A stretch of DNA of 64,000 nt from the NCBI GenBank assembly GCA_001603075.1, contig LVBB01000109.1, forward strand, positions 62,001 to 126,000, read 5' to 3'. Made by a program: the position numbers and the translations under genes. The notes below the pieces were generated by a model, which saw only the letters and a list, made by a program, of their open reading frames with translations, was not told the DNA's origin and made no database searches. This document shows positions 1-64,000 of the stretch, piece after piece. The stretch comes from Phycisphaerales bacterium Planc_01 (GTDB taxonomy: Bacteria > Planctomycetota > Phycisphaerae > Sedimentisphaerales > Anaerobacaceae). The first letter of the stretch is position 1. Each line of letters starts with the position of its first letter.

Positions 1-1
1 C

Positions 2-541
2 GTCGGAGGCGGCAACGTCGCGATGGATGCGGCCCGCACAGCGGTGCGCCTCGGGGCCGAGAAGGTTTACCTGATCTACCGGCGCACGGAGAAGGAGATG
101 CCCGCGCGCGTCGAGGAGGTCCACCACGCCCAACAGGAGGGCATCGAGTTCCACCTGCTGCAAAGCCCCATTCGGATCGTGGGGGACGAGAACAGCCGCG
201 CCACGGCCATCGAGTGCCTGCGTTACGAGTTGGGCGAGCCCGACGACTCCGGCCGCAGGCGGCCCGTGGCCATCGCCGGATCGGAGTTCCGGATCGACAT
301 CGACACCGTCATCATCGCCATCGGCAACCAGGCCAATCCCCTGATTCGCCAAACCACGCTGAGCCTTGAATTCAACAAATGGGGCAATCTCGTCGTCGAT
401 GAGAACTGTCGGACCACGATGCCGGGCGTCTACGCCGGCGGCGACATCGTCCTCGGCGCCGCCACCGTCATCCTCGCCATGGGCCAGGGCCGCATCGCCG
501 CCGCCGCCATCAACAGCGACCTCGCCGACGAGCCTCAGTAG
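2..541 (+). CDS. GltD-like NAD(P)/FAD oxidoreductase, C-terminal part (cut by window edge)
   Basis: The reading frame is open from base 2, so the gene begins outside the window and about 180 C-terminal residues are present. The sequence starts in the second Rossmann fold (GGGNVAMDAARTAVRLGA, then YRRTEKEMPA), which binds NADPH in the glutamate synthase small subunit family, and ends with the FAD-binding motif GVYAGGDIVLGAATVI. In this family electrons pass from NADPH through FAD to a partner subunit. The same fold is shared by NfnB, sulfide dehydrogenase and PreT, so the exact substrate is open. It converges with the next gene, leaving only 24 bp between the stop codons. Confidence 0.85.
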   Translation, partial: VGGGNVAMDAARTAVRLGAEKVYLIYRRTEKEMPARVEEVHHAQQEGIEFHLLQSPIRIVGDENSRATAIECLRYELGEPDDSGRRRPVAIAGSEFRIDIDTVIIAIGNQANPLIRQTTLSLEFNKWGNLVVDENCRTTMPGVYAGGDIVLGAATVILAMGQGRIAAAAINSDLADEPQ

Positions 542-565
542 TCCGCCGAAACCTCCCACCCCCTC

Positions 566-3163
566 TCAAGGGGACGGAACCGGGCCAGGTGCGGCCTGCA
601 GGGATGAGCAGTTCAACGACGTATCGTCCGACCCAGGTGACGATTGGAGCACCGCCAATAGCAGGATGGCGGAAGCGGTCCCGTCCATGGTGGGTTCATT
701 GGTGCTGTAGTCGGCGAGATCGTCGTGGTAGACGGCGCGCGGGTCCTGGAACTCGGCCAACGGGTCGGGTTCGGTGATGCCGACGCCCTTGAGGGACTTA
801 GAGATGCGTTCGTAGACCGGGCCGTCCACCAGGCCGCCACGCAAGGTCCGGCCGGTCAGCCGCGTGGTCATCAGGTGCACGTTCTGCGGCGAGACGACAC
901 CGATGCCCATGAATTGCGTGACGCCCCAGGGATTTCGGCCCAGCAGCCAGTCGCGATGCCGGACGGCGAATTCGCGATAGCGCCCATCGCCGGTCATCCG
1001 CTCGTAGAGTTCACACTGCGTCACCAGGGCCACCACGAGGTTGTTCGAGCACCAGATGAACGGAACGCCGATGCCGAACGGGTGCTTTTCGCTCGCGACG
1101 CGGCAGCGTTCGATCCCCTCGCGATACCAGCCTTCGAGCCGCACTTGGAACTCGGCGTCCGCGACGCCGTGCAGGCGGAAATGGCCGGCGTTGAAGAATG
1201 GGTAGAACTCGTAGTGGCCGGTCTGCTCGCGGCCCATCCACGATTCCGAGTCGGCCAGGTGCGCGTAACGTCTGGCGTCGTCGAGGTAGCGCGGCTCGCC
1301 CGTCGCCCGAAACAGCTCGGCAGCGCCCCACTCCATGTCGTCGGCCCAGGTGGTCTCAGCGTAGCGATAGGGCGCGCCGTACGAGTTGCCCTGCTGGACG
1401 CCTTCGCGGGCGCGACCGAGGCGGTAGACCTCCTCCCCCGCCGTCAGGCAGCGCCGCGCGAACGCGGCCTCGTTCGGGTCGTCCTTCCAGACCTGGAAGG
1501 CCAGGGCCATCGCGGCAGCGTAGCGTCCGGCGAGGTTGGCCAGGCCGGTCGATTCGCTCGCGTAGCGTCCGAGTCCCTGCGGCCGGCCATCGGCGGCATA
1601 CACCACGCGGGGGCCGCCTTTGCCCCAGCCGTAGTCGGCGGGGTCATCCGGCGGCAGGCGCCAGCCGCAATGGTCGCGATCGTCCGCCACCTGATGATAC
1701 AGCACCTCCGGCGCTGGATGCAGTTTCAGCATCCATTCGAGACCCCAGCGGGCCTCGTCGAGAAGATCGGGCAGGCCGTTGCCGCCGGGGCGGCCGAGGG
1801 CGTCGAACCGATCGCCGAAGCTCGCCGATCGCGGTTGTTCCGCCGCCGCATCGTGCAATTCCCAGGCGAGCAGCATCTGCGCGGTGGCGTTGCTCGACGT
1901 GAGCAGATACTTCAGGAGGTCGGCGGCATCGTGCCAGCCGCCGCGAGCGTCGATGGCGGTTCCCGCCGGAAGCGGCCCGTAGGCGGTGCGGCCGTCGAGC
2001 TGGTGACAGTGGGCATTCAGCCACGGATTGAAGCCGCAACGCTGCTGACGCATGAACTCCAACAGCAGATCCGGCAGAGGCTCGAAGACCGCGTCGTCCA
2101 CAACGACCGGCTCAGAGACAGCGCCGCCGACACGAAGGCGGTATTGCCCCGGCTGACGCAACGCTGAGAAGTCCAGTTCCGCCACGTGGCCGAACCGGCC
2201 CCAGCTCATTCCCGCCGCCGGACGCGTCACGCCCTGGAACGCCGAGCGGCCTGAGTCCAATTCGATGACGTCGAAGCGTTCGCCAAGCGGCTCGCGGCCG
2301 AGCGCGACGGCGAGCTTCGGACCTTGCACGGTGTAGCCAACCTGGCTGGCGCGAACGTGGCGCGCCAGCAGACGGTCGATGCGCTCGAATGCGTAACCTC
2401 TTTCTTTGAGCGCGGCGAGCAACTCGGGCAGGCGCGCGTGCATCTTGTCCGCGCGCTCGGGACCGGCTCCCACGTGCATCAGCAGCACAAAGCCGTTGAG
2501 TCCGGCCGGGTCCTCCCGCTCGCGTTGCAGGATGCTGTCGAGGATCGCCTGTGACGACACAAAGTTGCGGTCCTTCTCGGTCGTGTAGTCAGCGGCCGAG
2601 CGCGTGCCGGGCGAGAGGTTGACCAACGTCAGACCCTTCGCGTTTGTCCAATCGCTGATTTCGCGGTTGTGGTGCTCGTAGGCGGGCAGGAAGAACTGCA
2701 CCTGACGGCGCGTGACGCCAAACCGCTCCAGCTCGCGCAGGTTGGCGTCCACGTCCGCTCCGAACTCGTCGCGCGTCAGCAGCGTCGGTCGGTCCGGCGT
2801 CCAATCGCAATAGAGCCGGTGCCGGTCGGAATGCGGACCGACGTAGTGGCCCTCGGCCAGCATCCGCCGGACCAGCGGCGCGAACTCGGCGTTACGCAGG
2901 AAGTCGCCGGTCAGAAAGAAAGACGCCTTGGCGTCGTGCACGGCCAGCGCATCGAGGATCGCTTCGGCCCCTTCGCCAAACTCATGGCCGGTGAACACCA
3001 ACGCCAACTGCCGCGTCGATCGCGAACCGCGCACGATCGCGCCGTGCTGGTACGTGAACGGGTCCTCGGCCGGCTCTTGGCCGGCGGTGGGCCGCAAGGA
3101 CGGCCGAACGCACAGCGCCAGCCATGCGACCAATACAACGAACACGTATCGCCCTGGCCCCAT
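566..3163 (-). CDS. Secreted GH9 glycoside hydrolase fused to an N-terminal polysaccharide deacetylase-like domain
   Basis: About 865 residues. A signal peptide-like N-terminus (GRYVFVVLVAWLALC) is followed by a NodB-type deacetylase domain (about 45-265) with the metal-binding HSDRH pair, although the usual TFDD acid motif reads FTGHE. Then come a CelD-type Ig-like domain (about 270-360) and a GH9 catalytic domain (about 365-850) with GGWHDAADLLKY, holding the catalytic Asp, GRNPWG, and near the end DYSTNEPTMDG with the acid Glu. GH9 enzymes are mostly endoglucanases or exo-glucosaminidases; a deacetylase partner would suit an amino-sugar polymer, but that is inference. Starts at 3175 (TTG) and 3169 are possible; 3163 has GGGA at 6 nt. 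It abuts the upstream gene without a gap. Confidence 0.85.
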   Translation of the reverse strand: MGPGRYVFVVLVAWLALCVRPSLRPTAGQEPAEDPFTYQHGAIVRGSRSTRQLALVFTGHEFGEGAEAILDALAVHDAKASFFLTGDFLRNAEFAPLVRRMLAEGHYVGPHSDRHRLYCDWTPDRPTLLTRDEFGADVDANLRELERFGVTRRQVQFFLPAYEHHNREISDWTNAKGLTLVNLSPGTRSAADYTTEKDRNFVSSQAILDSILQREREDPAGLNGFVLLMHVGAGPERADKMHARLPELLAALKERGYAFERIDRLLARHVRASQVGYTVQGPKLAVALGREPLGERFDVIELDSGRSAFQGVTRPAAGMSWGRFGHVAELDFSALRQPGQYRLRVGGAVSEPVVVDDAVFEPLPDLLLEFMRQQRCGFNPWLNAHCHQLDGRTAYGPLPAGTAIDARGGWHDAADLLKYLLTSSNATAQMLLAWELHDAAAEQPRSASFGDRFDALGRPGGNGLPDLLDEARWGLEWMLKLHPAPEVLYHQVADDRDHCGWRLPPDDPADYGWGKGGPRVVYAADGRPQGLGRYASESTGLANLAGRYAAAMALAFQVWKDDPNEAAFARRCLTAGEEVYRLGRAREGVQQGNSYGAPYRYAETTWADDMEWGAAELFRATGEPRYLDDARRYAHLADSESWMGREQTGHYEFYPFFNAGHFRLHGVADAEFQVRLEGWYREGIERCRVASEKHPFGIGVPFIWCSNNLVVALVTQCELYERMTGDGRYREFAVRHRDWLLGRNPWGVTQFMGIGVVSPQNVHLMTTRLTGRTLRGGLVDGPVYERISKSLKGVGITEPDPLAEFQDPRAVYHDDLADYSTNEPTMDGTASAILLLAVLQSSPGSDDTSLNCSSLQAAPGPVPSP

Positions 3164-3175
3164 AGACATTCCCAA

Positions 3176-4429
3176 TCAGCGCATTCGCACGAGCGCTCCT
3201 CCGCCGGGGGGCAGGGTCAGCTCGACGGCGGCCTTGTTCGCAGAGGTCCATTGGGCGGTCCCGGCGTCGAACCGCTCCAGCGCGCCTGGGCCGACGAGCG
3301 CGGCACTCACCCCAGTGGTGTAGTCCAGGTTCACCACGACCGCGTGAGTCGGGCCATCCCCGGCTCCGAAGAAGCCGAGCAGAAAGCCTCGCGGCGAAGC
3401 GGGCGACGGCGAGGACTCGATGCGAAAGACGGCGTCTGTCGGCAACGGCTCGCAGCCGCGTTCGCGCATCGAGGTGTGATACACGCCGAGCGAGCGCAAG
3501 GGCTGGAGCTCCTGCGCGATGGCGACGAATTCACGATTGTAGGATTTGACCGCGTGGTAGAGAGGTCCCGGCGTCCCATCGAGGCCGACGAGACTGCCGT
3601 GGTGGCTCGGGTGGGCGTAGACGTAATAGCTGATGCCCTGTGCGCCGTAGGCCACCGTGGAATAGACCAGGTAGCGCAACTCGTCTGCGTTTGGAATCCG
3701 CATTGCGTCGGGCGCCCAGGTGCAGGCCTGGACAATGTTGAGGAACGGCACGCCCGCCTCCTGCGCGGTGCGACGGATCATCGCCAAGTTCAGAAAGTAC
3801 TGGTCGCTGTCGCCCTTGAGTCGGAACTGATAGTGGTCGTAGCTGACCAGCGACGGCCTCACCTGCTCGACGTAGAGGCGCAGGTGCTCCGCGTAGGCGG
3901 TGACCGTGTCGCCTTTGGTGCCGAGCTGCTGATTGTTGGCGTAGGTCGGAAACAGATTGATGTAGGCCAGATGCATTGGATCACGCTCGCGCAGGTATGC
4001 CACCAGCTTGCCGAGCGCCGGGAACTGCGCCGCGCTGGGCTCGTCGATCAGGTGATAGGAATACAGCGCCGGGTGCTTGCTGACGCGGGCGATCAGGGCA
4101 TCCAACTGCTGGCGGCGGTCGGGATCGTCGAGCGATGCGGGCGTGAACAGGCCGCTGGTGAGCTGGCCGCGAAGGCCGTGACGATGCGCCACGTCGAGTT
4201 CCGCTTCGCTGCCGCACCAGACGAGGTTGAAGCCGCCTTCAACCATCTGCTGTGCGACCGCGTCAGTGATCGCAGGCCCGGCCCAGTACGTGGCAATAGG
4301 CGTGCCAATCTGCCACGAGGAGCCAAGTCCGGCCTCCGCCGCACCAATCCAGGGAGTGCACAAAAATAGAAACGGATAAACGATGGACGCCAACCTCGCT
4401 GCAACTGAGTGTTCAATCCGACTTCTCAT
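3176..4429 (-). CDS. Secreted TIM-barrel glycoside hydrolase-like protein
   Basis: 417 residues. The ATG at 4429 was chosen because GGGAGGT lies 8 nt upstream; an in-frame extension to 4603 has no coding character. A hydrophobic N-terminus (LASIVYPFLFLC) indicates export. The body looks like a beta/alpha barrel: YSYHLIDEPS carries a likely acidic catalytic residue at a strand end, followed by SYDHYQF and a small all-beta C-terminus ending PPGGGALVRM. It resembles GH42/GH5-type proteins common in planctomycetes and Verrucomicrobia, but the family cannot be fixed by eye. Its stop directly precedes the GH9 gene, so the two are probably cotranscribed and may act on the same glycan. Confidence 0.7.
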   Translation of the reverse strand: MRSRIEHSVAARLASIVYPFLFLCTPWIGAAEAGLGSSWQIGTPIATYWAGPAITDAVAQQMVEGGFNLVWCGSEAELDVAHRHGLRGQLTSGLFTPASLDDPDRRQQLDALIARVSKHPALYSYHLIDEPSAAQFPALGKLVAYLRERDPMHLAYINLFPTYANNQQLGTKGDTVTAYAEHLRLYVEQVRPSLVSYDHYQFRLKGDSDQYFLNLAMIRRTAQEAGVPFLNIVQACTWAPDAMRIPNADELRYLVYSTVAYGAQGISYYVYAHPSHHGSLVGLDGTPGPLYHAVKSYNREFVAIAQELQPLRSLGVYHTSMRERGCEPLPTDAVFRIESSPSPASPRGFLLGFFGAGDGPTHAVVVNLDYTTGVSAALVGPGALERFDAGTAQWTSANKAAVELTLPPGGGALVRMR

Positions 4430-4444
4430 GGTGTGGACCTCCCA

Positions 4445-4458
4445 AGTACCACTGCCAA
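4445..4458 (-). promoter_or_regulatory. 14-nt motif shared with the upstream region of the gene starting at 13800
   Basis: Read on the minus strand this is TTGGCAGTGGTACT, ending 15 nt before the ATG at 4429. An identical 14-mer sits 16 nt before the ATG at 13800. The two targets are unrelated in sequence but both are secreted. The motif does not fit the GG-N10-GC spacing of sigma54. It could be an operator or part of a promoter; this is a positional observation only. Confidence 0.3.
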
Positions 4459-4629
4459 ACGCCAGATGGTCAACTTCTTGACTCACCCATAATCCCCCAC
4501 GGACCTGACGCCGACGCGCTTGCACGTGAACGAATCCGCACAACCGTAGGACAAGAGAATCTCTACGCTGTGCTCCACTCGATACGACAGATACTGCCCG
4601 CAAGTATGGATCGTAGCCATGGTATAAGG

Positions 4630-5913
4630 TCAGGTGGCCCGCAGGGCAACCTTATTGGCGCCGTCGATGAAAATGATTTTGGCGTCGGGCTGCTCGGCGA
4701 GCCAGCCGTCCACCACGGCCTGGGGATCATGTGTGGGATGCAGATGGGCCGCTTCGACGAGAGGATCGGCAATCTGTGTGTGCATCCAGATGCGTCGCAG
4801 CCGGCGGATCAGCACGGCGAACTTGTACGGCTTGTGACTATACAGGACGTAGTCCTGGCGGATCGATTCGATCACTTCGTCGATCGGGGCCGTCAGGCGG
4901 TCGTAGAAGTTGGCCACGGTCTGCGGCTCGCCGATGCCGTTGGGACAGGCGGCCAGGAACAGGATCTCGCCCCCGTCAGTCACCGCCGCCCGGTTCAGCT
5001 CCAGGGCTCGTTGGGCGATGTACAGATCCTCATCGTTGCTCCGCCCACCCGGTGAGACGACCAGGTGCGACGCCGGGGCGACCGCCTGGATGTTTCGTTC
5101 GTCGGTGACGGCAAAGGACTCGGCGCTTACGTCCTGGACCGGCCCGAAGCGTGCCCAGATCAGCCGCGCGCCGGCGCTGAGCATGACCAGCGCATAGATC
5201 GGTCGGCCCTTGGCGATCCGGTCCATCCCCTCGACCATGTCGGCGGCCAGGGGGTTGTTTCTCCGCTCCCGATTGGGATGCCACGGGTGCGCGCCGTGCG
5301 TGGACTCATCGAGCAGAGCCAGGCTGTGGTTCTGCTCGACCGTGCGAAAGGCGCTGATGCCGGGCACGAAATTCTTCACAGGGTTCGAGTATCCCGCGAA
5401 GTAGTGAACCTTCACGTCTGCAACCACGAGAAAGGCGTCCGTCTCCTCAGCAAACGCGTTGACCAACACCTGCGTCCCTCTCGACGTGCGGCCGACATCG
5501 ATGAACGTATCGGCCTGGCAGTCATGCGTGTGGATTCGTACGACGGTCAGGCCTGCGTCGCGGCTGGCCTCTTCGATCTCGCGGCGGATTTGCTCGTTCT
5601 TCGGCGTCTCGGCCGTGTGTGTCCCCGTACAGATCAAGAATTGCACGGAGGCGGCCGGCCGCAGCACATCGCACAGATGCGGCAGCACGTATCCCAGGGG
5701 CTCATCGCGCGTGCCATCGTCAACAAGGACGCAGACCCGTTTGCCGGCGATCACATCCCGGAAGGCTCCCGCCTGGCCGTCCATCGTTTCCCGGAGGCTC
5801 GCCGTCGCGTCGCCCGTCTGTTCCCCCTGCCAGGGCCGGATGACCTCCTGAACGTTCCGATCCGGAACACGGAGGCCGACAACGCCCGTCCCGTAATGAA
5901 GGTCTACTCTCAT
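4630..5913 (-). CDS. LarA-family (DUF2088) nickel-dependent racemase/epimerase-like protein
   Basis: 427 residues, the usual LarA length. Characterised members racemise lactate or epimerise 2-hydroxy acids using a nickel-pincer cofactor. Recognisable parts are the N-terminal VLVDDGTRDEP, CTGTHTAETP with a conserved His, VKVHYFAGYSNPVKNFVPGI with the His and Lys of the active site, and QNHSLALL. No Lar cofactor-synthesis genes are in the window, so activity depends on genes elsewhere, and the true substrate of this family is often a sugar acid rather than lactate. The start is supported by GGAAGGG 6 nt upstream. It is divergent from the Gfo/Idh gene, which also suggests sugar-acid metabolism. 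Confidence 0.85.
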   Translation of the reverse strand: MRVDLHYGTGVVGLRVPDRNVQEVIRPWQGEQTGDATASLRETMDGQAGAFRDVIAGKRVCVLVDDGTRDEPLGYVLPHLCDVLRPAASVQFLICTGTHTAETPKNEQIRREIEEASRDAGLTVVRIHTHDCQADTFIDVGRTSRGTQVLVNAFAEETDAFLVVADVKVHYFAGYSNPVKNFVPGISAFRTVEQNHSLALLDESTHGAHPWHPNRERRNNPLAADMVEGMDRIAKGRPIYALVMLSAGARLIWARFGPVQDVSAESFAVTDERNIQAVAPASHLVVSPGGRSNDEDLYIAQRALELNRAAVTDGGEILFLAACPNGIGEPQTVANFYDRLTAPIDEVIESIRQDYVLYSHKPYKFAVLIRRLRRIWMHTQIADPLVEAAHLHPTHDPQAVVDGWLAEQPDAKIIFIDGANKVALRAT

Positions 5914-6219
5914 AATGGCCCTTCCAATAGGGGCGAATCATCCTTCGCCCCAGCTATTCTGCCATCGAATCCGGCATTCGTCTATTCCTTTGCACCGCAA
6001 TCTGCCAACGGTCGGCAATGCGGCCGGGTCGTGTGGAGAACGCCGCATGCAAGCTTGAGTCGGCACCGTATACCCGCTATAGTATCCGTGGGCCTCGGGC
6101 ACGATGGCAATCGGGCTCCATGCGTCAGGTGGAGGCGAATCCGTATTCGCCCCTGCGCTTCGTTGGAGATCGGCATGAAACCGGCAATCTGTTTCGTGGA
6201 GAATTCGAGAGGATCGGGC
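5914..6219. other. Divergent intergenic region between LarA-like and Gfo/Idh genes
   Basis: About 306 bp separating two divergently transcribed genes. It contains the rightward promoter annotated separately at 6055-6083. An alternative upstream ATG of the Gfo/Idh gene lies at 6175. No convincing leftward -35/-10 pair was found for the LarA-like gene. No further gene is apparent. Confidence 0.6.
6055..6083 (+). promoter_or_regulatory. Sigma70-type promoter for the Gfo/Idh-ceramidase operon
   Basis: TTGAGT at 6055-6060 and TATAGT at 6078-6083 are separated by exactly 17 bp, each box differing from the consensus at one or two positions. Transcription would begin near 6090, upstream of both candidate start codons (6175 and 6220). 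This is the clearest vegetative promoter seen in the window. Confidence 0.6.
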
Positions 6220-7542
6220 ATGTCTTCGGAAAACAGGTGTTCACGTCGTCAATTCCTCAGAGACGCTGCAACCATCGCAGGGGCTGGGGCCATTCCGTAC
6301 TTCGTTCCGCCGTCGGCGATGGGGTCGGCCGGCGCCGTCGCGCCGAGCGAGCGCATCGCGATGGGTTTCATCGGTCTCGGAATTCAAGGCTCCGGCCTGA
6401 TGGGAGCGTTCCTGGGCCAGAAAGACGTGCAGGCGGTCGCCGTCTGCGACGTCCGGGCGAGCCAGCGCCAGCGAGCCAAGCAGACCGTCGATCAGCGCTA
6501 CGGCAACTCCGACTGCGCCACGTACAACGACTTTCGCGAGGTGTGCGGGCGCCGCGACATCGACGCGGTCTGCATTGCGACACCGGACCACTGGCACGTG
6601 CTCGTGTCGCTGGAGGCGGCCCGCAACGGCAAGGACATGTACACCGAGAAGGCCCTGGGCCTGAGCCTGGCCTGGGACAAGGCGCTCCAGCGGGCCTGTC
6701 ACAAGTATGGCACGGTCTTTCAGTGGGGAACACAGCAGCGATCCGACCGGAACTTCCGCTTCGGCTGCGAACTGGTGCGCAACGGTCGCATCGGCAAGCT
6801 GCACACGATCCAGGTGGGCGTGCCTTACGATTTCGCCTTTGCCAACCAGCCGACGCAGCCGGTCCCGGAGGGTCTGGACTATGACCTGTGGCTGGGCCCG
6901 GCGCCGTGGGCGCCCTACACCTACCAGCGATGCCGTCCCTGGACGCAAAAGGAAAGCTATTCGATCTGGTATCACATCGCCGATTACTGTCTGGGCGGCA
7001 TCGGGGGTTACTGGGGCGTCCACCATGTGGACATCGGCCAGTGGGGTCACGGCACCGACGACACCGGCCCGGTCGAGATCGAGGGCACAGGCGTCTTTCC
7101 CGCCGATGGCCTGACGGACTGCGCCACGAGCTGGAAGGTAACGCACACCTACGCCGACGGTGTGAAGATGATCTACATGGACGAGGCCCAGTACAAGCAC
7201 GGCGTGACCTTCCAGGGCACGGAGGGATGGGTGCACGTCACGCGTGAGGGGCTCTGGGCCGAACCCGAGTCGCTGCTGACCTCGACCATCGGGCCAGACG
7301 GGATTCACCTGCCGCAGAGCAAGGGACATCAGCGCGACTTCCTCGACGCCGTGAAGACGCGAGGCCGCACGATCTGTCCCATCGACGTCGCCGTGCGCAC
7401 GGACACGATCTGTCATCTGACCGACATCTGCACGCGTCTGGGCCGCAAGCTGCGATGGGACCCCGTCAAAGAGGACTTCATCAACGATCCGCAGGCCAGC
7501 CGCATGCTGAATCGATCCATGAGAAGCCCCTGGCATCTGTGA
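6220..7542 (+). CDS. Gfo/Idh/MocA-family oxidoreductase with Tat signal
   Basis: 440 residues. The N-terminus has a twin-arginine signal (CSRRQFLRDAATIAGAGA), so the folded enzyme is probably exported with its bound NAD(P). The Rossmann domain shows GFIGLGIQGSGLM and DAVCIATPDHWHV, followed by TEKALGLS, which contains the usual EKP-like lysine position, and a C-terminal beta-sheet domain with HHVDIGQWG. Tat-exported Gfo/Idh proteins are abundant in planctomycetes and oxidise or rearrange sugars in the periplasm. The ATG at 6220 has AGAGGA 6 nt upstream and puts the arginines near residue 10. An alternative ATG at 6175 also has a possible ribosome site. A 48-bp gap to the next gene suggests one operon. 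Confidence 0.9.
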   Translation: MSSENRCSRRQFLRDAATIAGAGAIPYFVPPSAMGSAGAVAPSERIAMGFIGLGIQGSGLMGAFLGQKDVQAVAVCDVRASQRQRAKQTVDQRYGNSDCATYNDFREVCGRRDIDAVCIATPDHWHVLVSLEAARNGKDMYTEKALGLSLAWDKALQRACHKYGTVFQWGTQQRSDRNFRFGCELVRNGRIGKLHTIQVGVPYDFAFANQPTQPVPEGLDYDLWLGPAPWAPYTYQRCRPWTQKESYSIWYHIADYCLGGIGGYWGVHHVDIGQWGHGTDDTGPVEIEGTGVFPADGLTDCATSWKVTHTYADGVKMIYMDEAQYKHGVTFQGTEGWVHVTREGLWAEPESLLTSTIGPDGIHLPQSKGHQRDFLDAVKTRGRTICPIDVAVRTDTICHLTDICTRLGRKLRWDPVKEDFINDPQASRMLNRSMRSPWHL

Positions 7543-7590
7543 CAAGGGTGACGACCGGCATCAAAGCGTGGAAAGGAGCGAGTAAGATCT

Positions 7591-8952
7591 ATGAAGCCGA
7601 ATCCTGGGGTTTGTGCGATTGCTCTGTTGTCGTGCCTGAGCAGCCTGTCCGTTGCCACTGAGCCCGCGCCGATCAAATCACCGCTATCGGTCGGCTGGTC
7701 TTCCGTCGATATCACGCCCGACAAACCCGTCGCACTGGTCGGACAACTGCACAAACGCATCTCGCAGCGTGTTCTCGATCCGCTGACGGCGACCGCTCTG
7801 GCCATCGAGACGAAGGGGGCGGACGGTCGGTCCGAACAGGCCATCCTCATCTCCTGTGACGTGCTCTATATCCGAAAGTCGGTCCTCGACGAGGTCAGGA
7901 GCCTCGTCAGATCACAACTGCCGGAGTTCGACGCGGACAAGCTGGCCTTGAACGCCACGCATACGCACACCGGCCCGGGCTTCACAGACGCGGACTTTGG
8001 GACCCTGTATGACGTGAGCACCGACGAAGGTGTAATGAAGGCGTCTGAGTATGGGAGGTTCTTCGCGGAGAAGGTGGCTCAAGCGGCCGTTGCGGCATGG
8101 CAAAGCCGCAAGGAAGGAGGCATGAGTTGGGGATTGGGGCATGCCGTGGTGGGGATGAACCGCCGGGCTCGCTACTTCGACGGCTCGGCCGTTATGTACG
8201 GCGCCACGAACCGGCCGGATTTCGCCGGTGTCGAAGGGCACGAAGACCACGCCGTGGAAATGCTCTTCTTCTGGGACAGCCGCCGCAAGCCCACCGGCCT
8301 CGTTGTCAATATCGCCTGCCCCTCGCAGGAGACGGAGGGCCTCAACGAAATCTCAGCCGACTTCTGGCACGACGTACGCGAAGAACTCCGCAAGAGGATT
8401 GCCGCAGACCTCTTCGTGCTTCCTCAGTGCGCAGCGGCCGGAGACCTGTCTCCGCATCTGCTCTTTCGTTCGCGCGCGGAACAAACCATGATGCAGCAAC
8501 GAGGCCTCTCCCGTCGGCAGGAAATCGCTCGACGGATCGTCAACGCTGTCGAGGAGGCGATGCCCTTAGCTCAGCAGCGTATCGAAACCGATGTTGCTTT
8601 CGGGCACATCGTAGCCCGAGTGAACTTGCCGCCGGCGAAGTCTGTGGAGGCGCCTTTCTACACGACAGACACGATTGCCCCCGTGGAATTGCACGTGCTT
8701 CGGCTGGGCGACATCGCCATGGCAACGAACCCGTTCGAGCTCTACCTCGACTACGGGATTCGAATGAAGGCGAGGAGCCCGGCAACGCTGACTCTGCTGG
8801 TTCAACTCTCGTGCCAGCACTGCGGCTACCTGCCGACAGCAAAGGCTGTCCAGGGCGGCGGATACAGCGCCGACCAGTTCGTCGTCGGGCCTGAAGGAGG
8901 CCAGGTACTGGTGGACGAAACCCTTCGGCGGATCGATGCCCTCTGGCGGTGA
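7591..8952 (+). CDS. Secreted neutral/alkaline ceramidase-like hydrolase
   Basis: 453 residues with a cleavable signal peptide (VCAIALLSCLSSLSVA). The mature start SVGWSSVDITPDKPVALVG and the metal-site motif NATHTHTGPGF match the N-terminal domain of the neutral/alkaline non-lysosomal ceramidase family, whose zinc ligands include these histidines. It is shorter than true ceramidases (about 700) and lacks their C-terminal domain, as do many planctomycete homologs whose substrates are unknown. Co-transcription with the Gfo/Idh gene suggests a carbohydrate or glycoconjugate substrate rather than ceramide. AAAGGAG lies 12 nt before the ATG. Confidence 0.75.
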   Translation: MKPNPGVCAIALLSCLSSLSVATEPAPIKSPLSVGWSSVDITPDKPVALVGQLHKRISQRVLDPLTATALAIETKGADGRSEQAILISCDVLYIRKSVLDEVRSLVRSQLPEFDADKLALNATHTHTGPGFTDADFGTLYDVSTDEGVMKASEYGRFFAEKVAQAAVAAWQSRKEGGMSWGLGHAVVGMNRRARYFDGSAVMYGATNRPDFAGVEGHEDHAVEMLFFWDSRRKPTGLVVNIACPSQETEGLNEISADFWHDVREELRKRIAADLFVLPQCAAAGDLSPHLLFRSRAEQTMMQQRGLSRRQEIARRIVNAVEEAMPLAQQRIETDVAFGHIVARVNLPPAKSVEAPFYTTDTIAPVELHVLRLGDIAMATNPFELYLDYGIRMKARSPATLTLLVQLSCQHCGYLPTAKAVQGGGYSADQFVVGPEGGQVLVDETLRRIDALWR

Positions 8953-9144
8953 GATCCTGGCCGGGCGGGCCAAACCCCTACCTGTGCGGAAGGGATTGAA
9001 GCCGCTGATCCCACATCCGACGAATGCAAGCGATCCGGCAGTCGTTCGACAAGGCCCCCGATCCGCACCTTTTTTTGCCTGACAAGTTTTCATCGTGTGC
9101 CGGGTGTGTTGCCGATACGTATATTGGAAAGACGGCATAGCAGG

Positions 9145-9437
9145 GGCCCCTGGAGTCAGGGGAAAAGATCGCAATGCCGACAGATGCCCCGGGGGCCCCA
9201 TGCTTGCGCACAGAGGCCCCTGGGGTCACGGAGTGTAAGTCGTTTGTAGAAATCGATCCCGCAAACCCCTCCGAATTGGGCAGTCCTGCAACCCTCGCGG
9301 AAAAAGAGTCGTTCCTCCAACCCAGAATTCGAATCGATACCAAGTCCGCTGATGAAGGATTATCGCCCTGATGAAAGACGCCCAGGGGCTCCACAACGGA
9401 TGCGGAGGCCCCTGGGGCCAGGGAGAAAAAGATCACA
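9145..9437 (+). repeat. Three imperfect copies of a GGCCCCTGG element
   Basis: Copies begin at 9145, 9215 and 9407. The first and third extend furthest: GGCCCCTGGAGTCAGGGG followed by AAAAGATCGCA, and GGCCCCTGGGGCCAGGGA followed by GAAAAAGATCACA. The middle copy reads GGCCCCTGGGGTCACGGA. A related palindrome, CCCCGGGGGCCCC, lies at about 9187-9199. The core is nearly palindromic, so it could bind a dimeric protein or form short hairpins. Function unknown. Confidence 0.5.
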
Positions 9438-9474
9438 GTATGGAAGGCGGATGCAGACTCGACCGGCCGGCTTT

Positions 9475-9492
9475 CAATTGCCGGGGTCGACC
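9475..9492 (+). repeat. 18-nt flanking repeat, left copy
   Basis: CAATTGCCGGGGTCGACC directly adjoins the stop codon of the large secreted protein gene. A direct copy with two transitions (CAATTGCCGGGGCCGATC) is at 13962-13979, just upstream of the same gene, so the pair brackets it. No recombinase gene is nearby. Confidence 0.4.
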
Positions 9493-12400
9493 TCAGAGGG
9501 ACCTTGCACGGCGTCTGGCGTCTTTGATTCGCAGTCCTGCCATCACAAGCGCGATGAGCGCATACGGAATGAAATACCCGACAGGGTCGGTCCGGCCATC
9601 GCCACACGATAGCGAGCATCCACCGCCGCTGCCGCCGGATCCGGCTATGATCTCCTCCATCGCCGCCGTCGAGATCAGATAGTATGGGGTGAAATGCGTC
9701 GTCTTGAAGCGCAACGCCTCCACCGTCGGCGCCAAGACCACATGTTCGATGTCCGTGATGCCCTCCTGACTCAAGCCGCCTGTCTGGGAATCGTACCACC
9801 AGGGTGTCGGCTGACCATCGCCGAATTCTGCGACCGCGTAGGGGATCGTGATGGTGACCGGTTGACTGAATTGAAGCCCACTCGGCCCGAGCTCGTAGGA
9901 GAGGACTCCCGAAGACGGCACCGCCGGAGGGTTCTGTATTCGCGCGATCGTGATCGTCACATCCTGCGAAGATGCCGACGGAGGAATCACAACCGACACA
10001 TCACCAACGTTGGAGGGTGAAGCCGCCCCCACCGTTCCGCCCTCCGAGGCGGTCACCATCCGTGAATCGAGGACCTCGGGGTCCCAGGCCGTCGTTCCGG
10101 TGTGATAGATCTCGGTGTTGCGAGCTCGACTGTCCGTCCAGACCACATAGGGATACCCGTTCGAATCGACGCCGATGGCCGGCTCGCTCTGCCCGGAGCC
10201 TGTCCCGCCGTCGCCGACGAGAACGTTGGTCCGGCCGACCTCCTTGACTTCGACGAAATACAGATCGGTGTCGCGGCCGTCCCGCGTCGTATTCCTCCAA
10301 TCCTGCCAGCAGACAAAGACTCTCAAACCGTTTCCCGCGCTGCCGACGGTCGCCAGAGTGGGAGCGAGTTGATCCGCACCCGAGGTATCGTCGGCAAGAT
10401 TGGCTCCCAGAAGAGGGCTGGACGGCAGACCTTCCGTCGTGGCATAGCGAACGTTGCGGCTTCCACCGACTTCATCGACCCACACAAGATGCAGCCAGGC
10501 CCCCGCCGCCTCCGTGGCCAACGCCGGAGTGTGTTGGCTGCCCGCTCTCGTCACGACAGCGACGTTCGTCCACGAACCACCGATGGATGTCGCGCCGTAG
10601 ATGTCGTTCGATCCGTTGCGCGCATCGGTCCAGACCAGATAGACGTTGCCTGAAGCGTCTACGGCAATGGCCGGTGCGCGTTGATCCGCACTGTTGGAGG
10701 TCACACGAGTGACGGTTCCGGTGAGGAAGCGGTTGCCGGAACTGGCCACATGGATATCCGAATGGCCGTCTGTATCGTCCTCCCAGGCAACATGGCAACT
10801 GGAGACTCCATGTACAGCAATCGCCGGAGTCGTCTGATTGTCGTCCGAATCCGTTATGCGGGTCTCAGCGGACCAGTTCACCCCGTCGGGCGATGTCTTC
10901 AGATAGATATCCCAGTTGCCTGCCCTGTTGTCCTGCCAGACAACGTAAAGCCTGCCGTCTGTGCCGATGGCCACATCCGGATTGGCCTGGTCTGCGGTAT
11001 CCGTCGTCAGCCGGATCGGATCGGCAAAACCCTCGTCGGCCGCTCCCCACTTGCTCAGATAGATATCCCTCTGTCCGACGAGTCCTGCATGCCAGACCAC
11101 CCAGAGATTGCCGCTGCTATCGCAAGCCGTCACAGGGCGTCCCTTGTCCAGACCTTCGGGTCCCCAACTGACCCTCCGATTGCCGCCGAAGACCCACATT
11201 TCGGTCTCGAACGAGTATGCGTATTCGCTCATGACGTTGCCATTCAGGTCCGCGGCATTGACTCGTACCGTGACGGTCTGACCGAAGGTGAATTCGGTTC
11301 CCGACTGATACGTGTACGTGTAACGGGTCCCGTCTCCCGTTCGACGACAGACTCCTGCGACACTGTCGTAACTCGGCACATCGCCCGAATACACCGTCGT
11401 GCCGTCGATGGAAATCATGACCGTAGCAGGATTCACGCCCCGGCCCTGATCCGAGACATACAGGGTCACAAGCGAATTGCGTGGGACCTGCACGGCGTCG
11501 GCCTCAGGCGAAGAGGCAACAGCCACCGGCGGGCTCTCGTCGGCGAGTTCCACGGCAAAACCGGCCGTGACGGATTTGTTGCTGTTCATCGTAATGGAGG
11601 CCGGGTTCGTGCTGCCGGAAAGGTCACCCGACCAGCCGGTGAAGCGATATCCCGTATTGGGTGTGGCCGTCAGAGTCACCGTCTCGCCATGAGTGTAATT
11701 GACCTTGTTCGGCGTCTTCGCGATCGAACCATTCGTCCCGGTGACGCTCAGCGTGTACGTGGCGGGAGCCACCGCTGTGAAGTTGGCGGTAACGGATTTG
11801 CTTGCATTCATTGTGATGATAGCCGGATTCGTACTGCCGGACAAGTCTCCGGACCAGCCGGTGAACTCGTATCCATTGTTTGCGGTCGCCTGCAACGTCA
11901 CCGTCGCACCGGAGTTGTAGCTGTCCTGATTGGGCGTTTTCGCAACCGATCCGTTCGTTGCACTGACGTTCAACGCATAGCTCGTCGGCACAACCGCGGC
12001 GAACGTTGCGGTAACGGACTTGTTGCCATTCATGGTGATCGTCGCAGGGTTCGTACTGCCGGACAAGTCTCCGGACCAGCCGGTGAACTCATATCCATCG
12101 TTCGCCGTCGCCTGTAACGTCACTGTTGCGCCGGAGCTGTAACTGCTCTGGTTGGGTGTCTTCGTAACCGACCCGTTCGTCGCACTGACGCTCAGCGTAT
12201 AGGTCGCGTCTCCGGCGGAGACGTACTCAAACGCACCGATGTCCGGGGCCGACCCGTGATAGGGCAAGCTCACTCCCTGGCCGACGGACCAGTTCAGAGT
12301 TCTGTCCACGGTGATGCGGTCGTTCTGATAGTCGATGCTCACGATCCTTGCCGTCTGAGTCTGCCCCTCCAACTGAATCAGGTCCCCTTGCTCGCCGGGA

Positions 12401-13800
12401 ATCCCCCACCCGTCATAGAAACACCGCGCGTCCTTGACGGGCACAAGCGTACCACTGCCGCTGGATGTGGTCTCGGTCAGGAATCGGCCGGCGTCAATCA
12501 TAGGAGACGTCGAGCGCAGATGAAAGGAAGCAGACTCCAGATGGCGATTGTCGTCCTCTCGGGCAGCCCCGGGGGCCACCCACAGAGGATCCGCCTGGGT
12601 GTTTCCGAAGAAGAATGCTGGATAGGTTGACTGAAAATACGACAGCTCTCTGGTTCCCCCAAGATGCGTGATTCGAATTGTACCGATGATGCTGTTGGCG
12701 ATGTAGTGATTCTCGTTTTCGCCCGCCGCCGAACTGATATGAGAACTGATTTCGTATTCTATATTGTCCTTGAAGATGTTGTTCTTGATGACGTTCCCAT
12801 AGACGGGGTTGCCACTTTCTGAATAGAGTCCATGGGAATTCTTGTGAAACGTATTATGGTAGATTCTGTTTCGCAATGCCCGTGCGGGATCGTACGTGTC
12901 AAGCTCCATCCCGCCATTGTTCACCAGCAGGTTGTTCCGGATGATGCAATCCGACGAGCCAAGCTGTATGCTGTGGTGATACTGCCGATTCTTATCTCGA
13001 GTGACTTGCCTCTCTTCGTCTTGCCCGGCGGGGCGAATTGGAATGTCCTCATGGTTCTCGCCCGAATCGAGAATGACGTTGCCTTCAATGAGCGTCTGAT
13101 CCGAATTCCTCCACGCCCCCACAGACGTATGCCACGGATTCCGTACCCTGTTGTTCCTGATTACATTCTTGAGGCAATTGACGTTGATATTGATGGCATT
13201 GTGTGCGCCGTATTGCAGATCGTTTCCCTCGATGACATTGTAACTGGGGCCCCCTCTGAGATAGACCAGATCGTCCGGCCCGGTGTATCCTATGATGGTG
13301 TTGTTGAGTATCTTGTTGTATCGTGCCGCCCCTTCCAGCCAGAAGCCCGCCCAGCCCAGAGCCTCCTCCAAATGGCAATTCTGAATGATGTTGTATGTTG
13401 CGCTCCCACCGGAGGCCATGTTCATATTGACCCAGAACCGTCCGACATTGAGGAACTTCAACCCGTCGATCCTTATATAGTGTCGGTCTCTCAGGTCTGC
13501 GCCGTCGGAGACATTGGTGATCACGACCTCCTCGTCATCGTATCGGGCATAGGTGATATAGTTGCCCTGCGTACCCGAGCGGTCAGGCCGGATCGTCTGA
13601 CCGTAGGTTCCTTCCCGGATATACACAGTATCTCCGGGTTGTATCTCGGAATTCGCCTTGCCCAACGTGCGCCAGGGCGCGGCCACGGATTGTCCGGTGT
13701 TTCCATCGTTGCCGCGCTGTCCGTCCACGTAGTATGTCGCTGCCTTTGCATTCACCATACAGACCATGCACAGAAAAACCGCCTGTGTGAACGCATTCAT
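9493..13800 (-). CDS. Large secreted parallel beta-helix / InlB-repeat / propeller protein with C-terminal sorting tail
   Basis: 1,435 residues. The ATG at 13800 has AGGA 6 nt upstream and gives a signal peptide (FLCMVCMVNAKA). Residues about 20-500 form a right-handed beta-helix (repeated NxI/IxxN, for example YNIIQNCHLE). Residues about 530-750 hold three divergent InlB B-repeats, each with GYEFTGWSGDLSGSTNP or close variants. An Ig-like segment follows, then about 400 residues of propeller-like repeats (LYVVWQDNRAGNWDIY and kin). The end is GGSGGGCSLSCGDG, a hydrophobic helix (IPYALIALVMAGL) and a basic tail, the layout of exosortase/rhombosortase-type sorting signals. Probably surface-anchored; the beta-helix may bind or cleave a polysaccharide. 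Confidence 0.85.
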   Translation of the reverse strand: MNAFTQAVFLCMVCMVNAKAATYYVDGQRGNDGNTGQSVAAPWRTLGKANSEIQPGDTVYIREGTYGQTIRPDRSGTQGNYITYARYDDEEVVITNVSDGADLRDRHYIRIDGLKFLNVGRFWVNMNMASGGSATYNIIQNCHLEEALGWAGFWLEGAARYNKILNNTIIGYTGPDDLVYLRGGPSYNVIEGNDLQYGAHNAININVNCLKNVIRNNRVRNPWHTSVGAWRNSDQTLIEGNVILDSGENHEDIPIRPAGQDEERQVTRDKNRQYHHSIQLGSSDCIIRNNLLVNNGGMELDTYDPARALRNRIYHNTFHKNSHGLYSESGNPVYGNVIKNNIFKDNIEYEISSHISSAAGENENHYIANSIIGTIRITHLGGTRELSYFQSTYPAFFFGNTQADPLWVAPGAAREDDNRHLESASFHLRSTSPMIDAGRFLTETTSSGSGTLVPVKDARCFYDGWGIPGEQGDLIQLEGQTQTARIVSIDYQNDRITVDRTLNWSVGQGVSLPYHGSAPDIGAFEYVSAGDATYTLSVSATNGSVTKTPNQSSYSSGATVTLQATANDGYEFTGWSGDLSGSTNPATITMNGNKSVTATFAAVVPTSYALNVSATNGSVAKTPNQDSYNSGATVTLQATANNGYEFTGWSGDLSGSTNPAIITMNASKSVTANFTAVAPATYTLSVTGTNGSIAKTPNKVNYTHGETVTLTATPNTGYRFTGWSGDLSGSTNPASITMNSNKSVTAGFAVELADESPPVAVASSPEADAVQVPRNSLVTLYVSDQGRGVNPATVMISIDGTTVYSGDVPSYDSVAGVCRRTGDGTRYTYTYQSGTEFTFGQTVTVRVNAADLNGNVMSEYAYSFETEMWVFGGNRRVSWGPEGLDKGRPVTACDSSGNLWVVWHAGLVGQRDIYLSKWGAADEGFADPIRLTTDTADQANPDVAIGTDGRLYVVWQDNRAGNWDIYLKTSPDGVNWSAETRITDSDDNQTTPAIAVHGVSSCHVAWEDDTDGHSDIHVASSGNRFLTGTVTRVTSNSADQRAPAIAVDASGNVYLVWTDARNGSNDIYGATSIGGSWTNVAVVTRAGSQHTPALATEAAGAWLHLVWVDEVGGSRNVRYATTEGLPSSPLLGANLADDTSGADQLAPTLATVGSAGNGLRVFVCWQDWRNTTRDGRDTDLYFVEVKEVGRTNVLVGDGGTGSGQSEPAIGVDSNGYPYVVWTDSRARNTEIYHTGTTAWDPEVLDSRMVTASEGGTVGAASPSNVGDVSVVIPPSASSQDVTITIARIQNPPAVPSSGVLSYELGPSGLQFSQPVTITIPYAVAEFGDGQPTPWWYDSQTGGLSQEGITDIEHVVLAPTVEALRFKTTHFTPYYLISTAAMEEIIAGSGGSGGGCSLSCGDGRTDPVGYFIPYALIALVMAGLRIKDARRRARSL
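11828..12090 (-). repeat. Recently duplicated InlB-type repeat DNA
   Basis: A 41-nt run is identical at 11828-11868 and 12050-12090, inside the second and first repeat-coding units of the large secreted protein. The third unit, near 11600-11660, is more diverged. The near identity points to recent duplication or gene conversion and to a repeat number that could vary between strains. Confidence 0.7.
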
Positions 13801-13816
13801 TCTGTGTCCTGTAAAG

Positions 13817-13830
13817 AGTACCACTGCCAA
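13817..13830 (-). promoter_or_regulatory. 14-nt upstream motif, second copy
   Basis: TTGGCAGTGGTACT on the minus strand, 16 nt before the ATG at 13800; identical to 4445-4458 in sequence and almost in distance from the start codon. The AGGA ribosome site lies between the motif and the ATG, so the motif is transcribed or overlaps the transcription start. Confidence 0.3.
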
Positions 13831-13961
13831 TCTGCCCCCAGTAAGAGCGCATCAATCAGGAATGGGTGATTGCGCTTTCCCCATGTGGCCAGCCCCCCCA
13901 GACGAAATGGGCTGCTACTCCTTACTCATCGACGGGCATGCACTCCCTCTGTCAACTTTAG

Positions 13962-13979
13962 CAATTGCCGGGGCCGATC
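13962..13979 (+). repeat. 18-nt flanking repeat, right copy
   Basis: CAATTGCCGGGGCCGATC, matching 9475-9492 at 16 of 18 positions in the same orientation. Together the copies bracket the 4.3-kb secreted-protein gene and its leader. Confidence 0.4.
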
Positions 13980-14325
13980 CAAACCCGCCTGGGGAGAACG
14001 CCCCCCAAGCAGACGCGCCGAACCGCGATTGTCCACGGTGAAAAAATTCAAGGATTGCCTCCGTCCAAAATCAGTCACGGATGGTTATCGGAACGTGCCA
14101 CAACGATATGATCGACCGAGTCGACCGCACGTTCTTGCCGCCTTGCGGAGGGACAGAAGACGCTCGCCACGACCTGCCATGATCGACCGCCCTATAATAC
14201 TTGCCACTGCATGGCTTGTTGCGTCCAGAAGGGCCTCGACAAACCCTCTGGCACGTCTGCGCTCTGATCACATTCACGCTCACGAGCCCACTATAGACCG
14301 GCATACCCGACACCGGGCCATGGAG

Positions 14326-15597
14326 TCATGCCCGAACCGCCTCGGTGTCCTGGCACTCGTCGATCTCGTTTGCGGTGACTGTCGATCCGAACGGTTGGCG
14401 CCTTGGCTCGCGTTCCTGAACGGCGCGCTCGTATGCCGCCAGAAGGCTTGGAACGGAGTGGGGCCAGGAGAACGCCTCCTGAACCCTCGTTCGGCCTCGC
14501 TTGCCCAACACGGATCGCAACATCGGATCGTCCGCAAGGCAGAGGATCTTCCTGGCCAGGTCTTCCACGTCATTGGGCGTCGCATAGAGCGCCGCATCGC
14601 CACACGACACCCTCGTCTCCCTCAGATCGAACGCAACCACAGGTTTCTCCAGGGCCATGTATTCCATGGCCTTGTTCATCGTCGACTTGTCGTTCAGAGC
14701 ATTGAGAGGGTCCGGCTGCACGCACACATCGCAGGCACATAGACGCGCGATCATCTCCTTGTCCGGAATGCGCCCCGTGAACGTGACTCGATCGCCCAAC
14801 CCCATTCGGTCGCGCTTTGCCAGAAGATGTTGATAGTCGGCTCCGCTGCCGATCACCACAAAGAAGATGTCCGACCGGCCGTGCCTGCGGACGATCTCGA
14901 ACGCCGCATCCAAGAGCCCCTCCACACCGTCCTGTCGATTCATATTGCCGAGATAACCGACCAGCACGTGGCCGTTCTTGCCCGGGTCCTTCAGAGCACG
15001 CATCGGCTGAAACTTCTTCAGATCCGGTCCGTTGCGCACGACAAAAACATCTTCCGGACTCTTGGCGCCCCTGGAGATTGCCACGTTCTTGTAGGTCTCA
15101 TTGGTCGAGATGACAACGTCGGCGTGCTTGTACGAGGCGACCTCCAGAACGCAGAGTGCCCGATACAGACACCCCGTAGCCGTATGGCCGTTCCGAGACA
15201 GCCACAACTCAGGGCACAGGTCATGCTGATCGTAGATGAACTTCTTGCCCAGCATCTTGTATGGCAGCGCGATCAGCCACAGGATGTCCATGGGATTGCA
15301 GGCGTGAAAGACGGAGAAACCATGCCGGATCGAGACCCACAGCGTTAACACAGCACCGAACAGCAGGGATATGCCATGCTCGATCAGGTGGCCAAGTACC
15401 GATTCCGCTGTGGGTTTCGGATAGTAGTAGGCCCTCAGTTTGTCGCTGATCCTCCGATAGAATGGATCGCAGCGGTACTTGGGAGAGATGACGGTGACCT
15501 CCCATCCTGCTCTCAGGAGCGCCTTGGTCTCGCTGATGACCCGATGATCGAACGTAAACGAGCCATCTTCGATGAATACCAGCGTTTTCCGTTTCAT
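14326..15597 (-). CDS. GT4-family glycosyltransferase (last gene of the EPS operon)
   Basis: 423 residues of a GT-B retaining glycosyltransferase. The N-terminal acceptor domain begins KTLVFIEDGSFTFDHRVISE. The C-terminal nucleotide-sugar domain has VLVGYLGNMNRQDG and NKAMEYMALEKPVVAFD, where E-x7-E contacts the donor. It acts on lipid-linked EPS intermediates at the cytoplasmic membrane; donor and linkage cannot be read. The ATG at 15597 has GGGGGA 8 nt upstream. It follows algD at 21 bp and is the final gene before a 525-bp gap. Confidence 0.9.
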   Translation of the reverse strand: MKRKTLVFIEDGSFTFDHRVISETKALLRAGWEVTVISPKYRCDPFYRRISDKLRAYYYPKPTAESVLGHLIEHGISLLFGAVLTLWVSIRHGFSVFHACNPMDILWLIALPYKMLGKKFIYDQHDLCPELWLSRNGHTATGCLYRALCVLEVASYKHADVVISTNETYKNVAISRGAKSPEDVFVVRNGPDLKKFQPMRALKDPGKNGHVLVGYLGNMNRQDGVEGLLDAAFEIVRRHGRSDIFFVVIGSGADYQHLLAKRDRMGLGDRVTFTGRIPDKEMIARLCACDVCVQPDPLNALNDKSTMNKAMEYMALEKPVVAFDLRETRVSCGDAALYATPNDVEDLARKILCLADDPMLRSVLGKRGRTRVQEAFSWPHSVPSLLAAYERAVQEREPRRQPFGSTVTANEIDECQDTEAVRA

Positions 15598-15618
15598 CTT
15601 CTGAATCCCCCACAATGG

Positions 15619-16935
15619 CTATGCGGAAAGCCCCACGTATACCTCCTCCGCATTTCTCTCGGCGGCAAGCCCCACCAGATCCACCACCTCCTGCCCCGGC
15701 TTCAACAGATCCGCCACGTCATCAAACTCGGGCGCCTTGTTGCCAATGACGACGATCTCCGCATGATCGACGATCTCCTCGATACGACTCACCATGAGAC
15801 GGGCGATGTGCGGGATCTTGCGTTCGACATACTCCTTGTTGCCGCCGCACAATCGCGCCAACGAAATGCTCCGGTCGTAAATCCGCACGTCGTAGCCTTT
15901 TCCAATCAGCGACTCCGTCAGTTCGACCAAGGGAGATTCGCGGATGTCATCCGTGCCCGCTTTGAAACTGAGCCCGAGAATTCCGATCTTCTTTCGCTGC
16001 AGCATCGTGATGCGCTGCAAGCCGATCGCGATCTGATGCTGATTGCTGGGCAGGATGGCGTTCAATACCGGAGTGTCCACGTCGAGCCTCTTGGCCTCAT
16101 ACGTCAAGGCGCGCACGTCCTTCGGAAGACACGATCCGCCAAAGGCAAAACCCGGCTTGAGGTAGTAGGGTGAGATGTTCAGCTTCGTGTCCATGCAGAA
16201 GATGCTCATGACGATGTGCGCATCGATACCGAGAGCGTCACAGACATTGCCGATCTCGTTGGCGAAGACGACCTTCAACGCGTGAAACGCGTTATCGACA
16301 TACTTCACCATCTCGGCAATCTCGATCGACGTCTTGATCAGGGGAGCCGACACCCCTTCGAACAACTCCGCAATCCGATCGGCATCGGACGCATGAAGAG
16401 CTCCGATGACGGTCTTGGGAGGGTTGTAGAAGTCATACACAGAATCGGATTCCCTCATGAATTCAGGATTCATCGCCACGCCGAAATCCACCCCCGCCTT
16501 CTTGTGTGACGCCTGTTCGAGTATGGGAATGACCGTCTTGCCGACGGTCCCCGGCAGGACGGTGGAACGGATGACCACGACGTGATAGCGGTCCTTGCCC
16601 CTGAGCGCCGTACCAATATCGCGACTGACTCTCTCAAGATAGGATGTGTCCAGGGAACCGTTTCCGTTGGAGGGGCTGCCGACGCAGATGAAGGACAGAT
16701 CGGACTTCAGAACGGCCTCGAGACTGTCGGCCGTTGCCGTCAGGGCCCCCGACTCCACACCGTCGGCAATCAACCGATCGAGATCCTTCTCGATGATGGG
16801 CGACCGGCCGCCTCGAACGATGTCCACCTTCTCCGTGTTGACGTCAACGGCAATCACAAGGTGCCCCTCCTTCGCAAGACACGCCGAACAGACCGTCCCG
16901 ACATACCCCAAACCGAATACACTGATCCTGCTCAT
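15619..16935 (-). CDS. algD: GDP-mannose 6-dehydrogenase
   Basis: 438 residues, almost the length of Pseudomonas AlgD, with strong collinear resemblance. The enzyme oxidises GDP-mannose to GDP-mannuronate with two NAD+. The Rossmann motif is VFGLGYVGTVCSACLA; STVLPGTVGKTVIP and GFAFGGSCLPKDVRALTY follow, with the thioester-forming cysteine at residue 269; the C-terminal Rossmann domain has GLSFKAGTDDIRESPLVEL. It overlaps the upstream lyase gene by ATGA, so translation is coupled. No alginate polymerase or epimerase genes are present, so mannuronate probably enters a heteropolymer. A UDP-glucose dehydrogenase is the alternative, but the Cys-loop and C-terminus favour AlgD. Confidence 0.85.
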   Translation of the reverse strand: MSRISVFGLGYVGTVCSACLAKEGHLVIAVDVNTEKVDIVRGGRSPIIEKDLDRLIADGVESGALTATADSLEAVLKSDLSFICVGSPSNGNGSLDTSYLERVSRDIGTALRGKDRYHVVVIRSTVLPGTVGKTVIPILEQASHKKAGVDFGVAMNPEFMRESDSVYDFYNPPKTVIGALHASDADRIAELFEGVSAPLIKTSIEIAEMVKYVDNAFHALKVVFANEIGNVCDALGIDAHIVMSIFCMDTKLNISPYYLKPGFAFGGSCLPKDVRALTYEAKRLDVDTPVLNAILPSNQHQIAIGLQRITMLQRKKIGILGLSFKAGTDDIRESPLVELTESLIGKGYDVRIYDRSISLARLCGGNKEYVERKIPHIARLMVSRIEEIVDHAEIVVIGNKAPEFDDVADLLKPGQEVVDLVGLAAERNAEEVYVGLSA

Positions 16936-19007
16936 GACATTTCCTTCAGTCTGTGATCCCCTATCGAGAGAGGATCGCTATCGAGTGGCATCGGTGCGGC
17001 AGACCGGCCGCGTGCGTATGTTCGAGTCATCCACGGCAGGTCCACTGCCTCTGCGTTTCCCACGCGGATGATGGATGTGAATCTCGTCGTGCCCTGAATG
17101 CTCGCAGAGCACATCACTGTAGGGGATTCGTGAATCTCATTGAAACGTGGTGCATACCACCCCAACAGGGGTTCCCGCTGCCCGCAGACAAGGCGGATGG
17201 ATTCCCATTGCCGGTCGAGCTCGAATGTAAGTTCTTCCTGGCCACACCGGATCCGCATCGAACACCCATATAGTGACACAAGACATTCGGGGTGTAGATG
17301 AATCAGACTCTTGACCTTATGCGACCCCTTGCACGACAGCAGGTCTTCGACGATCCACTCTCCACTGGATCTGATATACGTGAACGTACGTCTGTGAACG
17401 AGAGGGTCCTCCAGCCGGGTGTAGCCGTCGTGCTCGACAGACCAAACGACGCGTTCCTCGGAATCATCGAAGTGCACTTGCTGGACACGGTAGAACGCCG
17501 CAAACATGAAATCTGAGAGGATGGGAGCCTGGTCCTGCTCGTCGATTGTGATCGTGCTGTGGGCGGCGGTCCCGCGAAAGTAGGCTCTCCACCTACCACC
17601 GCTGTGATAGAGATATGTGCCCGGATCCACAACGATCGGACGCCCCTTCACCGAAAGCCAGAAGCTCAGACAATCCGCATGGCCGTGTCCGCCCAGCGGT
17701 TCGAGGCCCAAGCGTCCACCGTTCGCCACACACAGGACGCCGTCCTCGCCTCTGACCGCAATCAGTCCGGCATCCGGAAAACGCCGAACCCCAGGACGCC
17801 GTGCAGCAGCCTGCCTCTTGAGTCGTTCCCACGTGGCCTTCGAGTCGGGCCCCAGAAGGCAGAATGTCATCAGATCGTAATCCGCCCCGGCCGGAATCCA
17901 TCCGGCATGGTCGAACAGGACGGCGCCAACATTCAGAAGCGACAAGAGGTTGCCATCGTCTGCGGCATCCAATCGGAGCAGGCATCCATCGTCTCCGTCG
18001 CCAATACGGGGGCAGTTGCCGCTCCCATCCGTCAGGCCGGACAGAAACGAAACAGCCGCCTTGAGTCGGTCCTTCACTTCTTCGCTGCAAGGCTCGCCAT
18101 AGTCTTGGCACAGGAGCAAGTAGACGAGAAACAGCTCGGATACGAACTGCAGATACGGCACCGAGTGTTCGAAACTGCTGCCGTCCGGATAGATCTGGCG
18201 TGTCACCTCACGTTCGAGCACACTCTTGCCCAGTCGTTTCCATTTCGCAGCGTCTTCGATGCCGGGAAAGCAGAGCCCAGCCGCAAACAGCCCCAGCGCC
18301 TCGGCGACAGCGTGGTTGGCACAGGAGGAGTACTGGGAGCGATAGCGATACAGGTGCCGACCGCTCCGTGACACGAACTCACAGATCGCAGCCCACCGCC
18401 CCGCGTCCAGACATTCCTCGCCAAGGAGTCTCAGACTGTAGACCAGGTTGAGCATTCGTATTGCGATTTCGATGCCACTGATCCAGTTGATTCCTCTTGG
18501 GTAGGGGTTGCCGTCCATCCATGACCGCAACTGGTTGAAGAGTTCCTCCTTGTATCTGTGGTCCCTCGTCATCTGGAACGCTATCGCCAGAAGCGGCAGG
18601 TGCTGAAGACGATTCAGCTCCCAGGCAAATGTGATGCCGCCGATGGTCCGGCCGTCGCGGTAGTCGATATCCCCCCAGAATACCAGGGGCCATCGGTTGC
18701 CCGTTTTGGGGTCGAGATGCCAGTCGATCGGATCGCCGAAGTCGCGCTCGATGCCGAAGATTCGAAAGCGATGATTCCGTATGTCCTCGGCAGATGCCGC
18801 AATGCGGGTTCGCACATCGGGGATCGCCTCCTTCACGCCGGACAGGTCTATCCTGGGGATACGACATCGCTGGGTGCAACGACTGCGTATGAACGGCACG
18901 GCCCAATACTTGTCCCGCTTCTTCTTCGCCCAGTGCTCCAACCGATAGGGCAGTTCCATCACAGGCATTCTACGTAGTCGATGCATATACCAGAGCAGAT
19001 CGCTCAT
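16932..19007 (-). CDS. Heparinase II/III-family polysaccharide lyase-like protein
   Basis: 691 residues. The N-terminal half is an alpha/alpha toroid (IGGITFAWELNRLQHLPLLA, YRSQYSSCANHAVAEALGL). The C-terminal half is a beta-sandwich with the family signature GGHGHADCLSFWLSV, VVDPGTYLYHSGG and FRGTAAHSTITID. Members cleave uronic acid-containing chains by beta-elimination. No signal peptide is evident, as in other EPS-cluster homologs, so it may act on intermediates or be exported otherwise. Pairing with AlgD through an ATGA overlap suggests the EPS contains mannuronate and that this enzyme trims it. The start also overlaps the upstream gene by ATGA; AGGA lies 7 nt upstream. Confidence 0.85.
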   Translation of the reverse strand: MSDLLWYMHRLRRMPVMELPYRLEHWAKKKRDKYWAVPFIRSRCTQRCRIPRIDLSGVKEAIPDVRTRIAASAEDIRNHRFRIFGIERDFGDPIDWHLDPKTGNRWPLVFWGDIDYRDGRTIGGITFAWELNRLQHLPLLAIAFQMTRDHRYKEELFNQLRSWMDGNPYPRGINWISGIEIAIRMLNLVYSLRLLGEECLDAGRWAAICEFVSRSGRHLYRYRSQYSSCANHAVAEALGLFAAGLCFPGIEDAAKWKRLGKSVLEREVTRQIYPDGSSFEHSVPYLQFVSELFLVYLLLCQDYGEPCSEEVKDRLKAAVSFLSGLTDGSGNCPRIGDGDDGCLLRLDAADDGNLLSLLNVGAVLFDHAGWIPAGADYDLMTFCLLGPDSKATWERLKRQAAARRPGVRRFPDAGLIAVRGEDGVLCVANGGRLGLEPLGGHGHADCLSFWLSVKGRPIVVDPGTYLYHSGGRWRAYFRGTAAHSTITIDEQDQAPILSDFMFAAFYRVQQVHFDDSEERVVWSVEHDGYTRLEDPLVHRRTFTYIRSSGEWIVEDLLSCKGSHKVKSLIHLHPECLVSLYGCSMRIRCGQEELTFELDRQWESIRLVCGQREPLLGWYAPRFNEIHESPTVMCSASIQGTTRFTSIIRVGNAEAVDLPWMTRTYARGRSAAPMPLDSDPLSIGDHRLKEMS

Positions 19008-20470
19008 GAGTCCATCCTGCCCTCGCAAGCAGCTTTGGTCCTTCCGCCCGCCCATGTTTCGGCGAGCCCCCTGCACGTCCGGACCACCCGCGGCTGCTTG
19101 CCTCGCGAGGTCTTTATCAGCTCTGTTCGCAACTCAATATCGAACACCACCTGTCCCTGCAGTCGCTTGTTCAGATGCGCAACGATCCGCCGCCGCTCCT
19201 GTGCGTCAATGGGTGCGGAGGGCACGATCCATAACGTGGCTTTTCCAGGAACCGACTGCTGAAACTGATAGTCCTGGACCTTTCGGAAGGTATCATCGTG
19301 AACGTTCAGCGCGGTCGTGGTGATGATCGACCCGTCGGCCGCCAGGAGTTCGCCCTGAGGCCACCGTCCCCTGATTTCGGTTAGGACGGCATGTTCCCGC
19401 CCACATGCCGCGCACGCCGCACCGCCGTAGGTCGCCCAGTCCCCGGTGCGATAGCGAATGAACGGAACGATCGTATTGATGAACCCCGTGCCCACAATCT
19501 CACCCCGCTGTCCCGGCACTGTGACGCAATTCCCCTCCTCGTCCAGAAGCTCGCAATACCCGTACGTCGGCCACACGTGATAGTCCCGCGTATCTTCGCA
19601 TTGATCGGCAAGCACAAGCTTTTCCGAATGGCCGTAAGAGGAAAAGACGCGCGCACGAAAAGCGGTTTCGATATCCTCGATCTGATCCGAGTAGACATTC
19701 TCCGACTGCAGGAGAACCGCTCGGACGTTTCGTGGCGCGGGTGTAGCCGTTGCCAGGAGGTGCCGGGCGAGCGCATGCGCCGACGACGGATAGGCGTGAA
19801 GCACACAGCCACCAATGGTCCGCATGTGCTCGACATAGGACGTCATATGCTCGGCCGTCATGTGGAAGCTGCTGTAGAAGTGATGGCGCAGAATCGGATC
19901 GTATTCGTGGCGGAGCCCATTCCGATCGATCCCCACCCTTCGGCCGCGCAACACCGCCATCGGCATACCCAACCTGTAGCCCACCCTCGTCCATCCGCTG
20001 GTCAGGTATGCGTATTCGACGAAGGAACGATGCGCGTCAAGATAGAAACGCAGAGGCGCGCCGCTGGTTCCTCCCGTGGACCCCGTGTCGACGTCCCCAC
20101 CGCTGACACATCGCGTGCACATCTCGGCGAGATGGTCGTTGACCACCTGCTTGTCGATCGTCGGAAGGCGCCTCATGTCAGCCAGCGATTTCAGATCACC
20201 GGGCCGGAAGCCGACTGCGTTGAACGCACGGCGGTAGAACGCCGTCTTCTCATAGGCAAGCCGGAGGATGTCACGAAGTCGGGCCAACTGATACTGTCGA
20301 GCACGATCGGCCGGCCACCACTGCGCCTGGGCCACGAACCGACAGTTGTCCCGAAACTTCCTGCCGAGAAACCACGCCGGAGGAACCAGCGAGCAACTTC
20401 GGCCCACGGTGGACTTCAGCCAGGTCGGGGTCTTGTCCCAGATGTTCTTTCTCGACAGCGCGACCTTCAT
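19004..20470 (-). CDS. CapK/PaaK-like adenylate-forming enzyme, copy 1
   Basis: 488 residues of the phenylacetate-CoA ligase-like (CapK) branch of adenylate-forming enzymes. The ATP-binding loop is DTGSTGGTSGAPL, followed by HAYPSSAHALA, VFSSYGHSEK, GEIVGTGFINTIVPFIRYRTGDW and a C-terminal lid ending RGKQPRVV. The family activates a carboxylate with ATP; in capsule clusters the substrates are unknown. Cysteines in CAACGREH may bind zinc. Start chosen at 20470, 4 bp after the DUF362 stop; longer in-frame starts overlap DUF362. A paralog lies at 59635-61152, again directly after a DUF362 gene, indicating a conserved two-gene module. Confidence 0.8.
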   Translation of the reverse strand: MKVALSRKNIWDKTPTWLKSTVGRSCSLVPPAWFLGRKFRDNCRFVAQAQWWPADRARQYQLARLRDILRLAYEKTAFYRRAFNAVGFRPGDLKSLADMRRLPTIDKQVVNDHLAEMCTRCVSGGDVDTGSTGGTSGAPLRFYLDAHRSFVEYAYLTSGWTRVGYRLGMPMAVLRGRRVGIDRNGLRHEYDPILRHHFYSSFHMTAEHMTSYVEHMRTIGGCVLHAYPSSAHALARHLLATATPAPRNVRAVLLQSENVYSDQIEDIETAFRARVFSSYGHSEKLVLADQCEDTRDYHVWPTYGYCELLDEEGNCVTVPGQRGEIVGTGFINTIVPFIRYRTGDWATYGGAACAACGREHAVLTEIRGRWPQGELLAADGSIITTTALNVHDDTFRKVQDYQFQQSVPGKATLWIVPSAPIDAQERRRIVAHLNKRLQGQVVFDIELRTELIKTSRGKQPRVVRTCRGLAETWAGGRTKAACEGRMDS

Positions 20471-20474
20471 ACAA

Positions 20475-22040
20475 TCAATCAGCTCCCGCGATACGACGGT
20501 GTCCGCGATCGGCCACAAGCGGTGCGAACCTCTCGCTGTCCTCCACAGCCTGCGCCTCTTCACGTTCGATGTGCCCCAGCCATCCGAAGGAAGGCCGAAA
20601 CACCCCAAGGGTCTGACGAAACTCGTGCAGAGCGCGATTGAACTCGAGGGCGTTCGATCTGCATCGGATGTCTTCGTAGTCACACATCATCAGGGCCGGC
20701 AAACCATCCCGAACCAATGCACGGCGCAGCAGGGGCATACGGAGATGGTCGAAACCCATCAGTCGCGCACACGCCAGATCGACGGCGACCGGATTCATCC
20801 CACCGACAACCATTCCCATCGCCCTGGGGGTGGGATCCATCGGTCCGTTCCCCTCGCCGGCCACGATGGCGTCGACAAGAGACAGCATGCGTCGCCCCGG
20901 TCCCTGCACGGATATCCCATCTCCATCGAAGTGCATGAAGATACGGTTCAGGTCGGTCACCATCCGCCAGGTCGTATCGTTGCCGTACCAGTTGCCGGAA
21001 CGAATCGTATCGGTGTTCGTATTGCCAAATACGGCCTGACCGGCTGCCTTGAGCGGCCGCGCCAGGATCGCTCGCATCGGCCCCAGCAGCGGAAAGACTC
21101 GCCGAAAACAGGCCATCGTCTCTCGCTCCAGACAGTGCTTCCGACCATTGTCGGCAAACTGATCACCGCCCTGCGACGGCGTGCCCAGCCGATGATGAGG
21201 AAGCCAGTTCTTGTTCCCGTTGATGCCCACCAGATTCTTCATGCAGACGGTGATTCCCGTCTTCTTGTGCGTCTTAAGCTTGGGCAGATTGATGACGCAA
21301 TCCGCATCCATGATCGTCCTGGAGAGCAGATACTCGTGAAGACCGGTTCGGTGGTGGGCTCGGATCTCCCGCGTGTCATATTCCGAGCCATAGAGCAGAT
21401 GACTGAGATGCTCGATCTCAGTGAACATGGAATATTGACCCAGGTCCACTTTGACGTAGCCGGCGGGATCCCCGGGCAACCGTTCGTGGCCACAGATCAC
21501 GCCGTCCACTTTGCGGGCCTGCGCAGGTCGAAGGTCATAGATCTCCACATGGAAGTCCGCCCGGCGACGATAGAACGCCTGCATCTCGTCCAATCCGGCA
21601 ATGCGTCGAATCGCGTCGAAGTTCGCGTCGCTGTTTGGAGCGTCGGCAATGATGAGTCGCCCTTGTCCCCGCAGCGCAATGTAGGCGTAGTCGAGCGCGG
21701 CGCGGATGACCGAACCGTGTGTAATCGTACAGTCCCCATGGCCCGCCTGTGTCTGGCGGACCTCACGGACGAAATTCGGTTTCAGGACGACAGTATGGCC
21801 GGGACGGATCAGTCCGCCGAACGGATTCCATTCGCCTTGACCATAGTGTGTCGCATCAAGTCCCAGTAATCGCAGAGTCTCTCGCACCGCCTCATAGGCC
21901 TGGTTGGCCGTTCCGGCGACAGTCTCACTACCGTGCGGGTATTCCGGATAACAGATGCCGGGTGAGTACGGCGGATCGCATGGATAACTCTCGTGGCCAA
22001 CCGAGATGGCTACTTCCGTGGAACTCAGACCGTTCAGCAT
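20475..22040 (-). CDS. DUF362-domain protein, copy 1
   Basis: 521 residues. DUF362 proteins share VVLKPNFVRE, GSVIRAALDYAY, NLPKLKTHKKTGITV and LVDAIVAGEGNGP, all clear here. Some family members carry a C-terminal ferredoxin domain; this one has no CxxCxxC cluster. The biochemical role is not established. It is adjacent to a CapK-like ligase and overlaps the upstream GT4 gene by 7 nt, so it belongs to the EPS operon. By eye roughly two thirds of residues match the second copy at 61149-62768, including NTNTDTIRSGNWYGNDT. GGAG lies 10 nt before the ATG. Confidence 0.85.
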   Translation of the reverse strand: MLNGLSSTEVAISVGHESYPCDPPYSPGICYPEYPHGSETVAGTANQAYEAVRETLRLLGLDATHYGQGEWNPFGGLIRPGHTVVLKPNFVREVRQTQAGHGDCTITHGSVIRAALDYAYIALRGQGRLIIADAPNSDANFDAIRRIAGLDEMQAFYRRRADFHVEIYDLRPAQARKVDGVICGHERLPGDPAGYVKVDLGQYSMFTEIEHLSHLLYGSEYDTREIRAHHRTGLHEYLLSRTIMDADCVINLPKLKTHKKTGITVCMKNLVGINGNKNWLPHHRLGTPSQGGDQFADNGRKHCLERETMACFRRVFPLLGPMRAILARPLKAAGQAVFGNTNTDTIRSGNWYGNDTTWRMVTDLNRIFMHFDGDGISVQGPGRRMLSLVDAIVAGEGNGPMDPTPRAMGMVVGGMNPVAVDLACARLMGFDHLRMPLLRRALVRDGLPALMMCDYEDIRCRSNALEFNRALHEFRQTLGVFRPSFGWLGHIEREEAQAVEDSERFAPLVADRGHRRIAGAD

Positions 22041-23260
22041 TTCACCGTATCTCCACTGGGCAGTCCCGATCCCTGCTCCACGGCATCTCTCGTTTTCGGC
22101 GTGTGTGAAGCCGGCGTTAACGGCGCGGGGTCGTGTTTCAGAACGTGTGCATAGAGCCCTCTGATGCACCGCTGCATCTCGGCGGCGTTGTCGGAATTCT
22201 CCCAGGCGATATGGCAGGCACGGATGAACAGGTCAGCCCATCTGTCTGCGGAGAACTCCTCCCCTCTCGCGGCAGCGCCGCGACGCAGACGCCGCCTCAG
22301 TTCACGGTCGCCGGTGAGGCGATCCATGGCTCGTCTGAGCTCGCCGGGGTCTTTGGGCTCCACCAGAATGCCGCAAGTCTCATCGACGATCTCAGGGAGA
22401 TACTTCCAGCGCGTCGCAATCACAGGGACTCCCGCGTGAAATGCCTCAATCACGATTCCAGGATATCCCTCGCCTACCCAGTATGTCGGCAACAGCAGGG
22501 CCTGGTACCGAGATAGAACGGACGGCACATTCCGATGGTCAAGCTCGCCCCGATAGCAGACCTGGACAGAATGACGGAACCTCGCCGGGGTACATGGCCT
22601 TTCGCATGGGCCGTAGATGTCAACAGAACACGGCCGGCCGGGAAGCGAGGCTGCTTGGATGATATCCCCTATCCCTTTGTCGTCGCGGACGCGCCCGATG
22701 TAAACGAATCGTCCCATCTCTTCGCGTGGTTCAGGCCGCACAGGAGACAGGAGGCGACAGTTGGGATACCAGAAAGCCTCTCTTGAAAAAGACTGCCTGA
22801 TGTTCTCACATTGCTTCCTGGCCTCCACAAACAGCACCGCGCTGTTCTTGATCACATGGGCGGCCAGTCGCCTCTTGTGCAGACACAACTCGGTCGAATC
22901 GGTACCGGTGAATTGTCGCACCACGAAGACGCGTCCGAAGATCGCGGCAACGATCTGCGCCGCCACGCCGATGTTCGATAGCTGAGGGGTGGGCACGTGA
23001 ACACTGATCACGTCAACATGCAACGCCAGTCGCACGGTCTTCATCAGAATCGCGAGGAACTTCAGCGGCTTGGTCAGGAGGTTTCTTCCCCCCCTCGGGA
23101 TGGGCACCACACGGACGATGACACACCGGGACCGCATATGGTCGACGAGAAGCTGGAAAGGGATGCTCGTTCCACCTTCGGGATGCCGGCTCGGTCCGAT
23201 CATACCGATCCGCAAGGTGCGATGATTCTTGCGACGAGAAGATTCTGTTCGACGACTCAT
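22034..23260 (-). CDS. GT4-family glycosyltransferase
   Basis: 408 residues. The N-terminal domain opens RIGMIGPSRHPEGGTSIPFQ. The donor-binding domain shows FVYIGRVRDDKGIGDIIQA and GEGYPGIVIEAFHAGVPVIA with E-x7-E, then GILVEPKDP. It is a retaining transferase acting on lipid-linked EPS repeat units. The start codon overlaps the stop of the upstream Wzy-like gene as ATGA. The last 40 or so residues are Pro/Thr-rich and probably disordered, and they overlap DUF362 by 7 nt. Confidence 0.9.
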   Translation of the reverse strand: MSRRTESSRRKNHRTLRIGMIGPSRHPEGGTSIPFQLLVDHMRSRCVIVRVVPIPRGGRNLLTKPLKFLAILMKTVRLALHVDVISVHVPTPQLSNIGVAAQIVAAIFGRVFVVRQFTGTDSTELCLHKRRLAAHVIKNSAVLFVEARKQCENIRQSFSREAFWYPNCRLLSPVRPEPREEMGRFVYIGRVRDDKGIGDIIQAASLPGRPCSVDIYGPCERPCTPARFRHSVQVCYRGELDHRNVPSVLSRYQALLLPTYWVGEGYPGIVIEAFHAGVPVIATRWKYLPEIVDETCGILVEPKDPGELRRAMDRLTGDRELRRRLRRGAAARGEEFSADRWADLFIRACHIAWENSDNAAEMQRCIRGLYAHVLKHDPAPLTPASHTPKTRDAVEQGSGLPSGDTVKC

Positions 23261-24597
23261 ATGTCCGGCCTTGATGCGCTCTGGATGATCGACTGATGCT
23301 GAGGAGACGTCAGCAATGCCAGGAGATAGAAGTACACGTAGCTCAGATGCCCCCCCGTGATGACAGACGATGAGTAGCTGATATAGCTCATCATGATGAC
23401 GACAAACCCGACCTCGACTCCGAATCGCACCGCCATCCAGTATCCATCGTATCTTGGAGAGGGACAGGACCACAGGTGCGAGAACATACGCAGTTGAAAC
23501 AGAAGGTAGATCAGCATACCCGGCCACCCAAGGCATATGACATCCTGCGCCCAACCGCAGATGCCATAGGTGATTGCGAGCTTCTCATACCGCTGCTCTT
23601 GACCGATCCGTACCGCCAGTGGGCCCCAGCCGAAAAGGACCGTCTCCTTGTCCTCATCCCACAGTGTGGCCAGGACGCGCCGACTCGTCGCCGTTCGTCC
23701 GGCGGTCCGACCCGCGTGGTCATAAGCTGTGTTGTACTGGGCCGCCACATCGAGGGCATAGGTGATCCGCTCCAGCGGGCGGTTCCAGTGACTATGGCTT
23801 ATCCCATGGCTCATCGAAACTCCCAGCAACAGCAGCGGGGCCAGGCACAGGAAGACCAGGATTCCACCGGCGAACCGCTTGAGAGCCCCCAAGGTGCGTG
23901 TTCGCAGGACGTACCAGCCGAGGATGCCCACGTACAGGACAGGCCCCAGGAAGTATATGGCGCGCTTCCCGCTGGCATAGCCGACGAGCAAGAAGGCCCA
24001 TGCCAGGACAAGAAGCAGCGGATTTCCGCGCCAGAAGAGGTAGAACGATACGGTCAGCGCCATAGCGAACAGCGGGAATTCCGTGGCAAGCGCCCCCCCA
24101 CTGGCGAACAGGGCGCCGACATGGGCCTCGATGCGCTCGCCTCGCACGAACACATCGTGAGCCGACGCGGCAATCTGAAGGATGAACAGCGCCGCAACCA
24201 CCGTGTTGACACACGTGATGCTGGTTCGCGTCAACGGCGTGGTCCAGACCGCGACGAATACGACATACGCATACAGGACGTAGCGGATGTACAGACACGT
24301 GGCCACCATGCCGTCTCCGTGGAAGATGGCCGAGGCGGTCGCCCAGACCACATATGCGGCAATCAGCAAGAAGCCCGGGGCAAACTGTCGGACACCTCGG
24401 TTGAGCAGATGCAGGAGGACTAGAACCACAGGGGCCTCGATCAGGGCCTTCACGACATGGGGCGCCACACCGATTCGTTCGAGATACCCCTGCACATAGA
24501 CCAGAACGAAGAGACTGCCCAACACGATTGGGAAAGCCGTGTCCGTCTTGACGCGCACGTTGGACACATCGGAGTTTTCCATTGCATATGCTGTCAT
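23257..24597 (-). CDS. Wzy-like O-antigen/EPS polymerase (multi-pass membrane protein)
   Basis: 446 residues with about ten hydrophobic segments, for example FPIVLGSLFVLVYVQGYL, VVLVLLHLL and LLLVLAWAFLLVGYASG. A large loop with many charged residues (NTAYDHAGRTAGRTATSRRV to VLFGWGPLAV) precedes the last membrane segments, the arrangement of Wzy/WaaL-type O-antigen polymerases and ligases. GWGP resembles their conserved FGxG loop motif. Sequence conservation in this family is low, so the call rests on topology and on its place among Wzx, Wza and Wzc. No strong ribosome site; a second ATG is at 24582. Confidence 0.75.
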   Translation of the reverse strand: MTAYAMENSDVSNVRVKTDTAFPIVLGSLFVLVYVQGYLERIGVAPHVVKALIEAPVVLVLLHLLNRGVRQFAPGFLLIAAYVVWATASAIFHGDGMVATCLYIRYVLYAYVVFVAVWTTPLTRTSITCVNTVVAALFILQIAASAHDVFVRGERIEAHVGALFASGGALATEFPLFAMALTVSFYLFWRGNPLLLVLAWAFLLVGYASGKRAIYFLGPVLYVGILGWYVLRTRTLGALKRFAGGILVFLCLAPLLLLGVSMSHGISHSHWNRPLERITYALDVAAQYNTAYDHAGRTAGRTATSRRVLATLWDEDKETVLFGWGPLAVRIGQEQRYEKLAITYGICGWAQDVICLGWPGMLIYLLFQLRMFSHLWSCPSPRYDGYWMAVRFGVEVGFVVIMMSYISYSSSVITGGHLSYVYFYLLALLTSPQHQSIIQSASRPDI

Positions 24598-24606
24598 AGC
24601 AAGGGA

Positions 24607-25701
24607 CTATGGAAGCCCGGACCGACAGATGTCCCGAATGTAGGGGACGAGATTCAGCCTGACAATGCAGTCCCACGAGGACTCCGGGCAACAATGTCGA
24701 ACCTGTTCCGAATCGAACTGATGACGCCGAGCATACACTTCCTTCAGGCCCCGACAGAAGTCGTCCGGCGTGTCCTGAATCAACACCCCGTTGGACCGAT
24801 TGATGACCTTCCTGTTCTCTGTAGTCGCCGTCGCGATGACCGGCATGCCCGCAAAGAGGTATTCAAACGTCTTCGTCGCGGGCTGGCAGTCGTAGATGTC
24901 ATTGATGGGCACGTAGGCAACGCCCACGCTGCACCGACGGAACAGTTCGCTCAGCCGCGTTCTATGTACGTAGCCCGGCAGGTGCACGATGCCCTCAAGA
25001 CCGTGTGATCGGACCAGGCGTCGCAGCGCCTCGAGCTGCCCATTGGGACCATCGCCGACAATCGTGTAGGCCAGGGGCATCCCCCTGCCGCCATTGCGGA
25101 GGAACCGCTCCAACCCCATCACCGTATCCTCGATCCGTCTGCCGTCGAGCGTTCCGACGTAGAGCAGATCGAGGCGATCGAATCGTTTGGCAGAAACATC
25201 CATTCGTTCCGCTCCCAATGGGAGGACATGCACCTTTCCGGCAGACAGATGCAGGTGTTCGGCCACGCTGAGCGATACGACAGAAACATGCCGGAACCCG
25301 CGGCTTTCCCACTGCATCAGTCGATTCTCCCATCGCCGCACGAGCGCCTTGGGATGGATGGAACCCGTTCGGATGTCCATGATCATCCGAGCATGCGATC
25401 CGAAACACCGCAATAGGCTGCATCCTGGGAAGTAGTTGATGAACACCGCCCCCCGGCATCGCCTGATCTCTCGCACACAACAGACAAGCAATCGTAGATA
25501 GCGGAGGTACCTTCGCCCTGTGTATCGAACGTACTTGATCACCACGCCGCTCAGAGCAAGCTTGGGATACCCTGTGTCGAAGCCCATGTAGGTAATGCGC
25601 AATCGTTGGGCCGCGAACTTGGCGTAGTAGTACGTATCAAGGTGGTAGCCGAACTGCGTCCGATTCAGAATCAACAGTTCTTGTCTGCCATCGTCGGCCA
25701 T
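24607..25701 (-). CDS. GT4-family glycosyltransferase
   Basis: 364 residues of GT-B type. Motifs are LDLLYVGTLDGRRIEDTV at the start of the donor domain, YTIVGDGPNGQLEALRRLV, and TKTFEYLFAGMPVIATAT, where the first E sits in the usual E-x7-E region. The N-terminal domain is short, as in small EPS transferases. It begins inside the 3' end of the neighbouring GT4 gene (31-nt overlap), indicating translational coupling, and ends 9 bp before the Wzy-like gene. Donor and acceptor unknown. Confidence 0.85.
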   Translation of the reverse strand: MADDGRQELLILNRTQFGYHLDTYYYAKFAAQRLRITYMGFDTGYPKLALSGVVIKYVRYTGRRYLRYLRLLVCCVREIRRCRGAVFINYFPGCSLLRCFGSHARMIMDIRTGSIHPKALVRRWENRLMQWESRGFRHVSVVSLSVAEHLHLSAGKVHVLPLGAERMDVSAKRFDRLDLLYVGTLDGRRIEDTVMGLERFLRNGGRGMPLAYTIVGDGPNGQLEALRRLVRSHGLEGIVHLPGYVHRTRLSELFRRCSVGVAYVPINDIYDCQPATKTFEYLFAGMPVIATATTENRKVINRSNGVLIQDTPDDFCRGLKEVYARRHQFDSEQVRHCCPESSWDCIVRLNLVPYIRDICRSGLP

Positions 25702-26843
25702 GGACGACTCGTCGAATGAGGACTGGCAAGTAATGTGGTTATCTGCGTCATGTTGGGGTTCATCGAATGGTGACTTCGAGCGTACTGCAGGGCCCGCGTT
25801 CCCATCGCGTCGCGCAGGCCTTCATCGTCTACAAGCCTTCGGATATCTCGGACCAGACCTTCGACAGATCGACTGTGGAACCCCAGTTGTCTGGTCTTCA
25901 GCACGTCGTCCGGGTCAACATTCAGACTGACAACAGGCACCCGACGAAACCATGCCTGGATGAACGTACAGGGAAAGCCTTCGTACACACTCGTATTCAC
26001 AAGGATATGTGACCGCGCGAGAATCAGGTTGACGCAATCGAGAGGCTGCTCCCCCATATACGTGAAACCTCTCAGAGCGACCATTTCGCGTTCCAGCCGT
26101 CGCTGGTAGGATCGGTATGCGGGCCGTCCGATCATAATGAATCTGAGACCTTGGCAATCCTCCAGATCGCGAACCACGCGCAGAAAGATCTCCGGCTGCT
26201 TCAACGGTTTCAGGTTGGCCACCCAGAGGACCGTCACCGGTCCTGTTTTGACAATCGGTCCCTCGGGGGCCGGCTGCGGCGTACCAACAATCAAATCGCA
26301 ACGACGGCCATAGCGGTCGTAAAGGAGCTGGTCCTGATAGCGAGCCTGTCCGATGATCGTGTCCGCGGATCGAATCCCATACTCAGTCCATCGCCTGTCA
26401 ATGTAATTGAAGAGGGCCGCACGAAACGGCACCGATGGTTCTGGACAGATATCTCCCTCGCTGGCAACATGCCATACCATCCGGCAGCCATTCTTCTTCG
26501 CATAGGACGCGGCAATACCGGTGAAAGCACATGCCACGCTTTGATAGATTACCTCCGGCCGAATTCTTTCCAACACTCGAAGAAGGCCTGCTCTGTACAG
26601 GAAGTAGTTCTTGCCGAACCTTTGGGAGAAGGTCCGTGTTTTGAGTGGAATGACATGCACTTGCTCGGAAGACCATCCCCTGACATTCGGGGATGTACAG
26701 ACATAGTATACGAGGTGGCCGAGCTTCGCCAGGCTTTGCGCAATCAGATACATGCGGTATTCAGCACCTCCCACGGCGTCCTCACAATGATGCTCTGTCA
26801 CGATCGCTATCCGCACGGGATTCACTCCCACCACTGGAGCCAT
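25671..26843 (-). CDS. GT4-family glycosyltransferase
   Basis: About 390 residues. The N-terminus RIAIVTEHHCEDAVGGAEYR contains the acceptor-side glycine-rich loop. The donor domain has VTVLWVANLKPLKQPEIFL, FIMIGRP, and YEGFPCTFIQAWFRRVPVV, where the second Glu of E-x7-E is Gln, a variant seen in a subgroup of EPS transferases. The start is uncertain: ATG 26843 has no good ribosome site, while GTG 26816 has GGGAG 7 nt upstream. The 162 bp up to the Wzc stop are open in frame but look non-coding (Arg/Cys-rich, no family resemblance). Confidence 0.85.
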   Translation of the reverse strand: MAPVVGVNPVRIAIVTEHHCEDAVGGAEYRMYLIAQSLAKLGHLVYYVCTSPNVRGWSSEQVHVIPLKTRTFSQRFGKNYFLYRAGLLRVLERIRPEVIYQSVACAFTGIAASYAKKNGCRMVWHVASEGDICPEPSVPFRAALFNYIDRRWTEYGIRSADTIIGQARYQDQLLYDRYGRRCDLIVGTPQPAPEGPIVKTGPVTVLWVANLKPLKQPEIFLRVVRDLEDCQGLRFIMIGRPAYRSYQRRLEREMVALRGFTYMGEQPLDCVNLILARSHILVNTSVYEGFPCTFIQAWFRRVPVVSLNVDPDDVLKTRQLGFHSRSVEGLVRDIRRLVDDEGLRDAMGTRALQYARSHHSMNPNMTQITTLLASPHSTSRPWPTMADKNC

Positions 26844-27005
26844 CACAATGACACACGTCCAACGGCGGCCTCCACACCTCCTCGGACAGCCCCTTCCAGA
26901 TACGCCGGAAGAGCAATGCTCCCCATTTCGGCAAAGGGGCTGTCCCCTCTTGCGAGAAGCAATGACAGAGGAAGAGACGGCCTTTGTCCCCATCCACCGG
27001 GGCAC

Positions 27006-29219
27006 TCATGATCTTCTCTCGAACAGCGACTCCAGCGGCAGGACCTCCCTTCCTTTGGCGTCACATACTCCGGCAGGGACAGCTTCAATGGAATAACGGC
27101 GACGGTAAGACCCGTTCTCGCGATGGCTGCCGCGTCTGTGCGGCACTGCGTTGACTACCACTCCCAGGATGCGAGCGCCGACGGCCGTCAGTTCGGCGTG
27201 GGCCTGGATGCTGTCGCCGCGCGTGGAGGTCCCAGCGCGCAGCACGAGAATGATGCCGTCGCATTGGGCGGCCAGAATCTGAGCATCCGAAAACAGCAGA
27301 ACCGGCGGTGAGTCCACCAATACACGATCGTACCTGCCGGCCAGCGTCGCCAGCAGTCGGCGAAAACGCTCCTGGTTGAACATCTCGCTCGGGCTGAACG
27401 CCTGAGGGCCGCAGGCCAACAGATCCAGGCCCTCCACACCGGTGGGCTCAATCGCATCCTCCAGTTTCGCCTGGCCGGCGACAACGGAACTCAGGCCTTT
27501 CTGCCATCGGTTTTTCTTGAAGATGTGGTGTTGCTTCGGCGTGTGGTAGTCCGCGTCCACGATCAGTACTCGTTGGCCCGCCTGGGCCAGAGACAGAGCC
27601 AGATTGCTGACCACTGTGGTCTTGCCCTCACCACAGGCGGGCGACGTGACCAGAATCGTCCGGGCATGCCCGTTGAAAGAGCCAAGAAGAAACGGTGTTC
27701 TCAATCTGCGGAATGCCTCCGCCTCTGATCCCGTCGGGCAGATGCGCACCACCTGCGCTCGCACAATCCCGCTGTGCAGAGGGGATCGGATCGCAGGGAC
27801 GGCGCCGAGCACCGGCAGTCTCAGAAGTGCCGAAATTTCCTGTGAGGAGCGCAGCCTTTGATCGTACAACTCGCGAATCAGCCCCCACCCGAAGCCGGCA
27901 CACGTGCCCAACAGCAAGGCGATGGCCATGAGCCTGCCCTTCCTGGGTTCGGACGGCATGCGAGCGGCCGTCGCGCGTTCCAGAATGGTGACCGTGAGTC
28001 TTCCCACCGCCTCGGTAACACTCAGTTCCTTGATCCGGTCGTCGAGAATGCCGGACGACTTTTTTGCCTCCTCATAGTCGGACTGCAACCTGGCATACTG
28101 GGTCAGTTCGTCGTTCAAAGAGAACACCTGATGACGCTGGGCCTCGCATTGCGCCGCCAACTCCTCTTCTTTCTGTCGGGCCGCCACCCACTCCTGCTCA
28201 AGGACAGCCAACTGGCCTCGGACGAACTGCCGATCGAGTTCGGTGATCTTCTCCTGAGTTCGATCGATTTCGGCATCCAGAGTGGCGATGGCGGGATGCT
28301 CCGGCTTCAGTTCCAGCAAGACGTCGGCTCTGGCGCCTTCAAGACGCGCCAGTTCGGCCTGCAAGGAGGCTATCTTGTTCGCCGTCGCGTCATCGACGCG
28401 CCGGCCGTGCCGAGCCTCCAGGAACTGCCGCAGCGCCGCGGAATCCTCGGCCAGACTTACCGCAGTCTCATAGACGTGACCGACCTGACGCGTTGCCACC
28501 TTGGCCTGACTCAGTTGCGTCAGGAGTTGCTCCATCTGGCGCAGAATGACATGGTTGCCCTGATCCGAACCAAACGCCAGACTCTCGTGCTGCCGCCGGA
28601 ATTCGAGGAGCCGCTGGTATTTCTGCGCGACGTCCGCATCATAGTGGATTCGCGCTTCCTCCAGGATCTTCAGCAATGCGGCTGCCGTGTCGCGTTTTTG
28701 ATCGGTGTGGAACGCCACATAGGCATCGACTACGGCGTTGACGATCTCCGCGGTTTCTTCAGGATGTGGCCCTTTGAACGAGATATTGATAATGCCGTCC
28801 ATCTTGCCCACGGCCGTTTCCAGGTTGTCGTGCAAGACCGACAGCCGATCCTCTACATCGACAAACGTCCGCATCGGGCCTGGATTCAGAAATGCCAGCG
28901 CCCCGGAAAGCACCGGGTTCGATCGGAGCACCTCGGCTTGCGTGTAGAGGTAGTTGTCCTGCTTGGTCATGACCCCTCGCTCGGAATCCCGAATCACCTT
29001 GGGGATTTCCTGCTCGACGTAGACGCGCGCCGTGCTGGTGTAGCGAGGTGTCGCACGCCCGAGAAGAGCGTACGCCGCGACCAGCGCGGCGATACCCATA
29101 CCCAGAATCATCACGGGATGGTGTTGAAACGTTTCGATCAGAATCCCAGGAGTCACCCGTGGACCCGGGGAAATCTCAGGAAGTGGATAGAGCAGACTCC
29201 CGTTGCCGTTGGTGTTCAT
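27006..29219 (-). CDS. wzc: Wzc-like chain-length regulator and tyrosine autokinase
   Basis: 737 residues. An N-terminal Wzz domain with a first membrane helix (VMILGMGIAALVAAYALL), a long coiled-coil periplasmic region (about 150-420), a second helix (LMAIALLLGTCAGFGWGL) and a cytoplasmic BY-kinase with Walker A SPACGEGKTTVV, A' VLIVDADYHTP and Walker B VLVDSPP. It controls polymer length and export together with Wza. The C-terminal tail has only two tyrosines (GSYRRRYS), fewer than the usual cluster, so phospho-cycling may be reduced. ATG 29219 has GAGG 6 nt upstream; ATG 29225 is alternative. It starts 32 bp after the wza stop. Confidence 0.9.
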   Translation of the reverse strand: MNTNGNGSLLYPLPEISPGPRVTPGILIETFQHHPVMILGMGIAALVAAYALLGRATPRYTSTARVYVEQEIPKVIRDSERGVMTKQDNYLYTQAEVLRSNPVLSGALAFLNPGPMRTFVDVEDRLSVLHDNLETAVGKMDGIINISFKGPHPEETAEIVNAVVDAYVAFHTDQKRDTAAALLKILEEARIHYDADVAQKYQRLLEFRRQHESLAFGSDQGNHVILRQMEQLLTQLSQAKVATRQVGHVYETAVSLAEDSAALRQFLEARHGRRVDDATANKIASLQAELARLEGARADVLLELKPEHPAIATLDAEIDRTQEKITELDRQFVRGQLAVLEQEWVAARQKEEELAAQCEAQRHQVFSLNDELTQYARLQSDYEEAKKSSGILDDRIKELSVTEAVGRLTVTILERATAARMPSEPRKGRLMAIALLLGTCAGFGWGLIRELYDQRLRSSQEISALLRLPVLGAVPAIRSPLHSGIVRAQVVRICPTGSEAEAFRRLRTPFLLGSFNGHARTILVTSPACGEGKTTVVSNLALSLAQAGQRVLIVDADYHTPKQHHIFKKNRWQKGLSSVVAGQAKLEDAIEPTGVEGLDLLACGPQAFSPSEMFNQERFRRLLATLAGRYDRVLVDSPPVLLFSDAQILAAQCDGIILVLRAGTSTRGDSIQAHAELTAVGARILGVVVNAVPHRRGSHRENGSYRRRYSIEAVPAGVCDAKGREVLPLESLFERRS

Positions 29220-29251
29220 CTTCATCCTCGGAAACTGGCATGACGTCGCGG

Positions 29252-30658
29252 TCAGTCGTTATTCCACAAGTCTCCCAGATCGACCCATGTCCCCACGCTG
29301 AGGCGTACCACCCTGTTGACGAAAGCGGCCGTACGCGTACGCGGCGTGTGCTCAATGGCCACCAGGTCGCCCGGCCGTACGGAGACGTTGAGCCGATCGG
29401 TGTACTGGTCGTCTTCAATCAGTCGGAAAGCGAGCCTGAGAATGGTTCCGTCACGCTTCAGTCGGTATACGGTCGCATAGCGAGGGTCAACATCCATGTC
29501 CAGTCCCCCCGCCAAAGCAATCACCTGCGCCAGGTTGTACCGGGCATGCGGCGGATATTCGAAATTCCCCGGATTCCGCACCAACCCCACCACGGAAATC
29601 AAAGGCATCTGGACCGGTTCGACAACAACCGTGTCACCTTCCGCCAGCGACACATCCTTAAAGGGGACGTTCATGCCGACGACCGGAAGCACCATGGTCC
29701 CGTGTTCGGGTTCCTCTTCCAGACCCGGAGTCTCGTCAGGCGCCGAGTAAGGGGGTGTCTCCCGGTCATCGGAGCCGGTGTTCTCCGATGCACCTGCCGA
29801 CGATATCGTCGCCTCGTTGCGTTCGTGCGACCGAACCGACGCCAGGGTTCGCGGTGAGGCTGCCATATGCACCGAACCCCAGGACGGTACCGTCACCCCG
29901 GCGGCGGCTGGCCGTTTTGAAGCCGTGGGTTTGGACGAGCCTGTTGCGACAGGCTCCGCCGAGCGATCAACTGACAGGGGTCGTACGGTGTTCTCCCAAG
30001 CCGCTTCTCGAGCACTCGATCCGATAACGCGTACCACAGCCGCTCCGGCTGCAGATATGCCACCTGCCTCGGTCAACAGAGAAACGAGCGTCATCTGATC
30101 GGCTCGAAGCGTGTAGACCCCCGGTCTTTCCACGACTCCGGCGATGTAGACCTTGGACGTTCTGTACTCCAGGATGCGCACATAGATCGACGGCCTGTTG
30201 ACCGCATAGGAGGCATAGGCCCGGACGACATCGGCTTCAATCTCCGCCAGAGACTTACCGGTGGCATCGAGCTGCCCCACCGCAGGCAACGTAATGGTTC
30301 CCTCATCGCTGACGCGACAGATGAATGGTTCTTCTCTGGCGTTTTGCACCCGGGCAGAACGGATCTCCGCCTCCGTGACGGCGCGAAGCAGAGCGGGCAT
30401 GATGAACTCAAGAACGTCGCCGGGCACAACGCGATACGGACCGGTGTGGAGTTTGGCTCGGTTGACGCGATCCATATCGACCGGCGGGACGATGGGGTCT
30501 GCCGCTTCAAAGGCAGCAATCTGGTCCACCGTCGGGGCGCGCACATTGTCGCTGCATCCGAGAAGGCAAAGAGGTGCGACCAGGACCACCAGAAGGCAAC
30601 CTGTTCTGCAATGGGTGCTCGTCCGTAGCAACGAAGAACCGTCTCTCATACAGACCAT
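29252..30658 (-). CDS. wza: Wza-like outer-membrane polysaccharide export lipoprotein
   Basis: 468 residues. A lipoprotein signal ends LCLLGC, with the acylated cysteine at residue 35. The poly-export domain follows (GPYRVVPGDVLEFIMPALL), then a first SLBB domain (VYIAGVVERPGVYTL) and a second (ISVVGLVRNPGNFEYPP). The product should form the outer-membrane channel for the EPS. Between the SLBB domains is about 100 residues of low-complexity Ser/Pro/Ala/Glu-rich sequence not typical of Wza. GGAGG lies 5 nt before the ATG at 30658. Confidence 0.9.
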   Translation of the reverse strand: MVCMRDGSSLLRTSTHCRTGCLLVVLVAPLCLLGCSDNVRAPTVDQIAAFEAADPIVPPVDMDRVNRAKLHTGPYRVVPGDVLEFIMPALLRAVTEAEIRSARVQNAREEPFICRVSDEGTITLPAVGQLDATGKSLAEIEADVVRAYASYAVNRPSIYVRILEYRTSKVYIAGVVERPGVYTLRADQMTLVSLLTEAGGISAAGAAVVRVIGSSAREAAWENTVRPLSVDRSAEPVATGSSKPTASKRPAAAGVTVPSWGSVHMAASPRTLASVRSHERNEATISSAGASENTGSDDRETPPYSAPDETPGLEEEPEHGTMVLPVVGMNVPFKDVSLAEGDTVVVEPVQMPLISVVGLVRNPGNFEYPPHARYNLAQVIALAGGLDMDVDPRYATVYRLKRDGTILRLAFRLIEDDQYTDRLNVSVRPGDLVAIEHTPRTRTAAFVNRVVRLSVGTWVDLGDLWNND

Positions 30659-30690
30659 CTCAGCCTCCACTCGATCGTTGGGCGTCCCCA

Positions 30691-31951
30691 TCATCTCGTC
30701 GGCGCATTGAGGACGTCCGTGGCATTGGCACGTTTCCCGCCCAACAGAACCTGCGAAGAGTGCGTAGGATGTACTGCGGCGACCAATCTGACGTTCTGGA
30801 CATACTTGCAGACCATCTCTCGTATCTCCGGCGTATAGAGGGGGTTCATGACGACAATCGTTCCCGGCCGATGCACGGCCAGGGCCTCTGGCGCAAGAAT
30901 CTCCTGTCCGGTTCCCGGAACGAACTTCCCCTGCTTTGCGGGGTGCATGTCCACTGCGTATTCGAGCTTGTCGTGAGTCAGCCCGAGCACATTCAGAAAG
31001 GTGGCCCCTTTGGTGCCCACTCCCCAGATGACGACTCGCCGACGTCGCTCTTGCCAGACGGCCATTCGTGCCTGCCAGGAGTCCACGAGGTCGCGAAAGA
31101 GGGCCTGGAAACCAGCGAGTCGGTTCAGGCTGCCGACAGACACGGCCGCCGCAGCCACTGGATCGTCTTCGGCGATGGAGGCCGGCCGGGCTTCGAGCGT
31201 GAGATACTGGCCGTCGTAACGTTCGTCGATCTGCAGCACGTCAAACCCCGCCGCCTTGAACACCCGCTCCAGCGACTCGCTTGTGAAGTAGTTGCAGTGT
31301 TCATAGAGGATATCCCAGATCGCCCCGCGCAGAAAGGTATGTCTGGCGTCGGGGACTTCAAAGAACACAATGCACCCTTTCTGTTCATCGAGCGTTTCTC
31401 GGAGTTCGCGCAGGAAACCGAGCGGATCATCAATATGCTCCAGAACGTGGCGGCAGCAGACCATAGCGGGGTGGTACCGTCCGGATCGCCGCGAATAAGT
31501 GTCGGTCACGATCCGCACGTCGGAGGCATCATGATCCGGCGCCGCGCGGATTGTAGCCGGGATCGAATCCAATTCCTTGGTTTCTTCCCAGTCCACACAG
31601 CAATTTCAGAAAATAGCCGTCGCCACAGCCGACTTCAACGATCTCACGGCCGTAGATACCATATTTCCGGATTAGCTCCTCTGCGACACGGGTCGCGTAT
31701 TGACGGAAGTGTGCTGAAGCCGACAGAGGATTCCCATAATGCGGGCCATAGCGGATTCTCTCCGGTTCAAACGCGGCGTTGTGGATGAACCCACATCGAC
31801 CGCAGCAGACAAGTCGCACACATGCGCGTTCGGCACCGAGTGCTTCCTCCCGCGTCTTATACAAGACGTTGCAGAAGACCGGCATGCTCTCCCACGTGAA
31901 GATCTCGTTCTGTTCACGACTGCGGCACAGCGGACATCTCAACGATTTCAC
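30691..31951 (-). pseudogene. C-methyltransferase with a single-base frameshift
   Basis: Two overlapping frames together make one NovU/TylC3-type C-methyltransferase. The first (from a GTG at 31951) gives the zinc-binding N-terminus (CPLC, CGRC) and SAM motif VEVGCGDGYF, then stops after FDPGYNP. The second continues with CCRHVLEHIDDPL, VVIWGVGTKGATFLN and MNPLYTPEI. The whole span is 1,261 nt, one more than 420 codons, so one extra base explains it; the switch lies in the GC run at 31537-31549. The intact paralog upstream is 416 residues. Either a recent inactivation or a sequencing error; both halves are otherwise well conserved, which favours error or very recent change. Confidence 0.8.
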
Positions 31952-31969
31952 TGGCCTACCTTGTCTGGC

Positions 31970-33220
31970 TCAGGCCGACACACACGATGTGACCGGAAGC
32001 AGTTCGGCTCTCAGACCGAGTTGCGACAGGTCCCGCCGAATCTCGTCGCAGTACACAGGATTCATGACAATGATCTGGTCCGGCGGATGCCGGATCAGAG
32101 ACTCGGGGGAGACGATCTCATGGCCGCTGCATGGGAGGAACTTGCCATGCTTGTATGGATTGATGTCCACGACGCACGCAATCGCGTCGTCGAGCCACAG
32201 GGTTGTCAGGAAGGCCACCGCCTTGGATCCGGAACCCCACAGGACGATCCTTTGGCCGTCCCTGAAGGCACGAGTCACGGTGTCCGTCCAGTACGTCAGA
32301 GCCGAGCCACACGTCCGTGCGAAACCTCCAACGGCGCCTTTGAGGAACGCGACATCCTCCTCCAGAGAGGACAGACACGGCTGCGTTCCGGAGGCCGGAT
32401 AGGCTGTGAGAACGATATACTGATCGTCAAAATCCAGGTACAACTGATCGACGTCAAACCCCGCCGCCCGGAAGAGCCTGGCGAGCGATCCGGGCGTGAA
32501 GTAGCTGCAATGCTCGTAGTATACGTCCCAAAAGGCCCCTTCCCGCAGGATCCGAAGTGTATCGGGAACTTCAAATATCGTGAGAGTCCGCTCCCGTTTG
32601 CCTATGGCCTCTCGGATCGTGCGCAGGAACCGAAGCGTCTGGCCGATGTGTTCGAGCGTGTGCCGACAGCATATGACGTCGGCCTCCAGGTGCGCATACC
32701 GCTCGGAATAGAAGTCTCGGATGAAGGTCACCGACGAAGCCCTTCCGGACGGGTCTCGTTCCGGGACATAGGCCGGATCGACGCCGATACCTGTATTGTC
32801 GCCCATCGCACAGATCTGCGCCACAAACTCGCCCTTTCCGCAGCCAATCTCCAGAATCCGCTTGCCATGAATATCATAGTCGTCGATGAGTCGGGCACAG
32901 AGACCCTCGGCAAACGTCCGAAAGCGGGGGGAGAAGGCCTGCGTCTCCTCGTATTGGGCCGAGTACTGCTGCGCCCGGGGGTCAAAAGACATATTGCAGA
33001 TGAAGCCACATGTCTCACAGAGTCCCAAACACAACCGCCCTGTTGGAAAGGCCATCGCCTGGTCCCGATCAGAGATGAGAAGACAACTGTGAACGGGAAC
33101 GGATTCCACTCGGTAGAACGCAACCATGTGCGGTGCTCCGCAACTCGGACACACACAAAGCACATCGGCCTGCGTCTCAAGAGAAACGCCGGCAGGAAGA
33201 CGGTGAGTGTACAGGTTCAT
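31970..33220 (-). CDS. SAM-dependent C-methyltransferase (sugar branch methylation)
   Basis: 416 residues. N-terminal zinc site CPSCG and CETCG, SAM motif ILEIGCGKGEF, post-motif VICCRHTLEHI, and the C-terminal domain with IVLWGSGSKAVAFL and MNPVYCDEI. This is the three-part layout of C-methyltransferases such as TylC3 and NovU, which add a methyl group to C-3 or C-5 of 4-keto nucleotide sugars. AGGAG lies 5 nt upstream of the ATG. It is clearly related to the frameshifted neighbour, so tandem duplication is likely. Confidence 0.85.
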   Translation of the reverse strand: MNLYTHRLPAGVSLETQADVLCVCPSCGAPHMVAFYRVESVPVHSCLLISDRDQAMAFPTGRLCLGLCETCGFICNMSFDPRAQQYSAQYEETQAFSPRFRTFAEGLCARLIDDYDIHGKRILEIGCGKGEFVAQICAMGDNTGIGVDPAYVPERDPSGRASSVTFIRDFYSERYAHLEADVICCRHTLEHIGQTLRFLRTIREAIGKRERTLTIFEVPDTLRILREGAFWDVYYEHCSYFTPGSLARLFRAAGFDVDQLYLDFDDQYIVLTAYPASGTQPCLSSLEEDVAFLKGAVGGFARTCGSALTYWTDTVTRAFRDGQRIVLWGSGSKAVAFLTTLWLDDAIACVVDINPYKHGKFLPCSGHEIVSPESLIRHPPDQIIVMNPVYCDEIRRDLSQLGLRAELLPVTSCVSA

Positions 33221-33317
33221 GCCATCTCCTGTCATTATTACCCATTGCGGGGATCGCGCTTCGCCATAGGATGCCACCATGCTTACACAGGACGGTGCAG
33301 GATCGACAGGACCCCGT

Positions 33318-34550
33318 TCAGACGATCACAGGCTCGGGAATCGGAATGATGAACCTGCCGCCGCGCGCCACATACTCGGTCTGCTGACTCATGATCTCGT
33401 CCTTGAAATTCCAGGCCAGAAGCAACAGATAGTCGGGCATGCTTTCCAACACCTGCTCGGTCGAGACAATGGGTTGATGCATCCCCGTCATGTACTTGCC
33501 CTGCTTGTATGGGTTCTTGTCCGCAATCGCGTCGACCCATTCCCGGTCGATCCCCACGTAATTGAGCAGGGTACAACCTTTCGCCGCCGCCGCATAGGCC
33601 ATGATCCGACGCCGATCGGACTTCAGGCCGGCCAGCAGGCTCCGCAGCCTTTCCTTGATATTCGCCACCGCTTGCGCGAAGCGACAGTAGTATTCGAAAG
33701 TGTCGGCCCCACAAGCCTTCTCCTCGGCGAGATAGTCCTGTACGGACGGCGCGACTGCCTCGCCGGGTTCGACATACAGCCGCAGCGATCCGCCATGGAT
33801 TGCCAGAGGCCGAACCTCGTTGAGATGGAGGTCGTGACGTCGAAACAGACGATCGAGCGCCGTCACGGAGAAGTAACACAGATGCTGATGGTAGATCGTA
33901 TCGAATTCGCAGTGGTCGATCAGATTCTTCACATAGGGGACTTCGATCACCGCCACTCCGTCGTCTTTCAGTAGCAGCCGTATCCCTTCGACAAAGCCAT
34001 TGGTATCGGCGACGTGGGCCAGCACGTTGTTTGCATGGATGACGTCAGCCTTCTTGCCTTCACGGCAGAGCCTTCGGGCCAGATCCTCGTGGAAGAAGGT
34101 GCATCGAGTAGGCACCCCAATCCTCTCGGCGGCGTGCGCCGGTCCTTCGGCAGGATCGATCCCAAGACATGGGATTCCCGCATCCACGTAGTTTCGAAGC
34201 AGATACCCGTCGTTGCTGGCCAGCTCCACGACGAAGCTGTGCGCGTCGAGGCGGCGTCTGGCAATCAGTTCCAGCACATTCTGCCTCGAATGCTCCAGGA
34301 GACTGGAGGACACCGATGAATAATACGGGTAGTCCTTGCAGAACAGTTCCTCGGGATCGACCGTCTCGAGGATCTGCACGAGCGTACAGTTCCGGCAGAA
34401 AGCCACCTGAAGCGGATACACCGGCTCCTTCTCTTCAAGCTGTGCCTTCGTCAGCAGCCTGTCCGCCAAAGGTGAATCCCCCAGGTCCAGAAAGACGTCC
34501 AGATTTGTCTGTCCGCAAATCCGACACGAATGCTTGTCACCGCGTGGCAT
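33318..34550 (-). CDS. SAM-dependent C-methyltransferase (sugar branch methylation)
   Basis: 410 residues. The zinc-binding N-terminus CRICGQTNLDVFLDLGDSPL with CRNCTLVQ is typical of the TylC3/NovU family, as are VELASNDGYLL, HANNVLAHVAD, EVPYVKNLI and the C-terminal AYAAAAKGCTLLNY and DKNPYKQGKYMTG. It is closer to canonical C-3 methyltransferases than its two neighbours. The product would be a branched deoxy sugar. GAGGAG lies 7 nt before the ATG; it starts 11 bp after the SDR stop, in the same operon as rfbF. Confidence 0.9.
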   Translation of the reverse strand: MPRGDKHSCRICGQTNLDVFLDLGDSPLADRLLTKAQLEEKEPVYPLQVAFCRNCTLVQILETVDPEELFCKDYPYYSSVSSSLLEHSRQNVLELIARRRLDAHSFVVELASNDGYLLRNYVDAGIPCLGIDPAEGPAHAAERIGVPTRCTFFHEDLARRLCREGKKADVIHANNVLAHVADTNGFVEGIRLLLKDDGVAVIEVPYVKNLIDHCEFDTIYHQHLCYFSVTALDRLFRRHDLHLNEVRPLAIHGGSLRLYVEPGEAVAPSVQDYLAEEKACGADTFEYYCRFAQAVANIKERLRSLLAGLKSDRRRIMAYAAAAKGCTLLNYVGIDREWVDAIADKNPYKQGKYMTGMHQPIVSTEQVLESMPDYLLLLAWNFKDEIMSQQTEYVARGGRFIIPIPEPVIV

Positions 34551-34561
34551 AGTCGCGCTCC

Positions 34562-35677
34562 TCAAGGTTGACTTTTCACTTCATCGATCGTTCGGGCCAC
34601 CGTTTGTGCGCGATCCCTCGGGCCGGGCACCATCTGGAGCGGTCGGGAAGCCTCATGCCTCCATCGCAAAGTCCGATCCAGTCGACCGGTTTCAAGGAGG
34701 TGCCGGATGTGGGCGATGCGCTGGAATCGGACTCCTTCGAACTCATCCAGGGTTACGCCATACTGTCTATATGCGTCGTGCAGCTCCTCGGCCCCCCGCC
34801 GGGCGTTCCAGTGAGGACGGAAGCGAGACACGGTCCGAGGGAGTTTGTCGCAGTTGACACGATAATTCCGACTGTCGGAGGAAGCTCCTTCGGCAAAGCT
34901 GATCCGACAGCCGGGGATGGTCTCGCCCACAATGGAGGCAATCTCCCGGACCCGGAGATTCTCCTGCGTCCGCCCCACGTTGAATGCCTCGTTGTGAACG
35001 AGAAATTGCGGTGCCTCCAAGACGGCCAGGAACGCCTGTGCGATATCCTGAATGTGGACGATGGGCCTCCATGGACTTCCATCGCTCTTCATCCGGATCT
35101 GTCCTGTCGTATAGGCCCAGGCGGTCAGATTGTTGAGCACAAGGTCGAACCGCAATCGTATCGACACGCCGTAGGCCGTGGCGTTTCTCAGGAAGACGGG
35201 CGAGAACGTGTCACACGCCAGCCGGGCGATCTCGGTCTCGGCCAGCACCTTCGACTTCCCGTAGGGAGTCACGGGGTTGAACGGAGACTCCTCCGTCAAT
35301 ATCTCGTCACCGGCGGCCCCGTATGTACTGCATGAGGAGGAGAAGACGAATCGTTTTACACCGGCTTTCCTGGCCAGTTCGGCCAAACGGACGGAGGCCG
35401 CATAGTTGATGGCATAGGTCAGATCGGGATCCAGGTTCCCCAAGGGATCGTTCGACAGGGCGGCGAGGTGACATATCGCATCGTATCGCTCCACGTCCCG
35501 TATTTCGATGTCTCTGATGTCCTTCTCAAGGAAGGGGATCTCCGGAATTCGCGGTCCAAAGGTACACAGCCTGTACAGGTCGCTATCCAGCCCCATGACC
35601 TCATGTCCGGCGTCCCGAAGAACCGGACCCAACACCGTACCGATGTAGCCTTGAGATCCCGTAACGAGCACGCGCAT
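34562..35677 (-). CDS. NAD-dependent epimerase/dehydratase (SDR), nucleotide-sugar modifying
   Basis: 371 residues of the extended SDR family. GSQGYIGTVLGP binds NAD, FSSSCSTYGAAGD carries the catalytic Ser region and TPYGKSKVLAE the Tyr-x3-Lys. RPIVHIQDIAQAFLAVL and FNVGRTQENLRVREIA complete the signature. Placement between rfbF and three C-methyltransferases suggests it acts on a CDP-sugar, as epimerase, reductase or dehydratase; which cannot be decided here. AAAGG lies 7 nt upstream and the rfbF stop only 3 bp upstream. Confidence 0.85.
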   Translation of the reverse strand: MRVLVTGSQGYIGTVLGPVLRDAGHEVMGLDSDLYRLCTFGPRIPEIPFLEKDIRDIEIRDVERYDAICHLAALSNDPLGNLDPDLTYAINYAASVRLAELARKAGVKRFVFSSSCSTYGAAGDEILTEESPFNPVTPYGKSKVLAETEIARLACDTFSPVFLRNATAYGVSIRLRFDLVLNNLTAWAYTTGQIRMKSDGSPWRPIVHIQDIAQAFLAVLEAPQFLVHNEAFNVGRTQENLRVREIASIVGETIPGCRISFAEGASSDSRNYRVNCDKLPRTVSRFRPHWNARRGAEELHDAYRQYGVTLDEFEGVRFQRIAHIRHLLETGRLDRTLRWRHEASRPLQMVPGPRDRAQTVARTIDEVKSQP

Positions 35678-35680
35678 GAT

Positions 35681-36529
35681 TCAACCTTTCACAACCGCAA
35701 CCGCGGCGGTCCTTGTGGAGTCGCGCAGTTCCTGATACGCCCGCGTTCGTGCGCCGATGCCCTCCCAGACATTCCACGGCGCCCTGCCGGACTTCCACAG
35801 GTCTTCCAGAATGTACTTCTCACGAAGCGTGTCCATGCATTGCCAGAACCCGGTATGCTTGTACGCCATGAGCTGGCCGTCACGGGCCAGTCGCTCCAAA
35901 GGGGTGCTTTCCCACGGCATCTGATCGCCTTCGATGTAGTCCAACACGCCGGGTTCGAGAACGAAGAACCCCCCGTTGATCCATCCTTCACCCGTTTGTG
36001 GCTTCTCGCAGAATTCGCTGATTCTGCTGCCATCCAGCGTCACATGACCATAGCGCGCGACGGGCCTGACGGTGGTCATGGTGGCCAGTCTCCCATGCGA
36101 TCGATGGAAGGCCAGCAGGCCGTAGATATCCACATCCGAGACGCCGTCCCCCCACGTCAGCATGAAGGTCTCCTGCCCCAGGTAAGGAGCCAATCGCTTG
36201 ATGCGCCCCCCGGTCATGGTCTCGACGCCCGTATCGATCAGTTCCACCGTCCAGTCGACACAGTCGCCGCCATGCACTTCGATTTCGCCGCTTCCACAGC
36301 GGACGGTCAGATCCCGGCTGATGTGACAGAGATCGACGAAATACCTTTTGATGTACTCCCCTTTGTAGCCCAGCGCAATGATGAATTCGCTGAATCCGAA
36401 GTGTGCGTAGATCTTCATGATGTGCCAGAGAATGGGCTTGCCTCCGATCTCCACCATGGGCTTGGGCCGGATCTGCGTCTCTTCCGTCAGCCTGGAACCC
36501 TTTCCTCCGGCGAGGATGGCCACTTTCAT
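35681..36529 (-). CDS. rfbF: Glucose-1-phosphate cytidylyltransferase
   Basis: 282 residues. The N-terminus AILAGGKGSRLTEET with RPKPMVEIGGKPILWHIMKI is the diagnostic CTP-binding and metal-binding region of RfbF, followed by GWINGGFFVLEPG and FWQCMDTLREKYILE. It makes CDP-glucose from glucose-1-phosphate and CTP, the first step toward CDP-dideoxy or branched sugars. The ATG at 36529 has AAGGAG 8 nt upstream; the longer in-frame extension overlaps the upstream GT2 gene and is unlikely. The usual partner CDP-glucose 4,6-dehydratase is not in the window. Confidence 0.92.
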   Translation of the reverse strand: MKVAILAGGKGSRLTEETQIRPKPMVEIGGKPILWHIMKIYAHFGFSEFIIALGYKGEYIKRYFVDLCHISRDLTVRCGSGEIEVHGGDCVDWTVELIDTGVETMTGGRIKRLAPYLGQETFMLTWGDGVSDVDIYGLLAFHRSHGRLATMTTVRPVARYGHVTLDGSRISEFCEKPQTGEGWINGGFFVLEPGVLDYIEGDQMPWESTPLERLARDGQLMAYKHTGFWQCMDTLREKYILEDLWKSGRAPWNVWEGIGARTRAYQELRDSTRTAAVAVVKG

Positions 36530-36603
36530 CGGTGTGTCTCCTTCTATACAGGTCGGTTGTGCCGCGCCGTCGCTCGACGTGCGGCTGCGAGCGTGGCGGA
36601 TCA

Positions 36604-37479
36604 CTACCCCCGTATCAACAGATCCCTCACCAGCGCTCCATCGTTCTGCCGAATCCAGGTGCCCAACTGTCTCAGACAGAGCAGTCGTTCGGACCGGCGC
36701 ATCGGTACGCGCATGACGGCGCGGGCATGTTCGAGCAGAAGGCGCCATGAAGGAAAAGTGATCTTGCCTTTCCGCCTGGGGTCGAACCACGCTTCCTGCA
36801 ATTCCCGGGTCGGATTGACCTTCCATGCCTGATGCGGATGCTCTCGCCTCAGGAACAGCGGCTCAGGAACCCGGCAGATCTCGCCTCGCAGAGCGAGTTC
36901 TCCCAGCAGGACTCTATCCGAAGACAGATAGCACCCAAACAAAGGCGTCCGACGGAGAGCCTCCGTTCGGATGACTCCGAAGATCGCATTGCACTTCGGG
37001 TATGGACGGAACAGGTAGTCCCGATAGCGCTCGTGGGGTCTCACAGAGCACAGGTCCAGGCGATCGTCAAACGCCCCGCAGGTCGCTCCATTCTCATCGA
37101 TGTAGACAGTCTCTGTGTGGCATACGACCACCGAGGGTCGGTTGTCCAGCACGGCAATGCATCGCCCAAGATACTGAGGGGCCAACACGTCATCGTGAGC
37201 CGCCCATTTGAAGTACTTGCTTTGGGATATCTCCAGAAGACGATTGTAGTTGGGCGCAGCGCCGATGTTCGTTTCGTTGCGCGTATAGCGCACCCGCGTG
37301 TCGCTCTCCACATACGTTCGGCAAATGGCTTCCGTGTCATCCGTGGAAGCGTTGTCCGAAATGACCAACTCGAAATCCCCGTACGTCTGGGCCAATATCG
37401 AATCGATCGCCATCGCAATGAACTTGGCACCGTTGTATACCGGCAGGCCGACGGTCAATGGGGGCACACGGTCGGGCAT
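36604..37479 (-). CDS. GT2-family glycosyltransferase
   Basis: 291 residues of GT-A fold. LTVGLPVYNGAKFIAMAIDS, FELVISDNASTDDTEAI and KWAAHDDVLAP are the nucleotide-binding and DxD-like regions of inverting GT2 enzymes. There is no membrane segment, so it is a soluble or peripheral transferase adding one sugar to the repeat unit. The ATG at 37479 has GGAGG 8 nt upstream; an in-frame GTG lies 9 nt further out. Confidence 0.9.
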   Translation of the reverse strand: MPDRVPPLTVGLPVYNGAKFIAMAIDSILAQTYGDFELVISDNASTDDTEAICRTYVESDTRVRYTRNETNIGAAPNYNRLLEISQSKYFKWAAHDDVLAPQYLGRCIAVLDNRPSVVVCHTETVYIDENGATCGAFDDRLDLCSVRPHERYRDYLFRPYPKCNAIFGVIRTEALRRTPLFGCYLSSDRVLLGELALRGEICRVPEPLFLRREHPHQAWKVNPTRELQEAWFDPRRKGKITFPSWRLLLEHARAVMRVPMRRSERLLCLRQLGTWIRQNDGALVRDLLIRG

Positions 37480-37533
37480 CTTCCTCACCTCCAGGTCGAT
37501 ACAGGCAGAAGCAAAACGGGGCCATCCTGAACG

Positions 37534-38370
37534 TCACGCACACACATCATACGTGTGGAACACCTCGCAATCCTGAAAGAAGCACGCCAGAAACTCACCA
37601 TCCGCCACATCCCCCAGCGTGCGCCACTCCACGTCGGGAAGCAGCCGCGTCATCTGCGATCTGTGCTCGCCCAGAACGGCTCGCTTGTGCTCCAGAAGCT
37701 CCTTGATGGAAATGGCACATCGGAAATCCCGCAGCAGACTCACACCGCGAAAGAAGCTGTGATCCATGACATGTCGAACGATGTCTCGGCGGCGGCGCAA
37801 CGGAAACCGCACCCACGGCCAGTGGCACCAGAACCAGATGGGGTACTCATAGACACGGGTCCTTCTGCCGATTGTCCTCAGCGCAGATAGTATGATCCTG
37901 TTGGTCGCAAGATGATCGGCCGACCATAGCAGCGGTTCCTTGTGATAGGGAATGAACACATCCTGCGGCTGGCGACGGACCAGAATCTCTCGAACGCAAT
38001 GGCAGGCCGCTTCCCGGTGCTCCTGCAGCCTGGTCTCCTCGATATCCAGGAGAACGACATCACTGTCCTTCAGCCCCAGCGCCCGCCCTGCCGCACATCC
38101 TTCGCGTCTTCGTATCGTCCGTGATTCCTTCTCCGAAATGAGATGCGTATGGGACTTGCTGCCATCGGTCATGAAGACGACGGCGATATCTGCTCCGGTG
38201 TGTCGCTTTTTCAGAATGGTCCCGCCACAGCCGAGCGTCTCATCATCAAAGTGAGGCGAGAACACGACGGCACTGCGTCTGAGGTGGTCCTCATTGTACC
38301 TGGCAGCCGCTCGGCTGAAGGTCTTCCGATAGAACTGACGCACCTGGGCTTTCAAAAAAGACTCTTCCAT
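37534..38370 (-). CDS. PIG-L (LmbE-like) deacetylase
   Basis: 278 residues. FSPHFDDETLGCGG is the PHPDDE-type zinc site (Phe replacing Pro), and YHKEPLLWSADHLATNRII supplies the later conserved histidine. The family removes acetyl groups from N-acetylated sugars. Here it probably works on an EPS intermediate together with the overlapping GT4, in the manner of GlcNAc-PI or mycothiol pathways, where a transferase and PIG-L act in sequence. It overlaps the GT4 gene by 80 nt. Confidence 0.85.
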   Translation of the reverse strand: MEESFLKAQVRQFYRKTFSRAAARYNEDHLRRSAVVFSPHFDDETLGCGGTILKKRHTGADIAVVFMTDGSKSHTHLISEKESRTIRRREGCAAGRALGLKDSDVVLLDIEETRLQEHREAACHCVREILVRRQPQDVFIPYHKEPLLWSADHLATNRIILSALRTIGRRTRVYEYPIWFWCHWPWVRFPLRRRRDIVRHVMDHSFFRGVSLLRDFRCAISIKELLEHKRAVLGEHRSQMTRLLPDVEWRTLGDVADGEFLACFFQDCEVFHTYDVCA

Positions 38371-39607
38371 GCATATCGCTCATGCGACTGTACAAGTCCA
38401 ACAGGTTCCTGGCGATCCTCTCCCAGGAGAACAACTCCACGGCTCGCGCCCGTGCTAAGGTCCCCATCGACTTCCTCACGTCGTCGTCGCAGAGCAGGCC
38501 AAGAATCGCCTCGGCCAGCGACTCGACGTCCCCGGCCTCCACCAGCCGACCGGTCACCCCATCTTCTACGGCCTCCGACACTCCTCCGACACATGTGGCT
38601 ACGACCGGCACTCCGGCGGCCATGGCTTCGGGAATGGGCAGGGGAAAGGCCTCGACAAAGGAGGGCTGAACATAGACGTCCGCCGCCGCATAACGATCCG
38701 CCAGAGCGGAGTACGGAACAGCCCCAAAGAAACGTACACGCCTCATCAGGTGCCGGGGAAGCTGCTCCTTCAGATGGCTCATGTAGTCTCGACCACAGAA
38801 TGAAACCAGGCCGGACACTTTCGGGTCGTCACTGAGCTTGAAGATGAACTCCACAGGCGCGGCCGATTCGGGCCCGACAATGTCGAGCTGCACGTCAGGG
38901 TACTTCGCAACGATCTCCCGGAAGGCCTCCAGCAACACGTGCAGCCCCTTTTCGGGCGATATCCTGCCCACGAAGAGAATGTGTCTGAGGGCTCCGTCCT
39001 TGCGGCCGTCCTTCGCACCAGGACGATTGACATCCACCCCGTTGTAGATCGTTCGGCACCGATCGGCCACATCCGGGAAGCGACGGCGTATCCTCTGGGT
39101 GATGTATTCGCTGCACCCGATCACCCGATCGGCCTTCTTGAGCCGACGCCGCACCACCCCGGGATCGAGCTGAGTCAGCCACTCGCAGTGCATGTGCAGG
39201 ACAATACCGATGGTCGGGTTCAATGCTCGGATGATAGGGACGAACTGAGACAGATTCTGGATGTGGACGATATCACATCTGGTCTTCCGCAGATCGAGCG
39301 CCACCTTTAGGATGTATCCAAGATAGTACAGCCAACCGGCAAAATACGGACAGGCCGGACCGCACAGGCCCGATGCGAGATGCAGTAGCCGGAGCACCGG
39401 ACGGTCGAGCGATGTGGATACATATCGGTAGCATATTCCGTCACGACATTCGGTCTGCTTCCCCGCCCGGCTGCGTCTGGCATAGACGGTAACACGACAT
39501 GATCGGGCCAGGCGGCGCGCGACCTGGTACACCCAGATGGCCACGGACCCGGACTCCACGGGGGGATCGGCCTCATTCCACGGTTGATTGACGAAGGCCA
39601 CTCTCAT
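38291..39607 (-). CDS. GT4-family glycosyltransferase
   Basis: 438 residues. The N-terminal loop contains VESGSVAIWVYQVARRLA; the donor domain has HILFVGRISPEKGLHVLLEA, PSFVEAFPLPIPEAMAAGVP with E-x7-E, and GRLVEAGDVESLAEAI. The body is close to the MshA-like group of GT4 enzymes that work with PIG-L deacetylases. The last 27 codons overlap the PIG-L gene in another frame. The ATG at 39607 lies 5 bp past the flippase stop. Confidence 0.9.
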   Translation of the reverse strand: MRVAFVNQPWNEADPPVESGSVAIWVYQVARRLARSCRVTVYARRSRAGKQTECRDGICYRYVSTSLDRPVLRLLHLASGLCGPACPYFAGWLYYLGYILKVALDLRKTRCDIVHIQNLSQFVPIIRALNPTIGIVLHMHCEWLTQLDPGVVRRRLKKADRVIGCSEYITQRIRRRFPDVADRCRTIYNGVDVNRPGAKDGRKDGALRHILFVGRISPEKGLHVLLEAFREIVAKYPDVQLDIVGPESAAPVEFIFKLSDDPKVSGLVSFCGRDYMSHLKEQLPRHLMRRVRFFGAVPYSALADRYAAADVYVQPSFVEAFPLPIPEAMAAGVPVVATCVGGVSEAVEDGVTGRLVEAGDVESLAEAILGLLCDDDVRKSMGTLARARAVELFSWERIARNLLDLYSRMSDMHGRVFFESPGASVLSEDLQPSGCQVQ

Positions 39608-39611
39608 CACT

Positions 39612-40973
39612 TCACACCAGATGCCTCTGCCCCTTCAGAACCCTGTAGGCTACCACAGAGTACAGGGCACATCCAATGAACTCGACGACCAGAGTGGAAT
39701 AGGCAATGCCGATGAGTCCATAGCGCACGAACAACACGTAATTGAGGGCGACGTTCAGTCCGCCCAGCGTCAGCGTGGGAAGGATCAGATGCCGCTCATT
39801 GCCCGTCGCCTGGAGCAACGAGGTGAAGGGGAGTGTGGCCCACGTGAAGGCGAGATAGAAGATCAGCACCCTCAGAATCGTGCCGGACTCCACATAATGG
39901 GGACCAAACAGGATCGCAATTGCGCTCGGGACGGCAAAGAATGCGGCAATCGACAACACCAGAATACCCACGAAGAACAGGACCGAATAGCGGATCAACA
40001 TCGCACCATCGACGGCTTGCTTGTGAAAGCGTTTGACCAGGATGGGAAAGAAGGCGACCGAACAGACATTCTTCAGCATCTCCCCCTGCTGAGCGATCTT
40101 GTAGGCCACGCCATAGACGCCCACTTGCCGTGCCATGCCGAGGAACGAGATCATGAGCAGGTCGATCTTCGATGCAAAGAACGCCATGAAACCAAGCAAG
40201 GAGAACACCACTGCCGGCCCGAGCAGCCTCCTGTCCAATTGTATCTTCGAGAAGAAACGGAACGGGACGAGTGTCTGTGAGTGTTGGTACGTCGCCAGCA
40301 TCGTAACGAGATCGGATCCAAGCATGATCAGAAACAGGGCCAGAAGTCCGAATCCGAGATGTAGAAAGGCAATCGACAGGCCCACGGAAAGGACTCTGTT
40401 TACGACGCCCAGAATGGCAATGTACCGCATTCTCTCCGTGGCCTGATAGATGGTCTGAAGAAACCCCTGCAATCCGGTATACGCCAGTTGCACGCTGAAG
40501 AGCATGATATACAGCTTCGTCTGAACCTCATACGGCGTGAAGAAGGAAGAAACGATACACACCGCAACGGCCACCAGACTCAACGTGTTTCTCAGGGCGA
40601 TCGTCCTTTCCAGGCAATGATGCATAGAAGACACATCCTGGCTTCCTTCCCGGATGATCACCTTGTTCAATCCGCCCAGCAGAAGAACATCAAACATGCC
40701 CACGAAGGCACCCACCGTAAGATACGTGCCGTAGTCATGCGGTCCGAGAACACGGGCAATGTAGGCAAATCCAACCAAGCCGATGGCTTGCGCCACAAGG
40801 TTGCCGAGGGCCAGATACGAGGCGTTCTTGATCCCGCGAAGGAAAGGCATCCTCACCGTTTGACCTGCGGTCACAGGAACCACGCCTCCCAGAGGAGGGT
40901 ATGTCACAACGGAATCACACATGCCGTCTTCACACTTCATGCGAGGAATCACCGGCATACGCCGCGATCTCAT
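39612..40973 (-). CDS. Wzx-like oligosaccharide flippase
   Basis: Up to 453 residues with about 12-14 hydrophobic helices. The start of the fold, SYLALGNLVAQAIGLVGFAY followed by IARVLGPHDYGTY, is typical of the PST/Wzx family, which flips undecaprenyl-linked repeat units to the periplasm. It is adjacent to the initiating transferase. The start is ambiguous: ATG 40973 has GGAAG 4 nt upstream, while ATG 40850 sits right before the first helix. Confidence 0.88.
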   Translation of the reverse strand: MRSRRMPVIPRMKCEDGMCDSVVTYPPLGGVVPVTAGQTVRMPFLRGIKNASYLALGNLVAQAIGLVGFAYIARVLGPHDYGTYLTVGAFVGMFDVLLLGGLNKVIIREGSQDVSSMHHCLERTIALRNTLSLVAVAVCIVSSFFTPYEVQTKLYIMLFSVQLAYTGLQGFLQTIYQATERMRYIAILGVVNRVLSVGLSIAFLHLGFGLLALFLIMLGSDLVTMLATYQHSQTLVPFRFFSKIQLDRRLLGPAVVFSLLGFMAFFASKIDLLMISFLGMARQVGVYGVAYKIAQQGEMLKNVCSVAFFPILVKRFHKQAVDGAMLIRYSVLFFVGILVLSIAAFFAVPSAIAILFGPHYVESGTILRVLIFYLAFTWATLPFTSLLQATGNERHLILPTLTLGGLNVALNYVLFVRYGLIGIAYSTLVVEFIGCALYSVVAYRVLKGQRHLV

Positions 40974-40999
40974 GTCACTTCCGTATCCACATCGTGTTG

Positions 41000-42463
41000 T
41001 CAGGTCCCCACACCTGCCATCCTCGTCGGTCGGTGACCGTGTTCGTCCATGAGCCGACCAAACAGACTCGCACGGCGGTTCGCCGCTTCGAGCGAACCAT
41101 TGGCCCAGATGGCGATCTCGAATTCTCGCTGCGGATCACCATTGCTCGAGGGCAGCGGGATCGTCACCATGACCAGACGAGACATATCCGGTTTCGGCAA
41201 CGGGGCTCGCCAGATCTCCTGTTCGATCCGGCCGTCGGGACGCGTCGTCTTCAGACAGACCCAAGCGAAATCCATGCGACGCGCGGTCTCGCAGATCGCA
41301 TCCCACCACTGGCCTTCGTCGCGTACCTGGTCGAATCGCAGTTCGAGATACTCAAACGCCTCCCTTTCTTGCCGGTAGCACTGGTTCAGCGCGTACTTCT
41401 CCCGGAGGCCCGTCAGCGTCTCGCACAGGCGCACCGCACCGACCACACGAAAGACCAACACCAGCATGAAGAGGATACAGCCGAAGACAACCAGAGCGCC
41501 GAGGTCCCGGCAGACCATGACGAACAGTCCCAGCCCTGTGAACACGATGGTCAGCAGATAGATCAGGATCACGGCGTGACGCTGCCGGAGGCCCATGTCG
41601 AGCAGGCGATGGTGGAAATGGCTGCGGTCCGGGGCGAAGAGGCTTCGCCGTTCCAGGAAACGCCGCAGCATCGAAAAGAGCGTATCGAAGATCGGAATCC
41701 CCAGCGCCAACGCTGGCAGAGCCAGGCCCACCAGCGCCGAGGATGTGGTTAGACACATCACGCTGGAGGCGGCGATGACGTAACCGAGGAACAGACTGCC
41801 GCAGTCGCCCATGAAGATCTTGGCGGGATTGAAGTTGAAAACGAGGAAGCCCGACAGACTGCCGGCCAAGGCCAGGGCCAGAATCGCCATGATCGCGCTG
41901 TCGCGATGGATGGCCAGAACGGCGATCACGCCGCAGGCAATCGCGCCGATGCCCGCCGCCAGGCCATCCAGACCATCGCTGAGATTCACGGCATTGGTCA
42001 CCCCTACGACCCAGAGCACCGTCAGCAGATACCCTGCAGCACCCAGAGGCAGTGAGAGATCGCTGGTCAGACCGATGCTTCTGATCCTGATCCCTGCTGC
42101 ACACAGGGCAACAGCCGCGAGCACCTCGACACCGAACTTCACCCGGGCCGGCAACCCCTTCAGGTCGTCCACCAGCCCGACCAGAAAGATGAAGGTCCCC
42201 GAAGTCAGCAGCGTCGTTATTTGCAGCCGCTTGGCGCGGAACGCATCGCCGATCGCGTTGTCGACCCACAGAACCGCAACGATGAGGCTCATGGCGGCAA
42301 TGAAGATCGCGACGCCGCCGATACGAGGGACAGGCCGCTCGTGGATCGTTCGGACGCCGGGCCGATCCACAGCACCGATACGCCCGGCGATTCGAATCAC
42401 CAGGGGTGTGACGATCAGGGCCACAATGGCCGAACCGAAATAGACGCTGATGCAGGTGGTCAT
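41000..42463 (-). CDS. WecA/MraY-like undecaprenyl-phosphate sugar-1-phosphate transferase with extra C-terminal domain
   Basis: 487 residues. Residues 1 to about 350 form the polytopic GT4/MraY fold: VGLVDDLKGLPARVKFG, TNAVNLSDGLDGLAAG, FNPAKIFMGDCGSLFLG and DRSHFHHRLLDMGLRQRHAV are the four catalytic loops. It starts EPS assembly by transferring a sugar-1-phosphate to undecaprenyl phosphate. About 130 soluble residues follow (from YLELRFDQVRDEGQWWDAI), not part of WecA; they could be sensory or protein-binding. As the first gene after an 860-bp leader, it probably opens the 28-kb operon. Confidence 0.9.
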   Translation of the reverse strand: MTTCISVYFGSAIVALIVTPLVIRIAGRIGAVDRPGVRTIHERPVPRIGGVAIFIAAMSLIVAVLWVDNAIGDAFRAKRLQITTLLTSGTFIFLVGLVDDLKGLPARVKFGVEVLAAVALCAAGIRIRSIGLTSDLSLPLGAAGYLLTVLWVVGVTNAVNLSDGLDGLAAGIGAIACGVIAVLAIHRDSAIMAILALALAGSLSGFLVFNFNPAKIFMGDCGSLFLGYVIAASSVMCLTTSSALVGLALPALALGIPIFDTLFSMLRRFLERRSLFAPDRSHFHHRLLDMGLRQRHAVILIYLLTIVFTGLGLFVMVCRDLGALVVFGCILFMLVLVFRVVGAVRLCETLTGLREKYALNQCYRQEREAFEYLELRFDQVRDEGQWWDAICETARRMDFAWVCLKTTRPDGRIEQEIWRAPLPKPDMSRLVMVTIPLPSSNGDPQREFEIAIWANGSLEAANRRASLFGRLMDEHGHRPTRMAGVGT

Positions 42464-43325
42464 GAGTATTTGAAATCCGTTTTCCGCGTCGTAGCCGTCC
42501 TGTCCGCCGGACAGACTCCGTCCTCGTCGGTTGCGATGCCCGTTGTTACCACATCTGCGTCGCTGCCAGACAGGCCCTCAGGCCATGCCAGAACGACCCA
42601 TCGAGGTCTCAGCCGCGGTCAGTACATGCTCATAGGACAGACAGGAACGATAGAGCGGAAGATACCGGTCGCGATCTTTGGGCAACGAAGGAAAGACGGG
42701 AGCAAATGGGATTGCCCGGAATGAGGAACCAAGGGCCCGGAGAACCGTACGCCCTCGCCGGCCAGAACCATACCCGGCCGCGTCGGGCGTCACCGCATGC
42801 GCGAAAGGCTGTGAAGAGGCCTTCGCCCTCAGGGTATGCGTCGGCATACCCCTTTCTCCCCGAGTGCTCGAGGCACACATGTGAAATCCCTTTCTCCCAG
42901 ATCACCCTCTCCGTGAACACCTGCACCAAACGAAGACGCTGACGCACCTTTCGTAGCCCATGGTGGGCCCCATCGTCTTCGCACCCGAACGGTATCAGGC
43001 CTGTAACGACCTGCCGATTCCCTATGACGAGAACACCCTTCGGATCACCCGTAACCGCAGGCCTCTGACATGGTCCGATGCGTCTTCGCCTGCGGCCAGA
43101 CCGTAATACATCCGGAATCTACTGCTCGCCATCATCGCAGACAATCGTGGAAGCCACGGTATTTCGTGACCATTCCAGGCCTGTCGTTCTCAAACAGACG
43201 TGGAGAGCGCGTAGGCTGTTTGATCCGGACATCTCCCATGGGTTGGTCAGTTCAAGAGGGCACACGGAGTGGAACCGGCGGGTGGTCGCCTGTAACCAGA
43301 CGCCCCTCGCGTACCACAGGGCAGG
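42464..43325. other. 860-bp leader upstream of the EPS operon, no gene seen
   Basis: Short open frames occur on both strands but none has a family match or a convincing ribosome site. Two perfect hairpins are present: CTGTCC/GGACAG around GCC at 42500-42514, about 37 bp before the first operon gene, and the one at 42832-42851. No good sigma70 or sigma54 promoter was identified by eye. The length suggests a long regulated leader or remains of a lost gene. Confidence 0.5.
42832..42851. promoter_or_regulatory. Perfect 8-bp hairpin in the EPS leader
   Basis: GGGTATGC, loop GTCG, GCATACCC. On the plus strand it is followed by CCTTTCTCC, only a weak T-rich stretch. On the minus strand, in which the EPS operon is transcribed, there is no T-run, so it is more likely a regulatory structure or protein site than a terminator. 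Confidence 0.4.
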
Positions 43326-43961
43326 CTAACTGCGATCGAACGGCAATGACAACTGCTCTCGGTGCGGTTGTCTTGGCATTCTCACGATCGCGACCTCTCG
43401 AATCAGGTCGATCGGATTGTCCACACCGAATTTGTGCATGATCCTGCGGCGCTGATCTTCGATGGTTCGGATGGACCGGTGTCGCAGTTTCGCGATTTCC
43501 TTGTTTCCCTTACCGTCCAGGATCAGACGCAGAACTTCGACCTCTGATTTGGTCAGAGGCTTGCGCATCACCGTCCGCGCGCGGTTGCCGCATTTCAGCG
43601 CCGCTTCGACAGCCGCCAGGAAGGAACTGCGATCCAAGGGCTTCTGAAGGAGGCTTGACGCCCCTGCGGCCATCACCTCGACGGCCATCTCCACACTTCC
43701 GTAGCCTGTAACCACGAGAACCGGCAGGGAGGGCGTTCTGCACTTGACCTCGGTGAGCAACTCGATGCCGTCCATCCCAGGCAGAACCACATCGGTGATC
43801 AGCAGATCACATGGCGTGGAGCGCAACTTCACCAGACAGGCCGTCGCGGTGTCAAACGGGCACACGGCATAACCGGCCAGCTCCAGCGTTCGACATATGG
43901 CAGCGCACGCTTCCGGCTCGTCATCGACGACGAACACCTGTTGTTTTCCGTCTTCCCCCAC
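43326..43961 (-). CDS. FixJ-type response regulator (REC + LuxR HTH)
   Basis: 211 residues from a GTG at 43961, chosen because GAGG lies 5 nt upstream and it starts just before the receiver domain. The REC domain has VFVVDDEPEA, the phosphoacceptor Asp in LLITDVVLPGMDG, VVTGYG and LQKPLD with the conserved Lys. The C-terminal LuxR-type HTH is LTKSEVEVLRLILDGKGNKE with IAKLRHRSIRTIEDQRRRIM. It overlaps the kinase gene upstream by about 41 nt, so the two form a two-component pair, placed directly before the EPS leader and plausibly controlling it. Confidence 0.88.
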   Translation of the reverse strand: MGEDGKQQVFVVDDEPEACAAICRTLELAGYAVCPFDTATACLVKLRSTPCDLLITDVVLPGMDGIELLTEVKCRTPSLPVLVVTGYGSVEMAVEVMAAGASSLLQKPLDRSSFLAAVEAALKCGNRARTVMRKPLTKSEVEVLRLILDGKGNKEIAKLRHRSIRTIEDQRRRIMHKFGVDNPIDLIREVAIVRMPRQPHREQLSLPFDRS

Positions 43962-45438
43962 TCTGACCTCGCCTGCAACTGACCTGATCAACAATTGGAA
44001 GACTGACGAAAAACGTACACGCCGGACCGGCCGTGCGTTCACGATGAATCGTGCCGCCGGCCCGGACTACGATATCCCATGCAACGTACAGCCCCAGATC
44101 TGCCGCCTGGGCAACCGCTTCGGCAGGGCATGGGCGATCCAATGCGACCTCCACATCGTCCTGCGCGACGAGACCTTCATCGCCCGAAAACTGCAACTCA
44201 ATGTCATGTTCTTTCACAACGCTGCGGACAACGATACGATGATTTCGCTTGCCGTCTGCAAAGCGTATCAGATTCTCGATCAAGGCAAAGCACAACTGCT
44301 CTGCGTCTCCCTCGGCCATGCGCACCGCCGGCCATTCTTCGCGTGGTTCAATCGAGATGACCGTACTCGCCCCCCGGGCCCCCGCCTCCAGCAGTTGCAC
44401 GGCCCGCGCCAGACTCGCGCCCAAATCCACAGCATGGACGAGGGGTTGCCTGGAACCCGTCTCGGCGAAGCCACGGACCTGATCAACACCCATCGCCAGA
44501 GTGGAAACCGCCCGGAGAGCCGCTTCGAGTTCCCGCCCCGCGCCATCGTGGCAGGATGCGGCGTCCAGTTTCGCCTGAGCATTCTCAATCGACATGCCGA
44601 TCGCGGTGAGAAACTGGGGCAGTCTTTGCATCAGGCTGGAACTGGCCTTCCCGATGGAGGCCAGCCGGCCAATCTGAAGCATCTGTTCGCGGCACAGTTC
44701 AAGCTCCTGCGATCGGCGTGCCGGCTCGTCCACATCCGCCCCATGGCGAATCAGACCCTCCAGGATATCCATCATTCGGGGCACGGCCCTGACAATGGAC
44801 CTGAGCAGCCTCTCTCTCTCCCTCAGCCGGGTTTGGAGTCGCTCACGTTCTGTGATGTCTGTGAAGAACATGCCCACGGCAATGACCCGTCCGTTCTGGG
44901 TGATTGGGCCGATGCAGGCCTCACAGCACGCGGCGTCGTTGCCGTCGGCAGAGAAGCCAACCACCTGCCGAATCGTCTCTCCCGTGCGAAATACAGCCTC
45001 GATCGACTCACGCATCGGCACGCGATACTCAGGTGCCAGCAAATCGCAGATGCGACGGCCGATTATGCCTTCGCGACCCGCAGACAGCCTGGAAGACGTG
45101 TGATTGATGTGCCCAATCCGACCATCAACGTCCACCACAACCACGAGATCCGGCGTGCATTCCAGAAGAGAATCCCACGTCTCATCGAATCCTGCCGAAG
45201 CCCGACCCCTCGGAGGCAGTAAACCGGATACGCGTCCTGCTGCCCTCCGCCCAGATAGTCCGATCCCATGCCTGACCTGACGGGCGTGCTCATCGTCCCT
45301 TGCCGGGCACCTGCGAGCGGCCGGCACCCCGTGACCGTGAACGCAAATACCACGGCGATCCGCCCGTCGATCGGTCGGCCGAGACTGCCGATCGTCCGGA
45401 CGGGACTCAACTGACGTCTCCCTGTCCATGCGGCCCAT
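43921..45438 (-). CDS. PAS sensor kinase-like protein with degenerate histidine box
   Basis: Up to 505 residues; only the part from about residue 83 onward (before about 45195) is clearly coding. A PAS domain (WDSLLECTPDLVVVVDVDG to GMFFTDITERERL) leads to a dimerisation helix reading GRLASIGKASSSLMQRLPQF, where family members normally have an AHE/HE phosphoacceptor; no histidine is present. The ATPase region is weak (FALIENLIRFADG, DLGLYVAWDIVVRAGG; the DxGxG box is lost). It may sense and bind without phosphorylating, or be decaying. The N-terminal 80 residues are Arg-rich and the true start is uncertain. Confidence 0.7.
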   Translation of the reverse strand: MGRMDRETSVESRPDDRQSRPTDRRADRRGICVHGHGVPAARRCPARDDEHARQVRHGIGLSGRRAAGRVSGLLPPRGRASAGFDETWDSLLECTPDLVVVVDVDGRIGHINHTSSRLSAGREGIIGRRICDLLAPEYRVPMRESIEAVFRTGETIRQVVGFSADGNDAACCEACIGPITQNGRVIAVGMFFTDITERERLQTRLRERERLLRSIVRAVPRMMDILEGLIRHGADVDEPARRSQELELCREQMLQIGRLASIGKASSSLMQRLPQFLTAIGMSIENAQAKLDAASCHDGAGRELEAALRAVSTLAMGVDQVRGFAETGSRQPLVHAVDLGASLARAVQLLEAGARGASTVISIEPREEWPAVRMAEGDAEQLCFALIENLIRFADGKRNHRIVVRSVVKEHDIELQFSGDEGLVAQDDVEVALDRPCPAEAVAQAADLGLYVAWDIVVRAGGTIHRERTAGPACTFFVSLPIVDQVSCRRGQSGGRRKTTGVRRR

Positions 45439-46386
45439 CCCCTCGCCACATTCTGAGGAGCCTGCCCCTCACCTCGGAACCATCGGCTCATCCGCGCACC
45501 CGGCTGTCTGCTGAACAGCTCCCTACCCATAACCGCCGTCGAACCAAACGGCCTACTACATACGGGATCGCCATCGGGGGCTACGCGGACACAACCCGGA
45601 TCTCGCAGACGGTACCAAGCTATCCCGGGGCATGCTCGTCCTTTTTCTCCCGTGCGGTTGTCTGCCACTACGAAGAACGATAACTCCCAAAGAAACCTCG
45701 TGATGAAGAACCCCAGCAATGGAACATGATGCACCGATGGAGACCCGAACAGCCTTGCAGCGATGGCAGGCCGCCACCCCTTTCACCCCCTAACATCCCC
45801 ATGAGTCTCTTTTCCATCGAACACCATCCGTTGTCAACAGAAATCAGCGGACAAAACTCGCCTTTTAATATGGAGACTCTGCGCGGAATAGAAAGCCTGG
45901 TCTTTGGACGGAATCCAGTTGGAGGACTGCGCCCCCGCCTCAAGCGCAAGGACAATATCGCACCGGGATCACAGCGAACGTGCACGAAGCCGCTGCCTCC
46001 CTGCCTCGATCGGCGGCACTGCCGTGGCGATCTCCTGACAGCGCTACGGCAAAATACGTAGTCACCACAATTGATGGGGGTGCCGGAACCGGATAATTGC
46101 TTCGCATGAGGGCCGCGAAACAGGATGCCTCCACCGGACGCACGGCAGGCGGCCATGAACGATGATGTCTCGAACGTGTGCCCGGCGTTGCATCCACATT
46201 CGAATGAATCGAAAGGCAGAGTCGTCGTGCGGTGCGGACCATTCCCACGGAAAGGCTCAGGCGATCCATGTGCGTTGCACGGCCACATCGCGCCCGGCCT
46301 GCGGCGCGCGGACACATGCGATTGTGATCGGCAGGGGAAGGGCCGATCGTAACAGGATAGAACGCCAATTTGCATGGAGGTGACTT
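45439..46386. other. Intergenic region between a sensor gene and the Cys-rich protein gene
   Basis: About 950 bp between divergent genes. A minus-strand TTGACA occurs in the AT-richer part near 45835 without a clear -10 box. A hairpin at 46326-46348 precedes the Cys-rich protein. Open frames in the region show no family resemblance; the long minus-strand frame through 45940-47082 is antisense to the Cys-rich gene and rejected. Confidence 0.45.
46326..46348 (+). promoter_or_regulatory. Hairpin upstream of the Cys-rich protein
   Basis: GATCGGC, loop AGGGGAAGG, GCCGATC: a perfect 7-bp stem 38 nt before the ATG at 46387. The purine-rich loop resembles a ribosome site. It could be an operator dyad or a 5'-UTR structure; no T-run follows. 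Confidence 0.4.
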
Positions 46387-46854
46387 ATGAAGAAGTACGG
46401 ATTGTTGTTTCTGTTGCTGCTCGGAATCAGCAGCACGGCATGGGGCTACTGCACCATCACCATCAACATCGACGAGATCACATGCGGCGAGGAGATCACA
46501 GGAAGTACATGGATTGAATGCTCCGGCACGTGCAGACAACCTCCCATCAAGACGCTGAAGACATATGTCAACGACAACGTTCTCTACGCTGACATCTATG
46601 TCGATTGCGAGTCCCCATGCGGCAGTTCTGTGGTCACCACGCAGGGGACGGTATTCGCCGAGGCGAAGTGCGGCTGGTACGTCGTCGTCGTTCGGGTCTG
46701 GTGCGACTACACCAACTGTAACTGCTTCCCCTACTGCTGGTATCCGGGGCCCGTTCTCTGCGGTGTGGCCGCGAAGTACTTCGCCGTCAACTGTGACGAC
46801 TGCGGTTTCTGCCCGTGCCGCTGCACGCCATGTCGTCCCTGCTGCCTCCGATAG
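46387..46854 (+). CDS. Small secreted cysteine-rich protein of unknown function
   Basis: 155 residues. A clear signal peptide (YGLLFLLLLGISSTAWG) precedes a mature part of about 135 residues with 20 cysteines, crowded at the end (CDDCGFCPCRCTPCRPCC). It has no recognised family. Such density suggests many disulfides or metal binding outside the cell. GGAGG lies 7 nt before the ATG. It is the only plus-strand gene between 9 kb and the end of the window, and sits between two sensor kinase genes, so one of them may regulate or sense through it; that is inference. The DNA fits expressed coding sequence, with a strong ribosome site and signal peptide. Confidence 0.8.
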   Translation: MKKYGLLFLLLLGISSTAWGYCTITINIDEITCGEEITGSTWIECSGTCRQPPIKTLKTYVNDNVLYADIYVDCESPCGSSVVTTQGTVFAEAKCGWYVVVVRVWCDYTNCNCFPYCWYPGPVLCGVAAKYFAVNCDDCGFCPCRCTPCRPCCLR

Positions 46855-47237
46855 GACTCGCGCCAACCCAATGCCAGCTCGACGGCGGCTGAAGAGTCGA
46901 TGAGTCCTCCGAATGAGAGTCTGCCATGAACGTGAGAGGAGGAGGTCCTTCCCCAACAGAGGAGGGTGACTCTTTTCATCCTGGCTCTCATGATCGGACA
47001 AGAATGGACAGGTGACAGGATCGATTGGCACGATCATGCCCGTTGTTGTCATCTCTTCTCCGAGATCCAGTGATGCACGCATGAAAAAGGAGGACCCGAG
47101 ACGGATCCTCCTTGCCTGCCTCGCTGTGTGTCAGACGGTATCGGTAGAACTTCGTGCAAGGACCGACCCGTCCGGCGAGGCAGTTGCCTGACTTGGTTGT
47201 GCCCAGAAACGCGACGTCCGGCTGCGAGGGAATGAGT
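46855..47237. other. Convergent intergenic region with a minus-strand terminator
   Basis: 383 bp between the Cys-rich gene (plus) and a histidine kinase gene (minus). The terminator at 47082-47113 serves the kinase gene. No gene is seen; the small open frames lack ribosome sites. Confidence 0.6.
47082..47113 (-). terminator. Rho-independent terminator of the histidine kinase gene
   Basis: On the minus strand AAGGAGGA pairs with TCCTCCTT across an 11-nt loop and is followed by TTTTT before CAT. It lies about 125 bp past the kinase stop codon. This is the best intrinsic terminator in the window. Confidence 0.65.
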
Positions 47238-48410
47238 TCAGCGGATGGGAAGAATCACACAGAACGTCGAACCCTGGTTGAGCCTGCTTTGCACGTACAC
47301 CTTGCCACCTGCATTAGAAACCATCCGCTCGACGATACAGAGGCCCAGCCCCGTACCCTCTGACGGCGGCTTGGTGGTGAAGAACGGCTGGAAGATCTTG
47401 TCCAGAATTTCGGCCGGCATACCGCCGCAGTCGTCCTCAAACCACAGGACCACCTGTCCCTCCGCAATCTGCCCTCGGATCACAAGAATGTGATCCTTCT
47501 CGCCGTCCGCCGCCTGGATCGCATTGTCGATCAGGGCAAAACATATCTGCTCGACACCCTTTTCCGAAACGATCATGGTGGGAAGGTCATCCAGCCCGTC
47601 TACACTCACAGAGACTCTTCTGGCTCGGGCCCGGCCTCTCAACAGGCCTATGATCCGTTTTATAACAACGCCAATATCCACGGGCCCGGAGACAGGCAAT
47701 GTCGAATGCCGCGCGTAGCAGCGAAAGCGTTTGACGATGGCAATCACGTCCTGCACCCCACTCTGGCACTGCTCCAAGGCTTCCAGAACCGTTTGAGGGC
47801 ACTTCGACACATCGAGTCTCGCCAGGGCATCGTCCAACGAGAGCTTCACCACGGTCAGAGGTTGCATCATTTCATGCGCCACGGTGGCGCTCAGGGTGCC
47901 GACAGAAGCGAGGCGTTCGGCGCGACACATTCTTTGTCGATAGGCCTCCACTTCCTGCTGTGTCTTCTTCCAATCCGTGATGTCTCGGAAGAGCCCCATG
48001 AGATAGGTCTTCCCCGAGAGGGTGATCGGAAACGCATTGATATCCGCATAGAGGATGCTTCCATCCTTCCGCCGGACCGGTATGTCACGAGATAGAGATT
48101 GCTCCAGTCTCACCTGTCTCTCAAATTCCGTCAGTACAAAGGGAAGGTGCTCCGCCGGATGAATATCGGCAACACTCATCTGTCGGATCTCGTCAGTGTC
48201 GTAGCCCAGCATCCGGCAGAAGATCCGATTGGCCAGATGGAGTTGCTTGCTGTCCACCTCCGCCAGAACCACCCCATCGACGATGTGTTCGAAAATCGTT
48301 CGGAAGTGACGATCGGGCTTATCGATCGTGAACCCCGAGAAGGTATCCTTTCCGAACAATTGACTCCATGCATCTTTCGGATCGTCCACGACGAATCTCA
48401 TAGGCAGCAT
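47238..48410 (-). CDS. PAS-domain histidine kinase (orphan)
   Basis: 390 residues. A PAS domain (about 35-155; DGVVLAEVDSKQLHLANRIF, DITDWKKTQ) is followed by the HisKA box GTLSATVAHEMMQPL with the phosphoacceptor His, and the HATPase domain with DNAIQAADG, WFEDDCGGMP and GTGLGLCIVERM. No membrane segments, so it senses a cytoplasmic signal. There is no adjacent response regulator other than the FixJ-type one 3 kb away, which could be its partner if the nearer kinase-like protein is inactive. An alternative ATG lies at 48401. Confidence 0.9.
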   Translation of the reverse strand: MLPMRFVVDDPKDAWSQLFGKDTFSGFTIDKPDRHFRTIFEHIVDGVVLAEVDSKQLHLANRIFCRMLGYDTDEIRQMSVADIHPAEHLPFVLTEFERQVRLEQSLSRDIPVRRKDGSILYADINAFPITLSGKTYLMGLFRDITDWKKTQQEVEAYRQRMCRAERLASVGTLSATVAHEMMQPLTVVKLSLDDALARLDVSKCPQTVLEALEQCQSGVQDVIAIVKRFRCYARHSTLPVSGPVDIGVVIKRIIGLLRGRARARRVSVSVDGLDDLPTMIVSEKGVEQICFALIDNAIQAADGEKDHILVIRGQIAEGQVVLWFEDDCGGMPAEILDKIFQPFFTTKPPSEGTGLGLCIVERMVSNAGGKVYVQSRLNQGSTFCVILPIR

Positions 48411-48600
48411 TCCCGCCGGCGTCTCGGCAGATCAAGGGCGGACGACGATTCACAGCACTTCAACAGCCAACGATGGTCCTTGGTTTTCAGTCTCCGACGC
48501 ACAGAGGCATCGCAAGCAGGACCGCGATGGAAACGAACAGATATGGCCCGTCCGGCAATCGTCCTCTGAAGGTGATCGGCGCGGGTGTCACCCGTCGGAT

Positions 48601-50238
48601 TCAATCGAAGGCAGCAGGCAAGGTCTCGCCGACGGTTCCATCCGGCATCTGCGGCACGTCTGCAGAATCCGGTCTGCCGATGATGAATTCACCAAACTCT
48701 GTGATGTCGGCGCAGAGCTTGCCGCCGGTCGGATCGTACCACGTTGACAACAGCCTGAAGGGACCGGACTTCTGCGAGCCGCGATGATAGATGGCCAGAG
48801 TCTCGGGAACTCTCAGACCGAAGCTTGCGATGTCCAGCGATATCCGGGCGTCAATCGTAATGATCCCGTTGGCGCCGATCTGAATGCGAACGGGGACAAC
48901 CAGCGGAGCTCGTCCTTCGAATGTCGGATAGAGCGGAGCCAACGGTGTGCGCACGACGCCCATGACATTGTAGCCGGTGCCGGTGAAGCTGTTGACCCGG
49001 ACGGTGACACCGGTGTCGCTTCCACCACGTCTGAACTCATTGTCCCCGACACCGACATACTGTTTGGTCACACCGATACCGGATATGTCTGCCGGCAGAG
49101 GAAAACGATACGCCCGATAGCTTTCGACGGCAGGATTGTCGAAGAACAGCTCGAAGACCTTCTGTCCGTCCGGTGTGACTTCCGTGCAGACCGGACTATG
49201 GCGGCCGTCATCGACGCCCCAACCGATGAAGGTGTTGCCGTTGGCCAGCCGCTGGGCGCCGCCCCCATACCAGCCGAAAATCGGCGGATCGGGGACGTAC
49301 GACCACACGTGCTCGGCGATCCTGTTCTCTTCATCCAAGCGGTACTCGTGGACCCGAGAGGAACGCATTCCCAAACGGTCGGCGTTGTCGTAGAAGAGGA
49401 CATTACCACTGTCCAGGCGATGAAACGCGTGTCCGCCGAAATGGCCCACCGCCTCTTGGGGATCCACGCCGACGAAGGAGAACTCGTTTTCGTCGCCACC
49501 CAGGTGCCACAGGAACCGGCCCGTGCGGCGGCTGATCTTTTTGACCGAACCCAGCGTGACAATGAGAAGGTGACCGTCCGCATCCATGCCGACGGCATTC
49601 AAGGGGAACTCATAGATGGCGGCCTCGGAGTCCTTGGCCCCCGAGACACAGTGATCGAGACCATAGTGGTCCCATGTGCACCATTGAAAGACCACATGGC
49701 GGTCGGCGTCCAGCTCCTGGACAATCCCGCCGCGAATGAGTGCGTTGGAGCTGGGGTCCGGGACCGCCTCGGTCAGGTGATAGCCAAACAGCAGGGCATG
49801 GCCATTGGGAAGCCACTGAAAGTCATGGGCGTCGGCGATGTACCCGTCTGCCATCTGGAAGCTATCGATCAGGGAAAATTCCCGATCCATCACCAAGTGG
49901 ACGGCGTTGCCTCCATCGGCACAGGCGTGGTGCTCGAGAAGCTGAGCGTAGGTCAACAAACCGTTTGGCTGCATCTTGAAATCAAAGGCGCCGTAATCCG
50001 CTGATTCCTTGTACCAGACCGGCGCGCCTCCGTTGTCAAGGATCATGAGGTACAGACCGGCCCCTTCGACTTCGCCGGCTGCAGCGAGATAGATATACCC
50101 CTCGCCGAGGGCGTTCGCATCGTAGACACAGGCCGTGACGGCCGGAAAGTCTGCCGGAAGGGCCGAGTCGGCCCTTTGAGCACAGACACCACTCAGAACC
50201 CACAGAAAGACGCCAAGAACTGAAACCGTGCGTGCCAT
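48601..50238 (-). CDS. Secreted arylsulfotransferase (ASST)-like protein
   Basis: 545 residues with a signal peptide (VLGVFLWVLSGVCA). Propeller-like repeats match the arylsulfotransferase family: DAHDFQWLPNGHALLFGYHL, GGHAFHRLDSGNVLFYDN, GAQRLANGNTFIGWG. ASSTs move sulfate between phenolic donors and acceptors outside the cytoplasm, with conserved His residues at the propeller centre; here DAHDFQ and GGHAFHR are candidates. The C-terminal 120 residues form an extra beta domain. Its place between regulators and EPS modification genes suggests a substrate on the polysaccharide, but many family members are uncharacterised. AAAGGA lies 7 nt upstream. Confidence 0.75.
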   Translation of the reverse strand: MARTVSVLGVFLWVLSGVCAQRADSALPADFPAVTACVYDANALGEGYIYLAAAGEVEGAGLYLMILDNGGAPVWYKESADYGAFDFKMQPNGLLTYAQLLEHHACADGGNAVHLVMDREFSLIDSFQMADGYIADAHDFQWLPNGHALLFGYHLTEAVPDPSSNALIRGGIVQELDADRHVVFQWCTWDHYGLDHCVSGAKDSEAAIYEFPLNAVGMDADGHLLIVTLGSVKKISRRTGRFLWHLGGDENEFSFVGVDPQEAVGHFGGHAFHRLDSGNVLFYDNADRLGMRSSRVHEYRLDEENRIAEHVWSYVPDPPIFGWYGGGAQRLANGNTFIGWGVDDGRHSPVCTEVTPDGQKVFELFFDNPAVESYRAYRFPLPADISGIGVTKQYVGVGDNEFRRGGSDTGVTVRVNSFTGTGYNVMGVVRTPLAPLYPTFEGRAPLVVPVRIQIGANGIITIDARISLDIASFGLRVPETLAIYHRGSQKSGPFRLLSTWYDPTGGKLCADITEFGEFIIGRPDSADVPQMPDGTVGETLPAAFD

Positions 50239-50270
50239 AATCCGTTCCTTTCCCGCCGCATCCGATACCG

Positions 50271-50282
50271 GGCGGGCCCGCC
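50271..50282. repeat. 12-bp perfect palindrome upstream of an ASST-like gene
   Basis: GGCGGGCCCGCC, 33 bp before the ATG at 50238 on the minus strand. It could be an operator; in such GC-rich DNA chance is also possible. Confidence 0.25.
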
Positions 50283-50388
50283 GCACAATCGTTGCGGCCG
50301 AGGCCAGCCGAGGGACACCCCGCCCCCCCCACCAGGCAGTCGGGATGTCCCCTGGATCTGGCGATGACGAAGGAGTGATTGAAGAATG

Positions 50389-51930
50389 CTATCCTTCCGG
50401 GACCCAGCTACGCGGAATCCGATAGGCACGATAGATATTGGTGCTGCCGAATTGGCCGGCCTCCGGATTGACTGGCCCGAGATGAGGCGAGATGTACTCC
50501 CAGACGATCTCCTTCTCCGCTGTCACCTCAAAGATGCGCCCGTTGCTTCCCTGGCAGATCAGGGTATTGCCGTTGGCCAGGCGCTGGGCGCCGCTGATGA
50601 ATGGACTGAAGAAACTCGCCTCGACGCAGTTTCCCTGGTCGTCGTACCGCGCCATGGGATTGGCATACTCCCACACGACCTCCAACGTGACCGGGTCGAA
50701 TTCGAGAATGCGCGAGTACTCCCGCAGTCGGTTGTTGGCCGTTGGAGACAAGCCGGGCATCAACGGACCATAACCTGCATTTCCACCGTTGTCGTACACA
50801 AGGATGTTCCCGGCGCCGGGCAACCCCTGCGGGATCATGTGTACGTGGTGCTGGCCGATGATCTGCCCAAGTTTGTGCTCCGGCCGGCCGTAGGAGTAAT
50901 CAGGCCCCACCCGCCAGATGACATCGCCGGAAGCCCATTGGCCCTCGGGATGGTCATGCCGAGCAATGATCCCAAGAATGTTGCTGCTGCGGCAGTCGAA
51001 AATGACATTGTCCGGATGGAAGCGAAGGTCGCTGGCATCGTACCATTTGTTCGGCCCCAGATACGAGGCGGCGTTGAAATGATGGTAGTCCGAGCCACCG
51101 TTGGGGTCGAAGCCGGAGAATGTTTCGTAGACGGCCTCCCGAGCGGCGTCACAGAACCCCATCTGGTCATAGTACTCCCAGGCATGCCACTGCCAGGTGA
51201 GGTTCCCTTCCCAATCGACCTCATACAGAGCGTCGTCGTGCAAGAGATGCCTGCTGATGTGCTTGGTCTGCTCGACGGGTGGATGGTAATTGGACAACAT
51301 CAGCGTCTTACCCCCGGTAGCCATCGGCTCCAGTCCGGGAGCATAGTATCCCACGGGGCTTCCTTGTCTCTGGAAATCGTGGTGGCATCCGAACAGTTCC
51401 TCTGCCCCGGGGCTGCGGGGCTGGCCGCGCCATTCCCAGACCTTGTCCCCGTTCCAGTCGAGTTGCACGAGCGGACAGGTCTGCCCGCCGGAGGAACCCA
51501 GAAAGCCCTCCTGGCCGATGATGTAGCCCCCCGGAAGAATCTTCGACGGCGTGCTGGTCAGCGGCCACGCGTTGATCACGTTGCCCTCCATGTCGATCAG
51601 GATCGCCGGGTTGTTGACGCCGGTGTCCGGATCGATATACCCTCCCATGGTGCACAGCAGGGTGTAACCGTCCCATGCCTTGTCCATATCGTACCGGACA
51701 ACACCCGTCACAGGAGTCTCCTCGTCGTTGCGCATGCCGCGGGCCCACATTCCCCGAGTGACGGCGCCGTGGATCTGCGTCAAAGTGGCCTGCAGAGCCT
51801 CTGCCTGTTCCGAACTGATCATCTCCGTGATGTCACCACCGCACCAGAAGAACTCCTGCGCCGCAAGCACACCCGGCACCAGGAACACTGCCAGAAACAA
51901 TCCAATCATAATGTGAAGTTTCGGTTTCAT
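50389..51930 (-). CDS. Secreted arylsulfotransferase-like protein, tandem paralog A
   Basis: 513 residues with a signal peptide (IMIGLFLAVFLVPGVLA). It shares with the next gene CGGD/HGVDI near the mature start, WDGYTLL, ARHDHPEGQW, GQHHVHMIPQGLPGAGNI, VYDNGGNAGYG and ANGNTLI. The HxxHMIP histidines lie where the ASST catalytic histidine is expected. It probably sits in the periplasm as a propeller. AAGGAG lies 8 nt before the ATG. With its paralog 140 bp upstream it forms a tandem duplication. Confidence 0.75.
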   Translation of the reverse strand: MKPKLHIMIGLFLAVFLVPGVLAAQEFFWCGGDITEMISSEQAEALQATLTQIHGAVTRGMWARGMRNDEETPVTGVVRYDMDKAWDGYTLLCTMGGYIDPDTGVNNPAILIDMEGNVINAWPLTSTPSKILPGGYIIGQEGFLGSSGGQTCPLVQLDWNGDKVWEWRGQPRSPGAEELFGCHHDFQRQGSPVGYYAPGLEPMATGGKTLMLSNYHPPVEQTKHISRHLLHDDALYEVDWEGNLTWQWHAWEYYDQMGFCDAAREAVYETFSGFDPNGGSDYHHFNAASYLGPNKWYDASDLRFHPDNVIFDCRSSNILGIIARHDHPEGQWASGDVIWRVGPDYSYGRPEHKLGQIIGQHHVHMIPQGLPGAGNILVYDNGGNAGYGPLMPGLSPTANNRLREYSRILEFDPVTLEVVWEYANPMARYDDQGNCVEASFFSPFISGAQRLANGNTLICQGSNGRIFEVTAEKEIVWEYISPHLGPVNPEAGQFGSTNIYRAYRIPRSWVPEG

Positions 51931-52070
51931 ACTCACTTCTCCTTTTCCTGCAGACATCCCGGGGCCAGTGGCTTGCACATGTCACATGGTGTCTGATTCT
52001 CGGTGGCACACAGATCATCGCAACCCGAGGCGACTGGAATGCCTTGATTTGATCGCAGTACGCGGCAGTA

Positions 52071-53621
52071 TCACTTCGTGGTTCCTTCGGGAGCCCACTC
52101 GTATGGAACGCGGTACGCGCGGTAGATGGCGACGCCCATGAAGGCCTCGGCATCAAACCATGTGGGGACATACTCCCAGACGACCTCACCGGACGCGGTC
52201 ACCTCAAAGACGCGTCCCACGTCCGACTCGGTGATGAGGGTGTTCCCATTGGGGAGACGCTGCATCCCCGACATCAGATTGCTGAAGAAGAGCTTCTCGT
52301 CGCCAAGGATTCTACCGTCGCCGTCGCGGTCCTCGGACAGCTTCGGCTGCTTGTACTCCCAAACGACCTGTTTGGTCGTGGGATCGATCTCAAGGACCCG
52401 GCTGAACAGCCGAAACGTATTGGGCCACGAGCCGAGAGCATTGCCCTCCGCATCCCTCAAGCCCTGGATGAGCGCCCCGTAGCCCGCCGCTCCGCCGTTG
52501 TCGAAGATCAGCATGTTGCCTTCGCCGGGCAGGCCGCGAGGGATCATGTGCGCCTGGTGCTGGCCGATGATCTGACCCACTCTGTAATTGTCGCTGGCTG
52601 TGGAATAGTCCGGACCAAGCTTCCAGATGACATCCCCCTGCTTCCATTGGCCCTCCGGGTGGTCGTGCCTGGCGATGACGATCGTGATGTTCAGCGAGCG
52701 GAAGTCGGCGATGATGTTGTCGGGGTGAAAGCGCAGATCCCCCGCATCGTACCACTTGTTCGGCCCACACCAGGCGACGGCGTTCCCGTGCGACCAGTCC
52801 TCCGGCAGCATGTCCGCCATGAAATCAGGGCCCTCGTAGTTGCGTCCCAGATCGAGGCCGGCTCTGGCCCACTCACAGAGTCCGAGCTGTTCGAAATGCT
52901 TCCAGCATTCCCAGCGGAACAACTCGTTCCCGTTCCAGTCCAGTTCCCGGATCATATCGTCCTTGATGAACTTCCTGGAGATGTGTTTCGTCTCATCCGG
53001 GTCGGGGCGGGTGCTCTCGAGAACGAGTACCTTTGCGCCCTCAAGCATCGGCTCAGCTCCCGGCGCGTAGTAGCCGCATGGACTGCCTTCGCGCTCGTGG
53101 TCATGGTGCATGTTCGTGTCCCACTGCTTGACAACCTCGCCGTCCCAGCTCAACTGCGTCACCCTGCCGCCCCCGGGCGTCATGGCCTCCGGATCGACCG
53201 AACTGCCCGCAATGCATCCGCCCGGCAACGGCTTTGCGGCGGAAAGGTATCCCGCCCCCGGGAAGGTCCACTCGTTGACGATGTTGCCCCTCATGTCGAT
53301 CAGGACGTTGTTGCCGTTCTTCTCCGTGCCCGTGGGCGTGAAGCAGTTCAGCAGCGTGTACCCGTCCCAGGTCTTGTCGGGCTTGTAGATCCGCAGGCCT
53401 CGTTGGCCCTCGTCGACCATATCGCCCGTCGGGAAGCCCGTCGGCGTGGGTGCCAGATCGGTCATTCCTGTCTGTATGGCATTGTGGATGGCCTCCATAT
53501 CCTCACCGAAGACACCGGCGTCCGCGATGTCGACGCCGTGCCAGAAGGTCTGCGCGCAGGCTGGCGACGACAGAAGACCTGCAATCCACAAGATGCTCAC
53601 TGTATACGTTGCCCTTTTCAT
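52071..53621 (-). CDS. Secreted arylsulfotransferase-like protein, tandem paralog B
   Basis: 516 residues, with a signal peptide (SILWIAGLLSSPACA). The propeller motifs ARHDHPEGQWKQGDVIW, GQHQAHMIPRGLPGEGNM and NGGAAGYGALI parallel paralog A. A short DRDGDGRILGDEK segment near residue 435 resembles a calcium-binding EF-hand/dockerin loop not seen in the sister protein. AGGAG lies 9 nt upstream. The gap of 343 bp to the deacetylase gene implies its own promoter or an unlinked unit. Confidence 0.75.
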   Translation of the reverse strand: MKRATYTVSILWIAGLLSSPACAQTFWHGVDIADAGVFGEDMEAIHNAIQTGMTDLAPTPTGFPTGDMVDEGQRGLRIYKPDKTWDGYTLLNCFTPTGTEKNGNNVLIDMRGNIVNEWTFPGAGYLSAAKPLPGGCIAGSSVDPEAMTPGGGRVTQLSWDGEVVKQWDTNMHHDHEREGSPCGYYAPGAEPMLEGAKVLVLESTRPDPDETKHISRKFIKDDMIRELDWNGNELFRWECWKHFEQLGLCEWARAGLDLGRNYEGPDFMADMLPEDWSHGNAVAWCGPNKWYDAGDLRFHPDNIIADFRSLNITIVIARHDHPEGQWKQGDVIWKLGPDYSTASDNYRVGQIIGQHQAHMIPRGLPGEGNMLIFDNGGAAGYGALIQGLRDAEGNALGSWPNTFRLFSRVLEIDPTTKQVVWEYKQPKLSEDRDGDGRILGDEKLFFSNLMSGMQRLPNGNTLITESDVGRVFEVTASGEVVWEYVPTWFDAEAFMGVAIYRAYRVPYEWAPEGTTK

Positions 53622-53964
53622 GGTTCTTTCTCCTGTCCTGATTGCCTCTCATTGTCACATCCTGAGGACTGCCGTCACCTCCGCCATAGAGCAGCCAAAG
53701 CCCTCAACGACCTTTGCACACATGGCGATACGGTCGTGTGCATGTCCACTCGATTAGCCCATGGGCTCCATACCTCCTTTCCACCGAAGAGCGACGTCCT
53801 CCTCTCTGGTGGTCCTGGTGGGTGCGATGGACGACAGCATCTGCATATGTCCTCGATATCCATCGGGACACGTCAAGCGGCACTCCCGGATGGGTATTCA
53901 CACGTTCAAACACGTATCCTGCCAGTGGAATGGATCAATCCAATAGGAGGAGGAGATGATGGTG
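53622..53964. other. Intergenic region upstream of the ASST-like genes
   Basis: 343 bp. Only the ribosome site of the gene at 53621 is evident. A 62-codon minus-strand frame has no ribosome site or resemblance to known proteins. No hairpin with a T-run and no clear promoter were found. Confidence 0.4.
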
Positions 53965-54936
53965 TCACAGGACGGCTTCTTGCTCCAGAGTTACCGACTC
54001 ACCTGCCACACCGACCGAGGTCCCTGCGTGACCCATCCGCTCACGTGACATGCCGCCTGCCACCGGCTGCCAGTTGGCCTCCTCTTGCATGTGTGCGGCG
54101 ATGGCTCTCATCGTCGTGAATGTGCAGTGCCTGCAAAGCCATCGCAGCTTCGGCATTGTGCTGCTGAGATTGACATAGCATTTGAACCTTCGCTTCAGCG
54201 CCAGCGGAAGCCGAGGATGACCGGGGTCGATCTCGCGAGGATGCACATACACAGTCAATGGCCGACCCTCCCTGTGCAGTTGCTCCACACCCCACCGAAT
54301 CAGAGGCAGGGGCGTGATCCGCAGGTACCCACCCCCGAACAGGCACACCCGATGGCCCAGCACGCGCACCGTTGACACAGGAATCTCCACCAGCCGATTG
54401 TGTCGTGTTCTCATGACGTGTGGCCCGGGTTCGGCCTGACGCAGGCCGCCGTGACCGTGGTTCGCGGGAAACACACTGGCGTCGTATTCATAGCCGGCCT
54501 CTGCCACAACATCGAACACCCATCGGTTATCCTCCCTGACGCAGAATCCGGGAGATCGGAAACCCACGACCTCCTGACCGATGCAGTCCTCCAGAATCAT
54601 CCTGGCCCGAACAATATCGTCAGCAAACGCGCGGCGTCCCACGCGATAGGCAAGAACGTGGGCATATCCATGTGACGCGATCTCGTGTCCCGCCTGCCAG
54701 CAGCGTCGAACGACATGAGGCATGCGCTCCGCCATCCAGCCCAGACAGAAGAAGGTCGCTTTGGCATCGTGCTCGGCAAGTAGCTCAAGGATCCGATCGA
54801 CGTTCTTCTCCGCCTGAAGGGGCAGTTGGGGCCAGTCGTCGATGCCCGGGACCCTCTCGCTGTCGAGAATATGGAACCAATCCTCCAGTTCGCAACTGAA
54901 AGCGTCTGTGGGAATTGCCTGGTCGGGCGTTTCCAT
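53965..54936 (-). CDS. XrtA-type polysaccharide deacetylase (DUF3473)
   Basis: 323 residues. NodB domain start AFSCELEDWFHI with the metal-binding acids, then HEIASHGYAHVLAYRV with the paired histidines, VGFRSPGFCVRED and YDASVFP, and the C-terminal DUF3473 part (LFGGGYLRITPLPLIRWGVE, YVHPREIDPGHPRL). This deacetylase subfamily occurs in exosortase A/PEP-CTERM EPS loci and N-deacetylates the EPS or its intermediate. AAAGGAG lies 6 nt before the ATG. It has no signal peptide, as usual for the subfamily. Confidence 0.88.
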   Translation of the reverse strand: METPDQAIPTDAFSCELEDWFHILDSERVPGIDDWPQLPLQAEKNVDRILELLAEHDAKATFFCLGWMAERMPHVVRRCWQAGHEIASHGYAHVLAYRVGRRAFADDIVRARMILEDCIGQEVVGFRSPGFCVREDNRWVFDVVAEAGYEYDASVFPANHGHGGLRQAEPGPHVMRTRHNRLVEIPVSTVRVLGHRVCLFGGGYLRITPLPLIRWGVEQLHREGRPLTVYVHPREIDPGHPRLPLALKRRFKCYVNLSSTMPKLRWLCRHCTFTTMRAIAAHMQEEANWQPVAGGMSRERMGHAGTSVGVAGESVTLEQEAVL

Positions 54937-55105
54937 ACTGGTCTCCTTTCCTCGGGCCTGATCCTCATGCCGACCGCATGCCTGCACTCTCGGCAAGACA
55001 CAAGGATGGCTCCGGCAGAGCACGTGACAACCGCAGCCGTGGCAGGAGAGGGACGACAGGCCACCTCTCCTTTGGAGAAATCCGGCCTCGGCCGAGCAAC
55101 CGGAT

Positions 55106-56137
55106 TCAGGCAAGCGCCGGACTGATCACGGGACCGATGAGACGGGTTGCCCACAGGGGCATCCTCTTCCACAATTCGACCTTGTTTCGGTACCGATCAC
55201 TCGTGGGAGTCGCCAGCGCGAGGCGCCCACCCGGGGGTGTCCAGTATTGCCAACACAACTCGATCGGATGTGCTCCCCAGCGTTCCTTGAACGTGTGCTG
55301 CCCGCTCCCTTTGGTGCTCCGTCCGAAATCGAACCACCGCATGCCCTGGCCGCAGTAGTACTCGATCGCCGCCCAGTTCAGAATGTAGTTCGGTCCCAGA
55401 CTGTCGTACCCTCTCAAGGCCGCCCCCCAGGAGCATTGGACCCAACCCTTGAACGTATAGGCGAACAGGACGGCTACGGGCACGCCGGCCAACACCGCCA
55501 AGAAGATGCGACTCTGATCGGGGAACATCCGCATGATCGCGCGAAACAGCCTGCACGGATAGCAGGGTGTGCCCAACTCGCGCATGCGAATGGTCCAGAC
55601 GCGATAGAACTCGCCGACCGACTCCTGTCCTCCGACCTTGACGGTCAATCCGGATCTCTCGGCCTTGCGCACCCGGTTGCGGGTCTTGTGACGCAGCGTC
55701 TCCCATACATCCTGCGCATTCGGAGCCAGAGGCAGATACATGGACATCTTGTCCCGACGCAGATACAGATCGTGGGACAGCGGGATCGTATTCCGCAATT
55801 CCACGGAGTCACAGCCGTGCTCTTCGGCAATCGCAATAGCGCGATGGTAGAGGGCCTCTGTGGCGGCGGCACTCGTGGTCACGGGACCACCGTAGTCGCT
55901 GAACGGCATGGAAAGCAACCGGTTGCCGAACAACCGGCTACGGACGTGTATCAGGGGCAGGACCCCGCCAATCCGACCGTTCTGACGGGCGATAAGATAG
56001 TGTCCTTTGTAGCCGAAGGCGTCCTCGACCATGCGAGTCCATGCATAGGTATGGCACAGTCTGGCACCAGCCGCTCGCTGGATGAAATCATCACACTCGT
56101 CGCTTCGCTCTTTGAGTGTTGTGATCTCGGGGTTCAT
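55106..56137 (-). CDS. FemAB-like (XrtA-associated) GNAT-fold protein
   Basis: 343 residues. FemAB/GNAT fold with HTYAWTRMVEDAFGYKGHYL at the start, PFSDYGGPV, RHKTRNRVRKAERSGLTVKV in the middle and FDFGRSTKGSGQHTFKERWG at the end, the pattern of the FemAB-related protein of PEP-CTERM EPS loci. FemAB enzymes transfer aminoacyl groups; in EPS loci the acceptor is unknown but may be an amine freed by the deacetylase next door. AAAGGAGG lies 8 nt before the ATG. Confidence 0.85.
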   Translation of the reverse strand: MNPEITTLKERSDECDDFIQRAAGARLCHTYAWTRMVEDAFGYKGHYLIARQNGRIGGVLPLIHVRSRLFGNRLLSMPFSDYGGPVTTSAAATEALYHRAIAIAEEHGCDSVELRNTIPLSHDLYLRRDKMSMYLPLAPNAQDVWETLRHKTRNRVRKAERSGLTVKVGGQESVGEFYRVWTIRMRELGTPCYPCRLFRAIMRMFPDQSRIFLAVLAGVPVAVLFAYTFKGWVQCSWGAALRGYDSLGPNYILNWAAIEYYCGQGMRWFDFGRSTKGSGQHTFKERWGAHPIELCWQYWTPPGGRLALATPTSDRYRNKVELWKRMPLWATRLIGPVISPALA

Positions 56138-56336
56138 GAATACAGCCTCCTTTCCGGGCAACTTGCCGTCCCGTGGGTCAGGGTTCTCATGTCAGCACAT
56201 TTGAAACTGTCGCAGGATTGTCTCCACAGCCCGAGGCCAGCCGTCGGCATGTGTGTCGCTTGACGCTCATTCGAGCCATGGATAGAATGCAAAAAGGCGA
56301 TGTTCGCGCGCGCAACAGCGGCGCCGAGCAGAGTCC

Positions 56337-56379
56337 GGGCTGGTGAGCTCGACGGCCAAATCGAAAGCCTCACCAGCCC
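56337..56379. terminator. Strong stem-loop between the FemAB-like gene and the Cys-rich unknown
   Basis: GGGCTGGTGAG and CTCACCAGCCC form a perfect 11-bp stem with a 21-nt loop. It lies about 45 bp past the stop of the minus-strand gene ending at 56425. No T-run follows on either strand, so it may be a transcript-stability or attenuation structure rather than a full terminator. Confidence 0.4.
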
Positions 56380-56424
56380 CTTAATCTTCCGTTGCTGGCT
56401 CAGAACGAGGGTCTGTCGCCCCGG

Positions 56425-57093
56425 TTACATGGAGCGGCTCATATGGCTCCGGATTGGGTCCTCTTCGGTGACATGGATTTCGCCGCCCTCGCTGTCTTCT
56501 TCGGCAGGCACACGCCTCAGCCACGCCTCTCGCCAGAAATGGAAGCATGACCGGTCACATCCACCGAACGCCGTCCCATCGCACATCGCACCTTCCAGGA
56601 GAACCGTGTTCTTCATCGTCCGTAATTCGCCGTTGGTTTCCAGCATGATACGCTCCACCCTCCGTAGGACTCGATATCGCTTTCCACAGAACCTGCGCAT
56701 TCCGGTCATCCAGAGCAGGCCTCTGCACCGCCGCTTGCGGTTCAGGGTGGCGAGAATCTCGTCAATCGACTTGACTTCCACCAACTCACCCGGCTGCAAC
56801 CCCAGCGTCTCAGCCTGTCGGATATCCTCTGAATGGACGATCTCGGCCGCTCTTGGATCCGTGCCGCCGGACGGACGCCCGAGGTTGTCAACGACCACCT
56901 GGGCCAGCGCTCTGCGCCAACCCAGGTTCTCCAGCCACCAGGTCAGATAACTGGCGAATCGCTGATAGAGGCGCATCACAGGGCTCATGCGCCAGACGGT
57001 GGAACTCGATCTCAGGCATTCCAAGGTGCCATGACACGATGTGTTATCGAGCCCTGCATCACTACGATCGCGGACAACGGGTTTTGGGTTCAT
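56425..57093 (-). CDS. Conserved hypothetical protein with C-terminal Cys/Trp motif, EPS-associated
   Basis: 222 residues, not assigned to a named family. The N-terminal half is helical. The C-terminal half looks like a small beta-barrel domain (LQPGELVEVKSIDEILATL, RRFCGKRYRVLRRVERIM) ending in a motif with spaced cysteines, EGAMCDGTAFGGCDRSCFHF then WREAWLRRV. Similar unnamed proteins occur in other bacterial polysaccharide clusters, as far as I can recall. The cysteines could bind a metal. The start is supported by AAGGA 9 nt upstream, and it follows the WecG-like gene by 27 bp. The function is open. Confidence 0.7.
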   Translation of the reverse strand: MNPKPVVRDRSDAGLDNTSCHGTLECLRSSSTVWRMSPVMRLYQRFASYLTWWLENLGWRRALAQVVVDNLGRPSGGTDPRAAEIVHSEDIRQAETLGLQPGELVEVKSIDEILATLNRKRRCRGLLWMTGMRRFCGKRYRVLRRVERIMLETNGELRTMKNTVLLEGAMCDGTAFGGCDRSCFHFWREAWLRRVPAEEDSEGGEIHVTEEDPIRSHMSRSM

Positions 57094-57120
57094 GTCAGGG
57101 TTCCTTCCGTCTCTCCAACA

Positions 57121-57891
57121 CTACGACAGAGGCTCGTTCTCCGAATGGCGCGCGAAGACCATCTCCAGCAGCATACGACAGGTGAATTCCGGCACGATGC
57201 CGTATCGTCTCCATCGCCGTGGCTCCATAACGAGCCGATAGAGGAACTCCGTGCCCGTACGCCGGACGAATCGAGGCGCCCACTTCGCCTGCCCACTGAC
57301 CACATCCAGGGTCCCACCGATCCCCATGCAATACGGCGCCGCGATGGCCCCGCGATACCTGGCGATCCACATCTCCTGCTTCGGAGAGCCCATCGCAACG
57401 AAAAGCATATCAGGACGTGCCGTGTTGATCTGCTCGATGATCGGCTCGTCCTCATCGAAGTACCCATCATGTCGGCCCACAAGCTGGAGGTCTGGAAACT
57501 GCTCCCGCAAACGACGGTATGCCAACTCACTGGAGCGTGGTCTGGCGCCAAGGAGGAAGACGCGCAGCGCCTCTTCCTGAGCAGCGGCGAGCAATTCGTA
57601 GAACAGTTGAACACCCGTGATGCGGGGCACGACGCGGCCGTGCAGCAGTCGAATGGCAAGAGCCGCCCCCACCCCATCGCAGCAGTGAATGTCGGCGCGC
57701 CGAATGACGTCCCGCAGGGATATGTCTCCGCGAGCGAAGCAGATCTTCTCAGGACCGACTGCCAGACAGAAGGTCTTCGTGTGCGTCCTGATGCGAGCCA
57801 GAATACATTCCACGGCATGCCGATATGAACGGAAACACGTGATCGGCACGCCCATTATCCAGACTGTTTCCACACCATTGACTGAATGCAT
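57121..57891 (-). CDS. WecG/TagA/CpsF-family glycosyltransferase
   Basis: 256 residues, the family's typical size. Conserved GPEKICFARGDISLRDVIRR, CDGVGAALAIRLL, RVFLLGARP and MLFVAMGSPKQEMWIARYR are visible. Members transfer N-acetylmannosaminuronate or N-acetylmannosamine onto the lipid-linked primer, the second step of many EPS and teichoic acid linkage units. It may work on the product of the WecA-like enzyme at 41000-42463. GAGGG lies 8 nt before the ATG. Confidence 0.9.
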   Translation of the reverse strand: MHSVNGVETVWIMGVPITCFRSYRHAVECILARIRTHTKTFCLAVGPEKICFARGDISLRDVIRRADIHCCDGVGAALAIRLLHGRVVPRITGVQLFYELLAAAQEEALRVFLLGARPRSSELAYRRLREQFPDLQLVGRHDGYFDEDEPIIEQINTARPDMLFVAMGSPKQEMWIARYRGAIAAPYCMGIGGTLDVVSGQAKWAPRFVRRTGTEFLYRLVMEPRRWRRYGIVPEFTCRMLLEMVFARHSENEPLS

Positions 57892-58322
57892 GGTCGAATC
57901 CCTCTCACACCCGCCCTCTGATGGTCTTGCCCCGCTCATCCTGTACCCACAGGCGGCACTATAGCGCGCCGTTGAAGAGCGCGACCGCCTTCTCTTTGTA
58001 GTCCTGTCGCAGATCGTCCGTGGCTCTCACGGTCTTCCTCTCGTCCAGCGCACGGGCTCCGTCTCCCGGCAGGTCCGGCCGACGGGCAGGGGAAGATGCC
58101 CGCTGGTCTCCTCGGCGGTGACGAGGCACGTCGCGCCGGCCCTTGTCGCACCCAGGACCACCTTGGGCGCCCTGCACGGCCGGGAGCTGCCGTTGGAATC
58201 GACCCGTGCACGGGCATGACGAAAGGCTCCGCGCGATGCGTGTTGCGAATGGCGGTATCCGAATACACCTGCACGTTTCCGATCCTGTGTCGCTGTGATA
58301 GCATGGACGAACCATAATCCCC
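57892..58322. other. 430-bp gap, possible gene remnant in three frames
   Basis: On the minus strand three short stretches in different frames look weakly protein-like: IGNVQVYSDTAIRNTHRAEP, then VVLGATRAGATCLVTAEETS, then RATDDLRQDYKEKAVALFNG. Read in order with two frame changes they would form a product of about 110 residues. This may be a decayed gene or chance. No promoter or terminator was identified. Confidence 0.3.
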
Positions 58323-59594
58323 TCATTGCCGTTCTCCTGATCCACGAACACAGCATTGCGGTTGGTGGCCCACACACCTTTGGCTGACCGGTCCAATCGC
58401 GGAGCGCGCGTGGGTCTGAGCGTGCAGACAGGCGGTCAGTGCGTGAAAGGCCCACGCCTGAGACCATCGCGTGTAGCAGATCTTGTTGACGCAATAGCGT
58501 CCCTTGCGAAAGTAGAAATACCCCTTTGGGTTCCACATGTTCTCGAACATCCAGCCAAGAACGCGCGCGGACAACGCCATCTGATCGGCCGGGGCATGGC
58601 ATAGGACAACGACGGCCTGGCACAGACTGTGAATATCGATCGGGAAGACCCGATCATCATAGTACTTCGCCGCTCCCTCCGGCAGGAAGAAGTGCTCCAC
58701 ATAGTACCTCAAGCCCTGTTCATATGGCGATCGGCACTGTGAGCCGTATCCCTCATCGATGAAGTACTGAAGGGCCTGCAGATTGAAACCCGTGTGAAAG
58801 GAATCCACATACTCCATTCGTTTCATCTGCCCATAGTACCAGGCGCCATCCTCCCGTTGATAGTGAACCGCATATCGCAGGCTGGCCAGCGCCAACTCCT
58901 CCAATCTGGGCTCTCCACAGAGGCGGTGAAGCCGGACCAGTAGAGACGCCCCCAGGAGATTGGCGTTGTGGACGTAGAGTTCCTCCAGGGGCGTATAACT
59001 GAAGCACAGCCGGTCTTCCTCCTCATGCCGCCTCAGGTCCCGGCAGATGAACTCCTTGATCTCGACCGCCATATCAAGAGCTCTCGCCACACCACCAAGG
59101 AAGTATGTATCCAGAAGAGCGTGGCCGATGAAAGCGGAATTCACGATCGTCGGTGTGTACGCCGGGGTCCACGTCCTCCAGTTCTGCCAGCCGAAGTTGT
59201 AGCCCCAGCACGCGCCGGAGTACCCCTTGCTCTTCAGCGTCTCCAGCAGATCCAACAGGTACTCTATACGTTCGCAGTACTCGGGCCGCCGTTCAACGGC
59301 ACACAGCCGTGCGTAGCCCCAGAGAAACAAACCAATGCCTTTGGGATTGTGTCCCTTTCTCACCCCCAGGACCTTCCTCAGATTGAGAGGACTTCGTTTC
59401 AGACACTGCGTGCATGCGAGCCTCATCCACCTGCTTCGGGAACACAGAACCCTGAGTACGGGACTGTTCAGAGCATCATACGGATCGTAGCCTGCGTAAT
59501 CGGCCGTCTCCACGAAGGCACGCAGTTGGTCGATCCGCGATTCAAGACCTCTCCCATCCATGCCTTCGTTGGGTTCGATGAAAAGGTCGAGCAT
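58323..59594 (-). CDS. Alpha/alpha-barrel glycosidase-like protein in EPS locus
   Basis: 423 residues, helix-rich, resembling six-hairpin glycosidases: PKGIGLFLWGYARL, GYNFGWQNWRTWTPAYTPTI, QREDGAWYYGQMKRMEYVDS and HTGFNLQALQYFIDE recur at about 60-residue spacing. Homologs in EPS clusters are usually annotated only as hypothetical or glycosidase-like. No signal peptide. It may process polysaccharide or lipid-linked oligosaccharide. The ATG at 59594 has GGGG about 7 nt upstream; it starts 40 bp after the CapK-like stop. The C-terminal 30 residues are Cys/Arg-rich and poorly conserved-looking. Confidence 0.7.
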   Translation of the reverse strand: MLDLFIEPNEGMDGRGLESRIDQLRAFVETADYAGYDPYDALNSPVLRVLCSRSRWMRLACTQCLKRSPLNLRKVLGVRKGHNPKGIGLFLWGYARLCAVERRPEYCERIEYLLDLLETLKSKGYSGACWGYNFGWQNWRTWTPAYTPTIVNSAFIGHALLDTYFLGGVARALDMAVEIKEFICRDLRRHEEEDRLCFSYTPLEELYVHNANLLGASLLVRLHRLCGEPRLEELALASLRYAVHYQREDGAWYYGQMKRMEYVDSFHTGFNLQALQYFIDEGYGSQCRSPYEQGLRYYVEHFFLPEGAAKYYDDRVFPIDIHSLCQAVVVLCHAPADQMALSARVLGWMFENMWNPKGYFYFRKGRYCVNKICYTRWSQAWAFHALTACLHAQTHARSAIGPVSQRCVGHQPQCCVRGSGERQ

Positions 59595-59634
59595 AGAGAC
59601 ACCCCGCCTGTAGCCACGCGAAAGGACAGGCCGA

Positions 59635-61152
59635 TCAGCCTCGAACCTCCTGCGCCCAGGGAACCTCTGTGGTCGGAGGCGCCCCGCGTCCGACGCTCCG
59701 ATCCGGCGGTTGCATGTGGGGCAACGGATCCGCGTGGCACACACTGACGACCCGCCTCTGCTTTCCCGATGGAGTCAGCGGGATATGCCGTACGGAGACA
59801 ACGCTGACTCGCACCTCCCCCCAGAGCTTCTGCTCATGAGCGATGCGGATGCTCTCTCTGTCACACTCTTGAAAGCGGGCGTTGGGAATGACGCGGATCT
59901 CCAATTCACCCCGCTTGCTTTGACAGTATTGATACCGAACCACATTGGCGAACGCATCCCCGTGCACGTTCAACGCAGCGGCCGAGATTCGTGTGCCGCT
60001 CTTTCCGACGATCACGCCCTCCAACGTCCAGCGTCCCAGGACATGCGAGAACCGGTCCCAGCAGCGGCCACATGCACATGCATACGGCTCTCGCATCGCC
60101 ACGTCGTCGGTTCGATATCGAATCAGGGGCATCGCACGCTTGAGGAAGCCCGTCCCCACGATCTCGCCGGATTCACCCACATCGCAGGCCTCCCCATTTT
60201 CGTTGAGGATTTCCAGAACACCGTAGGTCGGAAAGGCGTGATAGCAGCGGCTCTTCTCACACTCTCCCCCGAGCACCGTCCTTTCGCTGTGCCCATAGAA
60301 ACTGTGCACGCGTGTTTGAAACGCCCTCTCAATGCGTTGCCGCTGCGCCTCCGAACACGCCTCCGAAACCAGAAGCGCGGCCTTTAGGGGGGGCAGTGCC
60401 GAAGTGAGATCGTGGCGAAGCACATACTCCGCAAGCACGTCAATGGCGGACGGATATCCGTGGAGAAACTCCGGCTGGTATGCGATTAGCTCGTCAACGT
60501 AGTACTGGAGATTCTCTTCACTCATGTGAAAGGGAGAGAACTGCACCTCATTGTGAATGGGATTCTCCTGCCAGAAACAGGCGTCGGTGATGCGACGGAA
60601 TGGGACACCTCGAAAGGTCGCCTTTCTGCATCCGGGTGAATAGCCCACGCGCGTCCATTGCGAATGTATGTATCCCTTTTCCTTGGCATAGACGGATTCG
60701 TCTTCAAGGATGATCAACTGGTTGCCTGTCGATCCACCCGTCGTCCCTCGATGGTGCGGTATGCGATCCAGCGAGTCGGGCACCAGGACGTCGGCATGTT
60801 GCTGTATCATGTTCTTGTTGAGAAGAGGGAATTCTCTGAGGGCGTCGAAAGGATTGAACCGCTCGACGGCTCCGCGAAGATGGCGATAGAACGGCACTTC
60901 CTCCACGACGAACTCCAGCAACTCCTGAAGCCGGGTCTGCTGGTGGAACAGAACCTCGTCGCGCGACATGTGGTCCAGCTTCTCGCACAGACGAACGGTG
61001 CGTCGATAGCCGCCTCCGGCAATGAACCGATAGGGAATGCAGCACACCATCTTCTTGAGGAAGAGCGGCGCGCGCTCATAGGATGTCTTCAGCAGGCTGT
61101 ACACTGGATCTCTCCGGATGGAGGACCGTCTTCCCCCCGCGGTTCGGATCAC
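59635..61152 (-). CDS. CapK/PaaK-like adenylate-forming enzyme, copy 2
   Basis: 505 residues from a GTG at 61152 that overlaps the DUF362 stop as GTGA. The motifs parallel copy 1: HHRGTTGGSTGNQLIILED (ATP loop), LHGYPSAIDVLAEYVL, VHSFYGHSERTVLGGE, GEIVGTGFLKRAMPLIRYRT and a cysteine pair CACGRCW, ending SGKQRRVVS. It should activate a carboxylate with ATP; the substrate is unknown. It is more diverged from copy 1 than the two DUF362 proteins are from each other. The last 40 residues are Pro/Arg-rich. Confidence 0.8.
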   Translation of the reverse strand: MIRTAGGRRSSIRRDPVYSLLKTSYERAPLFLKKMVCCIPYRFIAGGGYRRTVRLCEKLDHMSRDEVLFHQQTRLQELLEFVVEEVPFYRHLRGAVERFNPFDALREFPLLNKNMIQQHADVLVPDSLDRIPHHRGTTGGSTGNQLIILEDESVYAKEKGYIHSQWTRVGYSPGCRKATFRGVPFRRITDACFWQENPIHNEVQFSPFHMSEENLQYYVDELIAYQPEFLHGYPSAIDVLAEYVLRHDLTSALPPLKAALLVSEACSEAQRQRIERAFQTRVHSFYGHSERTVLGGECEKSRCYHAFPTYGVLEILNENGEACDVGESGEIVGTGFLKRAMPLIRYRTDDVAMREPYACACGRCWDRFSHVLGRWTLEGVIVGKSGTRISAAALNVHGDAFANVVRYQYCQSKRGELEIRVIPNARFQECDRESIRIAHEQKLWGEVRVSVVSVRHIPLTPSGKQRRVVSVCHADPLPHMQPPDRSVGRGAPPTTEVPWAQEVRG

Positions 61153-62768
61153 ACCGGACGCGTCTGCGGTCGGTAGTTCTCGATCCTCCCTCTCCAGCCG
61201 AAATGCGGCTTGAAGGACAGGGCCAGTGCGCCACAGTGACTCAGAGGACACCCGCCCGGATCGACATGTGATCTGCAGACGATCTCCTCATATCCGAACG
61301 TCAGGAGAGGGGCCGGGTGGTTCCTGTCCAAAGCATGACATAACAGCGGCAACTGGGTGTGATCGAAACCCATCACGAGCGCACACGCGAGTTCTACGGC
61401 CACCGGGTTCCTGCCGGCAACCACCACCCCCGCCGCTTTCGGAGTCGCATCCAGGGGGCCGTTGCCTTCTCCTGCAACGATCCCGTCCACAATGCAAAAC
61501 ACGTTCCTTGCGCCGGGACCCCCGAGGTTCCCGCTCCGATCGGCATACAGGACGGCCCTGTTCAGGTCGAGGATCATGCGCCATGCCGTGTCATTGCCGT
61601 ACCAGTTACCGGAACGAACCGTGTCGGTGTTCGTATCTCCGAAGACCTGCTTGCCCATGGTTTGAAGAGGCCTGGCGAGGCGCGTCCGTACAGGCCCGAG
61701 CAACGGGATCGCTCGTCGGAAGCATGCCATGACATATCGTTCGACCCTGTGTTTCAACGCATTGTCGGCAAACTGGTCGCCCCCCTGGGCCAGCGTTCCC
61801 AGTCGAAGGTGAGGCAGCCAGTTCTTCTTCCCATTGATGCCCACCATGTTCTTCAGACACACCGTGAGCCCCGTCTTCTTGTGCGTCTTCAGCTTGGGCA
61901 GGTTGATGACACAATCGGCCTCAAGGACCGTTCGGGAGATCGAATACTCGTGCACACCGCCTGTGTGATGCCGGCGAGTCTCACGCGTGTGATAGTCCGA
62001 ACCATAGACCCTGCGACACAGATGCTCGATCGGCGCAAACATCGAATGGGTGCCGAGGTCCACGGTGGCGTATCCTCGCGGATCCCCCGGCAGTGGCTCG
62101 TAGCCGATGAGTGCACCATCCAGCGTCCGACTCCTCTCGGGCCGCAGGTCGTGGACTTCCACTTCGACATCGCCGCGGCGGCGATACAGATCCTGGATGC
62201 GATCCAGTCCGGCGATCCTGCGAATCTCGTCGAAGTTCGCCTCGCCCTGAGGCGCATCGACGATGATGATCCGCCCCCTCCCCTTCAGGGCGATGTAGGC
62301 GTAATCCACAGCCGCCCGGACAATGGAGCCATGCGTGATGGTGCAATCGTCATGTCCTGGTTGGGTCTCGCGGAATTCGCGAACGAAGTTCGGCTTGAGC
62401 ACAACCGTATCACCGGGACGAATCACCTGCCCCAGCGGATTCCAGTCCCTCTGGCCGTAGTGTTCCTCATCAAGTTGCAGCAGATGCAACGCATCGCGCA
62501 CGCCGTCGTAGGCGTGGTTCGCCTCTTTCGCCAGCGTTTCCGGGCCGAAGCAGTATTCCGGGTAGGCGATACCGGGTGAATACGGCGGCTCAGACGGGTA
62601 TCCAACATGCCCGGTGGCAACGCCCACCTCACGGGCCCGAAGAGGACCGTCTCTTCGGATCCCTCGGCATTCGCAGGCCCGTTCCCTGTTCGCGGCTGCC
62701 TCGTCTCCCCTAAGGCATGGCCGACTGGCATGGTCATACTCCAGAGCTTCACGCGGTCTGTTTGCCAT
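61149..62768 (-). CDS. DUF362-domain protein, copy 2
   Basis: 539 residues. All motifs of copy 1 recur: TVVLKPNFVREFRETQPGHD, CTITHGSIVRAAVDYAYIAL, NLPKLKTHKKTGLTVCLKN, GDTNTDTVRSGNWYGNDTAW and VDGIVAGEGNGPLDATPKA. No ferredoxin cluster. Its N-terminal 50 residues are Arg/Glu-rich and differ from copy 1. It is translationally coupled to the CapK-like gene by GTGA, and follows the GT4 gene by 46 bp. The shared order DUF362 then CapK-like at both loci argues that the two proteins act together. Confidence 0.85.
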   Translation of the reverse strand: MANRPREALEYDHASRPCLRGDEAAANRERACECRGIRRDGPLRAREVGVATGHVGYPSEPPYSPGIAYPEYCFGPETLAKEANHAYDGVRDALHLLQLDEEHYGQRDWNPLGQVIRPGDTVVLKPNFVREFRETQPGHDDCTITHGSIVRAAVDYAYIALKGRGRIIIVDAPQGEANFDEIRRIAGLDRIQDLYRRRGDVEVEVHDLRPERSRTLDGALIGYEPLPGDPRGYATVDLGTHSMFAPIEHLCRRVYGSDYHTRETRRHHTGGVHEYSISRTVLEADCVINLPKLKTHKKTGLTVCLKNMVGINGKKNWLPHLRLGTLAQGGDQFADNALKHRVERYVMACFRRAIPLLGPVRTRLARPLQTMGKQVFGDTNTDTVRSGNWYGNDTAWRMILDLNRAVLYADRSGNLGGPGARNVFCIVDGIVAGEGNGPLDATPKAAGVVVAGRNPVAVELACALVMGFDHTQLPLLCHALDRNHPAPLLTFGYEEIVCRSHVDPGGCPLSHCGALALSFKPHFGWRGRIENYRPQTRPV

Positions 62769-62814
62769 GATCGCTCTCCGCAATATGCATCCGGCGCTCT
62801 TGTGGCACACGGCA

Positions 62815-63927
62815 CTATGCCCGTTGCATCTTCTCGGGAAGGAGGCTGTGGTAGATCGTGCTGACCTTGTCGATATTCACTTCCGGGCGGTATTCCCGGT
62901 TGAACTTCCGGAGGTTGTTTCGTCCCATTTCCTCTCTCGTACGCGGATGATGAAGCAAGTAGCGAATTCGTTCCGCCAGCGATTCCGGGGCGCCCTGCGG
63001 TACAAGGAAACCGTTGATTCCGTCCACAACCATGTCGGGAACCGCGCCGACGGGCGTGGCAATCACAGGCAGGGCTGCCGCCATGGCTTCCAGGATGACG
63101 ATGGGGAAGATCTCCGTATAGGAGGGAAGCACGAATACATCAGCACGTGCAAACAGGCGCGACTTCTCGTGGCCTTGAACGTGCCCGACAAGATGCACTT
63201 TGTTTCGGATGTTGTGTTTCTCCAGTTCGCAGAGGATCCTGTGCCTGTCGGCCGGGGTCTCTTCCAGCCCGGCCAGGTCAAACCGGATGGCCGGTTCATC
63301 CCTCAGGGCGGTCGCCGCCTCCAACAGATCGTAGACACCTTTCTTCATGCTCAGTCTACCCACGAAGAGGACGTTGATCTCCGACCTGGACCTCTCGGCC
63401 GCGAGGTGGAAGGACGGCGCGAAATTGGGGACAACACACTTCTTCGTTTGAGGGATCATGCGGTCGAAATCCGATACGAAACGCGGCGACAGCAGAATGA
63501 GTACATCAACGTAACGCATGATCAGGCGGAAGTAGCTCCTCAGCACACGATGCCGGAAGAGAGGGTACTGTTCGTGCAACATGCCATGAAAATGGCAGAT
63601 CACCTTCCTTCCCGATGCGCGGGCTACCATGACAAACAAGGAATCACGTACGAAACTCAGGCCGGAACCGGACTGGATATGGACGATCTCCGTCTTGTCC
63701 TTGTGCAGCAGGCAGCTTAGTTTGAGCAGATGATAAATCATGTAGATCGGACTGAGCAGTCCGGGCAGAGCATCCGGACTGTACCGCAGACGCCGTTTCC
63801 GGGCGGTATCAAGAACCGAAAGGCCATACTCGCCACTCAGGCGAGAAGTCACGATCGCCTGTACGAGCGAGGCGACACCCCCGGGTGGCCCGGGAACGGG
63901 ACCGACCATAAGAACCCTGTTTCCCAT
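62815..63927 (-). CDS. GT4-family glycosyltransferase
   Basis: 370 residues. RVLMVGPVPGPPGGVASLVQ is the N-terminal glycine-rich loop; INVLFVGRLSMKKGVYDLLE and PSYTEIFPIVILEAMAAALP with E-x7-E are the donor site, followed by GINGFLVPQGAPESLAERI. It is a retaining EPS transferase of unknown specificity. GGGGAG lies 7 nt before the ATG. The remaining 73 bp of the window upstream hold no recognisable feature, so the EPS island may continue beyond the edge. Confidence 0.9.
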   Translation of the reverse strand: MGNRVLMVGPVPGPPGGVASLVQAIVTSRLSGEYGLSVLDTARKRRLRYSPDALPGLLSPIYMIYHLLKLSCLLHKDKTEIVHIQSGSGLSFVRDSLFVMVARASGRKVICHFHGMLHEQYPLFRHRVLRSYFRLIMRYVDVLILLSPRFVSDFDRMIPQTKKCVVPNFAPSFHLAAERSRSEINVLFVGRLSMKKGVYDLLEAATALRDEPAIRFDLAGLEETPADRHRILCELEKHNIRNKVHLVGHVQGHEKSRLFARADVFVLPSYTEIFPIVILEAMAAALPVIATPVGAVPDMVVDGINGFLVPQGAPESLAERIRYLLHHPRTREEMGRNNLRKFNREYRPEVNIDKVSTIYHSLLPEKMQRA

Positions 63928-64000
63928 CTACTGACTCCCCCAGCCGGCCCAATGGTCGGCACTGCCCTCCGGATCCAAACGCAGCGCGCCGCGCCTTCGG

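Follow-up and report, generated by a model that had tools for sequence, protein, structure and literature searches.

An arylsulfotransferase-type gene trio beside an EPS modification block

Within the window (the whole 64,000-nucleotide stretch of DNA that was analysed), three consecutive minus-strand open reading frames, P0003, P0002 and P0001, encode propeller proteins of the arylsulfotransferase (ASST) type (Table 1). The trio, predicted earlier between positions 48601 and 53621, is real, and its outer ends coincide with these positions. All three proteins exceed the curated Pfam cut-offs of the arylsulfotransferase profiles PF05935 (24.2 bits) and PF14269 (27 bits), with respective scores of 37.0/31.1 for P0001, 37.7/27.1 for P0002, which barely passes the second, and 32.4/35.7 for P0003. 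In Pfam searches at E values up to 1, they matched ASST families alone and none of the PAPS-dependent sulfotransferase families (PF00685, PF13469 and kin), and no NCBIfam model matched any of them at E values up to 0.1. P0002 and P0003 are 48% identical, the tandem paralogs that had been predicted. The likely start is Met17 in both P0002 (about 51930) and P0001 (about 50238), and a hydrophobic, signal-peptide-like N-terminal stretch was recognized by inspection in all three proteins, suggesting export. The intergenic gaps around the trio, 92-343 bp, leave its co-transcription unproven, and a promoter/terminator scan of the region, which returned sites more rarely than in shuffles (2 versus 3.5 and 3 versus 6.3), is uninformative on operon structure.

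The predicted EPS setting was confirmed, with Wzc, Wza, Wzx, several glycosyltransferases, a UDP-sugar dehydrogenase, FemAB and an XrtA-type deacetylase in the window. TIGR03019 and TIGR03006 both score above their cut-offs and, together with the Wzc/Wza/Wzx export genes, define an XrtA-type EPS modification locus. No source of a sulfate donor is visible in the locus; the PaaK/CapK-like ligase was considered as a donor-making enzyme and found no support.

Table 1. Features of the window around the ASST-type trio. L040, locus in a Sedimentisphaerales MAG of another genus; L158, congener locus.
Feature	Position	Strand	Remarks
UDP-glucose/GDP-mannose dehydrogenase	15619..16935	minus	uronic acid supply
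Heparinase II/III family protein	16932..19076	minus	weak HepC-like matches
PaaK/CapK-like ligase	19004-20683		
Wzc-type chain-length/tyrosine autokinase	27006..29225	minus	
Wza-type export protein (Poly_export, SLBB)	29252..30694	minus	
PIG-L type de-N-acetylase	37534..38370	minus	
Wzx-type flippase (Polysacc_synt)	39612..40973	minus	
Glycos_transf_4 family, likely initiating glycosyltransferase	41000..42463	minus	58% identical in L158
PAS histidine kinase, downstream of trio	47238..48410	minus	partial 39% identical counterpart downstream in L040
P0001, ASST-like propeller protein, second clade	48601..50286	minus	561 aa; ORF and Pfam match
P0002, predicted secreted ASST-type propeller protein	50389..51978	minus	529 aa; ORF and Pfam match
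P0003, predicted secreted ASST-type propeller protein	52071..53621	minus	516 aa; ORF and Pfam match
XrtA-system polysaccharide deacetylase (TIGR03006) with DUF3473	53965..55113	minus	Pfam/NCBIfam; ortholog adjoins L040 trio
FemAB-family XrtA/PEP-CTERM-associated protein (TIGR03019)	55106..56161	minus	orthologs in L040 (64%) and L158 (76%)
222 aa protein without Pfam or NCBIfam match	56425..57093	minus	accompanies FemAB; homologs in L040 (58%) and L158
WecG/TagA/CpsF glycosyltransferase	57121..57939	minus	Pfam

The trio and its EPS neighbours recur in a second genus

In L040, the trio again lies next to an XrtA-type FemAB gene, a polysaccharide deacetylase gene and a homolog of the gene at 56425. 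These six proteins are 57-78% identical between the window and L040, and the two three-gene blocks stand in swapped order. The orthologs of P0003 (L040:2372-4225, 74.5% identical), P0002 (L040:4315-5862, 77.6%) and P0001 (L040:6000-8150, 62%) are all present, the last carrying extra C-terminal fn3/KNH-like domains. A search for these missing domains just downstream of P0001 gave no credible match (best E value 0.42), indicating that P0001 is shorter than its ortholog and not obviously frameshifted. The EPS association of the trio is known from these two genomes, of one family. P0003 found no match in five congeners, one of which has a related EPS stretch devoid of ASSTs. As a control, 40 further planctomycete ASST loci, on contigs of 3.5-20 kb, were screened for EPS genes, which were recognized solely by BLAST similarity to proteins of the window (1e-6); no comparable EPS block turned up, with a sulfatase in three of these loci and a PIG-L match in one. 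Gene calls beyond the window came from a simple script and give approximate starts. A second three-gene ASST cluster is present on contig C139, where the flanking proteins end in PEP-CTERM-like tails.

Catalytic residues are kept in P0002 and P0003 and partly lost in P0001

The reference positions were His252, His356-x-Asn358, Arg374 and His436 of E. coli AssT (EcAssT). Residues were mapped through HMMER alignments onto EcAssT (A355-H356-V-N358 ... S-S-R374; T-Q-H436) and the Streptomyces caprazamycin sulfotransferase Cpz4, catalytic geometry being judged from aligned sequence, not from structural overlay. P0002 retains H199/H200, H300-x-N302, R330 and H377, and P0003 has the corresponding motifs MHHDHER, DWSHGNAV, ADFRSLN and GQHQAHM. 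The full constellation, HHNRH, is thus found in both paralogs and in all 87 examined members of their subfamily, these two included, suggesting that P0002 and P0003 are likely to be catalytically competent.

By contrast, P0001, of a distant subfamily, has a proline at the His356 equivalent and a gap at the Arg374 equivalent, the latter residue being absent in five of five members of its clade. The equivalent of His436, the histidine that is sulfated, is H377 in P0002, and the aligned histidine is found in P0003 and P0001 as well. Lacking the His356 and Arg374 equivalents, P0001 was classed as a homolog resembling ASSTs rather than a functional ASST, and its sequence suggests that it probably does not act as a normal catalyst. 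The original statement that all three proteins share the ASST pattern with retained histidines therefore holds for P0002 and P0003, in which GQHHVHMIP / GQHQAHMIP are found, but fails for P0001, which has GHFGGHAF instead. Loss of the catalytic His/Arg set, the condition named there as refuting, is likewise seen in P0001 and not in P0002 or P0003. Loss of Arg374 alone was dropped as the mark of a dead enzyme, since this residue is missing in many planctomycete relatives: in an alignment restricted to matches above 55 bits and below 1200 aa, its equivalent was present in 47 of 72 sequences, compared with 70 of 72 for His436 and 68 of 72 for His356.

The closest fold is a PAPS-independent sulfotransferase

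P0002, the only member of the trio that was modelled, has an ASST beta-propeller fold in its AF2 prediction (pLDDT 86.9, pTM 0.87). The top match in a fold search was Cpz4 (9kf4; Z 30.8 over 325 residues, 23% identity); EcAssT (3elq) scored Z 22.1, and the best non-ASST entry 20.2. Searching solved structures with the single sequences of P0002 and P0003 was unproductive, so that the family profile and fold search were needed, while P0001, alone of the trio, retrieved Cpz4 in this way (E value 4.9e-22). Cpz4 (PDB 9kf4/9kf6) has its His, HxN, Arg and His at the same positions as P0002 and P0003. It is PAPS-independent and prefers the sugar hydroxyl of glycosides, according to a review (PMC13426309), and a PAPS-independent mechanism for P0002 and P0003 would fit this closest structure. 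Cpz4 acts on a small molecule in antibiotic biosynthesis, outside any EPS locus, whereas the trio sits within one. The propeller of EcAssT, from uropathogenic E. coli, is the same as that of P0002, with H356, N358, R374 and H436 aligned. However, EcAssT is described as carrying a beta-sandwich at its N terminus and as belonging to an operon with DsbL/DsbI (PMC13426309), whereas P0002 has a predicted N-terminal helix (56-82); the genes annotated near the trio include no DsbL/DsbI partner, and its neighbours, unlike those in the EcAssT operon, are EPS genes.

In the genome, which is 97% complete, APS kinase was not detected (control detected in 11 of 14); three congeners that are at least 94% complete lack it too, and partial matches occurred in two of six genus members. 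No Sulfotransfer_1 match was found in the genome (control detected in 2 of 14), and two weak Sulfotransfer_3 matches (48 and 39 bits) leave room for PAPS-type sulfation. PF01747 was absent as well, a profile that does not cover the CysD-type enzyme (the E. coli one went undetected in the control).

Candidate function of the trio

We propose, with about even confidence, that P0002 and P0003 are secreted enzymes of the ASST fold that transfer sulfuryl groups to the EPS of the locus independently of PAPS, with P0001 in a partner or binding role. If they work as EcAssT does, the His436 equivalent (His377 in P0002) would accept a sulfuryl group, outside the cytoplasm, from a sulfate ester, phenolic or other, and pass it on to a hydroxyl or an amino group of the polymer that the surrounding XrtA-type locus produces. 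The donor would be an environmental sulfate ester, EPS is a plausible acceptor, and P0001, a paralog without the Arg and one catalytic His, would probably bind or assist rather than catalyse. Extracellular EPS sulfation of this kind, as predicted, would agree with the signal-peptide-like N termini and with the EPS neighbourhood conserved between genera, and PAPS independence would agree with the Cpz4 fold; the nearest relatives outside this group, however, look like sulfur-uptake genes. We regard as doubtful a more elaborate version, a PAPS-free extracellular pathway to a GAG-like bacterial polymer. In this version, acidic EPS would leave the cell without sulfate, lose N-acetyl groups to the XrtA-type deacetylase and only then receive O- or N-sulfate from the two Cpz4-like ASSTs, which would reuse the sulfuryl groups of scavenged sulfate esters while the decayed paralog binds the polysaccharide.

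The accompanying claim that ASSTs had not been tied to bacterial EPS sulfation is not quite right, since MAGs of Hydrogenedentota and Sumerlaeota contain arylsulfotransferase genes that have been cited in support of sulfated-polysaccharide production (PMC10866078), in statements that give no locus, residues or assay for them. According to a 2026 review, it is unknown for most bacterial PAPS-independent ASTs which acceptors they use in nature and what physiological role they have (PMC13426309), and a trio tied to an EPS modification block offers a concrete candidate acceptor. Like the trio, XssA and XssE of the synechan xss cluster are encoded within a bacterial EPS cluster, but they belong to other families, the cyanobacterial survey having used PF00685, PF03567 and PF13469; its authors state that they knew of no other bacterial EPS cluster with sulfotransferase genes (PMC8205485). 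N-sulfated EPS has been reported for Pontiella F1, in a paper that names putative GAG sulfotransferases for strain F21 (PMC7356697). If EPS sulfation by the trio is true, post-export sulfation without PAPS would be chemically distinct and might open a way to heparin-like polymers.

The main rival reading, which we consider possible but not likely, is sulfur scavenging or detoxification, the enzymes stripping sulfate from environmental aryl sulfates or shuttling it between small phenols, with the EPS location incidental. It draws on kinship with organosulfur-uptake genes: relatives about 45-50% identical in Lachnospiraceae, Paenibacillus and Klebsiella/Raoultella (Enterobacteriaceae; among loci L044-L119) have a catalytic set identical to that of P0002 and P0003, and an NMT1-type binding protein, permease and ATPase all lie at most 5 kb from the ASST gene in 56 of 80 loci. 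Some of these relatives adjoin thioredoxin, thioredoxin reductase or Cys/Met enzymes, one locus (L063) has a PAPS-reductase-domain gene between ASST copies, and the genome of the window itself holds 23 sulfatase matches. Against this reading, no transporter or sulfur gene adjoins the trio, P0002 and P0003 carry signal peptides that most of these relatives lack, and the adjacency to EPS-modifying genes has outlasted the block rearrangement between genera.

An acceptor other than EPS within the same locus, such as PEP-CTERM surface proteins, lipid-linked sugars or a glycolipid, would suit the XrtA-type markers and the flanking genes of the C139 cluster, but appears improbable, no PEP-CTERM substrate having been noticed beside the trio, whose closest conserved neighbours are the polysaccharide-modifying deacetylase and the FemAB-like gene. 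Propellers often serve as scaffolds, and the decayed positions of P0001 and its clade would suit three non-catalytic propellers acting as structural or sugar-binding parts of an EPS export complex, a reading made very improbable by the catalytic positions, including the Asn358 equivalent, that P0002 and P0003 keep with their whole subfamily and that a scaffold does not need.

Three ASST-like genes lie in an exopolysaccharide locus

The three ASST-like genes of the window run head to tail, with gaps of 92 and 102 bases between the open reading frames, and by inspection the N-termini of their products are hydrophobic and Sec signal peptide-like. All three proteins pass the curated cut-offs of both Pfam ASST families, as expected from the original prediction of a shared ASST pattern. 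The histidine motif that it ascribed to the whole trio is present in P0002 and P0003 (GQHHVHMIP / GQHQAHMIP), but P0001 reads GHFGGHAF at the corresponding site and is nearer another clade. P0002 and P0003, 48% identical, are the predicted tandem paralogs.

Features of the window
Feature	Position	Strand	Description
P0003	52071-53621	-	ORF, ASST
P0002	50389-51978	-	ORF, ASST
P0001	48601-50286	-	ORF, ASST-like; other clade
	16932-20683		Heparinase II/III-family protein and PaaK/CapK-like ligase within the exopolysaccharide locus
	56425-57093		222 aa, without Pfam or NCBIfam match

The proposed exopolysaccharide (EPS) setting was likewise confirmed. Around the trio lie genes for a Wzc-type autokinase, a Wza-type export protein, a Wzx-type flippase, many glycosyltransferases, a UDP-sugar dehydrogenase, a PIG-L deacetylase and a WecG-type transferase. 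Genes directly upstream encode FemAB and a polysaccharide deacetylase, whose scores exceed the respective NCBIfam equivalog cut-offs of the XrtA/PEP-CTERM system. Because the locus encodes a UDP-sugar dehydrogenase and deacetylases, its product is probably an acidic polymer containing amino sugars.

P0002 and P0003 retain the catalytic residues

HMMER aligned the family motifs with A355-H356-V357-N358, S373-R374 and Q435-H436 of the E. coli arylsulfate sulfotransferase EcAssT, and the HIN, GR and QH of Cpz4, a Streptomyces PAPS-independent sulfotransferase, fall in those same columns. When 72 sequences were aligned jointly, P0002, P0003 and Cpz4 had H-H-N-R-H at the positions equivalent to EcAssT His252, His356, Asn358, Arg374 and His436; the His252 column was assigned through Cpz4 and the EcAssT residue of that number. 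The complete set occurs in 46 of the 72 sequences and in every member of the P0002 subfamily (87/87), and a 48-row alignment concurs. P0001 has Pro at the His356 position and a gap at Arg374 (H-P-N-gap-H), and its ortholog in locus L040 has H-N-N-gap-H. The anticipated retention of the catalytic His and Arg thus holds for P0002 and P0003 and fails for P0001. P0002 and P0003 can very likely transfer sulfuryl groups without PAPS.

The AlphaFold2 model of P0002 (pLDDT 86.9, pTM 0.87) has the ASST fold. In VIA-align, Cpz4 came out on top (9kf4, Z 30.8, rmsd 3.1 over 325 residues; 9kf6, Z 30.4), ahead of EcAssT (3elq) at Z 22.1, rmsd 3.5 over 326 residues, with the highest non-ASST row at Z 20.2. 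With Foldseek the Cpz4 entries likewise headed the list, followed by those of EcAssT, and Cpz4 was found from P0001 by sequence alone (E 4.9e-22). Passages of PMC13426309 describe Cpz4 as favouring a glycoside sugar hydroxyl, His436 of EcAST as transiently sulfated, and the natural acceptors of most ASTs as unknown. The closest structure to P0002 is a sugar-directed enzyme, and the likeness of the model may point to a sugar acceptor, as a lead rather than proof.

Five members of the P0001 clade (P0001, L040:6000, L007:13607, L161:4379 and L162:6077) all lack the Arg374 equivalent. The L161 member has Leu at His356 and Asn at His436, and that of L162 has Arg at His252, His at Asn358 and Ser at His436. 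The adjoining ASST gene is intact at all five positions in 5/5 loci. A decayed paralog next to an intact ASST looks like a repeated arrangement, and the clade may act as a non-catalytic, pseudoenzyme partner. L007 (G000:C139:175000-194900) holds at 9033-15829 a second ASST cluster of the source genome. Its three ASST-like genes stand in tandem; one encodes a CBM_4_9 domain and one has lost the Arg, and the flanking proteins have PEP-CTERM-like tails.

The trio and its neighbors are conserved in another genus

A search of genome contigs gave 408 confirmed loci, the best 80 of which were examined. The top locus among these 80, L040, is a 12.3 kb contig of the MAG Sedimentisphaerales bacterium Zod_Metabat.96 with orthologs of P0003 (74.5%), P0002 (77.6%) and P0001 (61.9%), followed by a homolog of the window gene at 56425 (57.9%), FemAB (64.0%), the deacetylase (56.9%) and a partial kinase (38.7%). 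It is contig C282 of G267, a genome from which a 4.6 kb locus is contained exactly in L040 and which belongs to the same family as the source genome and to a different genus; the window thus most likely comes from Sedimentisphaerales. In the window, the 56425 gene, FemAB and the deacetylase precede P0003, P0002 and P0001; in L040 the two blocks are swapped, and the adjacency kept through this rearrangement argues for function. In three EPS loci, each from a different genome (window, L040 and L158), the 56425-like gene accompanies FemAB.

P0003 had no match in five congeners searched, and P0002 none in three. A related EPS stretch of the congener G264 carries FemAB (76%), a 56425-like gene, a Glycos_transf_4 gene (58%) and an MBOAT acyltransferase gene, with no ASST. 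Given this stretch and the congeners lacking P0002 or P0003 matches, the ASSTs seem to be an optional addition to such loci. In L158 (G264:C317), positions 8610-12294 hold the MBOAT gene together with a GINT1_N-domain gene and a weak match to GDSL; acylation may possibly take the place of sulfation there. BLAST to the window proteins found the FemAB/deacetylase/Wz block in 0/40 other ASST loci of the same order and phylum (20 + 20 from two match sets), several of them on short contigs and with ASSTs more distant than the trio's own subfamily; three contained a sulfatase and one a PIG-L match.

Sulfate source and acceptor

In the source genome (97.4% complete), APS kinase, Sulfotransfer_1 and the PF01747 ATP sulfurylase were not found, with controls positive in 11/14, 2/14 and 5/14, respectively. 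Against a PAPS-free route stand two Sulfotransfer_3 matches in this genome (48 and 39 bits) and partial APS-kinase matches in two of six members of the genus, neither of them more than 80% complete. The genome encodes six ASSTs and has 23 sulfatase matches. A PAPS-free route is favored, short of proof.

The ASST family is already known; secreted ASSTs with a decayed paralog in an EPS-modification block are a new form of it. The claim that ASSTs had not been tied to bacterial EPS stands insofar as full-text searches of an open-access library turned up no paper that places ASST genes within a defined EPS locus, and needs qualifying, since PMC10866078, the nearest case, cites arylsulfotransferase genes in two MAGs as support for sulfated EPS. 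Passages of PMC8307928 concern algae and plants, and the aryl sulfotransferase in passages of PMC13353177 is the rat enzyme used as an assay reagent.

The chances that the polysaccharide of the locus is the acceptor of P0002 and P0003 are roughly balanced. Restraint comes mainly from the subfamily adjoining NMT1-type ABC transporter genes, such that its role looks like organosulfur uptake. Among the best 80 of 408 loci, the NMT1-type binding protein, permease and ATPase all lie within 5 kb in 56, and at least one of them in 61. The wider subfamily spans Lachnospiraceae, Paenibacillus, Klebsiella/Raoultella and others, and mostly starts with MGxPTxYPTG, without signal peptide. Secreted members from genomes other than the two with the trio (L041, L042, L043, L046, L049, L063) do not lie in EPS loci, judging by their gene lists and a few domains. 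This widespread, mostly signal-less subfamily (L044-L119; e.g. L044:8720-14371, L052, L116) has an intact catalytic set, and its setting next to the transporter genes, in some loci with thioredoxin and thioredoxin reductase nearby, is likely an organosulfur uptake operon of gut Firmicutes, Paenibacillus and Enterobacteriaceae. In a Syntrophaceae MAG (L063:9362-14845), several ASST copies surround a PAPS-reductase-domain gene.
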